NCBI GenBank assembly: GCA_964030475.1
Contig: CAXIPT010000004.1
Span: 6,175,738-6,239,737 of the forward strand
DNA: 64,000 bases
Direction of reading: 5' to 3'
Origin: Tethya wilhelma
Lineage: Eukaryota; Porifera; Demospongiae; Tethyida; Tethyidae
This document shows, in pieces, positions 1 through 64,000 of the stretch. Every line of letters begins with the position of its first letter. Within the stretch, counting starts at the first letter, position 1. Made by a program: the position numbers and the translations under genes. The notes below the pieces were generated by a model. That model was not told the origin of the DNA. It saw nothing but the letters and a program-made list of their open reading frames with translations, and ran no database searches.

Positions 1-91
<91 letters not shown>

Positions 92-123
92 CACACACAC
101 ACAACACACGCACACACACACAG
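1..123. repeat. (AC)n microsatellite inside a NOSIP intron
   Basis: Almost pure AC dinucleotides run from the window edge, with one short ATATAT interruption. The tract ends in CACACAG directly before the first NOSIP exon seen here, so the repeat itself supplies the 3' splice site. Confidence 0.95.
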
Positions 124-2103
124 ACTGAGCTAGAAGAGCTTGGAACAGCAGAAGCAAGATCGAAAGTTGACAAGTTCCTCTCCACAGAGAAGAGCATTGT
201 GTCTAAACCAATTAACCCTTTTAAAGCTGGCGAGATTGCAACACGAGGTACAAAGAGAGATACAAACCTGCCAGGCCTGGATTATTTTTGTCCCTTGGCT
301 ATACGTAATTGTTGCATATTAATTTTGTGGATAATAGTGTGTTTGAATTTGCTTCAATGGCATAATTATTATAGCCTGTATGAAGAGAAAGAGTTTTCCA
401 ATCAGTGTATTATTGTGTGTTTTTATGAATGCTTTAGGTGAAACTGTCCAATCTCAGGGTGAAAGTACACACAGATCTGAAGAAGCCAAACCCAAAACCA
501 AGCTTCCTAGTTTCTGGGTTCCTTCTCTTACACCTGATGCTAAACCAACAGAGATCAAGAAACCGGTAAGTCAGTTGGTGAGTGGATCGATTTCATTCGG
601 TCCTAGCTTGTGAAGAAACTGTTTCTTTTTTTTCTGTTTTAGGACAATAAAACTTACTGTCCAACTAGTGGAAATATTCTCAGAGTAAAGGTGTGTTGCT
701 ATGAAGATCTTAATTTGGGTCGTGATCAGTTTGTTTGAGTTCATGACTGTCATAATGTTTGCTGATCGATATACTATGATTTATGTTTTTCTCGCTACAC
801 ATGCAGGATCTAATTCCTGTCAATTTCACCCCGATTGCAGACAGAGATCACAAGACAGCAGTTATAGTCAAACAGGCAAGTACATGGAATGTGTGTAGCG
901 TTTATTCTCATGGAGGCTACCGTATCCTTGAATGAAATGTTATTAAAGTGACGAGTTTTTTTAGATTGTTTCATGTCTGTGTGTCTTCTTTTCACTTTTC
1001 CCTAGGCTCGCTACATGTGTCCGGTGACTCATGATGTACTAGGGAACTCAGTACCATGTGCTGTGCTCAAACCAACGTAAGTTAGTTTCATCCCATTACC
1101 TAGCTAGACCATTTTTTCCCCTTTAATTTCCTGGATGAGCTTTCAATACTTAGTCCTCCATAATAGTGTCTTTTTTCCGACTATAACTGTACGTAGTAAT
1201 TTACAAAGTCAATATTGAGCTTACAAAGTCTATTACAAGCTTGCTACTCAAGAAGATGAATACGCAGTAATATTTTGAAAATTGTATGCTGGCCTATCTT
1301 TCCCTGGTATATAAGTTCAGCTATATACCCAAGTTCTCCCCTTTGACCTTTGACCTTTGACCTAACATTGACCCTTGCATGTATACACATACACTCTCAG
1401 AGGTGATGTGGTTACCATGGAGTGTGTGGAGAAGCTGATAAGACCTAGTGACATGTTATGTCCCATCACCGGGGTGACACTGAAAGAAAGCGATATCATT
1501 CCCATGATGAGAGTAAGTATGATGTAATTCCATCAGTTCTGTACATCCATGCAATGCATTTGAATGGCCATCATGTGTACTACATACGTACTCTGTCTTG
1601 TGTGGGTGTTTCTGGGGTCTCGATCCAGTTCAGAAGCAATGATTGTCCGACTGCCTTGTGCCTATATTAACTCACTGCCCACCTGTTTGAGAAAAACAGT
1701 AAAAAAATTAATTCCCACCTTTTTTTTTTCACATTAGTTTCATAGCAATGGAGTGTTGCCTGTGTGTTTAAAGGAAGACTAATCTTCTTGAGCCCGAATG
1801 TTTTTTTTGTTTTTTTTTTGCTTTTTTTTTGTATGTTCATTATCTGGTAAAGATTGTTGAGATCACAAGAACCACCAACGAAGAAGTGGAGGCCTTATTA
1901 GAATGTGAATATATGTGGCCCTGTGATTATATTTATTACATAATTCAATGCATACATAATTCAATGCATACATGCTATGTATATGTACATCTTCGGCCTT
2001 AAAATTGTATTTATCTGCAATTGTACAGGGAGGAACAGGTTTTGCCAGTTCTGGTAATCAACTAAAAGCGTCTAAAGCTGGAGCAGCAATGATGGCAGCC
2101 TAG
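124..2103 (+). CDS. NOSIP: NOSIP, nitric oxide synthase-interacting protein (U-box E3 ligase), 5' end outside window
   Basis: NOSIP is a conserved eukaryotic U-box ubiquitin ligase, first described as a regulator of NO synthase location. I read seven exons by splice sites and phase: 124-247, 438-565, 643-690, 807-875, 1006-1076, 1401-1512 and 2029-2103 (stop TAG). The joined product carries family hallmarks in order: KPINPFKAGEIATRG, FWVPSLTPDAKPT, YCPTSGNILR, RYMCPVTHDVLGN, VVTMECVEKLIRP, the U-box-like CPITGVTL, and the terminal GGTGFASSGNQLKASKAG. The intron after 875 starts GC (CAG/GCAAGT), a GC-AG intron; all others are GT-AG. The N-terminal half lies left of the window. A broken copy of the 3' part lies at 7089-7560. 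Exon ends are hand-read and could be off by a few bases. Confidence 0.9.
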
Positions 2104-2747
2104 CACCACCCTTTGTACTCTTTGAGTACGCTCTTATCATGCAACTCTTCAGACAACTTGTATAGTACGTTCAACTAGACTAAGTATGATTGACATAATG
2201 TATGTATTATGCACTAGCTGTAAGATCTGCATGCAGTATTGAATTATTCTAACGTTAATTTTACAATACTGATGCAGCATTGACTTTTCCCACCATGCAT
2301 TATCAATCAACTTATTTTCAAGGTGATTGGAAAAAGTTATCAACTTTTGTATATATTTTGATGTGGTGGCGGCTGGGGTTTAATCCATCGTTATACTGTA
2401 TAATGGGAAATGATTTTTGCGCATTCAATATAAGTTAGTTTGTTAACAATAATAATCTCTTGATCAATCTGTTACAGTAATGTCAGTACAGTTTGCAAAA
2501 AAATTAAATGCAATTAACTTATTTTTTAAAAAAAACTAATAATTACATAATCATCATGACTCAACAAACATTGGTAAAAATAATTATTGTTTCTATAGTT
2601 GTGGCTCACACTAATAATAAAATTTATAATAGGCAACTAACCTACTATACTACTACTATCTAAGTTATGTATATCTAACTAAACAGTTATTTTTTTAAAG
2701 TTAATATCAAGTCAACATTGTTGATTAGCAGGTAGCTATAATTATAG
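2104..2747. other. A+T-rich spacer between convergent genes
   Basis: No coding exon or clear repeat seen. It holds the 3' flanks of NOSIP (+) and of the SNTX-family gene (-), which converge here. Confidence 0.6.
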
Positions 2748-4952
2748 CTAGTTGTAGAGTTGATCCAGTGGTATCCACTTTCCGTCTGCGAGCATTACAT
2801 CACTGACGTAGAAATCTGGATGCCAGTCGGCATTGTAAGGGACACTTGTTTCGTCTTTTGAACTCCCGTTCCATTCACCATCCATTACCCACTGTAACAC
2901 TTTCTCAGAATCTGATTTTGGTGTTGTATACTCAATAAGAATAGTGTCAAAGGCCCCCCACCGGTATCTGTAATTTCTTAGACCCGGCATGCGTGGGAAT
3001 TCTTTTGGACCCTCGAAATTCTTCACTATTCGCATCTTTACCACATCCTTTGCTGTACGAATTGGTGGACTCCTCTCACTGTCAATGCTGAGACCAGTCT
3101 CAGGGTAGTAGGCACGCAACTTGCAAAAGTAGGTCGTGTCTGGACTTACATCAGACAAAGAAAAAACGATTTCATTGTAATCGTGGTCGAATTTAGCCTG
3201 GTGCGAAATCGATCTGGCTTTCCACTCCTCTTCAAATTCAATTTGGTACAGCATCTTGGTATACTCGTATGGCGAATCTTTTGGAAGTTTGGCCCACTTG
3301 AAGAAAATATAATCGTGTTGAGTACTAAAAGCAGGTGGTAGGTTGGGTTGCTGGGGCATTTCAAACTTACTGTCAAGTTCCCCACCAGTGTAGCGGTCAA
3401 TTGTTGCTCCGTATTTCTTGGGATCGTTTGGATCTTGTTTAGAAATGACAAACGCAATGCGCTCCACTTCTTTATTTGTTGATTCGGCAATATTCCTGAA
3501 AATTTCTGCTTTCTTTCTCATATCACTGATGATAGTGATGTCTTGAAACCAAAGTGAGACCTGAATCTCTTTTGGTTTGTCTCCAATATCTTCACTTTCG
3601 TAATCCTCCGACATGTTCTCACTCTTGTTTTCCCTAGATTCCATCTTGTGCAAGGTTCCATGAGGATCACAATAATCTTCAGGCAAATTGAGCATCAAAC
3701 AGTAGACACTTCGTAAATTCAAATCCAGTAATTCATTGGCTAGTTCTCCTGGAGAGAAAGCAAACTTGACTGCACCAGAACTAGCTAGAGGGTCGATGAA
3801 TGCTCCAAGCACATTGATCTCTCGTGCTTTCTCATCCAGCCAAGAGGACAAGGTGAGCCAAGCAAACACAGACTTGTTGTAGTTTGCAAGTACAGCAACG
3901 AGCTTGTCTTCTTCTACTGAACCTCCTCGAATTGCTGGCAAAAGATTTACAATTTCTTTCAAGATGTGTGCCTTGTAAATGGAGACAGCTTGGGAAAACT
4001 TCTTTAGTTGATCTTTTATTCCAGGGAAGTAAGTGGATGCTTCTCTTTCCTGAAGAGCATTGGCTCTCAGCTCTGCTTTTTGAAGATCCTGAATAACATT
4101 CTGCACTTGAACTACAAGTGTGTTGCTGATTTCTCGCTTGAGTGTAGCGGCTTTGTCATTGAGCTTGCTTAGAGGGTAGAGCCAAACTTTCTGAGGAACA
4201 ACATTGGTTGGATATCCCCCTGGTTGGGTATCACCATGGATTTTCTCAGGCAAGCGTTGGTAGGTCACCACAGCTTCCTCAAAAGTGACAGGAAGCTTGT
4301 CAAGATTGACATCGCCAATAAAAGTGCACTGAAGCTTTTTGGCTTCTTTCTTTTCTTCATCATTCATGTTAAGTGAGCCAGACCCTTCAATTTTGAACGA
4401 AGGGATTTTTTCTATGAGAACATTCATTTTCCCCGAAACTTTTTGAGCGCTGTCACTTGACGAGCTTTGCTGGTCAAAGACAAAGAATGCTTGAACACCA
4501 AATTCAACACCTGTAACTACATGAGTAGCTACACCTTTGTCAAAAATATCTTGGTGTTGGATTTTTTCTTCTGCTAAAGCACCCATGGTGAGCTGGTCAA
4601 AATGAGATGTCATGGAGTAGTGCAGTGAGACACGAGCTTGGTGGCTGGATGTACGCTCATTTTTCATGAATTCTGCTGAACCCGAAACTTTGACCAAGCC
4701 TCCCATTGCACTAAGGCTCAATCCTGCTTCAACATTAAGACTGGAGGCCTTTTTTTGGACAGTATCTTCAGTGATAACGGAGAAGGAATCGGTCTTCTTG
4801 GAGCTACGGGCTATTGAGTTAGTGATCGTCTCTTCATCCCAGAGCGTAATGCCAGGAACAAGGTTGTCTGAGCGACAATCGTAGAGCATCCCAAGACTGA
4901 ATGGCCTTCCAAGAGCAGGCATTTCTCTTGTTTCATTCACAGTGCTAGACAT
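2748..4952 (-). CDS. SNTX/verrucotoxin-family protein, intact, single exon (734 aa)
   Basis: Uninterrupted reading frame from ATG at 4952 to TAG at 2748. Residues about 11-30 hold the family signature PALGRPFSLGMLYDCR followed by GITLWD, as at the N terminus of stonustoxin, verrucotoxin and neoverrucotoxin subunits, where this part is a MACPF/CDC-like pore-forming fold. Then come a helical FAT-like segment (about 240-400), a charged linker rich in E/D/K/S (about 435-460), a thioredoxin-like segment (about 465-545) and a fibronectin-III-like domain (about 550-645). The C-terminal 75 residues are Trp-rich and unrecognised. There is no signal peptide and no PRY-SPRY domain, unlike the fish toxins. 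Many animals carry SNTX-like proteins with no known venom role, so toxicity cannot be inferred. The nearest relative is the broken gene at 10722-12631. The 5' flank carries the tandem repeats at 5160-5660. Confidence 0.85.
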   Translation of the reverse strand: MSSTVNETREMPALGRPFSLGMLYDCRSDNLVPGITLWDEETITNSIARSSKKTDSFSVITEDTVQKKASSLNVEAGLSLSAMGGLVKVSGSAEFMKNERTSSHQARVSLHYSMTSHFDQLTMGALAEEKIQHQDIFDKGVATHVVTGVEFGVQAFFVFDQQSSSSDSAQKVSGKMNVLIEKIPSFKIEGSGSLNMNDEEKKEAKKLQCTFIGDVNLDKLPVTFEEAVVTYQRLPEKIHGDTQPGGYPTNVVPQKVWLYPLSKLNDKAATLKREISNTLVVQVQNVIQDLQKAELRANALQEREASTYFPGIKDQLKKFSQAVSIYKAHILKEIVNLLPAIRGGSVEEDKLVAVLANYNKSVFAWLTLSSWLDEKAREINVLGAFIDPLASSGAVKFAFSPGELANELLDLNLRSVYCLMLNLPEDYCDPHGTLHKMESRENKSENMSEDYESEDIGDKPKEIQVSLWFQDITIISDMRKKAEIFRNIAESTNKEVERIAFVISKQDPNDPKKYGATIDRYTGGELDSKFEMPQQPNLPPAFSTQHDYIFFKWAKLPKDSPYEYTKMLYQIEFEEEWKARSISHQAKFDHDYNEIVFSLSDVSPDTTYFCKLRAYYPETGLSIDSERSPPIRTAKDVVKMRIVKNFEGPKEFPRMPGLRNYRYRWGAFDTILIEYTTPKSDSEKVLQWVMDGEWNGSSKDETSVPYNADWHPDFYVSDVMLADGKWIPLDQLYN

Positions 4953-5159
4953 GATAATATCACTTTGATATTATAGCTCTTTTGTGCACAGATTATTCAA
5001 TTGAAGCAGATCTTGAGCTCCCTATCCTATAGCTTATCCTTTGAATTCAGTATCGAAGATCAGATTTGAAATAGACCGTTTGTCAGCTTCTTTTATACTC
5101 AGTTTTGTGCAGCCGGCACGCCACGTCAAAGCATAATATATTGCAAGCTGTAAGGTGGC

Positions 5160-5665
5160 TGCACAGGTGGGCCACAAGAATGAGACAGACAAAGTGGCGT
5201 GATAGTAAGAATTCTTTTGGAATGAGATAAACAAAGTGGTGTGATAGCATAGTTATTATTACATGTAAGAATGAGGTGGCGTGATAGTAAGAATTAACTT
5301 AATAATGAGACGAAGTGGCGTGATTAATCTATAAGAATGATCGAGACAAAGAGGCATGATAGTAATTCAAACCTTTTAAGAATTAGATAAAGTGGTGTGA
5401 TAGTAAGAATTATTAACTTAGAAGTGAAATGACATTCTCAGACTGTTGCACCACTCCTTCACATGCCGTCATGTATAAGAATAACACAAATTAAGTGGAA
5501 TGATTGTAAGAATTAATAACAATGAGACGAAGTGCATGGCGTGATAAATCCATAAGAATATGAGACAAAGTGCCGTGATAGTAATATTTAATTTTTTAAG
5601 AATGAGACAAAGTGGCGTGATAGTAAGAATTATTAACTTAGAAGTGCATGAAATGACATTCTCAG
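5160..5665. repeat. Degenerate tandem repeat, unit close to AATGAGACAAAGTGGCGTGA
   Basis: A unit close to AATGAGACAAAGTGGCGTGA followed by TAGTAAGAATT recurs about ten times with indels (for example near 5178, 5220, 5272, 5306, 5340, 5530, 5560, 5605). Two larger sub-blocks (about 5415-5460 and 5640-5690) also match each other over GAAATGACATTCTCAGACTG. It lies 200-700 bases upstream of the SNTX-family gene start. Confidence 0.8.
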
Positions 5666-5699
5666 ACTGTTGCACCACGTACTCCTTCACATGCTAGCT

Positions 5700-6118
5700 G
5701 TCTCATTATATTTAATGGGTTATGGCGCCATGGGGCCATGCAGTAAAGCAATAACTGAGTGGACCAAAACATACTATCCCACATCTTAATGAGATATTAT
5801 CCATGCATGCGTGACTATTTCTTCCAGGAATTCAAACTCACTGAATGTCACGCCACTTCTTCACATAATTGTACATTCCATTACAATTATAGTGGCGCCA
5901 GTATATAGAGCCACAGTACTGTGTAAGTATCATAATATATAGCAAAAATCACTTGTAAAACAAATCCATGCAAGCAAGGGGGATTGTGCAGCATGCATGC
6001 ATTGATTGTTACATGCCGAACGATTTCAGTTATAATATACCTCTGTTAAAAATCTAGGCTGGAGCACTAGCTGTCAATTAATGAATGTGGATGTGTGTGT
6101 GATTCAAAAAAATAAGCA
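5700..6118. other. Non-coding spacer
   Basis: No ORF with coding character, no exon with good splice sites and no strong repeat seen. GTGGCGCCA-like words recur near 5725 and 5890. Confidence 0.5.
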
Positions 6119-7085
6119 GTGTAGGAATGGGCAGTGCTGTAAAAAGTATTGGAACAAGGAATGGTCTCAATTTCGGCACATGACTACTTCATTTTCATTT
6201 TCATTTTGATCCCTCTAGTTAATAATTTTTAGCTAATTGTTGTACAAAGACTGATCTGTACTTGAATAGCTTATCAGTATTGCATTTTATCACATGATAT
6301 AATGGCTCAAATTCCTGCCAATTTTATCACTTGGCTAAAAAGTATTGCAGTCAGGACTAGATTACTGGCCAATTAAGACTTGGGCACAAAAAATGAAGTA
6401 GTCATGTGCCGAAATTGAGACCATTCCTTGTTCCAATACTTTTTACAGCACTGCCCATTCCTACACTGCTTATTTTTTTGAAATTTTTACTACTTGTTCA
6501 TTCACTTTTTTCAACACTACAGTGAGGAGACCATCAGAGACTGGTTAGTCCTTACAAAAAGCTTGAGTTATCTGAGTAGCAGCTAATGCGCATGCTTATT
6601 AAATGCCACGTGGATAAACAATGACCTTTAAACTCTACCTACAAATTGCTACATTGAAGTACATGAATTTATATTCTCAGTTTCAAAGCTTTCTAGTTTT
6701 TGTTTAGGCTTATTTGTGATGTAAACGAGTATCAAGGAATGTACTACCTATGAAAAGGAGTTACTTTGTGCTGTTAAAGTTGGCTCAACACATTCTGGTT
6801 TTCTGGAAATGCTTTTCAAGTAAGTCAGTCAGAAAGTACGTACGTACGTACGTTAGAACAAAAATGGCACTGTTGTGGCTTCCCACTAGCTCTCTCTACG
6901 AGTGCTGAGGAAAGTTTCTGTGAGTTTTAGGCCTTGCATGCGATTGGTAATCTGCCAGTTAGAGCCTCTGAGCAAGTTTGAAGGCTTAATTTTGTTTGAC
7001 TAGATTTTTATGGTGACCAACATTTTGTATTGTGTCTATGGGACAGTCGGCCCATTCCTACTATACGTACTATCGTACGTATGAT
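6119..7085 (+). mobile_element. Non-autonomous mobile element R1, copy 1 (terminal hairpin plus tail)
   Basis: 6119-6470 is a hairpin: an arm of about 80 bases starting GTAGGAATGGGCAGTGCTGT is repeated inverted, ending ACAGCACTGCCCATTCCTAC. A conserved tail follows, with TTTTTACTACTTGTTCATTC, a block around CTCTCTCTACGAGTGCTGAG, an expanded ACGT microsatellite at about 6836-6852, and the end TTTTGTATTGTGTCTATGGG through CCCATTCCTACTATACGTAC. Related copies are at about 37141-38053 (-), 41917-42810 (+), 47260-47570 (+, partial) and 48228-48966 (-). No transposase is encoded. Confidence 0.8.
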
Positions 7086-7088
7086 AAC

Positions 7089-7560
7089 TTTGACACTTAC
7101 ACATATACACCTTTAGCGGTGGCTTATACTGTCACCATGGAGTGTGTGGAGAAGCTATATAGAAGTGATTTGCTGTATCAGGCCATATTATTGACCGGAG
7201 TGACACTAAAATAGAGCCGACATCTAAGCTCCCTATAGCAACCTCATGCACGTTTGTTGAAACATAAAGTCTTTAATTCTCCCACCATTATTTCCCACAC
7301 CAGTTTCATAGCAATGGATCTGTAGATTGAAAGTATATGCAACAATCTACAGATCCATTGCTATGAAACTGGTGTGGGAAAAATAGTGGGAGAATTAAAG
7401 ACTTTATGTTTTAACAAACGTGCATGAGGTTGTTTATAGGGAGCTTAGATGAAGGATGATGAAAATTGAGCCTTTTAGGTTCATGATCTGGTAAAGATCG
7501 TCAAAACACAAGAACCACCAACAAAGGAATTTGAATATGTGGCCTGCAGCTATACAGCTG
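7089..7560 (+). pseudogene. Broken duplicate of the NOSIP 3' region
   Basis: About 7115-7214 matches the NOSIP exon at 1401-1512: the ATGGAGTGTGTGGAGAAGCT stretch is identical and a diverged GGAGTGACACT stretch follows. A frame-breaking change and an early TAG after TGACACTAAAA destroy coding. About 7489-7555 matches the NOSIP intron around 1845-1920 (CTGGTAAAGAT, then CACAAGAACCACCAAC). The two pieces are split by the hairpin at 7221-7451. The copy begins exactly where element R1 ends (7085). The NOSIP last exon is not present. Confidence 0.8.
7221..7451. repeat. Long perfect-type hairpin inside the NOSIP pseudogene
   Basis: Arms of about 108 bases, from CATCTAAGCTCCCTATA to its inverse TATAGGGAGCTTAGATG with few mismatches, are separated by about 15 bases. 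The inner arm (TTTCATAGCAATGG) resembles NOSIP intron sequence at about 1715-1755, so the palindrome may derive from the duplicated intron, or both carry the same element. Confidence 0.85.
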
Positions 7561-7892
7561 CAGGAGATGATGCTTCCTATTATAATAAAATTATTAGTTG
7601 GAAGTCCTGTTCTGAAGGATACTGCATTTTATCAGTTCTGGTTGACCTTGTCATTGTGGTTCAAGTGCAGGAAGGAAGTTCTTTATCATCTAAATTTTTT
7701 TTGCTGGATTGACTAGCAAAACAGACACACAGTACACCAATTACAACTGAACTACCTTCTGGTATAACATGATATAAATATAGCCATCAATTCTTACTGC
7801 TGCATTATTCTTTTTCGAGAGTCAACACTAACATTCCACTATAATATAATATAGCTAGCTATATAGCTGCTGTAAGTGCTGCTTTGTCAAGA

Positions 7893-8991
7893 ATGAAGAA
7901 CGTAAAGGATCTTTCGATAGTGATATTCACTCTCATTGCACTGTCTACTACAGTGTATACTCAAGATATTGTTAATGGAGAGATGTGTCTTTCAGAATTG
8001 ATTAACAGTCTCAGTCCTAACTGCTGCCAGCTATACAATGTAAGCTTTAGTGAATGAAATTTTCTTTTCATGAACACGTATGAGTAAAGCCTATAAGAGA
8101 GACAAATTAACTACCGTATAGCGGGAAATTTTCGTGCGGTTAAAATTTCGTTTCAGGCCTTGAAAACAAGTTTTCGTGGTCTTATTTTCGTTCTGGACCC
8201 ATGACCCCGCGGCCACGTTTTAAAAATTACAGATTTTCGTGGGCAAAATTTTCGTTTTCATGCTGTCTGGAACGAAAAGAACGAAATTTTTCCCTCACGA
8301 AAATTTCCCGCTATACGGTATACAAAAGACTTAGTTAATATCACCATTAGTATAGATACCCGGTTGTCGATATGGTCAACTTGATCAGGATTAATATTGA
8401 ACCATGGTATTAAATTTTATAATTTCTCTCTAAAGGTATCTCAGGAGAATGAGATAGAGGATGTTATTGGTGAAAATTTGGATGCATTTTGTGATGGGGA
8501 CTGTTTTTCGGAATATGTTTGTGCCTTGCAAAAGTGTAATGCCACACACTCTGCTGATAATGCAAGAACACTTCAACTATGTAAGAGTACTAGAGTGTCT
8601 TTTTTGTGCAAATGAATGCTAACAACTCTCATGCATTGAATGATTCTTGCATGCTTATTATAGTTTGTGCCAAAGACTCAAGAAATAACCGCTGTTTTAG
8701 TTATCTCCACGGAGACCAAGCAAACAGCCCTCTTGTGGACAACTTGGACAGAGCTTGTTCTGGCACAGCCTCCACTGACTTTTGTACAAACATAATGTGT
8801 AGAGATGCAATCCGAGATGTAAGTTTAATGATATATAGAACTAGCTAGCTTGATGCAACTTGCACGTATATACATTACTTTTCAATATACAGCCATGTTC
8901 CTGTTGATTTTAAGTACTGCAAGCTTCTCAATCTTACAAATACTGTGCATAATATCATTATTATGCTTATTGTGTCAATTTTGGATACAAA

Positions 8992-9057
<66 letters not shown>

Positions 9058-9243
9058 CACACACACACACACACACAGTTTGGCTGTTGTGCTCAAATTG
9101 GTCTCTCTGAGTCTGAGCTTGAAGAATGTGGAGTAGGATTATGCAACCTAAGGAAGCCAACCTGTGGCAGTACTAGTATTACCTCCTTACCAATAGTGTT
9201 TCTAGCACTGACGACCTTTACCGGTTTGACACAATTTGTCTGA
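7893..9243 (+). CDS. Small secreted Cys-rich protein, probably GPI-anchored (four exons, 203 aa)
   Basis: Exons 7893-8039, 8436-8580, 8664-8818 and 9079-9243 join in phase. The product starts with a signal peptide (MKNVKDLSIVIFTLIALSTT, likely cut near VYTQ). The mature part has about 17 cysteines, including CC pairs (SPNCCQLY and FGCCAQ), and ends with a short hydrophobic stretch SLPIVFLALTTFTGL and no cytoplasmic tail, as in GPI-anchor signals. I do not recognise the family; the cysteine spacing could be Ly6-like or a new fold. Intron 1 holds a palindromic MITE (8112-8320). The last intron ends in a CA microsatellite that forms the acceptor. A candidate poly(A) signal AATAAA is at 9645-9650. 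Confidence 0.7.
8112..8320. mobile_element. Palindromic MITE, termini TACCGTATAGCGGGAAAT, copy 1
   Basis: Begins TACCGTATAGCGGGAAATTT and ends with the inverse TTTCCCGCTATACGGTA. The inside is full of TTTTCG/CGAAAA words. It sits within intron 1 of the Cys-rich protein gene. A relative is at 54900-55118. Confidence 0.85.
8997..9076. repeat. (CA)n microsatellite at a 3' splice site
   Basis: A pure CA run broken once by ATGCAC, followed by the exon starting TTTGGCTGTTG. The final CACAG serves as acceptor. Confidence 0.95.
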
Positions 9244-9817
9244 AAGAAGTGAAAGAGTCTGACAAATTGAAAACCAAAACTCAATACTTATGTCTCTTAT
9301 AGTCCTACAACAGGCATTCATTGTGTATGTATAATATCATATATATATAATATTATATAATTGTGTTTCTATATAAGCTGGAGATTTTTTCAGTTAAGTA
9401 TTGTAATCTTGCACCATGTGTGCATGTGATGCCTAAACACCAAAATGCTGTGTGTATGGTAACAACACTTATACAGATGCAGCGTCCAACTGTTACCCTA
9501 TGTCACATAACACTATTCTACATTATATACATGGGATATTGCAATTGAGCTACCAAACCAAGTGAAGACTTCAAGCAATAGCAGCTAAAACTGACCAAGT
9601 TTTAAAGTTCTTCTCTAAGCTAACAGACTTTGAGAATTGTATACAATAAAGTTTGCATGTTTAATACTGACATCTGTCTTATTTTGTTAGACAGGTACAT
9701 GATAACATGCTGTTTCAAAACAGTAATCTTTAAATTAAATTGCCTATAGTGTTTTATTACTATTCTGAGTCATGATAAAAAGCACCTTTCTACCAGGCCT
9801 ATTAAAATTTTTGGATA

Positions 9818-12800
9818 TTACCATGATGTAATAGAGAATTCAAACTTTCCTCCTTCAGGGTTGAATGTCTGGATCTGAAGGTAGTAGTCTTTGTCTGGCA
9901 TTAGTTTCTTCACTATCTTAGCATTCTTCCCATAGCCACTGTCATCATCGACTCTGTGTGTGTGTGTGTGTGTGTGTGTGCATGCATGCGTACATGTGTG
10001 CGTGTGCGTGTGCGTGTGTGTGTGAGTGTGTATATACATTGATATGGATGTGGAGATGTGATGAGCAAAATCCGCCAAAAGTTAATATGAGTTGACAATC
10101 AACACAAACGCACTAAGGTCTACACTTTAGCAGGAATCAATATGAAATTATTATTATTATAATGGCCTTAATAAACTTGATATTGGATCGGGTGCCATCT
10201 CCATACACAAGACAGTCAAATCCATAAAGTCTTAACAGTATGCATGCTATTAAGTTTAAATCAAGTTATGGTATAATATTATGATGCAACAAACCTAGAG
10301 CCTTATTTGAAACTAAATTTAGTGATTGCTTATGCACTGTCACGGCAGCAACACTTCCATATGTGTATATACAATATAGTAACCCTTTATCCAATCAGAT
10401 TGCTGAATCTACATATAGCCCAAACATCCACCATATGATCTCCACTGTAATAATTTGTGACAATAATGTGCATTGTTTGAGACAATACTAGTTATTGAGT
10501 TCATGACAATAGCACATTGTGACTTGATCTCTACATGTAAGAACACCGTGTGCATCACTGCAGTAAAGATATCATTTCAGTGAATTAATCTTCAACAGAC
10601 TACACCCTATATAGCTAGCTAGCTACAATACTCAAAATAAAGGAGTTTTGAAAAGGATTCGATAGCAAATTCCAATTGACTGATTGTGCCCTCTACAAAA
10701 CTTTACTGTGACCTATACAAAATGGAAGCAGCTGCTGTAGCCTACAAGGCCGCTGGAAATTCCCATGACCAAACCATAATAATGCCAGCTCTTGGGAGGC
10801 CTTTCCATCTTGGGATGCTGTACGATTGTCGGACAGACAAGGAGATTGCTGGCGTAACACTCTGGGATCTTAAGACGATCACTGAAGAAAAGATATGTCA
10901 ACTACAGACCAACAGTGATTTCAAAATCTCTGCAAACGATAGCGTGGCAGAGAAGACCAAACAGCTACACGTGGAGGCAGGATTGAGCCTCAATATATTG
11001 GGAGGTTTGATCAAAATTGAAGGATCAGCAAAGTACGTCAACAACCAACGCACGTCTAGTCGAGAAGCTCGTGTTTCTCTGTACTACTCCAAGACCTCAC
11101 ACTTTGAAGAGCTTACCATGGGTGCCTTGGCTGGGAAGAAGATCCAATACCCTGAAGTATTTGACAAAAAAACCGCTACTCACGTTGTTACAGGTGTCCA
11201 ATACGGAGCAAAAGTATTTTTTGTCTTTGAACAGAAAACCTCTTCGAGTGATAATGTTCAAAATATTACAGGAAACATGAAAGTTTTGATCAAAAAAATA
11301 CCCGCACTGTCACTAGAAGGCAAGGCAAGGGCTATGTCAATATGTCGGATAAAGACAAGGAAGCTGTGAAAAACTTTCAATGTACTTTTATCGGAGATGT
11401 CAAGCTGGATCAGCTTCCTGTCACCTTTGAGCAAGCGATGGATATCTACCAGAGCCTGCCTAAAAAAATTGATGGTGATATCAATCCAGGAGAATTTTCC
11501 AAAAATGTGATCCCTCAGAAAGTTTGGCTGTATCCTCTAAGCAAGCTCGACAGCAAAGCAGCCAAACTGGTACGAGAAATCAGCAGCACGTTAGTATCTC
11601 ATGTGGAGAGTATTATTGAGGATCTCCAAGAAGCAGAGCTGAAGGCTAAGGACCTTCAAGAGAGAAATGCTTGCAAATACTTTAATGGAATCAAAGAAAA
11701 GCTTAAAGAGTTTGCCAAACTCATTTCCAGCTATAAGGGAGACTTTCTGAAACAAGTCGTAGTTTTTTTGCCAGATATTAGAGCAGGTAAGAGAAACGAA
11801 CAAGCACTTGCCACTCTTATTTCCAAACACTGGAAATCTGTGTTTGCTTGCTCCACCTTGTTTTCTTGGCTAGAGGAGGTAGAACGCGAGAGTGCTGTTG
11901 TCGAAACATTAATCGATCCCCTATCGTGTGCAAGTTCTCAAGCAATCAAGCTTGCTTTCACTCCAGCAGAACTTGACAAAATACTGCTGCGTACTGATTT
12001 ACGAAGCGTTTTCTGCTTGTGGTTCAATGTTCCTGAAAATTGCGATCCTCAGGGAACCTTGGAGAAGATGGAATCAGCTATGGGTCTTCCAAGGAGCGGA
12101 TACAAGGACAGAGCTTGGTACCAAAACGGGAATGTCAAAAGCGACATACTAGAGAAGGTAAGACTCTTCAAGAATATTGCCGAAGCAACCGACAGAGAAG
12201 AAGAACGCATCGAATTTGCAGTCTCTCAAATTGACCCAAAGAACCCCAAGGAATACGGAGCAACGATCAAATGCCACTCTGGTGGGAAAGTAGTTACGAG
12301 TTTCGTAATGCCCGAGCAACCCAATCCACCAAGTCTCGGCAAACCCCCTGACCCTACTCCTGATGGTAATAGACCCATCGCTATCAACCTTGTTTGGCCT
12401 AGACTTCCAGAAGATGCCAAGTACAGTTACACTGAAGTGCTCTATCAATCCAAAGAAGACGAACCCAACCAGTGGAAGATTGAGAAAATTTTGGGAAATT
12501 TCTCCCACAAATTTGTGAGTGGATTGGATGTAGGAAGGGGTTACTATTTTAAAATTCGTGCTCAGTACCACGATAGTGGTCTTAGGATAGACAGTGAGAA
12601 GAGTCCAGCCTATAGAGTAAACAATTATTGAGCAGATTTTGTTTCAATTTTTATATACTTATAGTAACATGCAATTGGAATATTTCCCCTCAATATTAGT
12701 TTATTTTTTTTAAGAATTTTAATATTACATTTAAATATGTGTGTTTTTTTGTGGCTCATGTATTATTATAATTATAGGTGATGCATTATAAACACCAGTA

Positions 12801-13346
12801 TCTATTTAAAAATATATAATGAACAATCATAAGAAAACCATCCTACAGAAGCTAAAAAGCCTAAAGAAGTCAGGATATTTATTTAAAGCTCACTATATAA
12901 ACTGCTTGACAATTTTTGTCAGCTTTAACTGGACTTTTCAAGTACATACTCCAAGTCAACACATGACCGTGGTTGAAATACGCAACATATGGGACAAACA
13001 CGTATTGATTTTGACTGGTAAAGAGCAATCAGGCAAAAAAGAATCTACTTAAAAATCTGCTACTAAATTTTAATGTTGCTCGAAAGGTTGAAATCAGTTG
13101 TTATAATTATGATCAAGTTACAGTGAGAAAACGATGGTTAAACAGAAATAGGCTTCTCTAGTCAGCAAGTACATTATTTTGCATATTATAGTATGTCTTA
13201 CTGGATTTGTTTGGTGTAGTCGTCTGGTCCCAGGAGTGCTATGACCATGTCACAGTCTCCGTGGGTTTGAATGGTGTACCGAGGACGATCATCAGAGGAG
13301 GTACGGAAACGGACAAGAAGCTCTGCTCCCTCTCCTGAGAGCTCTC
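9818..13346 (-). CDS. PPC-like domain, last two exons of a truncated host gene
   Basis: Exon 13202-13346 (acceptor TTTACAG, donor CCA/GTAAGA, ends in phase 2) joins exon 9818-9953 (acceptor CACACAG, stop TAA). Joined residues read like a bacterial-type pre-peptidase C-terminal (PPC) domain: RPRYTIQTHGDCDMVIALLG, then DDDSGYGKNAKI, then LMPDKDYYLQIQTFNPEGGK, ending FSITSW. The 3.2 kb intron contains the whole second SNTX-family gene on the other strand. Upstream exons are missing: just beyond 13346 lies the tail of receptor copy A, so this is a truncated fragment placed there by rearrangement, or it is now spliced to something I cannot see. PPC domains often accompany secreted proteases; nothing here shows which. 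Confidence 0.6.
9954..10032. repeat. (TG)n microsatellite at the acceptor of the PPC-like exon
   Basis: TG/CATGCATG/CGTG tract. On the minus strand it reads CA repeats ending CACACAG and forms the 3' splice site of exon 9818-9953. Confidence 0.9.
10100..10680. other. Spacer within the host intron, upstream of the SNTX-family gene
   Basis: No exon seen. It presumably carries the promoter of the + strand SNTX-family gene. GCTAGCTAGCTAC near 10613-10625 is a short palindromic run. Confidence 0.4.
10722..12631 (+). pseudogene. SNTX/verrucotoxin-family gene with one frameshift
   Basis: Reading starts at the first ATG, 10722 (the longer frame from 10686 begins with GTG). The first frame carries the family N terminus (PALGRPFHLGMLYDCR) and ends at 11369. 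The second frame covers 11342-12631 with the helical, thioredoxin-like and fibronectin-III-like parts. The two match the intact gene at 2748-4952 continuously once the frame changes between about 11318 and 11340, within a short GGCAAG repeat, so a single small indel (or a sequence error) breaks the gene. The charged linker before the thioredoxin-like part and the Trp-rich C terminus of the intact copy are absent here; it ends soon after the FN3-like domain. The gene lies wholly inside the intron of the PPC-like gene on the opposite strand. Confidence 0.8.
12640..13195. other. Spacer within the host intron, downstream of the SNTX-family gene
   Basis: A+T-rich, with no exon or repeat recognised. 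Confidence 0.4.
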
Positions 13347-13357
13347 CTGTAAATGGA

Positions 13358-16300
13358 TTATAGTCCTTCAGAAAAAGATTGTGAGCTGAGAAGTTCCAAC
13401 GCTCCTCTAAACTTGCTAAAATCTTGACTCTGTTCTGCTGTACCACCTTCATCTTCTGACAGTAAAGGAATTCTTTTGTCTGACACGGTCTTACTTCTTT
13501 TTATTTCTGGACGACTAGCATGCTTTAGGTTAAGGCCTTTAAACGATTCTACAAACTTTCGTATATGAGTTATATTCTTCAATAAGAAGGCATACGTGTG
13601 ATAGATCAGGATGACAAGAAACAGTATGAAAGCAATACTCGTTGACGTGTATGCCAGTGCAACCTGGTGCTCGGTGTTTCCAACTGAGTAGAGACTTGCA
13701 GCAGCAAATATCTGAAGATTGTAGAGAAAACAGCCTTCCAAGACATTAAGAAACCTCTCTTTGTAAATTCTACGTTTTATGATTTCTTTTAGTGCAAATA
13801 AACTTCCTACCACCAGTATGATCGCAAATAGAGGTGTTTTGGGACCGCTTAAAACGCTTAGTGTTGAGACCAAGTACAAAATGCATCTAGCAATGAGTAA
13901 CAATCCAGTCCAGTAGCGATGTCTTTTAGTAAAAGGAGCATTGTAGGCATCCATGAATGAGTTTAATCGGACATCACGGGTCCACCTTAGCGGCTTTCTG
14001 TTTGGACAATGGAGTAGCCACTGCCACAAGAATAGTAGTAGCACATAGGCATGAATAACAACAAGGGTAATTAAAGCTACTAAGAAAAGTGGTATGTGTT
14101 TTCCTTTGAGATATGGTATAGTTCCATCAACCTGCCAGACCACGTCTTTCACGTTCACTACTTTTGAGTCAACTGTATTATTCACTTGAACATCCACTCT
14201 TGCAAAAGAAAATGCTGCAATAAGTGTTCGAACGAGCTTGGTGAAGGACAGTAGAATAAGAGTGGCCAAGGTAGCAATGGGATTTCTCTTGGACAGAAGT
14301 GTAGTGAAGGAGTTGCTGTACTTGCTGATGATTATTACCATGGCAACAAGAAATATAATGTACGTAGGAAAGACGAATTGCAACCAGATTTTAATGTACT
14401 CATCTAATCCATTATAGAAGCAAGTTTCAAATCCAAAGTCAAGATTGAGCCATGCTATAAAAATTGATAAAAAATTTACACTCTTGAAGGGTAACAAAAT
14501 AGCACGGTTTGCTCCGACAATGTTTGCATAAAAAATAAGAGCATCTATTGATCCTACTGCTACAGTGAGGTTACAGAGTAGAATAAAACCAACCAGTGCT
14601 ATGCCAGCTAAAATAAAAGGTATCAACAGAGCTAGCCAGTTGTTTGAACAAGGTAGACAACGAGAGCTTCCGAATACATGACTCAAATTCTTTGAACGAT
14701 CACAAGCTCCACACAGAATCCCTGTACGATCAAAGGCACACAGTGCATCAGAACCATGCTCGGCACTCAAATTTATGGATACTTTATTATCAGGTGGTTT
14801 ACAATAATCATACAGGCAATAAGGATAGGTGATGTAGCGTTTTTTTGTCAGCTGTAGCATTGATTACTGATAGCCAAGCATTACCTACACGTGTTACTAA
14901 GCCGGTATCAACTGAACAGTCTGTGATAAAGTCCTTAAGTGTATTGTCGCAATCACAACCGGTCCCGGTGTCACTGAATCCAGCTGGACAAGGGAGCAAT
15001 GTGATGTTAATTACTGCTAAAGAAATTCCAATATCATCACAAGGCCCATCAGCAAATAATGATAGCATGTCTGTATTTTTGTGCGAAGTACGAATATTGT
15101 ATTGAAGGTCTGTGCACTTACCAGATTTACTCGTATTTTTTGCTGACTGGTCTTGGCTTATTCCAAGAAAATCGGACAAGAATGCAAAAGTTAGTCGATT
15201 GGGAATTGTACTGTTCACTTGGTCAACAACGACAAGTGGAATTGTTATCATGGCACCTTTTCTTGTATAAATTGTTGAAGGTTGAAAGCTACAGTCTGGC
15301 ACATTGTTTTTATCACAGAAGCAAATCCGAAGTGGGTCGGATTTTACTTGGCGCTGAAGATCTCTTTTTTGAATGTTTGTAATATTCAGAATGTACGACA
15401 CAGCATCGACGTCGACAGATGTTAGTTCACTGTAGTTTGTGAGGTGAAAAATCTCAGCAAAGGAGCTCACTCGACATCTGTCTAGCAAACCACCATAGAT
15501 TGTGTCTCCTTCGATGTTGGCACTGTTATTGATAAAGAAGGTATTGACAAGGTTCAAGTTTTTTTCAGTTGTCGAATGAAGAGCTAAACCCTGAAAGAAA
15601 CATTCAGCTGCTGTAAACTGAGCTCGATAAGGGGTAGAATCACAAGTGTCCACATTCAAAGTGTCATCAGCAATGTACAAAGCACCTCCATAATTGGCAT
15701 TATTGTCAGTTATTTCCAAGCGAATCCAAGTGTTGTTGTCTTTGTTGTTACATTTCACTTGTTCCAAGCATTCAGACCGATATTTTATGACATACAATTT
15801 AGCGTTAAGTTCCAAATACACTGCACCACCTTTGTTACTAGCAGCATTCTGGGCTATCCACACAGAACCATCAATTACATTCATCTTGGAGCCCACAGAA
15901 TAAAACCCACCACCATTTTTCATTGCTGAATTGTTGAAGATTTGTGCAATAGAATTGAAGCTGAGCTCACTCTGGTAGAGGAAAATGCCACCTCCACTCT
16001 CTGAGGCGATGTTTTCAGACACTTTAACCATTCCATACATGTATATCTTGCTTTCTTTGGCTGCAATCGCTCCACCGAACTTAGCACTGTTGTTCATGAA
16101 AATGGTTGTGTTAAAGAAAATATTTCACTTTGAAAGCTTGTCATCGCACCACCTTCTCGTAGCTCAGACGTCGCTAAATAAAAGGTGTTGAGGAAAAGTG
16201 TGTACCCAAAAAATGTGACATTACTGGCAAACGAGAATATGGAGCCAATGTTATTGGAAATAGTTGTGTTGCCTCCAACTGTGGCCGTACTCCTGAAAAT

Positions 16301-17380
16301 GTACACCACACTCGTATCAGCTATATTGTTCATAATTGTGAGAGAACTGCCTATCATGTAGTCGGAGTCAATGTACAATGCTGCACCATCTCTTGCCCGG
16401 TTTTGAAGAAATTGAGTATCTGAAATATTGATACCATATGTACCGAAAACATTTATAGCTCCTCCACAAAACCTTGCTGTATTACCAACAAAGAAACTGT
16501 CTGAAATGACTGCAGACCCATTCAGACTTACATCAATTGCTCCCCCGTATCCTTCGTCACCATTTGCAGAGTTGTTGGTAAAGTTACTGCTAATGATGTT
16601 AAGTGTTATGTTTTCACCATATATTCCTCCACCAAGCAAAGAATCAGCAACATTGTTTGTGAATGAGCACTGGTTGATCGAAATGTCACTCCTCAGGCTG
16701 AAAATGGCTCCACCTTGGTTTGCAGCATTGCCGTCAAATGTTGAAGTCAAAATGCTTACTGTACTGTCAAGAACAACCATTGCACCACCACCAGATATTG
16801 GGATAGTACCGAATGGATCTTCAACCTCCTTCCCTTTGTTTGAACTAAACACACAGCCGCTCATAGTTGCACTTGTAACAGATTTCAAACTCAATCCAGT
16901 AGCTTTTAATGCTCCTGTTTGACCAACAAAAGTACATCCATTGATCACGAATTGAGGAACCGAAGTAATGTTGCCACTACAACCATTGAAACAAATGCCA
17001 CTGACTGAAACTCTTGAAACAGCTTGAAAGGTAAAATTTGCCTGATCACTACACGTGACTTGTGTTTCAGCAGAAGAGTCACTCACAGACATTGTGATCT
17101 GAACATTGGTGTGGTCACGATAGATGAAACTTGATGTGAGGTTGTGGTGCCCAGGAAGGAAAGTCAGTTCAATATTGGTGCTATTACCAAAATGATCCAA
17201 ATCAGTAGCATACTGAGAAAGGGTAAAGCATGGGTGTTGATCCCTTGGGCATGGTGTACTTGGAAAAGGAAGGACATAGAACTTGTCGGCTGAGATGTAA
17301 GAACATTGTGTGCTAAGCATTAGACACACAGTTATAAGTAAACTGTTCTTCAAAGTTGACAAAGTCATTACTTGACACAT
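13358..17380 (-). pseudogene. Beta-helix/polytopic receptor copy A, two frameshifts and truncated tail
   Basis: Three overlapping frames (17380-16094, 16097-14808, 14860-13358) together match copy B from end to end. The start is ATG at 17380 (MCQVMTLSTLKNS, signal peptide), as in B. The first break near 16094-16120 changes an AT-rich stretch that is intact in B. The second, near 14840, lies in a run of seven A residues, so it may be sequence error. The C terminus follows B as far as SQSFSEGL, then a TAA stop; the VTYSVVD tail is gone and unrelated DNA with the PPC-like exon begins. The 5' flank (17460-17600) matches that of B (23060-23170), so A and B arose by a duplication that included upstream DNA. 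Confidence 0.8.
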
Positions 17381-17916
17381 AGCGTAAGATACACTTACTA
17401 GAATTCTACTAAAAGGAATAATAATAATTACCATGTAACTGTTACTAACTAACATCAAAGTTTGAGCTTAAAGTGAAAATCAGAATATTATGGAATGTGA
17501 TTTGGTTAACCTACCTTAACTAACCTGAGTTGTGATGTAAAGCCTGCAGCTGGCTAGATAGGAGTAGTCTCTACAACTGTCAACAACACAATAATTATGC
17601 GTACATATATAGCCCAAATCAGACATTCATATATCTAAAGTATGGCATTGTATTTGGTTATTGGGCAATGAATTTCTAAAAAGTACATTGCATCCGAATG
17701 GAATTTTACGTGGGTACATGTGTGAGGCTAGCTATAATTATATTATGTGCATGTGAATTGCACATGGTACATATCTAATTATGGTATAGAGCCCCATCAC
17801 TGATCTTGGTCAAGTGTGCGTGCCATTTTTATTCTTATCTATCACACCAGGAGCTTGTGAGCGCTGCGAAAGCTCCTGATCACACGTGTACACATTTCTA
17901 CTGAAGGATTCTATTT

Positions 17917-18165
17917 GTGGTAAAAAGTTGTGGTAAAAAGTTTTCGACTCGTACAAAAGCCGTTATACAAAATCTTTCTGAATCTCTCTCCACAAAGTCA
18001 TCTATTAAATACTACAAAGAAGGAAAATTAGTTTCACAAATTCCATCTCCACTCACCAATGAAGAATATATTAAATTTCAATATGCTTTGCAGTCAATCC
18101 AATCGTTGAGACACAGCGAAGGTGAAAGCAACCCTCCAGCCATGCTATTCATCCCTACTAGGTAG
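17917..18165 (+). pseudogene. Fragment of a Roc-COR-type GTPase gene
   Basis: The frame matches part of the GTPase exon at 42937-45108 (its region near 44300-44490): here LSESLSTKSSIKYYKEGKLV and SLRHSEGESNPPAMLFI, there LSESLSQKPCIEYYNQDGKLV and SLRYREGEGNPPTMLFI. It starts mid-domain and stops right after the P-A-M-L-F-I beta strand, so the nucleotide-binding motifs are missing. It is in opposite orientation to the intact relative. Confidence 0.75.
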
Positions 18166-18169
18166 TCCA

Positions 18170-18725
18170 AGCATAAAAACAGATAGCTCTTCTGTTCCAT
18201 AGCGGCCATTGTCAGTAAAATCTCAGTACAGAGAAAAGTTTATAGAGAGAGAAAAACAGTCCTGGTATATATACTTATATTTATGGCTCTCAGGGTTCTG
18301 GTTAGTCTCACGGGCCAGATTATGGGTGGAGTAGGAGGGAAGGGAAAGAGGAGGGGAGAAAAGGAAAAAGAAGGTCTGGTACTTCACCCACAAAGAAGGT
18401 CTGGCCCGCAAGACTAGGTTCTGGTGCACATGACCATTGTGTTTTTTCCGTGTTGGGTGTACGTGTATAAGAGTTAGGTGGGCTGAATACATGTGAGTAC
18501 CACATGGATTCATGGAACGCTGCAAGCATCAAGCATGCTAGTGTAAAGTGGGATAAAAGTCAGATATCTGAATAAAAGTAAACTATAGTTTTACAATTTA
18601 AAATCATTATGTATGTAGTTAAAAGTCCAGATGACTTGAAACAAAAACATTAATTTGCAATACAAACGGTGAACCTATTAGAATGGAGACTGAGTTTATT
18701 GCGTGGAAGTTCTTTGCAATGCATC
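18170..18725. other. Spacer between receptor copies B and A
   Basis: No exon seen. A purine-rich stretch (about 18320-18385) and a repeated AAGAAGGTCTGG word (18369 and 18395) are present. GCCAGATTATGG and AGTCTCACGGGCC near 18305 have an inverse near 18400. Confidence 0.5.
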
Positions 18726-18728
18726 CAA

Positions 18729-21700
18729 TTACATTTGTGTCATACTTTGTTCCAAATCATTTTCAGATGGTATCGCATCAACTACACTGTATGTTACTTC
18801 TGTAGGTCTACGCTGGCGGCTCGCACTGCTTGCAGTTGAGATGGAACTCGGAGGTGTGTAACTGTCGCTCTGTGGTGACTCAACTAGGCCTTCGGAAAAA
18901 GAATGCGAGCTGAGAAGTTCCAATGCTCCTCTAAACTTGCTAAAATCTTGACTCTGTTCTGCAGTAGCACCAGCTTCATCTTCTGATAATAAAGGAATTG
19001 TTTTTTCTGACACGGTGTGACTTGTTGTCCTTTCTGGATGACTAGCATGCTTCAAGTTACAAACTTTAAACGATTCTATAAACTTTCGTACAGGAGTTAT
19101 ACTTATCAGTAGGAAGGCATATGTGTGATAGATCAGGATGATGACAAATGCTAAGAAGGCAATACTTGTTGACGTGTATGCCAGTGCAATCTGGTGCTCA
19201 ATGTTTCTAGCTGAGTATATACTTGCAGCAGCAAATATCAAAAGATTGTAGAGAAAAATTCCTTCCAAAACATTCAACAACCTCTGTTTGTAAATTCTGT
19301 GTTTTACGATTTCTTTAAGTACGAACAAGCTCCCTACCACAAGTACGATGGCAAATAAAGGTCTTCTGGGACCATCTAAACCACCTAGTGCTAAAATCAG
19401 AGCAGAAACTAAGGAGAGGATGCATCTAGCAATGAGCAATAATCCAGTCCAGTAGCGATGTCTTCTAGTGAAAGGAGCATTGTAGGCATCCATGAATGAA
19501 TTCAATCGGACATCTCGAATCCATCTTAAAATCTTCTTGTTTGGACAATGAAGTAACCATTGCCAGAAGAAAAGTAGACACATGTAGGCAAGAATAATCA
19601 CCAAAACTATGAAAGCAACTATGAAGAGCAAGATGTGTTTTGTTTCAAAGTATGAAACATTTCCATCCACAACCCAGACAGCTAGTTTTCTTTCTTCGAC
19701 TGTACCGTTTACTCGAATGCTCAAATTTGCATAAGACAATGCTGCAATAACTGTTCGAACAAGTTTGGTGAAGGACAGAAGAATGAGAGTGGCCAAGGTA
19801 GCAATGGGATTTCTTTTGGAAAGAAGTGTAGCAAAGGAGTTGCTGTACTTGCTGATGATGATTACCATGGCAACGAGAAGTATAATGTATGTTGGGAAGA
19901 CAAATTGTAACCAGACCTTAGCATATTCGTCTAACCCATTATAGAAGCATGTTTCAAATCCAAAGTCAAGATTGAGCCATGCTATGAAAATGGAGAAAAA
20001 ATTTGCACTCCTGAAGGGTAACAAAATAGCACGGTGTGCTCCAACAATGTTTGCATAAAAGATGAGAGCATCTATAGAACCTACAGCTACAGTGAGGTTA
20101 AAGAGTAGAATAAAACCAACCAGTGCTATGCCAGCTAAAGCGAATGCTATCGACAGAGCTAGCCAGTTGTTAGAGCAAGGTAAACAACGAGAGCTTCCAA
20201 ATACATGACTCAAATTCTTTGAATGATCACAAGCTCCACACAGTACTCCTGTACGATGAAAGGCACACAGTGCATCAGACCCATTCTCCGCACTCAAATC
20301 AAATGAAACCATTTCATTTGATGGTCTACAGTAGTCAAATGGACAACTACCAGCAGTAATGTATTGTTTTTCTTCAGCTGTAGCATTAATCACTGAAATC
20401 CAAACATTACCTACTCGTGTTACTAAGCCAGTATCAGCCAAACAGCCTGTGATAAAGTTGCTAAGAGTATTGTCACAAACACAATCGGTTCCGGAGTCAT
20501 CAAATCCAGCTGGACATGGCAGTATTGTGATGTTAATTATTGACAAAGTAATACCATACTCATCGCAAGGGCCGTCAGGAACTAGTGAGAGCAAGTCAGT
20601 TTCATTTTTTGAATGGATGTTGTATTGAAGGTCTGAGCACATTCCATTCTCACTTGTATACTGTGCTGTCTGGTCTCTCTCTAGTCCACGAAAATCAGTC
20701 AAAAAGGAAAGAACTAGTCTGTTGGGTAAAGTATTGTTCACTTGGTCAACAACCACAAGTGATATCGTCTTGCGAGCACCTCTGCTTGTGTGAATTGTAG
20801 AAGGTTTGAAACTGCAGTCTGGCAATGCAATATTATTCTTATTCTTCGTACAGAAACAAATGCGAACTGGATCGGATTTCACTTGTCTTTGAAGATCATT
20901 TTTTTGAATGTTTGTAACATGAAGAAGGTATGACACTGCATCAAAGTTGACTGGTGTTAATGCACTGTAGTTCGTCAGGTGAAAAATCTCGGCAAATGAA
21001 CTTAGCTTGCATCTATCTAGCAAACCACCATAAATTATATCTCCATCAAGGATAGCGCTATTATTGAAAAAATAGATATTGACAACGTTCAAGTTCTGGT
21101 CGGTGGTTGAATGAAGAGCTAAAACCTGAAAGAAACATTCAGCTGCTGTGGATTGAGCTTGAAAAGGAATAGATTCACAAGTGTTCACATTACTATTATC
21201 ATCAATGTACAAAGCACCTCCATATTTGTAAGCAGTATTGTCAGCTATTTCCAAGCGAATCCAAGTATTGTTGACTCGGTTTCCACATTTGGATTGTTCT
21301 GGGCATTCAGACCGATGTTTTATTACATACAATTTAGCATTCAGTTCCAAATACATTGCCCCACCATTTTTTCCAGCAGTATTCTCGGCTATCTGCACTG
21401 AACCGTCAATTATATTTGTCATAGAGCTGATAGAATAAATTCCACCTCCATTTTTTGCTGCTGAATTGTTGAAGATTTCTGCAGTAGAATTAAAATCAAG
21501 CTCACTTTGATAGAGATAAAAACCACCTCCACTCTGTGAGGCATTGTTTTGAGACACTTTAACATTTCCGTACATGTACATCTTGCTTTCTTTGGCTGCA
21601 ATGGCTCCACCAAACTTTGCACGGTTGTACATAAAGACAGTTTTGTTAATAAAAGCTATTTCACTTTGAAAGCTTGCCAAAGCGCCACCTTCCTGAAGCA

Positions 21701-22949
21701 CAGAAATTGTTGGATGGAAGTTGTTAAGGAAAAACGTGTGCCCGGTAAAATTGACAATACTAGCTAAGGAGAATACAGAACCAATGTTAGCGGAAATGGT
21801 TGTATTACCTCCAATAATCACGATACTCCTAAATATGTGCATCACACTTGAATTAGCTACGTTGTTGGTTAGTGTGAGAGAACTGCCCATCATGTAGTCA
21901 GAGTCAATGTACAATGCTGCTCCATCTCTTGCTCGGTTCTGAATAAACTGAGTATCAGAAATATTGATACCAAAATATTCGCTAAAAACATTTACAGCTC
22001 CTCCAGAAAAATTTGCAGTATTGCCAAAAAAGACACAGCCAGAAATGATAGTGGTCCCAGTTGCACTCAGGACTTCAAGTGCTCCTCCGTAACCTTCATC
22101 CCCATTTGCAGAGTTGTTGGTAAAATGGCTACCAATGATGTTAAGTGTCACATATGCACCATATATTCCTCCACCAAGCAAAGAATCAGCAACATTGTTT
22201 GTGAACGAGCACTGGTTGATCGAAATGTCACTCCTCAGGCTGAAAATAGCTCCACCTTGGTTTGCAGTGTTGTCATCAAATGTCGAAGTTGAAATACTTA
22301 CTGTACTGTCAACAATGACCATTGCACCTCCAGCAGATATTGGGATAGTACTAAATGGATCTTCGACCTCCCTCCCTTTGTTTGAACTAAACACACAGCC
22401 GCTCATAGTTACACTTGTAACAGATTTCAGACTCAATCCAGTAGTTTGTAACACTTCCTGAGTTGAGTTTTGACCAACGAAAGTACATCCATTGATCACG
22501 AATTGAGGAACTGAAGTAATGTTGCCACTACAACCGTTGAAACGAATGCCACTGACTGAAACTCTTGAAACAGCTTGAAAGGTAAAATTAGCCTGATCAC
22601 TACATGTGACTTGTGTTTCAGCAGAAGAGTCACTGACAGACATTGTGATCTGAACATTGGTGCGGTCATGATAGATGAAACTTGATGTGAGGTTGTGGTG
22701 CCCAGGAAGGAAAGTCAGTTCAATATTGGTGCTAGTGCCAAAATGACTCGAATCAGTAGCATACTGGGAAAGAGTGAAGCATGGCAACCTAATAATCAAT
22801 ATTTCTGAACCCATTGGGCATGGTGTAGTTGGAGAAGGAAGGACATAGAACTTGTCGGCTGAGATGAACGAACATTGTGTGCTAAATATCAGGCACACAG
22901 TTATTAGCAAACAGTTCTTCAAAGTTGACAGAGTCTTTACTTGAGACAT
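18729..22949 (-). CDS. Beta-helix/polytopic receptor-like protein, copy B (intact)
   Basis: Single exon. I prefer ATG 22949 (MSQVKTLSTLKNCLLITVCL, signal peptide) over 22976 because copy A aligns from there. The ectodomain holds about eleven Pmp-type turns, GGA(I/M/L) followed by FxxNxA (GGAIFSLRSD, GGGIYGAYVT, GGALYIDDNS), which form right-handed beta-helices in chlamydial Pmp and related proteins. Around residue 900 is a Cys-rich neck, LCGACDHSKNLSHVFGSSRC. Residues about 930-1290 hold 8-9 hydrophobic segments with family blocks FYANIVG, AWLNLDFGFETCFY, NPIATLATLILLSFTKL and RWIRDVRLNSFMDAYNAPFT. The polar tail ends with FSKFRGALELL and EVTYSVVDAIPSEN. The function is unknown; an adhesion or sensing receptor at the cell surface is my inference. 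Similar polytopic modules exist in other marine invertebrates and protists, but I cannot name the family. Confidence 0.85.
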   Translation of the reverse strand: MSQVKTLSTLKNCLLITVCLIFSTQCSFISADKFYVLPSPTTPCPMGSEILIIRLPCFTLSQYATDSSHFGTSTNIELTFLPGHHNLTSSFIYHDRTNVQITMSVSDSSAETQVTCSDQANFTFQAVSRVSVSGIRFNGCSGNITSVPQFVINGCTFVGQNSTQEVLQTTGLSLKSVTSVTMSGCVFSSNKGREVEDPFSTIPISAGGAMVIVDSTVSISTSTFDDNTANQGGAIFSLRSDISINQCSFTNNVADSLLGGGIYGAYVTLNIIGSHFTNNSANGDEGYGGALEVLSATGTTIISGCVFFGNTANFSGGAVNVFSEYFGINISDTQFIQNRARDGAALYIDSDYMMGSSLTLTNNVANSSVMHIFRSIVIIGGNTTISANIGSVFSLASIVNFTGHTFFLNNFHPTISVLQEGGALASFQSEIAFINKTVFMYNRAKFGGAIAAKESKMYMYGNVKVSQNNASQSGGGFYLYQSELDFNSTAEIFNNSAAKNGGGIYSISSMTNIIDGSVQIAENTAGKNGGAMYLELNAKLYVIKHRSECPEQSKCGNRVNNTWIRLEIADNTAYKYGGALYIDDNSNVNTCESIPFQAQSTAAECFFQVLALHSTTDQNLNVVNIYFFNNSAILDGDIIYGGLLDRCKLSSFAEIFHLTNYSALTPVNFDAVSYLLHVTNIQKNDLQRQVKSDPVRICFCTKNKNNIALPDCSFKPSTIHTSRGARKTISLVVVDQVNNTLPNRLVLSFLTDFRGLERDQTAQYTSENGMCSDLQYNIHSKNETDLLSLVPDGPCDEYGITLSIINITILPCPAGFDDSGTDCVCDNTLSNFITGCLADTGLVTRVGNVWISVINATAEEKQYITAGSCPFDYCRPSNEMVSFDLSAENGSDALCAFHRTGVLCGACDHSKNLSHVFGSSRCLPCSNNWLALSIAFALAGIALVGFILLFNLTVAVGSIDALIFYANIVGAHRAILLPFRSANFFSIFIAWLNLDFGFETCFYNGLDEYAKVWLQFVFPTYIILLVAMVIIISKYSNSFATLLSKRNPIATLATLILLSFTKLVRTVIAALSYANLSIRVNGTVEERKLAVWVVDGNVSYFETKHILLFIVAFIVLVIILAYMCLLFFWQWLLHCPNKKILRWIRDVRLNSFMDAYNAPFTRRHRYWTGLLLIARCILSLVSALILALGGLDGPRRPLFAIVLVVGSLFVLKEIVKHRIYKQRLLNVLEGIFLYNLLIFAAASIYSARNIEHQIALAYTSTSIAFLAFVIILIYHTYAFLLISITPVRKFIESFKVCNLKHASHPERTTSHTVSEKTIPLLSEDEAGATAEQSQDFSKFRGALELLSSHSFSEGLVESPQSDSYTPPSSISTASSASRQRRPTEVTYSVVDAIPSENDLEQSMTQM

Positions 22950-22989
22950 AGCTGTTGTGTAGCTAGTAAGATGCACGTACCAGGATTCT

Positions 22990-23570
22990 AATATAAGGAA
23001 AAATTATAAACTATTACTAACTAACATCAAAATTTGAAAACCGTGAAAATCAGAGTATAGGATATGTGATTTGTTTAACCTACCTTAACTAACTTGAGTT
23101 GTGAGTATAAGGCCTGGCTAGATGAGAGCTGCTCCTGTGTAGCTGTCAACAACACAATAATTATGTGTAGCCTGAATATCAGACATTCATATTCTTGTGG
23201 TATGGCATTGTATATAGTTATTGTGCAATGAATTTCCAAAAAGTTGCATCTAAATGGAATTTTAGGTGGGCCCATGGGCGAGGCTGCACTGATGTATGTG
23301 AATTGCATGTATGGTATTTATAATCATTGGTATAGCCAGATGAACCATGCAATGGGATGGATTTTTGTAACCATATTTGATGAAAATATTATTTAATTTT
23401 AGGTTAATGCATAGAAAAGAATATAATTACAGTAAGTAGAACACAAAACTTATTATGACAATACAATTAGCATGATACATGTAAGCTGGGATTCCTTAGT
23501 TAAAGATAGGACTCGTACTTTAAAGATTATTATAGGATTCCGTGATTTGTAAGTGGTAGCCACCTGCATG
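22990..23570. other. Upstream region of copy B
   Basis: 23040-23180 matches the upstream region of copy A (TACCTTAACTAAC and CTGTCAACAACACAATAATT), so a shared promoter or 5' untranslated segment probably lies here. The remainder is A+T-rich with nothing recognised. Confidence 0.55.
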
Positions 23571-23578
23571 TGTGCAAG

Positions 23579-26500
23579 CTACATTTGTGTCAAACTTTGT
23601 TCCATTGTATCATTTATATCATTTTCAGACGGTATAGGATCAACAACACTGTACGTTACTCTTGCTACTCTATGTGGGTTGCCATTTACAGTTGGATTTG
23701 AACCAGGAGGTGTATAGAGATCACTCTGGGGAGAACTTAAACTTTCAGAAAAGGATTGGGTATCGAGAAGTTCCAGTGGTCCTCTGAACTTACTGAAATC
23801 TTGTTGACGGCCGTATTCATCACAATCAGATTCTTCGGACAATAACGCTACAGTCCTGCTATCTGTTAGTGTTGCCGTATCTGTTTTATGCTTAGACTGC
23901 CTACGGCTTTTGTACGAGTTGAAAAATTTTTGCACAGGAATGGAGTCCTTCAATAGAAATGTGTACGTGTGATAAATAAGAATGAAAATGAAGAGAATGA
24001 AAGCAATGGCTGTTGATGCATAGGCTAGAGGAATTTGACTTTCGCTGTTCTCTCCCAAGTAAAGTGTAGCAGAAGCAAATACGAGAAGATTGCAGTGAAA
24101 AATACCTTCCAAGACATTCAGAAACTTTTTCTTGTAAATTCTTCGTTTTATGATTTCTTTAAGCACAAGTAAGCCTGCTACCACTAGTACGATGGCAAAG
24201 AGTGGCGTTTGAGGATCCCCAAAAATGAAAAGAGCTGAAATCAAGTAAAGAATACCTCTAGCAATGAGCAACAATCCAGTCCAGTAGCGATGTCGTCTAG
24301 TGAAAGGGGCATTGTAGGCATCCATGAATGAATTCAATCGGACATCTCGAATCCACCTTAAAATCTTCTTGTTTGGGCAACGAAGTAACCATTGCCAAGA
24401 GAAGAGCAACAACACATAGGCTAAAACAATCATGAAGACCACTAAAGCAGATAAGAAGAGTGGAATGTGTTTCCCTTCAAGATATGGCACATTTCCATCC
24501 ACCAACCAAACAACTTTTACTCCGTCAACTGTACCATTGACTTGTACATCTAATCTCACGAAAGATAACGCCGCAATAACTACTCGAACAAGTTTGGTGA
24601 AGGATAGTAGAATAAGAGTGGCCAAGGTAGCAATGGGATTTCTCTTGGAAAGAAGTGTAGCGAAGGAGTTGCTGTACTTGCTGATGATAATTACCATGGC
24701 AACGAGAAATATGATGTATGTCGGGTAGACAAATTGTAGCCAGACTTTAGCATACTCATCTAATCCATCAAAGAAGCAAGTTTCAAATCCAAAGTCAAGA
24801 TTGAGCCAAGCTATGAAAATGGAAAAAAAGTTTGCCCTTTTAAACGGTAGTAGATGTGCACGGTTTACTCCAACAATGTTTGCATAAAAGATAAGAGCAT
24901 CTATTGATCCAATAGCTACTGTCAAATTACAAAGTAGAATAAAACCAACCAGTGCTATACCAGCCAAAATGAATGGTATAAACAACGCTAGCGAGTCGTA
25001 TGAACATGGCAGACAACGTGAGCCTCCAAAAGCATGACTCAAGTTCTTTGAACGATCACAAGCTCCACACAGTTTCCCAGTACGATTGAGAGCACACAAC
25101 ACATCAGAACCATTCTCATCACCTAGGTTGATGTAAATCTTTTCATCGGATGGTCTACAATAGTCAAAGGGACAATTTGGATAGGAAATGTACTCTTTTT
25201 CTTCAGCTGTAGCATTGATTACTGATACCCACACATTACCAACACGTATTACTAAGCCAGTATCCACTGAACAGTTTGTGATCAAGTTTGGACTAAGGGT
25301 ATCATCACATGTACACTCTCTACCTGTGCTTACAAATCCTGCCGGACAAGGAAGAAATGATATGTTTACAAATCTTTCTGATATTCCATTGTCATTGCAA
25401 GGTCCAGTGGGAAATAAGGACAGTACATCATTATCTTTTCCTGACGAATAAACGTTGTACAATAAGTTAGAACAAGCACCAGAATCACTAGTTGTTTGAA
25501 ACGATTGGCCATCATTTAATTCAGCTACATCAGCCAAAATGGCTGCAATCAAGGAATTGGGGACTGTATTATTGACTTGATCGACAGCAACGAGTGATAT
25601 AGTAATGCTCCCTCCTTTTCTAGCGAGTATGTTAGAAGGCTGAAAGTCGCAGTCTGGTTGATTGCTATCGTTACAAAAGCAGATTCTTAGAGGGTCGGAG
25701 CCCACCTGTTGCTGGATATCTTTTCTTTGAATGTTTGTGACATTTAAAAGATACGACATAGCATTAATGTTGACAGGTGATAGGTCAGCATACTTTATCA
25801 AGCGAAAAATCTCAGCAAAGGAGCTCACTCGGCATCTGTCGAGCAAACCACCATAGATTGTATCTCCTCCTGAGCTAGCACTGTTATTGAAAAAGTAGAT
25901 GTTGACTAAGTTTAAGTTTGGTAGGGTGATAGAATGTAGATCTAAGGTCTGAAAGAAACATTCAGATGATGTGAACTGGGCTCTGTAAGGTATGGACTTA
26001 CAGGTACCGGATTCAGTATAATCATCAATGTACACAGCTCCTCCATATTCTGCTGTATTATGAGCTATCTCCAGCCTAATCCACGTATCATTATCCATGT
26101 TATTGCAGAGTATGTGATCAGTACATTCGGAGCGATATTTCACAATATACAATTTCGCACTCTGCTCAAAATACATGGCACCGCCACTTTCACCGGCACT
26201 ATTGTAGGCTATCCATACTGAGCCATCAATCACATTAATTGTTGAGCTTACAGAATGCAATCCTCCACCATTTAAGGCAGAATTGTTGAAGATTTCTGCA
26301 GTACCATTGAAAGTTATCTCACTACGGTACAAAAAGATACCACCACCATTCAGTGTAGCTGTATTGTTGGAGAGTTTAATTTCTCCGTACATGTAGATCT
26401 TTGTTTCTTTGGCCGAAATAGCGCCACCAATCTTTGCATTGTTGTTGCTGAAGAAAGTTGTGTCGACAAAGAATATTTCACTCTGAAAACACGTCACTGC

Positions 26501-27718
26501 ACCTCCCTCCTGTTGAGTCATTTGTGAAGCTTTTGGATGTAAGTTTTCAAGAAAGTAAGTGTATCCGGAAAACGTGACATTACTGGCAAAGGAAAAAACT
26601 GACCCAACATTGTTTGAAACTGTTGTGTTGCCTCCGATGGTGACTGCACTCTGTATAATGTGAATGACACTTGTAGTTGCTGTATTGTTGATAAACGTGA
26701 GAGAAGTGCTCAGCATATTGTCAATTTCAACATACAGCGCACTACCAATGTTTGCTTCATTTCCATAAAAATGACTGTCGGAAATATTGATGCCATTTGT
26801 ACGAAAAAAGTCTATTGCACCTCCGCCAAAACTTGCACTATTTCCAATAAAAACACAATCAGAAATGAAGACTGTCCCATTCAAAAGTAACTCCATAGCA
26901 CCTCCAAATGCTCTATCGCCAATTGCCGAGTTATTGGTAAAGTTGCTACCAGTTACTCTGAGTGTTGTGTAGCCATCATAAATGGCTCCACCAAGAAGAG
27001 CGGTATTATTTATGAAAATGCATTGTTCGATCAAAATCTCACTCCCTAAGCTAAAAATGGCTCCACCTTGCCTTGCAAAGTTGCTATCAAAGGTTGTATT
27101 TGATATTTGTACAAAACTGTCGTGAATCACTATAGCACCTCCAGCAGAAATGGCATCCATTGAGAAAGGATCATTGGCTTGACCATTAGCATTAGAAACA
27201 AACGTACTATCGATAATGGTTGCATCTGTAATTGTTCGAAGATCCAACCCACTTCCGTTTTGATTCAAACCATTAAACGCACACCTTTCAATTGTTAATT
27301 GAGTGACCAAAGAGAAGTTTCCGCCACAACCACTGAATTGTATGTCACTGATCGAAACATTTGAGACACCTTGGAAAACGAATTTTGCCTCCTCAGTACA
27401 TACAACATTGTAGTCAACATTATCCCCAAATTCTGAAGAGTTAATCTGAATATATTGCCCTCCAAACACAAAATTTGATGTGAGATTGTGACTTCCAGGT
27501 AGGAAGATCAGTTCGATATCAGTGCTAGAGCCAAAATGGTTTGGATCAGTAGAATACTCGGAAAGGGTGAAGCACTGACTAGGAAATATCAATAGATGCC
27601 TTGGACATGGTGTATTATTGTTTGGAGTGACATAGAAGCTATCAGCAGCTGAAATGCAACAACATTGTGTGCTCAGGATTAGACACACAGCCAGTAGTAG
27701 AAAGGTGCCTTTTGTCAT
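23579..27718 (-). CDS. Beta-helix/polytopic receptor-like protein, copy C (intact, 1379 aa)
   Basis: Single exon with ATG at 27718. Signal peptide MTKGTFLLLAVCLILSTQC. It has the same order of parts as copy B but is clearly diverged: eleven GGA(I/M/V)-type beta-helix turns (GGAIYDGYTT, GGAISAKETK, GGAVYIDDYT), neck LCGACDRSKNLSHAFGGSRC near residue 886, membrane region with AWLNLDFGFETCFFDGLDEY and NPIATLATLILLSFTKL, and a tail ending RVTYSVVDPIPSENDI. The membrane region is much better conserved between copies than the ectodomain, as expected for a receptor with a variable sensing part. The upstream region does not match A or B, so C split off earlier. Confidence 0.85.
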   Translation of the reverse strand: MTKGTFLLLAVCLILSTQCCCISAADSFYVTPNNNTPCPRHLLIFPSQCFTLSEYSTDPNHFGSSTDIELIFLPGSHNLTSNFVFGGQYIQINSSEFGDNVDYNVVCTEEAKFVFQGVSNVSISDIQFSGCGGNFSLVTQLTIERCAFNGLNQNGSGLDLRTITDATIIDSTFVSNANGQANDPFSMDAISAGGAIVIHDSFVQISNTTFDSNFARQGGAIFSLGSEILIEQCIFINNTALLGGAIYDGYTTLRVTGSNFTNNSAIGDRAFGGAMELLLNGTVFISDCVFIGNSASFGGGAIDFFRTNGINISDSHFYGNEANIGSALYVEIDNMLSTSLTFINNTATTSVIHIIQSAVTIGGNTTVSNNVGSVFSFASNVTFSGYTYFLENLHPKASQMTQQEGGAVTCFQSEIFFVDTTFFSNNNAKIGGAISAKETKIYMYGEIKLSNNTATLNGGGIFLYRSEITFNGTAEIFNNSALNGGGLHSVSSTINVIDGSVWIAYNSAGESGGAMYFEQSAKLYIVKYRSECTDHILCNNMDNDTWIRLEIAHNTAEYGGAVYIDDYTESGTCKSIPYRAQFTSSECFFQTLDLHSITLPNLNLVNIYFFNNSASSGGDTIYGGLLDRCRVSSFAEIFRLIKYADLSPVNINAMSYLLNVTNIQRKDIQQQVGSDPLRICFCNDSNQPDCDFQPSNILARKGGSITISLVAVDQVNNTVPNSLIAAILADVAELNDGQSFQTTSDSGACSNLLYNVYSSGKDNDVLSLFPTGPCNDNGISERFVNISFLPCPAGFVSTGRECTCDDTLSPNLITNCSVDTGLVIRVGNVWVSVINATAEEKEYISYPNCPFDYCRPSDEKIYINLGDENGSDVLCALNRTGKLCGACDRSKNLSHAFGGSRCLPCSYDSLALFIPFILAGIALVGFILLCNLTVAIGSIDALIFYANIVGVNRAHLLPFKRANFFSIFIAWLNLDFGFETCFFDGLDEYAKVWLQFVYPTYIIFLVAMVIIISKYSNSFATLLSKRNPIATLATLILLSFTKLVRVVIAALSFVRLDVQVNGTVDGVKVVWLVDGNVPYLEGKHIPLFLSALVVFMIVLAYVLLLFSWQWLLRCPNKKILRWIRDVRLNSFMDAYNAPFTRRHRYWTGLLLIARGILYLISALFIFGDPQTPLFAIVLVVAGLLVLKEIIKRRIYKKKFLNVLEGIFHCNLLVFASATLYLGENSESQIPLAYASTAIAFILFIFILIYHTYTFLLKDSIPVQKFFNSYKSRRQSKHKTDTATLTDSRTVALLSEESDCDEYGRQQDFSKFRGPLELLDTQSFSESLSSPQSDLYTPPGSNPTVNGNPHRVARVTYSVVDPIPSENDINDTMEQSLTQM

Positions 27719-27729
27719 GACTCAGAATA

Positions 27730-28400
27730 GTAAAATATCACTAGAGGCAAGGTTAAAACAAGCACATTATCTTGTGTTATAGCACACAGAATTTGTAGCT
27801 AGTGAAGAGGGTGTCTGTATGTGCTGAATTCTTACCTGTGTCAATGGTAGAAACTTTGAAACTTGACTGGTCAGCTTTCTATAGCTGCTATTACTTGAAG
27901 TCTTCACTTGGTTAGGGCTCTGTATCCCATAGAACATCAGCACTAAGTGACATGGCACAGGCTGTTGCTAGGCAACTAGACATGTGAAATAAAGCTCTGT
28001 GACCTTTCTCTAAATAGTTATGAATTTTTGTAACAAAACTAAAGACAAATATTCATGGAACGGAACGCAGATTTTAAGGGCTGTCTCTAGCTGTGTTCAT
28101 GTTGTTTCCTGTGTACACGCTGTTTTTGATATTCATTGGAGACATATGGTGCAATTAAAATTGCTAATACGTGAATAATATTAATTTTATTATTAAGATT
28201 TAAAGACTGATCCATGAGCTGCTGTGTACACACCCACTACAGTGACATGTGCAGTACATACAGTCATAGCAACTTTATTATTTTAACAAACATGACAATA
28301 AAAAATGATGTTTGTAAAAAAAAATGATATTATAAATACATGAGGGTATTAATAGTCATGACAACAACATTAGTTAATGTAGTTATTATATACCGTCATT
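27730..28400. other. Spacer between receptor copies C and D
   Basis: No exon or repeat recognised; A+T-rich. Confidence 0.5.
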
Positions 28401-28413
28401 CTTTAATCATATG

Positions 28414-31400
28414 TTACATTTCAGAAACTGAGAGACTTTGCTCACTTTCAGACGGTATAGCATCAACCACACTGTAGGTTACCGGTCCACTTCGCTTCAT
28501 TGGTGGTGCATAGGTAGAATGACGATTTTGAACAGTCACTGACTGAGAGTTGATCAGTTCCAGAGGACCACGAAACTTACTATAATCAACATTCTCTTGC
28601 TTGTTACCCAATAATGATTCTGATCTTTCGCTATCGTCAGATGCACTGAAGTCTGAATCATTCGGTTCTTCTTGTTTGAGCTCAACAAACTTTTCTTGAA
28701 TGTGTGTGTTCTTTTCATCAAGGATTCGGTAAATTTGTGATAAGCTTTAAAGTTTGTGAGTATGAACGTGTGAGTGTGATAAGCAAGAATTAGTAGGAAT
28801 ATCAAGAAAGCAACGGTAGTCGATATAAACGCTAGCACTCTCTGTCTAGTTCGTTGATTGACCGCAGTCTCTCTTATGTAAAGAGTAACAGAACTGAGGA
28901 TGACCAAGTTGTATAGAAATATACCTTCCAAGATATTCAAAGGACGGTTTCTGTAGATTCGGCCTTTCACGAGCTCCTTCAACAGAAAAAGGCTCACAGT
29001 TACAATCACAATAGCAACTAGAGGTACTTTTGGGTCACCAAACACATTGAGTGCCGTTATGAGATAAAGACATCCTCTTATGATCAAAAGAAGACCCGTC
29101 CAGTAACGATGTCTTCGATTGAGAGGAGCATCATATGCATCCATGATCGTGTTCAATCGGACATCTCGAATCCATCGTAGAATCTTTCTGTTTGGGCAAC
29201 GAAGAGTCCACTGCCAAAAGAAGAGGAAAAAGGTGTAAGCTAGAGCGATGAAGAAGACTATCACAGCAGCGATAAAGAGAGGGATGTGCTTTCCTCTGAG
29301 ATAAGGCACGTTGGCGTCGATGAGCCAGACTAGTTCCGTACGAGTAGAGTTATTCATATGAATGGTCAGAGTTGCAAAATGCAATGCGGCAATAACTGTA
29401 CGAGTAAGTTTGGTGAAGGAGAGCAGAATCAGTGTAGCTAGTGTGGCGATTGGGTTCCTCTTTGATAGGAGGTTAGCGAAATTACGATTGTACTTGCTTA
29501 CAACAATGACTATAGCGACTAGAAGAATGATATAGACTGGGAAGACAAATTGTAGCCACATTTTGGCATATTCGTCTAATCCATCGTAAAAACAGGTTTC
29601 AAATCCAAAATCGAGGTTGAGCCATGCTATGAAAATGGAAAAGAAGTTTGTCTTATTGAATGGTAGAAAAGTTGCTCGATTTGCTCCGACAATGTTTGCG
29701 TAAAAAATAAGAGCACCAACCGATCCCACAGCCACAGTGAGGTTACAGAGTAGAATAAAACCAACGAGCGCTATGCCAGCTATTGCAAATACTATGAGTA
29801 GAGCAAGCCAGTTGTTAGAACAAGGCAAACACAGAGAGCCTCCAAAAGTATGACTCAGACCTTTCTTGCTATCACAAGCACCGCATAGTTTTCCGGTACG
29901 ATTGAAATCACACTGTTCGTCAGAACCATTCGTGAGGCTCAAGTTTACATAAACTTTATCTTCACCTGGTTTACAATAGTCGAATGGACAGTCTGTATAG
30001 GTCACATACATGTAGTCATCTTGGGAATCTGATTCATCAAACAAAGCCATCCAAACGTTATCAGTTCTGAGGACCAATCCATCATCTATCATACACTCGG
30101 ACACAAAACGGGGTTGGAGTATTGGATCACAGTTACACTCAGAACCAGAATTCCTGAATCCAGCCGGGCAAGTTAGAAAAGAAATATTGATTGATACTCT
30201 AGATATGCCCCTGTCATCACAAGGTCCGTTGGCATGTAAGAATAGAACTTCGGACTCTCGCGAGGAAAATATTGTGTAGTTTAGTTTGGAATTCAAACAT
30301 GACGTGCTTGTATTTTGAATCGACTGGCCTCTTCTCAAAGAGACTTGGTTGATGAGAGCTCCATGTATGCTGCTATTAGGGATGGTATTATTGACTTGGT
30401 CGACAGCAGCTAGTGACACTGTGAATCTCTCTCCTCTTCGAGTGTGGTAAGTTGATGGGTGGAAACTACAATCTGGTTCACCATTGTTACAAAAGCACAC
30501 ACGAACTGGACCAGATTTGAGTTGACTCTGGAGCTCACTTCTCTCAATATTGGTCGTGTTGAGAAAATAAGATATTGCATCGATTGAGACCATGGTCAGG
30601 TTGCTGTACTTTAAAATGTTGAACAGTTCGGCAAAATTACTCAGTGTGCATCTATCTAGTGTTCCACCATAAAGTGAATGTCCTGAAATTCTAGCATAGT
30701 TATTGATGAAGTAGGTGTTACGAATGTTTAGCTTGGAGTCTATGACAGAGTGAAGTGCTAAAGTCTGAAAGAAACACTCGGCAGCTGTGGATTGCTTTCT
30801 AAAAGGAAAAGAGTTACAGTTACCAGGGTTTGTATCATCAGCAACAAAGAGGGCGCCCCCATAATCAGCTGAATTTCCGGCCAACTCCAATCGAACCCAT
30901 GTTTCATTGTTTCGTTTCACACATAGGTCACCCGTGACACACTCTGCTTGGAATTTGGCTATGTAGAGCTTGGCGTTCTGTTCCAGATACATTGCACCAC
31001 CCCTCTCAGCTTGGTTCTCTGCAATGATGATATAGCCATCGATCACTCTTGTAGTGGCACTTACAGCATGTATAGCACCACCTTCTCCATTGGCTGAATT
31101 GTTAAATATTGCTATACTCCCATTGAGAAAGTTTAGTTCACTCTGGTAGAGAAATATAGCTCCAGCTGATGAATAGGCTGTATTATGTGCAATAGTGACA
31201 TTTCCATCCATGTACAGTTTTGTTTCCTTAGCAGATATGGCACCGCCTATGTTGGCACTGTTGAAAATGAAAAAGCTATCACCAAAAAAGTAGACAAAGC
31301 TCTGAAAACAAGTCACTGCTCCACCTTCTTCTAAAAGCTGAGAGGAACTCGGATGTGTATTCTTTACGAAAGTTGTACTTCCAGAAAAAGTGACATTACT

Positions 31401-32549
31401 GACGAAAGCAAGCACAGACCCAACGTTGTTGGTTATAAATGTGTATCCATTGATGTCCACATTGCTGTTTAGAGTCTCGAGAACACTACTGGCAGCTAGA
31501 TTGCTGTGAATGTGTAGTGAGGTGCAATTTACATTGGCTGATTCAACATAGAGAGTACTTGCAGATGAAGCTACATTCCCAATAAACTCACACTCAAAAA
31601 TAACCAAGGTATTTGTTGAGTTGAAAAAATCGATCGCACCACCAAACACTGCAGAGTTATTTATAAACCTACAGTTCATTATGATGCCTGACCCATTGGC
31701 AGGAATTTCCATTGCTCCTCCATAAGCTTTGCCCAAAATAGCAGAATTACTATCAAATGTAGTGTTCTGGACATTTAGTATGCTGTATCCTGTATAGGTT
31801 GCACCACCATAACCAATAAAACTACTTGCTGAGTTGTTGGTGAACATGGAGTTGAGAATATTAATACTGGTGAAAGCAGTGTAGACAGCACCACCCAATT
31901 GAGCCGTATTCTTATCAAAATGGCATTCTGAGATGAAAATAGCACTGTAGTTGGCAATCAACGCTCCACCACCCTTATAAATTCGATTTCCAAAGATATG
32001 AAGCACATTATTCCCAGTATTGGAAGTGAAGTCTGTCCTTGTAAAGGTAGCAACTGTGACTGAAACTATTTGGAATCCTGTCCCTTCTCGATTTAGCCCA
32101 TCTAGAGTACAATCTTCAACGGCGAACTGTTCAACTGAAGCAATATTATTTCCCACACAACCAACAAATTGTACACCACTGATTCGAACCTCTGAGCTGA
32201 TATTTTCAAAGTTCATTTTCACCGATTGACTACATGTAATGACTGTTTCAGTTGTAAAGTCAGAATTCAAAGGCACCATTGTGAAGCTTGTGATGCCTCT
32301 AAGACTTAGGTCTGCTGTGAGGTTGTGGTATCCAGGAAGTAAGATTAGCGTGATGTTGGTGCTCGAGCCAAAACTGTTAGTGGCATACCACGAGAGAAGT
32401 TGACACTGTGAGCTGTTCACAACTGTATTTGTAGCACATGGTTCAGTCGATGTGGGTGTGGCATAAAAAGTTTCAGCAGCAGATACCAAAACTATTGTGC
32501 TTATTATCACATACCCTATTTCTAGCACAGTATTGTAACTTCTTGCCAT
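28414..32549 (-). CDS. Beta-helix/polytopic receptor-like protein, copy D, frameshift in the tail
   Basis: ATG at 32549 (MARSYNTVLEIGYVIISTIV, signal peptide), with about eleven beta-helix turns (GGAVYTAFTS, GGATYTGYSI, GGAISAKETK), neck LCGACDSKKGLSHTFGGSLC, the polytopic region to about 28750, then the tail. The long frame leaves the family pattern after about 28740 and ends at 28554 with unrelated residues. Another frame picks up the conserved tail from about 28730 to the stop at 28414 (DYSKFRGPLELI, then PVTYSVVDAIPSESEQ). An indel between about 28700 and 28740, or a sequence error, separates them; I see no good splice pair. If the indel is real, the product keeps all membrane segments but loses the tyrosine motif. 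D is the most diverged copy. Confidence 0.75.
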
Positions 32550-32559
32550 GTTATCGCTT

Positions 32560-33270
32560 AAGTTTGAGTATGATTATATCTGAGGAGTTACATAGTAAAT
32601 TATAACAAAGGATATTTTTATCTCTGTACAGCATTTATAAAAACCATAGCATTGTCTCACTGAATTATACAAATCATGTGCATTATTTGATATACGCTTT
32701 ATACTGTCGCACGTAGCTGAAAACTGAACATTGTAGACGTACATGTCATGTCAGGTAATACCAACAATATAGCTATCAAGTAATTACAACCCAAGCACGT
32801 ACTGGCCCAGTCCATGGGTGAACTGATTTGAATCTTAGAAAGCCCATGTAGACTATATATCATGCTCATGACTTGGCACTCTATCACAAACACTTACACA
32901 TCATGAAATATTAGTTGCATAGATCCTATCTGTCTAAAATTGACTTACTTCTTGCAAGCAGTGCTTCCAACCTCTTCTGTTTATATCCTTCCACGTACTA
33001 ACAGTGTTTTAGCTTGTGAGCTCTGTTTGGGGTGAGTCAACTCATGACTCAGTCAATCCTCCAATTGATGAACATGAATACAATTATTTACGCGCCATAA
33101 AATTTCAATCAACTTAGTGACGTCATTAATTTAATCAGCAATGAATAACATTAAATTCCACTACAGTCTCATCGGTACCAAACTGCTTCATCTAAAGGTT
33201 TGCTCTAAAAAGATCATCATGACAACATACATATCGATCATGACTACATTTGTTTCTTCTCAATCACTGC
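32560..33270. other. Spacer between receptor copy D and the Death/ankyrin gene
   Basis: No exon seen. The 5' flank of copy D and the 3' flank of the Death/ankyrin gene share this region. Confidence 0.5.
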
Positions 33271-33279
33271 TGTGGGAGA

Positions 33280-34154
33280 TCAAATTTTGGCATAAGACTT
33301 GAACCGATCCTCTAGTTCACCGAGTATTTTGCAAACTTTGTCGGCCTTCTGCTTGTTAGGTACCTGAATCAAAATTGTCAATGCATGTATATATTTATAC
33401 AACAATGTCATGTAATATACATAGCTGATGAAATCAGGTAACGATAGAAAACCTAAAATCAATATTGCACACACACTACTTCACTCATAATACCATTTCT
33501 TTCATGTGTTTGGACAGGAATTCTTGTACATCCTCAGGATTGGGAGCCTGTAAGCTTACATCCATTAGTGTGATGTTGTTCTACAAGAAGAAAGTAAACC
33601 TACGTAATGTACAACGTTAACTAACATAATTATGATAATAATCTATAGTCATAAGCTCATACCTTATCCTTGTGATCAACATTTGCACCACGTTCCATCA
33701 GCATTTCCATAATGTCAATGTTTCCACTTTTAGCTGCAAGAAAAATGGCTGTCCATCCATTTTCCTACATGTAGCATCAAATGATAGAAAACCATACAAT
33801 ACTTTGTCTTGAAACAAGTATGTCTCATCATTCTGTTCAGTACTATTATTTTTTTTAGACCTTCTCTCGTAAGTTGGGGGTTGCTTTATAGTCATAGAGC
33901 AGTTCTTCAATTATCCTATCATTTTCATTCCAGGCCGCAAACATCAGTGCTGTGAAACCATCCTGTAATAAAAGGGAGCATAATATTGTCATAATGATAA
34001 ATTATTCAGGTACAATTAACTTTATACTTTGTTTTGAGCATCTACTTTAGCTCCTCGATGAAGCAAAACTTTGACAACTGCTAGATGATCTTTGAGGGTG
34101 GCTAGCATCAAGGATGTTAATTCCATCTATTAAACAGTGTGTGTGTGTGTGTAT

Positions 34155-34213
<59 letters not shown>

Positions 34214-34214
34214 N

Positions 34215-34262
<48 letters not shown>

Positions 34263-37200
34263 TGTGTGTGTGCGTTTGTGTGTGTGTGTGTGTGTATAAG
34301 TACGTATTGTGTAGTGGGTAAAAGTAACCTCATATACCCAGGCTCTCCCCTTTGACCTTTCACTCACTACCATCAGTGTAAGGTCAAAGGAGAGAGCCTG
34401 GGTACGAGGCTAGGTAAAAGAGGAAGAGGCCTAGGTAGAAGCCTATCATCCATATGTACATTTGCATCAGTATACCTCACTAGTGACAGCATCAATGTTG
34501 GCCTTGTGGTCCAACATGACCTCAACAACAGCTTTCCTTCCAGCAGCACTTGCAACCATCAGTGGAGTGGCTCCATCCTAAAAATGCATGCATTGGAGGA
34601 AAGAATGGACATATGTTGACAAGTATTACCATGCATATCATAACAGTTTGAAATGTATCATTATAGCACTTACTATATTTCTTTCTTCTGTTGAAGCATT
34701 GTACTGGAGGAGGCGTTCTGCAATATCTGGATGGCCTTTTCGACAAGCAAACGATAGGGCACTAGAGTGTCCCTAAAAATCAAGCATTTAGAAATAAAAA
34801 CGATTAATTTGTATCAAGAAGAAAGAAATTCATTTTGTACTTACATTATTCTTCATGTTCACATCAGCACCTTTCTCAAGCAAATGCTGTACGAGTTCTG
34901 TGTGTCCATTTTCACTTGCAAATATTAGAGGTGTCACCTTATACTAGATTCAGGAAAGAGAATACCAGTGGTATGAATAAAGCACACACATAAGAAAGGC
35001 ATGTATATAATGCATCAACACCATGCAATGACAACTGTGGCTACTGCTTATAACTTACAATATTTGTTTGGTTGATTTCTGCTTCTTTCTCCAGAAGTAG
35101 CTTAGCAATTTCTAAATGTCCACGATTACTTGCAAACAATAGTGGTGTAATTCCATGCTAAAGGAAACAGTGTGTAGTTAGTCAAAACTACTGACCACAT
35201 TCATTGTACCAATCAGGACATTTAAGTCTATCACTGACAAATGAGACCCTTTACCAACCCCTGTTATGGTAATGGGATATTTTTGCTGGGATTAATTTTA
35301 TGCAGACACGTTTTAAGTCTTACACTTAACGATAAGTGTACAGTGTACTGGTGGTACTCACATCAGAAGTCTTGGCATTCACATTAGCACCTTTTGAGAG
35401 TAGCAGTTCCACAACATCAGTGTGTCCAGCATAACTAGCCAACACCAGTGGAGTAGCATGGTTGTTCTGAGGTCAGTTAGAAAAACAAACCACAACCACT
35501 ATCGGTCAAGCAAACACGTCATGCATGAGTACATGTAGATATACACATAACTAAAAGCAACAACAAACACACACATAATACCTTCTTTTCTGCTTCAAGA
35601 TTGGCATCGCTTTCTAGCAATAGCTCTACTATTGCCTTGTGATTATTCTTGGCTGCCAGATGAAGAGCAGATTCTGAAGTATCCTTGGGTGAAAAAAAAG
35701 GAAAAAAGTAACTAATACCACTGCATGTTCACAAATTCGAATGGATTGTATAATAGTATACTTCTATAGGTTAAAAATACAGTTTGTTCTATACATACCT
35801 CACTGAGTTCTTGGTTTGGATCCACACCACTTTTCAATAGCAATGATGCCAACTCTACCTTCCCCTCAGCACACACACACTCAACAGCATCTAAGTAATG
35901 GCAAACATTATGTACTTTTATTTACTCAAAAATTATAGGGTCTGACCCTATATACATACCTTGTGATCCACGACAATGTTTTCAATCTTTACACTGAGAA
36001 CTTTTGGTTCTGTCAATAAACTCCCCTTCAGCTGACATTGAATTAAAGTAGGCAAAAGATCAATAAGAACAGCCCACATAATTTCAACACACCCTTCTTT
36101 CACTTCGGAGACAAAAATGGCAAACGTAGAAGGGTATGGATGTGAATGAGCTTTGTCTAATTCTCTGCAAAACTTAGTTCTTGCATTCTCCAAGTCTTCA
36201 AGAGTCCAACGGTTAGGGTCCACGTCTACTTTAACGTTAATGTGTTTGTAATCTTCAGGACAGACTCGTTTCTCGGCAAATTCAGACCAACATTTTGCAA
36301 ACGTACTCACTGAGGTGTTAGTTCTAAAAACTTTTAGTTTTCTGGTAAATTCTTTCATTTCTTGCTGTAGTTCTGTGCTTCCAAACTTGCTGATGATATA
36401 CTCTATCAGGTGATAGTCGAAAAATGTCCATAGTTCCATTAGCTCATCAATAATGTCATCCATATCATTCATCAGCTTCAGACGCTTTGCATTACTTTGC
36501 ATAAAACTACTGTACTGTCCTCTAAAAGGTTGTAATAGGCCGAACCTGATGGTTGACACAAAGTTTGAGATGAATTCGGTTGCTTCCTCCTTTGCATTTG
36601 CGTGTAATCTATTCAAGCAAATTGTCGTGTTCACTACTAAATCTCTGAATTGTTCTGTGAAATCCGAAATACTCGACTTTACTTGTTCACTAGTGTTCAA
36701 CTCTGAGTCATCATCTAAATGTGTATGCGGCCGGCATATTGTATGTGTGAGGTATACACTGGTTTTACTGACTGGTAACTTTGGCGTCTATGCCATTGTA
36801 TATGTACCATATAAAGTATTAAACACACATCAAGATAGAGAGTGGGGACATACCTATACAGGCTATACTGATTTAACCGAAAGCTTAGTAAGAACTATAT
36901 AAAATGTCACTATCTCTATTTAGAGCACAGTCACTCACCTACTGAACTTTCACCAAAGGAACTTAATCTCAAATATAAGTTACTGGAGGTTAATGACGCT
37001 TCTCCAAAGCTTTGTTGATCACTTAATACAGATGATGAATCAGATAACAAACGCCTTGAGTGGTCTGTTAAAAGTACAATGTATAAATAAGTTGGTTGGC
37101 TTATGCATGACCACTGATAAAATCTTGAGAGTACCTCAATTATACGTACGGTAGTACGTATAGTAGGAATGGGCCACCACCCCCATTGGCACAATACAAA

Positions 37201-38776
37201 ATGTCTAGGCTTACAAATGTTTAGTAAAGGATAGCTAAGGCTTTAAACCTTGCCAAGAAGCTTTCTCAGAGACTTTTCCCAATGTATGCACTTAGAAAAC
37301 CAAATGAAACTCCCCAGAAACACTCTAAGAAAGCGCTTAGCGCGAAGCCACACAAATGCATTTTTGTTCATTCTTACTTCCTCCCTAACTGACTTACTTG
37401 AACACGATTTCCAAAGAAACAAAGAGCGTTGAGCCAACTTTGACTGTATATAGTAACTTGAATTCATCCGAACTACGAACCTTTACACTTATTTTCTGTC
37501 TAAATATCAAGAAACAAGAGCTAGGCAGCTTTTAAAACTTTGATATAAATTACTGTACTGAAATGTAGCCATCTTCGTGTTGGTAAAGGTCGTCACATTT
37601 AAATAGCCAACTTGACCACGTGGTTTGCATAATTATGTCTAATGCGCATGCGCATCCAATATAAAGCAGGCACTTCTACTTTTTGTAGACTGATCAGTCT
37701 CTTGCAAAATTCACCTTAGTGTTGAAAAAAGTGTATGAACAAGTAGTAAAAATTTTATAAAAATAACAGTGTAGGAATGGGCAGTGCTGTAAAAAGCAAG
37801 GAAACAAGCCAAGACTCTGAATTTCGGCACATGACTACTTCATTTTTTGTGTCAAAGCCTTACAATCTCAAATGTAGGTTGCCTGCATGCATGACTGCAT
37901 ATACTTCATTTAATTTACAATAGGTAGACAAAGGCCCCTGTATACTATGATATGATGAAGACTAAAAATGAAGTAGTCATGTGCCGAAATTCAGAGTCTT
38001 GGCTTGTTTCCTTGCTTTTTACAGCACTGCCCATTCCTACACTGTTATTTTTATAAAATTTTTACTACTTGTAATAATAATTATTAATGTTTACCTGAAG
38101 AGCTGCTGTTTTTAAGGACCTCACAAACTTTTTCAGCATAAGACGTTTTCCCAACTTTCAAAAACACTTTCATTAAGTTGTAATATGTTGCATCAGGACC
38201 ACAAGCTTCTTGCCATTTGCTCAAAGCAGCCCTCCTAACAAGAAGGATAAACATGAAAGTCTTATTATTGCTTAGATGGAACCTACTGAGCTAGTTCAAT
38301 AATTTCTAGCCATACATAGGTTGCTAGTACAATACAAATTTGATATGAATTTACTATCAGCTGGTCATTGTCTAGTAATCATTTTCATGGATCATGGAGC
38401 TGTAAAATAGTGAGGCAGTTTTGTAGTCTGGCGGGTAGTCTAGACTCTAGTCATGCATGACTGATCCATCACATGAGTTTCTAGATAGTAGAACTTACGT
38501 TTGCAATTTCAAGTCTTGAGGATACTTAACTTTAATAGCTGCTATGTCAGCTTTGGTCAGCTCCAACCTCTCTGCTAGACTGCCTTCCCATTCATCAATA
38601 GAGTCGGCTATATCACCAAGATGAGTCTGGACACCTTTATGCTCAAAATCTAACGTTCTTTTGAGGTTTTCTTGCTTCTCTTTCGGTATAGTTGCACGAT
38701 AATGTTCTAACAACAACTTCCATCGTTTACTACTGTGTGATTGTTCAGTAGTGTCCATTGAATCGACTTGAGACAT
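33280..38776 (-). CDS. Death-domain plus ankyrin-repeat protein, about 16 exons
   Basis: Exons on the minus strand, high to low: 38499-38776 and 38095-38234 (a Death domain split over two exons; LGDIADSIDEWEGSLAERL, then ALSKWQEACG and VCEVLKN), 36939-37064 (Ser-rich linker), 35960-36714 (helical domain of about 250 aa, WTFFDYHLIEYIISKFGS), then ankyrin exons 35799-35890 (acceptor uncertain: the obvious one breaks phase, TTGAG at about 35880 keeps it), 35582-35683, 35362-35466, 35059-35157, 34845-34943, 34674-34772, 34476-34577, 34028-34126, 33861-33962, 33663-33764, then 33494-33580 and 33280-33363 (stop TGA). Each ankyrin exon is 99-105 bases in phase 0, so one exon is one repeat. Death domains recruit partners in apoptosis and NF-kB-type signalling; ankyrin repeats bind proteins. 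Cytosolic adaptor is the likely role. Introns hold a GT microsatellite, a small MITE and an R1 element. Confidence 0.8.
34138..34300. repeat. (GT)n microsatellite with one undetermined base
   Basis: Over 150 bases of GT repeats with an N at 34214, in an ankyrin-gene intron. The N probably marks a collapsed or unresolved length. Confidence 0.95.
34329..34412. mobile_element. Small palindromic MITE, CCCAGGCTCTC family
   Basis: Inverted arms CCCAGGCTCTCCCCTTTGACC and GGTCAAAGGAGAGAGCCTGGG, followed by TACGAGGCTAG. Related units lie at 52340-52417, 58005-58080, 58183-58268, 62532-63166 and 63783-63855. Confidence 0.75.
37141..38053 (-). mobile_element. Mobile element R1, copy 2
   Basis: Minus-strand copy inside an intron of the Death/ankyrin gene. 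The tail end TACGTACGGTAGTACGTATA is at 37144, the AAGAAGCTTTCTC block follows, and the hairpin (GTAGGAATGGGCAGTGCTGT to its inverse) is at about 37769-38045. Confidence 0.8.
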
Positions 38777-38779
38777 GAC

Positions 38780-39420
38780 AGCTACAACTTGGATCCCTAG
38801 GCATTCACGTCAATAGTAGAAAACACGCCCACAAATTTGAATCAGTACCTGTTGGCACTAATTAGCCCCACCCACTAAGTTAAGTTGTCAGTAATAATTG
38901 TTGCACAATAATAGTTCAATGTAAAATTAAGAGTATAATATCTTCCATCAGTCTACTGAAGAGTAATTAAAGCTCTCTGTCATTCCCACTACATGGTGGT
39001 GAAGTAAGCAGTGCATGGTTGAGCCTCTGTGCGGACAGACGGGAAAGAGTATGGAGTGGATTTGTATACTCTAGTACTGCATGAATTAGATTTTAATAGG
39101 ACAACATAATAATTATTTTAATTGTCACTGTGTTCCTTTGTGTACACACCAACATGCCACAACATACCCAGCAGGCGTGAAACCAACATGTATCATCCCA
39201 TTAACCACTTAACTGTATCCACAGACCATTATGATAACAACACACAATTAAAGGCCCACAGTACATCATACCTACTATAGGCTAGCTAAAAGACATGTTT
39301 ACGTCTATAATGTCATGGATCATATATCAATCTAACATTGCATTTTATCAGGTAGCGGCTAAGACTTGTATAGCAAAAAGACCATACTTTCCGAGGTAAG
39401 ATGCTGATAGGTTATAGTTT
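38780..39420. other. Spacer upstream of the Death/ankyrin gene
   Basis: No exon recognised. It should contain the promoter of the gene at 33280-38776. Confidence 0.4.
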
Positions 39421-39423
39421 TGA

Positions 39424-40073
39424 CTAATCTTGCATGATCATGACATTGTGAATTCGCTCCTCAATTACAACACAGTTATTTGGTTGCTTTGATAGTAAAA
39501 GCTTAAGTTCGACATCATCAGGTTCAAGATCTGCCATTTCCTGTTGTCACGGCATGCATGCATGGCTCTGCATTCAACAATGTATCTTCCAAAACATACC
39601 ACTATAGCAAAACAGCACACATATAGCTAAGTATGTAGAGTAGAGTACGTGGCTGGCATTAGTAGTTCAAAAAATGAAGAGAGATTGACTTATAGTAAGT
39701 CTATAGCTGTTAAACGAAAGGCTAGATGAACCACAAATATAATATTATGATAATACACTACTTCAGATTTAGTAAAAAGGATGATTGGTGTGAGATGTTT
39801 GAAGGCTTTTCTCTGAGTATAAATATTTTGATTTTGTATTCTGTCAATATGGGACACTCGACCCATTCCTACTACAATAATGTACATGTACTACTGTACG
39901 TATGATATAGCCTTCAATCTAGCTAGCTGCTTTCACCTCCTTTCCCAGAGGGAAGCTAAGAATCCTATATAGATCCTCCTCTGATAGTAGGAGGTGTACT
40001 GACTCTTTTTTTTCCTTCGTCCTCAAGCTCATGATCATGAGTTTGGCTACCATTTCTAGCTGTTTGCGGGATT
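39424..40073 (-). CDS. Two possible terminal exons of an unrecognised gene
   Basis: Exon 39937-40073 (acceptor CTGTGAG, donor GAG/GTGAAA) encodes a charged helical stretch with KQLEMVAKLMIMSLRTKEKK and SEEDLYRILSFPLG. Exon 39424-39540 (acceptor CAACAG, stop TAG) encodes MADLEPDDVELKLLLSKQ. They join in phase 0. No upstream exon was found: the next minus-strand coding region is the subtilisin-like exon, which has its own stop at 40424. I do not recognise a domain. It may be the end of an alternative transcript or a chance pair. Confidence 0.3.
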
Positions 40074-40423
40074 CTCACAGGTATAGTAATGTACTTCTAT
40101 GAATCAGTGATTTGACAGACTGAACAATACATTTCAAGCTAGTGCTCTTCATAATTATATAGGGTACATAATACAACCACAGCTTTAAACCTTTTTTTTG
40201 GTGGGCAGAATGCTACCCTTTTCTCTTAAATTCGTTCTCCTTTTGATCTGAGACTCTTGAACGCGCGCCTGGATTATTTATTCCAACCCTATACTCTAGC
40301 TGCACAAACAAAAAACAAAATCCCAAAACTTGAGAAAACAAATAACAAAAACCAGGAATTTTATATACAACCATTCAAGCTCAGCTACATGACTGTAAAA
40401 CTATCATGATTACTACTCAAGAA

Positions 40424-43400
40424 TTAATTCTCGGCTTGCCGGGCAAACTGTAGTCCGCAATTGTTTAGGAAGTATTCACGTGGACGAAGATGATTAGGAT
40501 TGTCCATTCGTATCATATCTTTCAGCACAGTGTTTCTCAAATAGTTAAAATCACGAAAGTTTCTATTCAAAAGTTCAGATTTTGGTAAATGAGCCAATAA
40601 TTCTTGCTTCTTTTGATCAAATTGTAAGATCAATGCAATTAGACCGGCAATGGCAGGGGCAGCACATGAGGTACCATTGAAATATTTCACTCCACTATCT
40701 GTTCCTATTAGAGGGGCCGGTATCTGTTCGCCTGGGGCATATACGTCAATTGAATTTGAATCAGTGGTGTTCAAACCAGCTACTCTAGCATCAGTATCCA
40801 GAGCACCGACTGATATGACGTTCCCATTACTAGCTGGGAACAAACTCCCAGACTGATTGCCGCCGTCATTCCCTGCAGCAGCGACACAGATCACTCCCTG
40901 TTTGTTTAGGTCAAGGAGGATATGTCTCAGTTCCGCATCTTTTGAAGAATCGTATTTCATTCCAAAGGACATGGAGATAATGTCTACAAAGAGCTTGCCT
41001 TCCTTCGGATTCCCTTTCTCTTCGTTTAAAGCGTACACTTTTTTGAGAGCACATAAAAGAGAATCTGTGTGGTATTCGTTGCCCACATCGTAAATAGACA
41101 GTGTGGCTCCTGGAGCAACCCCACATGGAATATTAATATTCACTGGTATTTCTAGACGAGAAGTTGGGTCATATTGAATTGTAGCATTGAACCCTCTCCC
41201 AGCAGCTACAAAGGCAGCCATTGTACCGTGTGGATCTGTTGACTTGTGCCACTGTGTACCTACAAAGGATTCACCAAGAATTAAATTTTGATCCTTTGAG
41301 CTTTTCTCTTTGAAAGCGGCATGTTTAAGATTGATACCACTGTCGATAATAGCAATGGTGATGCCACTGCCATCAAGTATGGGATGAATATCCTTTAGCT
41401 CCCATCCAGTCACAGCCGAGAAATCTTTCCCTTTTTTTATATTTGTACATGGTTGAAAATTTCTCAGACATTTAGCTGGATTTTCGACACAAACCTGTAG
41501 GTAATTCAATGAAATAAAATAGTAATAATTTACTAAATGCACAACATCATACAAAGCTAGATGTATTATATACCTCTGAAGAGACTGAATGTGGTAGAAG
41601 GCTACTTGGACTTTGAGTAGAATCACTGAGATCAGCACCTGCAAAAACAAATTTAGACGCATCATGTGAAATTGAATGGCATGGTTGATTGCAGAAATCT
41701 CACACACACACGCACACACGCACACACGCACACACACACACACATGCACACACACACACGCACATACATGCACACACATAGCTCATCCACGAAAGCTCAG
41801 TTTAGAATTAATGTTTGACGAGAGACATCCGTGAAAGTTTGATTCTGTTAATTTCCCACTATGACACAATATTATGATAATCACTTCCAAGAAAAAACTT
41901 GATAAGCAAATAGCATGACTACTTCATTTTCATGAGTCAATTGCAAGTTTGATCAAATTCTATCATTCAATGATAATTGTCAGCCATTTGGCTCATGAGT
42001 CAATGCAAGCAATCACTTGATTAATTTAGATAATTTTTAAAAGTAACAAGCATGTTATGTACACAGTAGCGTATGAGAGTTAAGTACAAAAAATGAAGTA
42101 GTCATGTGCCGAAATTCAGAGACTTGCCTTGTTTCATTGCATTTTACCGCACTGCCCATTCCTACACTTCTCATTTTTATAAAATTTTTATTATACTTGT
42201 TCGCATTCACTTTTTTAAACACTAAGGTGCTCAATTGCATGGAAAGAATCATACAGTAGAGACTAGTCAGTCTCTACAAAAGCAGAAGTGTACATTTGAT
42301 ACGCATGCGCATTATATGCATGCAACCACGTGGTGTATTGACAACCTTTACCTATGTCAATAGGCTAAATAAAAAGTACAGTATTTTATATAGAGAGTTT
42401 CAAAGCTGCCTAGATTTAGTTTGCTGCCTTTTCGCCACCAAACGAGTCGAAAAGGACGTACTGTGCATCAAATGAAGTCCCACTATATGGTCAAAGTTGG
42501 CTCAATGCCTTTTGTTTGTCTGGAAATCACGTTCAAGTAAGTTAGTTAGGAAGGAAGGAAGGAAGGAAGGAAGGAGAACAAAATTGCACTCTTGTGGCTT
42601 CTCGCCAGCGCTCTCTCCAGAGTGCTCCAGAAACTTTCTGCCTGTTTTCTTGGTTAATACAGTAAGCAAACTGTCTGGGGGAGGCTATTAAATGCATTTG
42701 AAGGCTTAGCTTTCTTTCCCTGAAAGTTTACAAGCATGAACATTTTGTATTGTGTCAATGGGACAGTCGACCCATTCCTAATATACGTACTACCATACGT
42801 ATGATATATATATATGCAGTTTTATTAAACATTCATGTTGTGTTTGTCCTATTCAATTTTGCAAGCATTGATTATTATAATATGCATAAATTATTTGGCC
42901 CTAAAGAGTTAACAAAAGCTTAATAACGATGCTTACCAGTGTTTTCTTGGGCATTCCAAAAGGCATTGAATTGCTCTAGATCTCCACACTCTGTACTAGG
43001 TGTGTCATCAGAAAATGTACAATGTAGCCACTGCTTTCCTGTTTTACTCTTCTTAATAACAGCAGGATGTGGTTCATCCTCTCCACACTGACATAGCAAG
43101 CTCTCTTCAGGTGGGAAGTAAGTGTAGTGGAGATGTTTGGTAGCTTGAGCCACCACGCCTAGTATGGCTTCCTTTACAAGAGGACAAAGTTCGTGATATA
43201 GATCTGCTTGCATGGGTACAGTTATGATCTCAATGAAGTCGAAGTGATCGATAAGGTTAACAGTTCCTAGGGAATTTGGTATGGAAAATTGGACAATGTT
43301 TGCATAAAGGCACTTTGGCTTAGGATCTCGGCGACTCTTTCGTGTTAGCTTCCATGGCACTGGAATCAAAACTTTAGATGACAGAAGCATTGCAATTGTT

Positions 43401-45108
43401 AAACAGAAAACACCATTGAAGAGACCTTTGGGAAAATGAAGAACGAGAGAAGGGATGGTAGACTTGTAACTAGCAATGAGTGTTTTAACAAGTTTTGATT
43501 CAGCTGGATGTAAAAGACAAGGCATGAAGTATTCAATCTCTTCTTCACCCTCTTTACGATAGTCAGCGATGATATGCAACTTATAGAAAAGGGCAAGCAA
43601 TTTATCTTCTGTAAATATTTCTTCTATGTAGTGAGCACGAAATTTTTTAAGAATACCTTTAGTGACACGACCAAAATTGTAAAAGTGCTTCCAGTCTATG
43701 GTAGTTGATAATTCATCCGATACTCTTTTGCCCTCTTTAAGGTTGAACCAGTGCTCAACTAACTCAGTTAACTTGTCAATTAAGACTTGAATGTGGCAAA
43801 AGATCAAGTCACTAACCTCAGGAATGTCAGGGTAAAATAAGATGATATTAAGCTCATCTAGGTATTTCAGAGCGGCAACCAAGGCTTCTTCACTAATTAA
43901 ATGAATGCTTTTAGCAACTTGTCGGCACTCTTCCATGGTTATAACTTGTTTCTTGCTTGTCTCAGTGATCTCCTGTAATTTCAGTTGCAGCAAAAACCAT
44001 CGAAGAGGAATTGGAGGATTTTCAGAATCTTTTACATTCGGATCTTTAGCTATCTCCTGCTCTTTATCTGGCTCTTCAGGTGGAAAGAAGTCATTGATAC
44101 TTTTCCGCAAACTTGCTGCTAGCTGTATTTGTTTAGCTTCACGTTTAGTTGTATCTACACCAAAGAGTACACGATCACCACAGTGTATAAATTTCAATTT
44201 TTTTTCATCCGATTCAGTGTATGGTGCAAGTAGCTCTGACATTCGTTGTTCCTTATCCTCTCGAGATTCTCCACTCTTCTCTTCCTTATCCTCGTGTGTT
44301 GCGATGAACAGCATGGTTGGGGGATTACCTTCACCTTCACGATACCTCAATGACTGGGCTGATTGTAAAGCACATTGCACATGCTCTTCATTAGTGAGTA
44401 CAGATTGAATTTTTGAAACTAATTTACCATCTTGGTTATAGTATTCAATGCATGGCTTTTGAGAGAGAGATTCAGACAGCTTCTGCACAAGGACATACAA
44501 AGACGTTTGTCGCAAAAACAGTGGCAGAACTACCTGAAATTGAGGTTGGCCTCCACAGTCGGTTACAGATATCCACTTACGATTCAAGTGAGTACCACCA
44601 GTCTCAGATCGATCCATTAGCTCAACTAATTCTTTCTCGATGGGAGACGCTTCCTGTAAGGGGGAATCTTGACTTGAACTGGCGTTGACAATCTTATCTT
44701 TTGCTAGTGATGTCTTATTTAGCTGATCAAATTCTTTTTCCACAGAAGAAGCTTCCCGTTGACTTGAGCTTGCCTTGATATTCTCACCTTCTGATACAGA
44801 CGTCTCTGTAGCTGTTGTATCTAAAGATGTTGATTTCTTAGGCTTAAAATTTTTCGCCATTTCAGCTAGAAATTTTTTTAAGTCAAGCTTATCCCACAAA
44901 GCTGTATCAAGATGGGACTCAATTGGAATAACACACACTGGTCGACAAGAACAAGGTGTGCTTCGACGAATAGTTTGTGGCTCATTATCAAGGAGTAGAT
45001 CCAATGTTGAGGTTTTACCAGAACCAGCTACTCCAGTGAGCAACATCTTCAATATTCGTAACGTGACAGACCCCTCCTTCATCGCTTCATCAAAGAGCCG
45101 AGCATTAT
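40424..45108 (-). CDS. Roc-COR-type P-loop GTPase fused to a subtilisin-like serine protease (partial 5')
   Basis: Exons 42937-45108, 41574-41638 and 40424-41494 join in phase (phase 1, then phase 0). Exon 1 encodes a GTPase: Walker A GVAGSGKTST just after its start, a D-C-G-G-Q switch near 44550, a T-H-E-D base-recognition motif near 44295, then a winged-helix COR-like region and a Cys-containing C-terminal part. Exon 2 is a 21-residue linker. Exon 3 is a peptidase S8 domain with the full triad: Asp in AIIDSG (codon near 41344), His in HGTMAA (41229), Ser in GTSCAAPA (40668), plus the oxyanion Asn in AAAGND. No signal peptide or pro-domain is visible, so the protease is probably cytosolic (inference). 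The first exon begins in phase 1 after TTTTTAG, so earlier exons exist; the exon at 51221-51556 is a phase-compatible candidate. The 1.3 kb intron carries an R1 element. Confidence 0.75.
41700..41780. repeat. Imperfect (CACACG)n microsatellite
   Basis: CA-rich run with CG and TG variants, within the intron between the GTPase exon and the linker exon. Confidence 0.85.
41917..42810 (+). mobile_element. Mobile element R1, copy 3 (left hairpin arm eroded)
   Basis: The right arm GAAGTAGTCATGTGCCGAAA to CTGCCCATTCCTACAC is at 42092-42170. The left arm is reduced to a stub near 41917 (CATGACTACTTCATTTTCAT). The tail carries a GGAA microsatellite (42551-42574) where copy 1 has ACGT repeats, and ends near 42810 in TACGTACTACCATACGTATG. 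Confidence 0.75.
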
Positions 45109-45354
45109 CTAAAAATCAAGAATAATTATAATAATTGATTTACAAAATATATATGTGGCATGTGACATAAATTATACTCGTGCAGTATAGAGCAGCAAGT
45201 TTTTGGCTCCTTTGCATGGTGACTGTATAGTGTCAGAATTAAACTTCAGTAAATGTATTTACTGGCCCAGTCAGTATTCTTACTTTATACAGAGCGTTGA
45301 AGATTCAAATATAGCAGGCTTACATGGAGCTAATTGCAAAAAAAAAAAAAAGGC

Positions 45355-46070
45355 TAAGGCTGTGATGAAGCTGTCTACTTAGATGTGAAATCAATATTGA
45401 AATAGCTGTGGCACTATAAACTCATAAGGGACAAAGGTCACGACACGACCATCACGTTTAGTAGTTATGGGGCACAAAGTTAGTACTTTATATATTACTG
45501 CAGGGATAGCTAGGCTATAAGCCTATACCATCGCTTTTGGGATTCTGTTAGGCTAGTTGGTTTTTTGTGGACAAGCGGGAATTTATATTTCCCGCGTTTT
45601 GATACAAAGTGTTGGCGCGCGGATGCTGCCCACGCATTTGTGATTCTTAAACAAACAAAGGTGTGCCACCGTATTCTGACACTCACAGTCATAGCCTGAG
45701 CGAAGACGAGAGCAAGAAATGGCAATTTTAAGGGCTGTTTGTAGTTGTGGTGTACCGGTGCTATGACTGCGTACAGTGAAAAAAGTTTGTGCTCTTCGAA
45801 GCTTTCAGTTGTCAACCACTTCTGTTCGTGCCACTCAGTTTCATCTGTCAGTGTCAGGTAGATAGATCTATACAGCCTAGCTCTACGTTAATAAATATTC
45901 CACGGAAGATGAGTGCCTAAAGTGACATCAGTTTGAGCTCCAACTACTGCCGTATTCCAAGGTTCTTCGCTCTTTACAACCAGTACCAGTCGATTGAAAA
46001 AAAAATGCGTGGGTGCAAAAATTTTCCACTAATGTAACGTGACGTTTTTCTCCATGTAAACGTCACATTA
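45355..46070. repeat. 716-base segment duplicated exactly at 51591-52306, copy 1
   Basis: Identical, as far as I can compare by eye, to 51591-52306 (offset 6236). The far end has a short inverted pair TAATGTAACGTGACG and CGTCACATTA. A 101-codon minus frame inside (45510-45815) has no recognisable domain. Confidence 0.9.
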
Positions 46071-46072
46071 AA

Positions 46073-46303
46073 GTGATACTAATTTCACTTCCTCTGATCT
46101 GTTTGATTGTTTACATTATGCATTGTGCAATAATAGCTGCACAACAATACTACCGCAAGATACAAGCAAGAAACAAGAATGAGGATGAAGATGTAGCTGA
46201 TTTAGATGAGTTTCCGGCACGAATGTTGAGTGATTTCAGCATAGATAAGTCTCAATCATTCGGTGCAAACTATAAACAATTTGAGGAGAATCTGCTATAA
46301 TAA
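46073..46303 (+). CDS. Possible membrane-anchor and tail exon, unrecognised
   Basis: The frame encodes a hydrophobic stretch VILISLPLICLIVYIMHC, then a basic and acidic tail with DLDEFPARMLSDFSIDKSQS and a stop at about 46300. The start is unclear. A diverged copy of the first part is at about 51095-51160, and of the acidic part (DEF-AR-L) at about 47735-47800, so this is a repeated unit, possibly the last exon of a membrane-protein family. No upstream exon was found. Confidence 0.3.
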
Positions 46304-46480
46304 TGATTGTTGAGCATACACACACATGTATTAATTGGCAATACAATAACAACACAATACACATATACATGTAACGTGACACTGCATAATTATAGGTAAC
46401 ATATAGAATGCCCTATATATATTTTTTATCATTGTGTTGCATTTTATCATTAAGCATTTCTTAGCATCTTTTAACATATT

Positions 46481-47075
46481 TCAATATGAAGTACTTAATG
46501 CTTGCTTTTCTTCATTATGAATTTGCATGGCTAAGTGAAAGTCCTGGTGCTCTTGAATATCCCAAACAGCAACATGTTCACCACAATCAGAACAAATCTG
46601 AAACAACACATGATCTTCCTTTAAAGAATCATCAAAATTTAACCTCCTTCTCTTCATTGCTGGACCAGGCTCTGGGTCAGAGTTTTTACTGCTAAAGTAA
46701 TCTACTATAGATGGACTTTTGCTAATAGGTTTGCAAGAGGACTGCTCACTAATTGCAACTGCCACTGTCTCTTCTTTGCTGCAGCCCATATCAGAGGAGC
46801 AGTCTAACAGTGAACCCTCAAGTGGCTTAGTAAAGTAGGAAGCAATGCCACTTTTCTGTTCAAACCAGAGCCAGATACTTGTAATGGTTCAGAGGTCATT
46901 GAATGTGGACTACTATCTAAACTACCATTCTTAGTATCAATTGACCTTCCAGGAACCTCTGATGGAATGTGGGTGTTAACTTTAAAGTACGATGGAATGG
47001 TTTTAACTTCTGAAGTATAGTCACTATTAGGATGTTTATCATCTTGATAGACTAAACTATACGCTGACAGCTCAA
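46481..47075 (-). pseudogene. DNA polymerase eta-like C-terminal region (PIP boxes and UBZ), one frameshift
   Basis: The C-terminal frame has a UBZ zinc-finger pattern of Y-family polymerase eta: CSDCGEHVAVWDIQEHQDFH, in which the two Cys and two His ligands fit C2H2, near residues 65-90 of the 46481-46789 frame. Two PCNA-binding-like motifs precede it (SGIASYFTKP and SPSIVDYFSS), and a third (KTIPSYFKV) lies upstream at about 46990 in another frame, the break being near 46850. No catalytic domain is present in the window. It may be a retained C-terminal exon with a sequence error or, more likely, a gene remnant in what could be a long intron of neighbouring genes. Confidence 0.55.
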
Positions 47076-47259
47076 TACATCCTTGAATACAGGTTGAATT
47101 TCAGACAAACCATGAGGCTGGCACTTCGCTGCTTACTGATCTCAGTCAGGGGACCTTAAGCTTGTTGTGTAGTACTACACAAAGTCTGTGTACTCATGGT
47201 CATTTACATGTTTATACTTAATATGCAAGTTGTGCCGTGACTAACGCACCATAACTATA

Positions 47260-47570
47260 AGTCCCTTCATTTGCCTGGAAATCACGACATTCAAGTAAAG
47301 TCAGTTAGAAAGAAGGAAGAAGAAAACAAAACTTGTCCACTGCCAGTAACAACTTCTAACCAGTACTTTCTCCATGGATACAGAGTGCTCTAGGAAATTT
47401 CTGCGAGTTTTTTTGGCTCGTGCAGGTAGAACTCTAAGCATGTTTGAAGTCTAAGCTCTCTTTCTCTAAGAATAATTATTTAAGAATTTATAAACATGAA
47501 CATTTTGTATTGTGTCAATAGGGCAGGTTGGCCAGAGGCAGACAGCGGGCTGCCCATTACTACATACACA
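47260..47570 (+). mobile_element. Mobile element R1, partial copy 4
   Basis: Matches the R1 tail only: CCTGGAAATCACG, AAGTCAGTTAGAAAGAAGGA, TTTTGTATTGTGTCAATAGG. The hairpin part is missing. Confidence 0.65.
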
Positions 47571-47584
47571 TGCAATTATTAAAC

Positions 47585-47924
47585 ATAGTTAATCCCACCA
47601 CAGTGACTGCTACTGAGACTCTATTATAACTACTGAGACTCTATTAAAACTAGAAACTGAGACTCTAGAAAACTGAGACTCTATTAAAACTACTGAGACT
47701 CTAGAAATTATCTTAGTGAAAAGAACAGCCACAGATCTAGAGTGAAAGTGAAGATTATTTAGATGAGTTTCTTGCTCGTACATTAAACTTAGTTTTTATG
47801 TCATTTGTTCACCTTTGACAGTTATTGTATTGTGTCAACCGTATTAATATTGTGTGTATGTAGGATGCAAGACTAGTATTAGCTCTATATTTTCGCTATT
47901 TCTTGTAATCCTGAATTTGGCTAA

Positions 47925-47955
<31 letters not shown>

Positions 47956-48225
47956 GAAAGTGAATCATTTGAGTTGAACTACAATCTATTTTGAATTAAT
48001 ATGATCATTCTAGAATGCTTTTTCTACATCTGATTTGAGAGAGGGGGTAAAAAAGGGTCTACCAATAGCCCTGTTATACTAGATAAGCATTATAATTGTA
48101 GCTTTATGATAATTATTATTGTTGATTATGTGCAAAAGTGTGTAGTGTGGAAAATTATAGTCTACTGCTATTTTCAGAATAATTTTCTCAGAACACCACA
48201 ATTATTGAAAACAGAAACATTTGGC
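47585..48225. other. Non-coding stretch with short repeats and a poly-A run
   Basis: ACTGAGACTCTATTAAAACT recurs four or five times (47608-47710). A poly-A run lies at 47930-47956. No other feature seen. Confidence 0.6.
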
Positions 48226-48227
48226 AA

Positions 48228-48966
48228 TATATCATACGTACGGTAGTACGTATGGTAGGAATGGCCCGAATGTCCCATAGACACAATACAAAATGTTTAT
48301 GATCATAAAAATCTAACAAAACAAAATTAAGTCTTCAAACTTGCTCACAGTCTCTCACTGACGGATTACCAATTGCATGCAAGGCTTAAAACTCACAGAA
48401 ACTTTCCTCAGCACTCCTAAGAGAGAGAGTGGGAAGCCACAATAGTGCCATTTTTTTTGTTCATCTAACGTACTTACGTATCATGTGTACTTCGGCCTAA
48501 CTGACTTACCTGAAAAGCATTTCCAGAGAATCAGAAAGTGTTGAGCCAATTTTGACAGCACAGAGTATCTCCTTTTCATAGTTATTACATTCCTTGACAC
48601 TCGTTTTCATCACAAATAAGCCTAATCAAAAACTAGAAAGCTTTGAAACCTATAAATTCATGTACTTCAATGTAGCCATCTTCTTGTAGAGTTCAAAGGT
48701 CATAGACTATATCCACGTGGCCCCACCCGGAGCTACAACAGTTTTGGGAAGAAAAAGAAGAAGAAGAAGGCATTTAATGCGCATGCGCATTGTAGGGACT
48801 AACCAGTCTCTAAAAGTCTCTTCACTGTTGTGTTGAAAAAAGTGAATGAACAAGTAGTAAAAATCAAAAAAAAAAAAAAAGAAATGTAGGAATGGGCAGT
48901 GCGGTAAAAAGTATTGGAACAAGGAATGGTCACAATTTCGGCACATGACTACTTCATTTTTTGTGC
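48228..48966 (-). mobile_element. Mobile element R1, copy 5
   Basis: Minus-strand copy from CATACGTACGGTAGTACGTA to CGGCACATGACTACTTCATT. Only one hairpin arm is present. Confidence 0.75.
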
Positions 48967-48974
48967 CCAAGTCT

Positions 48975-49660
48975 TGTATTAAAAGTGTACCTAGAGAGCT
49001 AGCTTAGATAGTGCTTGCCTAGGATAGAATCCCAGGCGCTATAAATATAGCTGACTGTCCAGACAAGGCTTACCGTATTCATTCTAATTATAGAACCAGA
49101 AAAAATAATTCAAATATTGAAATGGTCTCTCATTTAGAATGAAAAAAAAATCATTGACCCAGGATGGTTCTTAAATTAGGGTGGTTCTTACAAAAAGAAC
49201 GAAGTTTACTACTGATTGCAAAACCTCGCAAAGCAAAGCCACGCAAAGCCATGCATCAATGCAAAGCCACGCGTGGCTAAATCTCATTCCAATTAACTAA
49301 GCACCACAAAAAAATAATTAAAATTTCCGAATGGTTCTTAATTAGAGCAGGAAAAAAATTGAAATCCAGAGTTGATGCTTGTTTTAGAGTGGAGCTGTAA
49401 TTAGAATGAACACGGTACCAGTGGCCTCGGTATCCGACCAAAGAAGCGATATCCGACAAAGAAGCATGATAGAGCAGTCAATCTTTCACAAAAAAACGTA
49501 GCAAGAAGAGAACTTTCACTTCTAGGACTCTGCTTCTCTGTCGCTGTACACGAAACACAGCTAATTGCAAAAATGGCGGAAGTCGGAAAAGGGTCGTCTG
49601 TGACGTCACGTAGAGAGGTAAATTGCAAAGAGGAGCAGTGCATGCAGGCATGGTTACCTT
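48975..49660. mobile_element. Interspersed element R2, copy 1
   Basis: Shares blocks with 60440-60790 in inverse orientation: CTAGAGAGCTAGCTTAGATA plus AGGATAGAATCCCAG (48990-49035), and 49440-49660 (GAAGCGATATCC..., AATGGCGGAAGTCGG, TGTGACGTCACGTAGAGAGG). The middle contains three CAAAGCCACGC words. No protein is recognised. Confidence 0.6.
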
Positions 49661-50040
49661 TCACTGCCAAGTTATTATGGTGCACTTGCACCCCTCTGCA
49701 CTCCCCTCCTGGGTTGTATATTAAACAAATGCCATATTCAAGAACTTTGTTATGAAAGTGACCACTGAATATTAATCACTGCTTTTTTTTTCGTACAGAA
49801 TCAGGAGAGGAACTCACACTGATTTGTCAAATAATATAATTATCATTATTGAGTGCATACAGCTGCATCGATTGCTTGCTGGCACTGAGTATTCTGGGCA
49901 CTATGATGAGCAACTTGTTTTAAACGGTTGGGGCTTCTTCATGCCCAGTAAAATGTCAGTGGATTCAGTACTCTACATCTGTCTGGTGACTCATTTTGCA
50001 TACTATATTGTGCTCACATAATAATAAGTATAGGACTAAG

Positions 50041-50176
50041 GTAATCACATGAATTGGAGTGCAATTTGGGAAATAATTGCACAGTTATGGTGTAATTGCA
50101 CGAGGCAACGCCGAGTGCAATTTGTCCATAACTGTGTAATTATTTCCCACAATTGCACGACAATTCATGTGATTAC
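50041..50176. mobile_element. Short palindromic element
   Basis: GTAATCACATGAATTG at the left returns as CAATTCATGTGATTAC at the right. Inner words GTGCAATT and AATTGCAC recur. No coding. Confidence 0.8.
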
Positions 50177-50767
50177 TTGTTAATCATTTAGTTCAGCGTG
50201 TGTAGTAGCTACGTGAATAGCTAGCTGTAAGCTACTGAGTTGCCACACTAAGGCTGCTTTGACTTGTACTTGTCAAAACAATCACTGCTGAAGTACCAGA
50301 AACAGTGTAACCACTACGTTTCCACTTACCTTACACAATACTCTTCTCAAGTTGCTGGCCTGGCAGCGTAGCTATCTATACAGCGCTCTAGTGTTCAAAT
50401 TTGGAGCAGCTGCCATAGCTCATTAAAAATTCAAGTGCAATTACGAAAATAATTGCACAGTTAGTAATACGGAAGTTTGTATAGAGAGTATATAACTATA
50501 TGATTATACGGCAAAAGAATCATAATTTATTGTAGAGTGCCTCCCGCTACGAAACTTATCAACACTTCTTTGTGTGCTTGCAAGTTGCATCTTAGCACAA
50601 TCATGCTATTAGACGACCATTTTTCGTTTTAGCGCATGCTATTTGACGACCATTTCCCATTTCCGTTTCCGTTCCCATTCCCGCTTTTCCGTGCTTTCCA
50701 CTTGCCCTGATTACACAAATAGTTAACTTACATCTGTGAGACCATGCAGAGCATACAACACAACTAA

Positions 50768-51170
50768 ATGTTACTAATGGGCTCTCACTATAACATCTCA
50801 AGTGAATTGGAGAGCAACACAAACATTGAAGTCATCTTTGAAGATAACATCTTTGAGTTATCCAACCTAATAGTGTTGAGAAATCTTTCAAGAATAAGTC
50901 TAATGTGCAACAATTGGGCTGGCAAAAAGATAGTCTGTCAAAATAGAGCAGGACTGAGTGTAGAGAAAGAATAAGCCAGCAAGAGTAGTGATTGCATAAG
51001 GTTAAGGTTTCTTATTTGAAGTTCTTCAATATATTCAAACCTCAAAGAAACCAAGCAGAATCAAACTTTCATTAATTCTTTTGGAGCAATATACAATTGA
51101 TATTAATTTCACTACCTCGGATCTGTTTGACAGTTTACAGTCCGCATCACACATTGTCCAAATTGTGTTA
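50768..51170 (+). pseudogene. Possible fragment of another beta-helix receptor-like gene
   Basis: The frame 50768-50974 has SNTNIEVIF, then LRNLSRISLMCNN and CQNRAGLSV, which resembles the N-terminal part of the tandem receptors (STNIELTFL, then a hydrophobic/Asn-rich strand pattern and CSDQANFTF). No signal peptide or GGAI repeats follow. About 51095-51160 is a diverged copy of the membrane-anchor exon at 46073. The similarity is weak; orientation is opposite to the tandem cluster. Confidence 0.35.
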
Positions 51171-51220
51171 AAGCGACATTTCTATCAGGTAAGGTATATA
51201 TTATTACTTGCAAATCTTAC

Positions 51221-51556
51221 CTACAAATGATTCCAAATATGGCAATAAGTAGTATTTGCTAGGGCCATCTTCACAAAGAGAGCGTGCAGAAACTGCAAAA
51301 AATGGAATCGATTCTTTTGAGCAATATTGATGGTACAAGAGGCATGAGGTGCTTTTCCCAGTCCCTTTTGGACCAGCAAGGACAACTACCGGTAACTTTG
51401 CAGAGAACACTTCTTGACACTGCTTCAAGCCTTCAGTCATGAGGAAACGAAATTCAAGACAGGCATCCATGGATTGCTTCAACGAGTTACAGTAATACAT
51501 ATTCACAGATTCATCATTTATTTCCAATTTCTGCAACATTTCTACATCAGCCATGA
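51221..51556 (-). CDS. P-loop NTPase exon of an unassigned gene
   Basis: The frame ends at donor GTAG/GTAAGA (exon end at 51221, phase 1). A possible acceptor is GATGTAG before 51556, also phase 1. It encodes a Walker A motif VVVLAGPKGTGKSTSCLLYH preceded by a helical segment (FRFLMTEGLKQCQEVFS) and followed by FFAVSARSLCEDGPSKYYLL. No Walker B is in this exon. Its phases fit both the upstream Death-domain exon (52881, phase 1) and the downstream GTPase exon (45108, phase 1), so it may bridge the two genes. I do not recognise the family; AAA/STAND-type ATPase is a guess. Confidence 0.5.
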
Positions 51557-51590
51557 TCACACCAGTGCCCGGTAGCAAGTTCCAGTGTTN

Positions 51591-52306
51591 TAAGGCTGTG
51601 ATGAAGCTGTCTACTTAGATGTGAAATCAATATTGAAATAGCTGTGGCACTATAAACTCATAAGGGACAAAGGTCACGACACGACCATCACGTTTAGTAG
51701 TTATGGGGCACAAAGTTAGTACTTTATATATTACTGCAGGGATAGCTAGGCTATAAGCCTATACCATCGCTTTTGGGATTCTGTTAGGCTAGTTGGTTTT
51801 TTGTGGACAAGCGGGAATTTATATTTCCCGCGTTTTGATACAAAGTGTTGGCGCGCGGATGCTGCCCACGCATTTGTGATTCTTAAACAAACAAAGGTGT
51901 GCCACCGTATTCTGACACTCACAGTCATAGCCTGAGCGAAGACGAGAGCAAGAAATGGCAATTTTAAGGGCTGTTTGTAGTTGTGGTGTACCGGTGCTAT
52001 GACTGCGTACAGTGAAAAAAGTTTGTGCTCTTCGAAGCTTTCAGTTGTCAACCACTTCTGTTCGTGCCACTCAGTTTCATCTGTCAGTGTCAGGTAGATA
52101 GATCTATACAGCCTAGCTCTACGTTAATAAATATTCCACGGAAGATGAGTGCCTAAAGTGACATCAGTTTGAGCTCCAACTACTGCCGTATTCCAAGGTT
52201 CTTCGCTCTTTACAACCAGTACCAGTCGATTGAAAAAAAAATGCGTGGGTGCAAAAATTTTCCACTAATGTAACGTGACGTTTTTCTCCATGTAAACGTC
52301 ACATTA
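51591..52306. repeat. 716-base duplicate, copy 2, starting beside an N
   Basis: Exact repeat of 45355-46070, beginning one base after the undetermined base at 51590. The sequence beyond 52306 is unrelated to that beyond 46070. Confidence 0.9.
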
Positions 52307-52417
52307 CGAAAGCGGCGGCACCGCTTTCGTCATTCACGTGATGTTTGGTACCAGGCTTTCCCCCACTAAAATAACCAAAATGAATAAATTAACGGGGAAA
52401 GCCTGGGAACGAGGCTA
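52307..52417. mobile_element. Short hairpin and CCAGGCTTTCC-type MITE
   Basis: CGAAAGCGG(CGGCA)CCGCTTTCG is a hairpin at 52307-52329, followed by GGTACCAGGCTTTCCCC and its inverse GGGGAAAGCCTGGGAACGAG at about 52348-52414. Confidence 0.65.
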
Positions 52418-52880
52418 AGAAACTCATGATTATAGTCTTATAGCTTGAACAAGCCAATCAAAGTTTTACAAAACATTGATAAATGCTCACTAAGTTTAAC
52501 TTGCCAAGACTTGTAAGCAATCGAGTCACTTATACCAGTTCCAGGCATCCAGTTCAAGAGAGCTTGTAGACAAGCTCTACTGCACAAGTTCTCAGATAAT
52601 GCACACTATACAGCTTGTGTGTGATCGACGGGATGCTAAGTGTTCAAAGAAGCACAAAAGCCTTAGCTTGGAGCTTAGCAACTACTGTGTCTAGCAAAAT
52701 GATATAATTTTGCAAGATAACACTGACAAATAAATGTGCATGAGTACTTGGTCACTGTAGCTGTCGTTCTTAAAAATAATATATACATGAACATTCAGAC
52801 AGACAGGTCGACAGACAAACAGACAGAGACCCTCTGCATGTGCTGTATACACTCATGCTGAGGCTTAATTATAAGCCTAC

Positions 52881-55800
52881 CTGGTCCAGTATCTTCACTA
52901 AGTATAGCCAGTTTGGCAATTTCTCTAGACAAATCTTTTCTACCAGCATTCTCGAATATCTCCATAAGCACTCTGTAGGTAGGAGAGGGACAGTTCTCTT
53001 TCCACTTTATCAAGGCTCTCTTTCTACAAATCAAGAAAATGAAAGAGCAAACATCACATGAAACTTGATATCAACCATTAATTGTTCTCCAGAAATATTT
53101 TATTACTTTTGGAAGTCAAAATCTCGCTCCCTTCTGATTGCTTCTCTGTCATGTTCAGTTAACCCAAGCCAGTCAGCTATCCTACCGTCCCATTGATTCA
53201 TTTTCTTGGCAATCTGATCCAGGATGCCATCAGGGTCTATTTCTTGATCAAGTTCTGCTTCCGTAAGTTGATCAAGCTCTACTTCTTGATCGAGCTCTGC
53301 TCCAGAAGTATCTGTAAATGATAGATTCCATACGATATAATTATATAATAGTATATAATTTTTGGCGAATTTCTCCTCATCTATTATAATTATAAATCTG
53401 TAATGCATGTATATATATACACTTGGCCAATCACATTAATGGTTCATTCAGTTAAAAGTCATGCCAATATAAGCAGTTGGCTAAAATAGGGTAGCAATTC
53501 AAAGTATCAGGAAATGCATGCATGCTTAAGTATTACAATAGCAGTATATATAGAGAAGTGCATATATTAAACTATTGATCTTCAGGCTAGGCAAAATGTT
53601 ACTTTGAGCAATCTATATTAACTCTTGAATACAGCCTATAATGTAACCTAGATATAGTCGCGATCTGTTTCTTTATAGACAGATGGACTTGCACGATAAG
53701 CTATTGCATGTTTGTTCTTGTTTGGTATAGTTCAACTGCATGCCATACTCGCTCTAAATATTCGAATATTCCAATTCTTCGAATACCTTGTTAAAGTATT
53801 TTTGTTTCCATCATCGAACATCTTGTATTTTGAATTTTCGCTTCACGGAAACAACTACTCCACGCCTAAATTCATGCTAATTCTTCTCAAACGACTCAAG
53901 GTGTTAAATTTATCAACATTCTAATTAACACTGACTCAAAGATATTTATAATTATTTTTGACTATTCAGATATTTAGAGCGAATCGGTAGCATTGTTGGC
54001 TTTGGCAGAGTATTACATGCACATGCCTGCAATAAACTTACCAGAAATAGGGTAACACTCTTCTTTTAGAAACCGTATGTCTCCGACTGAAGGTGTTGTT
54101 GGTAGTTCCCACGGTGAGAGATGAATGCCTCTCAGTACATTCCTTTGTACTTCACTTAGGGTACCGTCATTCTCCACCACATCAAGATCTTTGTAGTGGG
54201 AATATTTATCCTTCAGCCAAGATGTTTGAAACCTTAAAAGAAGTATATATAATGTGTGTATGACATTGTGCATGGTCACTTATTACCATAAATGCGGAAA
54301 ATTTTGTTGTCATTATAAAATATTATTTTGTGGTTCGAGGTTACTGCAAAAATAAATACACAAAAACTTGTAATACAAAAGACCCATTCCTATGTATATT
54401 TCTTTCACTACATTGCGAAAAATACATGACACAGAAAAATAAAACGAGAATATTTTACCACGCGCAAATTTCTGGATCTACGGTATACTACATTTGAAAC
54501 AATTACATAATGTATAAATCCAGAAATTTGTATAGTCATTCATATTTTGCAATAAATGCTGCAGAGTATAACCACAATAAAGTCAGTACACTGAGCAAAT
54601 ATTAAAAAATAAGCTAATTAATAATTAAAAAATGCACCATGCATGGTTCAAAGAATTACTTCCAAAAATAGATCAAAATGGCAAGATCTTGCCTGATTCT
54701 TGTAAGAAATCAGTTTTTTTCCAAGATCTTGCAATAAAAATTAAGAAAACGTTGCAAGAGAATTGGCTGTTTTCGTAATTTTTATTGCAAGATCTTGGAA
54801 GAAAACTGATTTCTTACAAGAATCAGGCAAGATCTTGCCATTTTGATCTATTTTTAGAAGTAAGATCATTTGCAAGAAAGTTCTACCTGGGCCTATATAT
54901 ACCGTATAGCGGGAAATTTTCGTATGGTGCAAATTTTCGTATTTTTTGTATGCTGTTCGAATATACGAAAATTAAAACTGCGAAAATTTAACTTCCGCAT
55001 TATGCGTATACGAGGGCATGCCGTGTATACAAAATTTAAAACTACGAAAAAAATTTCTGGTGCATTTTTAACGATTTATATGAAATTTTGAACTACAAAT
55101 ATTTCCCGCTATACGGTATATTAATATAATACTATAATTATGCTACCAATTTTCCAGAATAACAATATCATAACTAACCAGAAGTGCATCACACTCTTTG
55201 GGTCATATCCTCCTCTGTTTCCGGATGCTTGAGATTCTCCCCACTGTTGCTTAAACTGCTCCCTTGGGTCACTAAGGTAAGCCATCATTTTATTTGTGTC
55301 CAAGAATTCACTAGCAACACTCCAAAATTGGGGTTTCTGGTGTTCATGTTCCAGACCCAGAGAGTGGCCAAACTCGTGGACTATTACATGTTTGTTGTAG
55401 TTGCTTTGTTGGCTACTAAGGTCAAGCCACATGGTTGCTTCATCACCCTTCTTGGTGGCATCTGTTCCAACCTCAGTAAAACTACCTGGGAAGACCTTAT
55501 TGCCACCTGCATCTAGATCTGTGGTGCATATGTATAAAACAAGATTAAAGTAAATTCAATACGAAATGTACGTGATAAAGTCACATCAAACCACAAGCAC
55601 TTATCAACAACTCCTTTTTGTCAGCTTCCTGGAAGTGCTTGTAGCCCAACCTACCCCCACTCTGCTAAATTAAGAGATTATATAATATACAAGTACAAAA
55701 AACATTAAAATGTAATGCAAACATAGGAATGGCCAAATCGTAAAAAAGTGAGCAAACAAGATAGGAATGGTTGTCAGATTGAGCGAGTTCATTTCACTGT

Positions 55801-58800
55801 GTCACATATATTTTCATATCCCTACTGAGCTCAATAACATTGTGAGACAGGAATGAACTCGCTCGATCTGACAACCATTCTATCTTGTTTGCTTACGATT
55901 TGGCCATTCCTATGTTTGCATTACATTTTAATGTTTTTTGTACTTGTTAGTTATTATTTTTTTGAATAATTGTTTACAATATCAGTGGAATTTAGTCTAG
56001 GCCTTTCAGACCGCTGAAACTCTGAACTCCCAGGCTGAACATGATTTATGTCCATTATATTTGTGTCTTAATTGTATATAGCTAAATTAAGATAACTTCC
56101 CTACTGAAGAACTGAACACAGAGAACGACAGGATAGGACAGAACTTGGGGCACTCAGTAGATTCCAAATAACGCGTACTTGGATATGGAAAGGGTCGTTA
56201 GGCTATAGGTAGCTTATGAATAATGCATGATTTAGAAATTAATGGCCGCCATATATGGAGAAGGCGCTTTTTGCCTTGTATCATATACTCCGGCTAGGGA
56301 TTGGAAACGGGCGGTCACGTGCCCTATACTCCAATAGTTTACCACGCGGGCCGTGCGCGTTATAGTTTTTCACACTTTGAATCCATGTAAAGAAGAGCTC
56401 TGCAAAGACAAAAGTCAGAAAAGTAGCATGCTGTAGAGAAGAAAGGTAAGCGGCTTGTGTTCTAAGCATAAGAATAATTAAGCTACTTGTGTTTGATAAT
56501 CCAGAAAATTTTACCTTCTGTTGAGATATGGGTGTGTCAAGCATGATTCTCCATGGTTTGATACTTTTGAGGGTGATTCTAGCTACATGTTTAGCTTCAT
56601 GTTTATATGTTGAAGTGTTTAGCTTCAGTCTAGTATACCATGTGCCCCTATGTAGTTTATTTCCATTGGAGTGCTTTGGTTTTTAAGAAAGATCATCAAA
56701 GTGTGAAAATTGAGCCCTATGTTTGTGGGACAGCCTTGTCCTCTGTACTGGATAAAATCTAACTTTGATTAGAGTTCTTGATTCTGCAACTATTATTATA
56801 TGCCCTACCAGTTACTTTTTGCTTGTAAATCACTCAATTTTCATCTCATTCAAGGTACCGTTACGGGTGTTAAAGGTTCAAGTTCCAGCATAATCCAGAA
56901 TACAGAGCAGCTGGCAACATGTATCTCCATCACATTTGGTCCAAATACTTCATCAGTTGCTACAGAAGTTGTAGTGTGTCTTTTTAACTGTTTTGTGTGG
57001 CTACACCAGACGAATCAGGCTGCCTGGGTCCAGCCATATATGAGTCACTATATCATTGGTAATCACACGGTCACAGTTGGGATTCGGACTCAGTTGGAAT
57101 CACACCACTTTTGTCAGTATTTGAGAGCAAGACCACTTTCTTATTCTTATACTGATATTCGTACAGGCTATTGCCAAAGATTTTTTCTTTGTAGTAGACT
57201 ACCCTTACGTGTTCAATGTTAAACATTTTAGTGTTGTTTTATTGCATCGATGATCATTAAATTTTATAATAATATCTTCGTCTAGGGGTGCAGGAGGGTC
57301 TCTGATACTGTTATAAAGTAGAAATGTTACAGTAGTTATTGCAATATAATCTCTGAATGAAACCCACTCTAAGAAACCTCCACTCTTAGTTGCACATTTC
57401 CATCTAACAAGCATGGCCCGCGTGAAGTAGTGTTAATTGGCGCTGTTTCCAATCCCTAGCCGGAGTATATTATCTATGCTTGTATCTAGCGACTCAATGA
57501 GAGACACAAAAAAACGATGGCAAAAGCGACTGTCCCCAAAGAAACCAAGTTTATTTGTTCAAGAATCAGCTTCTAAAAGTGAATAGTCTCTGAGAAAAGT
57601 TGAGTCAAAATAGAAAAAGAAGAAGAGTAAGAAGAAGATGGAGAAAATTGGAGGTTTAAGATATTTTAGTTTGGTACTTTAGCGATGGTTTTAGGCCATG
57701 TTTTAGCGCTCATTAGAAAGAGAAAGAGCTAAATAGTAGCTTAAGAAGCCTTTTAGTGCTAAGCGCTCAGTTTTTGCAGAGTTAATTATTCGCATGAATA
57801 TTTGTATTGCGCTAATGGACCATCCGTGCCATTCCTATGTACCCATGTACCCAGTACTACCGTACTGGGAATATATAAAAAATTATAGGCTTAACTAAAG
57901 CTTAACGCTTACACAGAGGTCCAAGAACAAGCTATAATTACAGTGGTTAGTTAATTGGAAAGTCTTAGAAATGGCTTATTTCTGAAGTTAGTCAACCAAA
58001 GCACAGTACTCGTTCCCATGCTCTCTCCCAGAATTTTACACACTGAAAAATAGGGAAAGAGAGAGAGCCTGGTACGCAAAATCACATGAATGATGTAGCG
58101 CACAGAAAAATTAGTATGTTGTAGTAGAGAAAACATACAAATTCTCTCTACGATCTCTCTACAGGCAATGTCATTCACGTAATTTCCCATACCAGGTTCT
58201 CTCCCTTTTTACTTTGCGCACGCGCGTGCATAAATATTCAATGGGAGAGAGACTGGGAACAAGGCTACATGTAGTGACTGTGAATGCATGAGATGGTTTA
58301 GAAAATTTATGAACTCAGCCTTTGATCTTTACGCCTTAATGAGGTCACTAATAATTTTGGCTAAGAACTCTGATAAATTATATTCATGAGGTTACTATCA
58401 GTTACAAAGCAATGCCCCCATGCAGGTCACTAACTCACGTGTTAGTAACTTCATGAATACATTTATGATTTTTCTCATATTTAATGTTTTTACCAAACTA
58501 TCCTCATGTATCCTATATACTGCTATGAACTGTCATGATGCTATAGTATACGTGCTATGACGCAGAGAAGCCCATACAAAAGGTTGAGTTGTATGTGTAG
58601 CTATGACGTTGAGATTACAAAAAGGCTAGCAAGGCTAATCTCCATGTCGAATGATCCTGCACCGAAAAAAACAACAACAAAAAAACCTCAACTTTGCTGT
58701 CTCAGTAGTAGACTTTATACCTTACAATGCTAGTAGACGCTTACCTTGTGGCCCTAGCTATTCAACAGCAGCATCAGCTGAATAGACAGTGTTTTCACTC

Positions 58801-59928
58801 AAGTTTTCAGGCAACATAGAAACGTTTTCTGACACAGAGCTAGCTAGCTACATGCTCACTAATTTTTTTTTTGATTGACATCACATTACTATAGAACGAC
58901 GACCTGTTTCTAAGGAAGTGATAAATTTTCTAAGCCAGTTAGTGACCTATAGATACTTAAGTGGTGTTGGATCGAGAATGCATGCATGCCAATCTTACTA
59001 TAGAATTGCACACGAATGTCAGACTTCGACAGATTTGGTTCTTCAACAAACTTTGGAATGCCACTATAACTTCGATTCCAAATATTTGCCAAATGTAGTA
59101 TAGTGCCTTGGCTTATTTGTTGTTCATCAATTTTCCAAGCTTCTGGAATATCTTGAAGGAAACAGACCATCAACTCTGATTTTCCTCTCGGCCAAAACTT
59201 GTCTTTTGTCGCACTGGTTATCTTATTAACACCAGTAGAGCACAACGGCGCTTGAATTAGCTACATGTCAACAAATAAAAAAAGTACATAATATTTCTTT
59301 GGAAAAATTGACAATCTGTGCATGCATGCATACATGCCCTGAGATAATGCAAAAGGGACTCTGTGATACCTTTGACTCGGGTTTGTTAGCCAGTACTTCT
59401 GGTACTCCCAAATCCATTACATGTTCGTCATCTTGGTTGGGGCTATATGTAGCTGTGGCATGCACAGCCTGATCTGGTTTATCTGCAGGTATTTTTGTCA
59501 TCTATATTATTATAGGGAGAAAGGTAACAGCACCATATTCTTGAATGCATATCAGTTGGAATTAAGTTATATACCCCATCAAACTTACTTGTGCTTTATA
59601 AGGCTTAAAGATCTGATTCATGAGTGTACTTCGTGGCCACTTTTGAATGTTTAAGTTATTGCTCAGTTCCACTTCAGAAAATTCTAAAAATGCACTACCA
59701 TAGATCTGCTCATCTAGTGTATATGAATTGTCAATTAAGCAAAAGGATAGAACCCCTCACCATTTTCCTGATTGTCACTGTAATTAATGCCTTACCAATT
59801 AGAAATTCACGCTGGTCATTGCTCAGTCCATTATGCTTGTTTTCTTTCAACCATTTATCCAGCCAATCCACCAGCTCAGTAGGATTTAGAGATCTTATGA
59901 ACTCTATGTCAACTGGTTTATTAATCAT
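52881..59928 (-). CDS. SAM - zinc metallopeptidase - Death-domain protein, eight exons
   Basis: Exons, high to low: 59796-59928 and 59589-59713 (SAM domain: LVDWLDKWLKENKHNGLS, IYGSAFLEFSEVEL), 59370-59501 (acidic linker), 58999-59260, 55179-55518 and 54042-54232 (metallopeptidase), 53107-53311 and 52881-53023 (Death domain: QWDGRIADWLGLTEHD, RALIKWKENCPSPTYRVLM). Every junction keeps phase. The protease part has a substrate-strand start (ILHLANIWN, KSDIRVQFY), the zinc site HEFGHSLGLEHEH (HExxHxxGxxH) and a Met-turn SVMHF, typical of metzincins near the astacin/matrixin group. No signal peptide precedes it, so a cytosolic protease controlled by SAM and Death oligomerisation is inferred. The 3.5 kb intron at 55519-58998 holds two mobile elements. 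The last exon ends in a donor (CCAG/GTAGGC, phase 1), so the gene continues downstream. Confidence 0.75.
54657..54862. mobile_element. Long palindromic MITE
   Basis: Arms of about 87 bases, from ACTTCCAAAAATAGATCAAA to its inverse ending TTTAGAAGT, each with two CAAGATCTTGC words. It lies in an intron of the metallopeptidase gene. Confidence 0.9.
54900..55118. mobile_element. Palindromic MITE, termini TACCGTATAGCGGGAAAT, copy 2
   Basis: Begins TACCGTATAGCGGGAAATTT and ends ATATTTCCCGCTATACGGTA. Same family as 8112-8320. A looser relative may span about 54285-54489 (TACCATAAATGCGGAAAATT to TCTGGATCTACGGTA). Confidence 0.85.
55689..55947. mobile_element. Long palindromic MITE, core ATAGGAATGGCCAAATCG
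   Basis: Left arm ACAAGTACAAAAAACATTAA to GCGAGTTCAT returns inverted as ATGAACTCGCTCGATCTGAC to TTTTTTGTACTTGT. The core word ATAGGAATGGCC recalls the R1 terminus GTAGGAATGGGC. Confidence 0.85.
56284..57469. mobile_element. DNA transposon-like element, about 1.2 kb, with terminal inverted repeats
   Basis: Ends TATACTCCGGCTAGGGATTG (56284) and CAATCCCTAGCCGGAGTATA (57469) are inverse over at least 25 bases; a second, looser match (CCACGCGGGCC) lies inside. Internal frames (+ 56800-57222, - 57205-57414) have no domain I recognise, so it looks non-autonomous. Confidence 0.7.
57960..58270. mobile_element. Two adjacent CAGGCTCTCTCC-type MITE arms
   Basis: CGTTCCCATGCTCTCTCCC and GGAAAGAGAGAGCCTGG (about 58009-58073), then ACCAGGTTCTCTCCCTTTTT and GGGAGAGAGACTGGGAACAA (about 58190-58262). 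Together they resemble the ends of one element with an insert. Confidence 0.55.
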
Positions 59929-60000
59929 CTGCCTCTACATAATGAATAGTAAAGGCCCGTGCTTAAACTTTCACGCTCATAAATTGCCAAGTAATAATAC

Positions 60001-60435
60001 ATTAACACATGACAAATCCAAAAATTGGGTTATTATATGAGCAACCCCCACGTATACAGCTTAATTTCCGACGTTACTTAATTTTCAAAGATAGTGCTAT
60101 TGTGAATTTTCATTGAATAAGTTTTGCTCTTCTCTTGGCTGCATGTGTATAACATAGTCATGTCTACAGCTAACTAGCTAGCTAGCAAATGATTGAGAGC
60201 CAGCACTGTGTATAGCTAGATTTTTTTTTTTTACCAGCCAAAGGTGTTAGGTGACTATACAGTTAGCTGGAAAATAGTTATAATGAAGTATACAAGGAGC
60301 TAGTGTGGCTCACTTCGCTAGCCACGCTCCTTGCTTGTGCATGAAGTATACTGATGTTTACTGTAGATGCATGTATATTATAAGCAGAGGCTTCTGCATA
60401 GTAATGGTTGGGCAGTGAAAGATAAACATGCATGC
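60001..60435. other. Spacer upstream of the SAM-metallopeptidase gene
   Basis: Probable promoter side of the gene starting at 59928. It contains a short hairpin AAGGAGCTAGTGTGGC and GCCACGCTCCTTG (about 60295-60335). No exon seen. Confidence 0.45.
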
Positions 60436-60439
60436 ATGC

Positions 60440-60790
60440 GCATTGCTCCTCTTTGCAATTTGGCCAGCTCAGCAATTTACCTCACTACGTGACGTCACAG
60501 ACTACCCTTTCCCGACTTCCGCCATTTTTGCAATCAGCTGGCACTCGTTATCTGGTTAGCTGTGTTTCATGTACAGCTACAGGGAAGCAGACTCCTAGAA
60601 GCGAAAGCTCTCACCTTGTTATGCTTCTTTTGTGAAAGATGGGCTTCTCTATCACGCTTCTTTGGCTGATATGGATGCCACTGGTAAGTCTTGTCAGCGA
60701 TCTCAAAAACAACCAGCCATACTTGTAACGCCTGTGATTCTATCCTGGGCTAGCACTATCTAAGCTAGCTCTCTAGGTACACTTTCATAG
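60440..60790. mobile_element. Interspersed element R2, inverse partial copy
   Basis: CATTGCTCCTCTTTGCAATT, CACTACGTGACGTCACAGAC, CCGACTTCCGCCATTTTTGC and, at 60735, GATTCTATCCTGGGCTAGCA with AGCTAGCTCTCTAGGTACAC are the inverse of blocks at 48990-49660. Confidence 0.65.
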
Positions 60791-61452
60791 CTCCACAGTC
60801 CAGAAAAAGTAGCATTTAGCTCAAGTCGCATCACTTCCGGTGAACTCCCGTGATACACAGACGGACACACAAAACTTTGCTTATAATATGTTATTATAGC
60901 ACAGTTGTCAGATATGCATATGTCAAGTTCAAAGTCACAAGAAAAATTATGTATTAAAATTTAAGTGAGTGCGAAGTGAGGTGAGTGAGTTTTCCGCCCG
61001 CCCACAGGATGACCACAGCAATTTTAACTAACTTGTGTAGTATGTGTGGCACTCTGAAACCAGACAGACTTGCTAGCTTAATTAACCCTTTACACCCGGA
61101 AATTGCAGGATGTGGCCACGTGATGAATGACTAAATAAAAATTTATTTTTTGTACTAGTTGATTGATGCTAATTATGCAGCTCTGGCTGCATACTTACTT
61201 CAAAGAAGACAAACTAATGTGTTAAAGTACTTATGTATGACGGCTAATCCTGGCTGATCCTGCTCAAAAATTGGAGGGTTTAAAGTTCAATAGATTTCCG
61301 AGCGTCTTTGGCTTTTGTTCTCCTTGGCTTTGAGCAGCATCCAATCCAAGCTCATAAATATATAGACTAACTATCCCTCTACTACCACAAGTAGCGCTAA
61401 GCTTCTAATCCCTGAGCCCCACTTACTTACTGAAACTTAGAGGGTGATACCT

Positions 61453-61650
61453 TACCTAAATGCACAGCAAGTTTAAAGTTCAATGGTAATTGGCTTAACT
61501 GCAGAGCTCCCGCTAACATTGGGATGACGTCTTTAGATGTCAATCGCATTTCAAATGCAATAATTAAATGACGTCTATAGCCATCAGTCGTAATTAAAGG
61601 GTTATAAGTTGAAAAGAAATGTGGGCCTACACTGGTTCCTGGCTTCATAC
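61453..61650 (-). CDS. Possible exon of the second SAM gene, unrecognised
   Basis: The frame runs PHFFSTYNPLITTDGYRRHL and DVIPMLAGALQLSQLPLNFK, and ends at donor CATTTAG/GTAAGG (phase 1). Several acceptor AGs are available (GAAG, CCAG, ACCAG), so the start is unsure. It has coding character (no stops, mixed hydrophobic pattern) but no domain I can name. It may belong to the SAM module at 63210-63564. Confidence 0.35.
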
Positions 61651-61769
61651 TTACTACATTTCTATTTACACATGGCATGCAAAATCCAAGAATATTGAAA
61701 GAGCCACACTATATATACAGATTCGGAAAAAGCTCTTCAAATTTGTTATCTTATTTGCCACTCATAGTC

Positions 61770-62365
61770 AGCTCAATCAACCTAAAGTCCATCTGGTTTG
61801 AGAATGCCGGTAGAAAAAATTGAATAACTTTCTAAATATCCAACCAATTTCAAAATTTCAAGCACCATTGGAAAGCGTTTATTTTCCCCATTCTTTTGAT
61901 TGCTTTTCCAGCTTCCTACGCTTTACCAGTTAAAAGTTATAGCTATTTTGTCCCATAGGAAAAGTAGGGCATGAATCTCATTATTTCCCTAAGGCTTCTC
62001 TCAAACCAGATGGACTTTAGTACTTGAAGTCAGTCTGGTTTGAAATGATGGAAATCTTGTGGCCATGCAGTGGTATGTAAATGAAAAAGCATGGGAAAAC
62101 CACGTGTTACTACTCCCACTATACCACATAGTTAATTGATAGTGAGATTCAGAGCTTGCTGCATGAAACTGTAGTATACATATAATTATGTGGTCAATGC
62201 TTTTCTTATGGGACATACAGATAACTTTGACTGGTAAGGCGTACAGGAAGCTGGAAAAGCAACCAAATGAACGGGGAGTATAATGGTGCTTGTAATTTCT
62301 ACGGAAAATATAAAATTAGAAAAATTACTCTATAGAGGCATTGACAAACTAGATGGACTTTAGTA
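61770..62365. repeat. Inverted/direct repeats of AAAGTCCATCTGGTTTG
   Basis: CTAAAGTCCATCTGGTTTGAG (61780) has its inverse CTCAAACCAGATGGACTTTAG (62000) and a partial inverse AAACTAGATGGACTTTAGTA (62346). CGCTTTCC/CTGGAAAAGC words also mirror each other. Probably a small decayed palindromic element. Confidence 0.6.
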
Positions 62366-62531
62366 GATAATCAGTCCAATGCATGGTCTTGTGAAATGCG
62401 TGCAAAACACTCAGCTGAAACGTCTGCTTTGGACAAAGGTCTCCCAATAAAAAAGTGAATGTCACTACCAAGTAGTAGCATCTACATGTGACAGATCACA
62501 ATGACATTGCCAAATATGACATTACATGGTA

Positions 62532-63166
62532 CGGTGACATAGCCTCATTCGCAGGCTCCTCCTTCGCGAATATTTTCTTCGAAAATAAGGAAGGAGAGAG
62601 CCTGGTACCAGTAGTCATGTGAGTGACGTACAGGGTAGACGTCTGGTAGACGTGGGTCCACTCAGCTTTACGCGCTATATCTAAAATGCGTCACGCATGT
62701 GTTCTAGTCGGTTGATGTGAGCAAAAATTTTTGAGCTCTGTGAGAGCTAGATATAGAAGACGATGGGAATAGACAAGAAAAAAGCAGCCGGTAGTCTCCA
62801 TAGATAGTCAAAGAAGCAACAGATAAATCACAGTCTCTCTGAATCAGCGTTTTCGGTTCTGTGTCTAGTCTCGATCTTTCAGTCTGACCAAACCAAGGTA
62901 CAAAACAAAAGCGACCATCACAAACGCTGTTTGGGAAGTACATCTTAACTCTTGGCACACAAGAAATGACTAAACAAGCAAATGATAGTTTTTTTCAAGC
63001 ATTCTTTTGTTCTATTCTGTTCGCGGTCGCTCCCAGGAAACTTTCACTAGCTAACTAACTTGAATTACGTAAAATAGTACATCACTCACGTGACTACTGG
63101 TACCAGGCTCTCTCCTTCCTTATTTTCGAGAAAATATTTGTGAACTCAGGCTCACCCCAGTCAAAG
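62532..63166. mobile_element. MITE or small transposon with long inverted ends, CAGGCTCTCTCC family
   Basis: GAAAATAAGGAAGGAGAGAG to GTAGTCATGTGAGTGACGTA (about 62580-62640) is inverse to TACATCACTCACGTGACTAC to TCCTTCCTTATTTTCGAGAA (about 63080-63135). The outer parts also pair loosely. The inside has no recognised gene. Confidence 0.75.
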
Positions 63167-63209
63167 TTATGCATTTTCCTAGTAATCATAGTATACAACT
63201 GTTACATAC

Positions 63210-63564
63210 CTTAGAAGGCTCAACGATCAGAGTCATGAGTGTTTTAAGTGGCCCCTCTTCAGTGAAAATTAAGTCCTTCTTCAGTTTCTCTTCAGAAAAT
63301 TCCAAAAATGAGTTGCCATCAATCTTGTTATCTAAAAAATTTACAACGATATTTCATGTGAATTCTATTGCTAATTTATTCAGATTTTAGCAAGGAAATC
63401 CTCCCCATCACACCGTACAGATAATTTGCCTTACCCAATAAATAGTCACGTTGCTCTTGGTTTAGTCCTTCATGCTCCTTTTCTTTCAGCCATTCATCCA
63501 GCCAACCAACTAGCTGAGAAGGCTCAAGAGATCTTACCAACTCGAAATCAACGTTGGTAGACAT
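63210..63564 (-). CDS. SAM-domain module, tandem duplicate of the first two exons of the metallopeptidase gene
   Basis: Exon 63435-63564 (ATG 63564; MSTNVDFELVRSLEPSQLVG) ends in phase 1 and joins 63210-63331 (DNKIDGNSFLEFSEEKLKKD), ending in phase 0 at AAG/GTATGT. Exon lengths (130 and 122) and both phases mirror those at 59796-59928 (133) and 59589-59713 (125), and the protein is clearly homologous. Downstream protease exons of its own are not found before 59928. It may be an alternative start for the metallopeptidase gene, a separate small gene using the possible exon at 61453, or a remnant. Confidence 0.65.
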
Positions 63565-63782
63565 CTCAGGCTGCATGGACGCGCAGAAGCGAGCCTCAGT
63601 TAATTGACAACCAACCACCCTAAATAAGGTTATGGCATAACTGTGACCACCGTGCACATGTGCAGATGCATGATTGTGCCCTCAACACGCTTGCACATGA
63701 AGCCCTATACATTATTGCAATGCAATCAGCCTGAGGCTATACTAATTACCAAGAAAAGGATGCTAGCATCTCACATTATTGC

Positions 63783-63856
63783 TAGCCTCGTTCCCAGGCT
63801 CTCACCTTTGAGTGTAAGGTCAAAGGTGAGAGCCTGGAGCCTGGGAACGAGGCTAC
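63783..63856. mobile_element. Short perfect palindrome, CCCAGGCTCTC family
   Basis: TAGCCTCGTTCCCAGGCTCT to its inverse ending GGGAACGAGGCTA, with inner CACCTTTGA and TCAAAGGTG. It is the cleanest member of the family seen here. Confidence 0.85.
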
Positions 63857-64000
63857 ATTATTGCAACTCTTATTAATCAGTGATTCATTGATTAGATCTA
63901 TTGTGCAACTTTAATTGGATATCAATGTGCTGCAGGCTTGTTACAATTCAGCTTGTTCTCCTTGTAAAGCCCAGGCTCCACATTTTACAGTATAGCTATC

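Follow-up and report, generated by a model that had tools for sequence, protein, structure and literature searches.

Fungi possess NLR-like proteins that include a Peptidase S8 domain as well as ankyrin-, WD40- or TPR-protease sensors that adjoin gasdermins, and the gasdermin HET-Q1 is reported as the likely substrate of one fungal S8 protease, HET-Q2 (PMC4986451, PMC12881547). The gene analyzed here is located in a 64,000-nucleotide stretch of the genome of the sponge Tethya wilhelma (the window, meaning the whole stretch). It resembles the fungal systems, which are proposed cell-death effectors, in coupling a protease with a nucleotide-binding switch or with repeat domains, and the parallel with S8-carrying fungal receptors drawn in a preliminary description of this locus is indeed in print in those papers. 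However, the fungal switch is of the NLR type with an N-terminal protease, whereas in the sponge the switch is Roc-COR and S8 is either C-terminal or placed between ankyrin and Roc. Furthermore, the fungal protease adjoins a gasdermin, whereas an exon-by-exon search, which could miss a divergent protein, revealed no gasdermin (PF04598) candidate in the whole sponge genome, which leaves a gasdermin partner for the S8 gene without a candidate.

Roc-COR switches with other outputs are also described. DAPK1-type ROCO proteins combine Roc-COR with a Death output (PMC6337361), as do the Death-bearing sisters of the window gene, whereas the window gene itself has S8 and no kinase was seen in its exons read at 40424-45108. 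The ROCO proteins of group 3 in brown algae and other SAR, for which exon shuffling in candidate immune receptors is discussed, likewise carry a peptidase at the C-terminus of a ROCO switch, but that peptidase is IPR009003 rather than S8, and the lineage also differs (PMC11378527). In another sponge, Amphimedon, expansions of Death/TRADD-N receptors with caspase, PNPase or HD effectors similarly combine Death-like and effector domains, yet the section on these expansions names neither S8 nor Roc-COR, and the main text contains neither "subtilisin" nor "subtilase" (PMC8195603). The words "peptidase", "protease" and "subtilisin" have 0 occurrences in PMC12909245, which deals with sponge NLRs, and among the papers listed by a literature search, with most subscription papers beyond its reach, none reported an animal Roc-COR-S8 protein.

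Exon layout and domains of the window gene

All features of the gene are on the minus strand, and three exons open in a single frame lead from a Roc-COR GTPase through an adaptor to a peptidase S8:

42937..45108 (-), GTPase exon, putative divergent Roc-COR; 723 complete codons, in phase 1, out phase 1, frame checked
45011..45034 (-), P-loop GVAGSGKT; G25, A27, G28, G30 and K31 invariant in 26 sequences
44546..44560 (-), DCGGQ motif, G3-like; D183, G185, G186 and Q187 invariant in 26 sequences
44288..44299 (-), THED motif, G4-like THxD; T270 and D273 invariant in 26 sequences
43685..44008 (-), COR-A match; residues 367-474 of the GTPase exon translation
41639..42936 (-), intron 1; GTAAGC...GCAG
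41574..41638 (-), adaptor exon, 65 bases; phase 1 to phase 0
41495..41573 (-), intron 2; GTATAT...CTACAG
40424..41494 (-), peptidase S8 (subtilase) exon, stop codon included; phase-0 acceptor
41342..41344 (-), catalytic Asp51; in 54/54 aligned sequences
41228..41230 (-), catalytic His89; in 52/54 aligned sequences
40868..40870 (-), oxyanion Asn209; in 54/54 aligned sequences
40667..40669 (-), catalytic Ser276; in 54/54 aligned sequences

The GTPase exon ends with AACACTG before a phase-1 GTAAGC donor, the 65-base exon is bordered by TTTGCAG and GTATAT, and the acceptor ahead of the S8 exon is CTACAG. The donor and its phase, the fit of the 65-base linker exon and the limits of both introns had all been given in the preliminary description and were found as claimed. 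S8 occupies the place where a DAPK-type ROCO-Death protein has Death after Roc-COR. No Death-type match was found in intron 1, and among window frames of at least 40 amino acids, a size below which exons would escape, no Death-type match was better than E 0.03 and none fell inside the gene. The phage collection gave no match.

In the GTPase exon, Pfam placed Roc (2e-4, 22 bits) before COR-A (6.2e-6, 26.6 bits), both below their cut-offs of 27 and 35.3 bits, respectively, while AAA_16 and AAA_22 were weaker matches over the P-loop. COR-A and Roc were the top matches, and neither NACHT nor NB-ARC was matched in the window gene at E up to 0.1. At 1e-3, Roc and COR-A were each matched by 3 of the 26 GTPase family members. 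An hhalign comparison of the family profile with family A3 gave a probability of 100 (E 3.8e-66, 691 columns), and the A3 members P0146 and P0160 pass for COR-A (45.0 and 45.4 bits) and reach 25.3 and 26.1 of 27 bits for Roc, so the exon is homologous to proteins that pass COR-A. The invariant positions of the family alignment (A2) include the GTPase motifs P-loop, DxGGQ and THxD. The exon thus appears to be a divergent Roc-COR, with predicted GTP binding and nucleotide-dependent dimerization. The GTPase profile matched none of the solved structures. The genome contains at least 72 matches to this exon, fragments included, from 62 of 193 candidates scored, with L026, L028 and L031 outside the set; the dN/dS of the window GTPase against the paralog L040 was 0.30.

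The S8 exon matched Peptidase_S8 (PF00082) at 4.7e-31, with 108.6 bits against a curated cut-off of 21.8, and a subtilisin fold was predicted confidently. The alignment of 54 sequences comprised the window copy, 24 of 30 S8 loci (gapped, truncated or distant ones were left out) and 29 homologs from a list of 120. All four residues (Asp, His, Asn and Ser) are kept in the window copy, which agrees with the intact S8 domain announced earlier, whereas the paralogs L014 and L034 have Gln instead of the catalytic His, so that some members of the family may be inactive. The dN/dS of the window S8 was 0.36 against L012 and 0.40 against L010; for the window against L011 it was 0.72, and for L031 against L032 1.03. 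The fold, the catalytic residues and these mostly low ratios point to a probable working protease. Among solved structures, the bacterial intracellular subtilisins 7xr8 and 2xrm, which, unlike the window S8, are stand-alone enzymes, were closest in sequence, with matches spanning about 130 residues. No I9-type pro-domain was matched by Pfam in the S8 exon at E up to 0.1. Neither the adaptor nor the S8 exon has a Met ahead of the catalytic Asp, and since the first in-frame Met of the S8 exon is residue 92, past the catalytic Asp and His, a signal peptide cannot start inside that exon. IPR009003, the signature of the algal peptidase, is trypsin-like.

Recurrence of the layout and apparent exchange of Death and S8

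The preliminary description had overlooked that S8 forms a whole family in this genome, whose members are coupled to modules of the Roc-COR, ankyrin and Death kinds. The three-exon layout recurs in the paralogous loci L028, L031 and L032, giving four phase-matched loci in all, with the same donor phase, an adaptor of 65-68 bases (65 in L031 and L032, 68 in L028) and a phase-0 acceptor; the adaptors of L031 and L032 were read by eye and confirmed by pattern, automated exon ranking having favored others or none, and the DNA read at these two loci showed no P-loop half of the GTPase. In addition, L026 encodes ankyrin repeats, S8 and Roc-COR, in this order, in one unbroken frame of 1187 codons. 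Given the shared phases and adaptor and the single frame of L026, the layout goes beyond chance. Of 21 non-ankyrin loci, 19 allowed a phase-0 acceptor preceding S8 to be scored (it is at another spot in L022 and L023, and the L016 row read its neighbor L014), and 16 of the 21 have no in-frame Met between this acceptor and the catalytic Asp. L011 and L010, the S8 copies closest to that of the window, arose by duplication of the segment made up of adaptor and S8, the L011 adaptor being identical to that of the window in 64 of 65 bases, and no GTPase was seen near either in the DNA read, which at L011 extended 2.5 kb further. The next-nearest copy, L012, has no profile-supported partner domain; its 5' frame looked COR-like by eye, matched no profile and was not counted.

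An S8 cassette stands at the site of the Death-type exon in sister Roc-COR genes, a point that the preliminary description had also passed over. The nearest GTPase paralogs have a Death-type exon at the position of the window's S8, facing the same donor, and in the tree the window GTPase groups with Death-bearing L040 and L041 (99/99), while L032 groups with Death-bearing L067 (97/96). In the COR region, L032 and L067 share 94% identity across 341 columns, and their DNA homology reaches the splice donor and ends there. Similarly, L026 aligns with P0121 and P0122 at about 51% in the ankyrin part and 74-75% in Roc-COR, and its S8 sits where these two have Death. Two Halichondria panicea gene models also run from Roc-COR into a region that is Death-type by the sponge Death profile, with no Pfam Death match for P0228, the model scanned. 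From the Death exon of the sisters, the break at the donor and the replacement in L026, Death and S8 look like interchangeable output modules swapped at least three times.

With respect to simple adjacency, 2 of 60 Roc-COR rows (hand-kept from 72) are followed on their own strand, at no more than 6 kb, by one of 29 S8 rows (taken from 38), where 0.04 such cases would be expected. A Death row lies within that distance and orientation for 21 of the 60, a count that is not a rate, the 40 Death rows having been picked from 150 partly for nearness to Roc-COR genes.

Competing explanations and proposed mechanism

We consider it probable, though with real reserve, that the locus encodes one product consisting of a Roc-COR switch, a short linker and a C-terminal subtilase of the intracellular type, placed at the Death site and gated as proposed below. 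That Roc-COR and S8 form one fused protein, as had been suggested before, is well supported by comparison, given the conserved exon phases, the adaptor exon, the intronless fusion in L026 and the Death/S8 exchange at one site. Alternatively, two genes could adjoin here, a Roc-COR gene ending in intron 1 and an S8 gene with its own first exon within 41639-42936, and the adaptor-S8 segments of L011 and L010, with no GTPase seen nearby, would fit such an arrangement. It is made improbable by the absence of a Met before the catalytic Asp, the identical phases in three paralogs, the single frame of L026, the Death-type exon met by the same donor in the sisters and the two H. panicea models joining Roc-COR to a Death-type region, albeit with no Pfam Death in P0228. 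We give even less credence to a decaying locus, in which an S8 segment transposed into a GTPase intron would be unused: although the duplicated S8 segments have ends in intron 1, this intron contains simple repeats and dN/dS against L011 is 0.72, the frames are open throughout, the splice sites are conserved, and dN/dS is 0.30-0.40 for GTPase and S8 against L040, L041, L010 and L012.

Most known animal subtilases are secretory, and a secreted or lysosomal digestive enzyme might lie beside a GTPase gene by chance; yet with the I9 pro-domain missing from the Pfam list, bacterial intracellular subtilisins as the closest solved sequences and no start codon in the S8 exon from which a signal peptide could precede the domain, we find this scarcely credible. 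A true fusion in which S8 serves as a self-processing or scaffolding part and not as an executioner is conceivable though unlikely. It would accord with the possibly inactive, Gln-bearing L014 and L034 and with the existence of bacterial receptor-acting pseudoproteases of the S8 fold (CspC, a weak match here), but the window copy is intact at all four residues and the His is present in 52 of 54 sequences.

If the locus does encode the single gated protein, the Roc-COR module would keep the protease inactive or apart until a signal, sensed by the N-terminus or by partner proteins, shifted its nucleotide or dimer state, whereupon the subtilase would cut cytosolic targets. Such a receptor would have its own executioner, while the Death-bearing sisters would recruit one via Death-Death contacts. 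We infer both the nucleotide gating of the protease and its cytosolic location, and immunity or cell death would be the likeliest output, since the relatives, which form large expansions, are receptors of the Death, ankyrin and Roc-COR types. More speculatively, and with greater doubt than belief, we propose that sponges have a receptor system that does not depend on caspases, that uses Death and subtilase as swappable plugs on Roc-COR, ankyrin and other chassis, Death recruiting executioners and S8 acting as a nucleotide-gated one, and that arose independently of the fungal S8 receptors.

Other species and wider implications

Among 50 homologs of L026 from other species, 0 list both S8 and COR-A (the 7999 candidates sharing the most words with it were scored, and a divergent one could escape), and the search with S8 alone could return only proteins of up to about 620 residues; within this scope, no fused Roc-COR-S8 protein was found in another species. 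The earlier interpretation as a whole is upheld in part: the fused protein is well supported by comparison and the fungal parallel stands, while proteins matching both Roc/COR and S8 elsewhere, which it had proposed to look for, did not appear in these searches. Two co-locations in other genomes, of an S8 match with a Roc-COR match (P0003/P0151, both on 330,492-base contigs, and P0017/P0137, 626,541), were discounted because large contigs and many Roc-COR genes could yield them by chance.

If the proposed reading is true, animals would have a protease-bearing receptor as in fungi, with a Roc-COR switch of the LRRK2/DAPK type taking the place of the NLR one, and such a receptor would bear its own cutting enzyme rather than recruit one. 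L032 and L067, with near-identical switches and different output modules (protease versus Death), constitute a natural experiment and would allow direct tests of Roc-COR control over an enzyme and of whether cell killing or the cleavage of foreign proteins proceeds without caspases in early-branching animals.

Among the remaining sequences, an LRR-like frame at L015 had no Pfam match, and P0007, P0087 and P0101 have N-terminal extensions ahead of S8 with no significant Death match. Finally, L024 matches the COR end only and has a Roc-COR and Death pair directly upstream, and it may thus be a rearranged copy.

A divergent Roc-COR GTPase probably joined in frame to a peptidase S8 exon

The genome searched comprised 124.6 Mb, and the window (G000:C4:6175738-6239737) was found to hold a putative fusion gene with the following exons:

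42937-45108, (-): GTPase exon of the P-loop type, 2172 bases, with the 3' end ...AACACTG/GTAAGC in phase 1
41574-41638, (-): adaptor exon, 65 bases, entered in phase 1 and left in phase 0
40424-41494, (-): peptidase S8 exon, phase 0 after CTACAG, with a complete S8 domain and a stop codon

This exon reading bears out the preliminary description, which had proposed a phase-1 GTAAGC donor, a fitting 65-base exon and an S8 exon in frame. The S8 exon gave a clear peptidase S8 match (Pfam, 4.7e-31), and its first Met is residue 92, beyond Asp51 and His89, so that the exon alone would be unable to start an active protease. In the GTPase, Roc is followed by COR-A, as expected, both scoring under the Pfam cut-offs, while hhalign aligned its family with a COR-A-positive family over 691 columns (probability 100, E 3.8e-66). 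Since some members of the matched family pass COR-A, the window GTPase appears to be a divergent Roc-COR protein. Seven of its 104 listed relatives are named, all from sponges (Halichondria panicea, Ephydatia muelleri).

A protease joined to a receptor switch is already known from fungi. One paper lists NLR-like proteins with Peptidase S8 (PMC4986451); another describes NLRs with S8, protease-repeat sensors adjoining gasdermins, and the S8 protease HET-Q2, whose likely target is a gasdermin (PMC12881547). Brown-algal ROCO proteins may carry a C-terminal peptidase, but a different one from the S8 of the window (PMC11378527). The effectors listed for sponge Death/TRADD-N receptors in section 10 of PMC8195603 are caspase, PNPase and HD, S8 being absent from that list. 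Among the papers listed by the literature searches, none reported the Roc-COR-S8 combination in an animal.

S8 loci across the genome

The S8 exon query returned 38 matches, 30 of which were read as loci (L009-L038), mostly with 1.5 kb of flank per side. Within these flanks, a receptor-type module adjoined S8 or stood in frame with it at 14 of the 30 loci: Roc-COR at six (L009, the window copy; L026, L028, L031, L032 and, doubtfully, L024), in-frame ankyrin repeats at seven (L019 and L026 by Pfam; L021, L025, L027, L033 and L036 by reading), and Death at two (L029 and L034), L026 being counted in both of the former groups. No firm partner module was seen in the flanks (mostly 1.5 kb per side) of the other 16. 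In L014 and L034 the catalytic His is replaced by Gln, a change that may have left both as inactive decoys or regulators.

Three comparisons, together with the late first Met of the window S8 exon, would favour one protein over two. The layout of a phase-1 donor, a 65-68-base adaptor and a phase-0 acceptor is repeated in L028, L031 and L032, whose S8 domains share 37-38% identity with that of the window; the Roc-COR pieces read at L031 and L032 are without the P-loop half of the GTPase. A phase-0 acceptor 5' of S8 was scorable in 19 of the 21 non-ankyrin loci examined (the acceptors of L022 and L023 lie off the usual spot, and the row for L016 is a neighbour locus), and no Met lies between the acceptor and the catalytic Asp in 16 of the 21. 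In L026 a single frame of 1187 codons spans ankyrin, S8, P-loop and COR. The Roc and COR-A scores of L026 fall under the cut-off as well, but its relative P0121, from outside this genome, passes COR-A with 46.6 bits.

The window adaptor-S8 segment has duplicates at two loci, L011 (95% across the S8 segment) and L010 (88%), whose left ends map to points within the first intron of the window gene. The 5' DNA read at L011 showed no GTPase; for L010, 1.5 kb was read. These duplicates suggest how the adaptor-S8 cassette might move.

Death and S8 domains at the same site

The closest paralogs of the window GTPase, L040 (69%) and L041 (67%), have a phase-1 donor followed by an exon with a Death-type domain. 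These exons gave no Pfam match; the assignment is supported by a four-row alignment that, compared by profile with Death exons, scored 95.6% (E 1.2e-8). In a further paralog, L067, Pfam identifies the exon as Death (2.9e-9). In two Halichondria panicea models, Roc-COR leads into a Death-type region by the sponge Death profile (E 2.5e-5 and 1.4e-6, calculated on a small set); for one of them, P0228, Pfam listed no Death.

In the COR-region tree, the window copy groups with L040 and L041 (99/99), L032 with L067 (97/96), and L026 with the outside homologs P0121, P0122 and P0124 (99/76; 100/99 on adding P0127), while L028 forms a long branch of unsure placement. P0121 has the architecture ANK-Death-Roc-COR. 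L026 matches P0121 and P0122 at about 51% over ankyrin and 74-75% over Roc-COR; between these regions lie 326 residues of S8 in L026 and 96 residues holding Death in P0121/P0122. The DNA shared by L032 and L067 stops at the Roc-COR splice donor, with nothing common past it, and in the S8 tree the window copy is separate from the group of L028, L031 and L032. From the trees, the L026 alignment and the L032-L067 breakpoint, we read Death and S8 as having been exchanged independently at least three times, in one direction or the other.

Relatives of the Roc-COR module are described as alternating between monomeric and dimeric states with nucleotide (PMC6337361), and here the module would probably control the fused protease. 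Death-bearing sister receptors would recruit partners; the window protein would carry its own enzyme. The top structural rows for the S8 model include unprocessed pro-subtilisins that span the model starting at its residue 1, which would be compatible with shielding of the active site by the segment ahead of the S8 domain.

Neighbouring frames and other receptor genes

The window also contains:

2751-4970, (-): frame with stonustoxin (SNTX) helical and thioredoxin-like domain matches, also matching MACPF_SNTX (4.3e-9), a pore-former fold
11255-12628, (+): second frame with SNTX helical and thioredoxin-like matches
14811-16124, 16097-17467, 18732-23003 and 23582-27721, (-): four frames (438-1424 codons each; region 14811-27721) matching Chlam_PMP repeats
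17905-18162, (+): small Roc-COR fragment (GTPase family profile, E 7e-20)
28554-32573, (-): further long frame
38498-38809, (-): frame 3' of the S8 stop codon, matching Death-type domains marginally (E 0.05-0.09)
46484-46888, (-): zf_UBZ match (2.8e-10), a zinc finger that binds ubiquitin

The zf_UBZ frame is likely the end of a same-strand neighbouring gene; if so, about 1.4 kb remains for the 5' exon(s) of the GTPase gene.

The genome holds large receptor-type expansions of Roc-COR (at least 65 matches to a second query, some at places found by the first), NACHT (at least 102) and Death (at least 150, scored among 591 candidates). The S8 locus L015 has one of the NACHT matches about 10 kb upstream, on its own strand. 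A frame 3' of the ANK-S8-Roc-COR gene (L069:3-728, (-)) shows a weak, under-cut-off PNP_UDP_1 match (nucleoside phosphorylase, E 0.0034); fungal NLRs, too, are listed with this domain. Directly 5' of the Roc-COR exon of L040 (oriented 266-1126), a protein-kinase-like frame was recognized by eye, apparently without the usual catalytic motifs.
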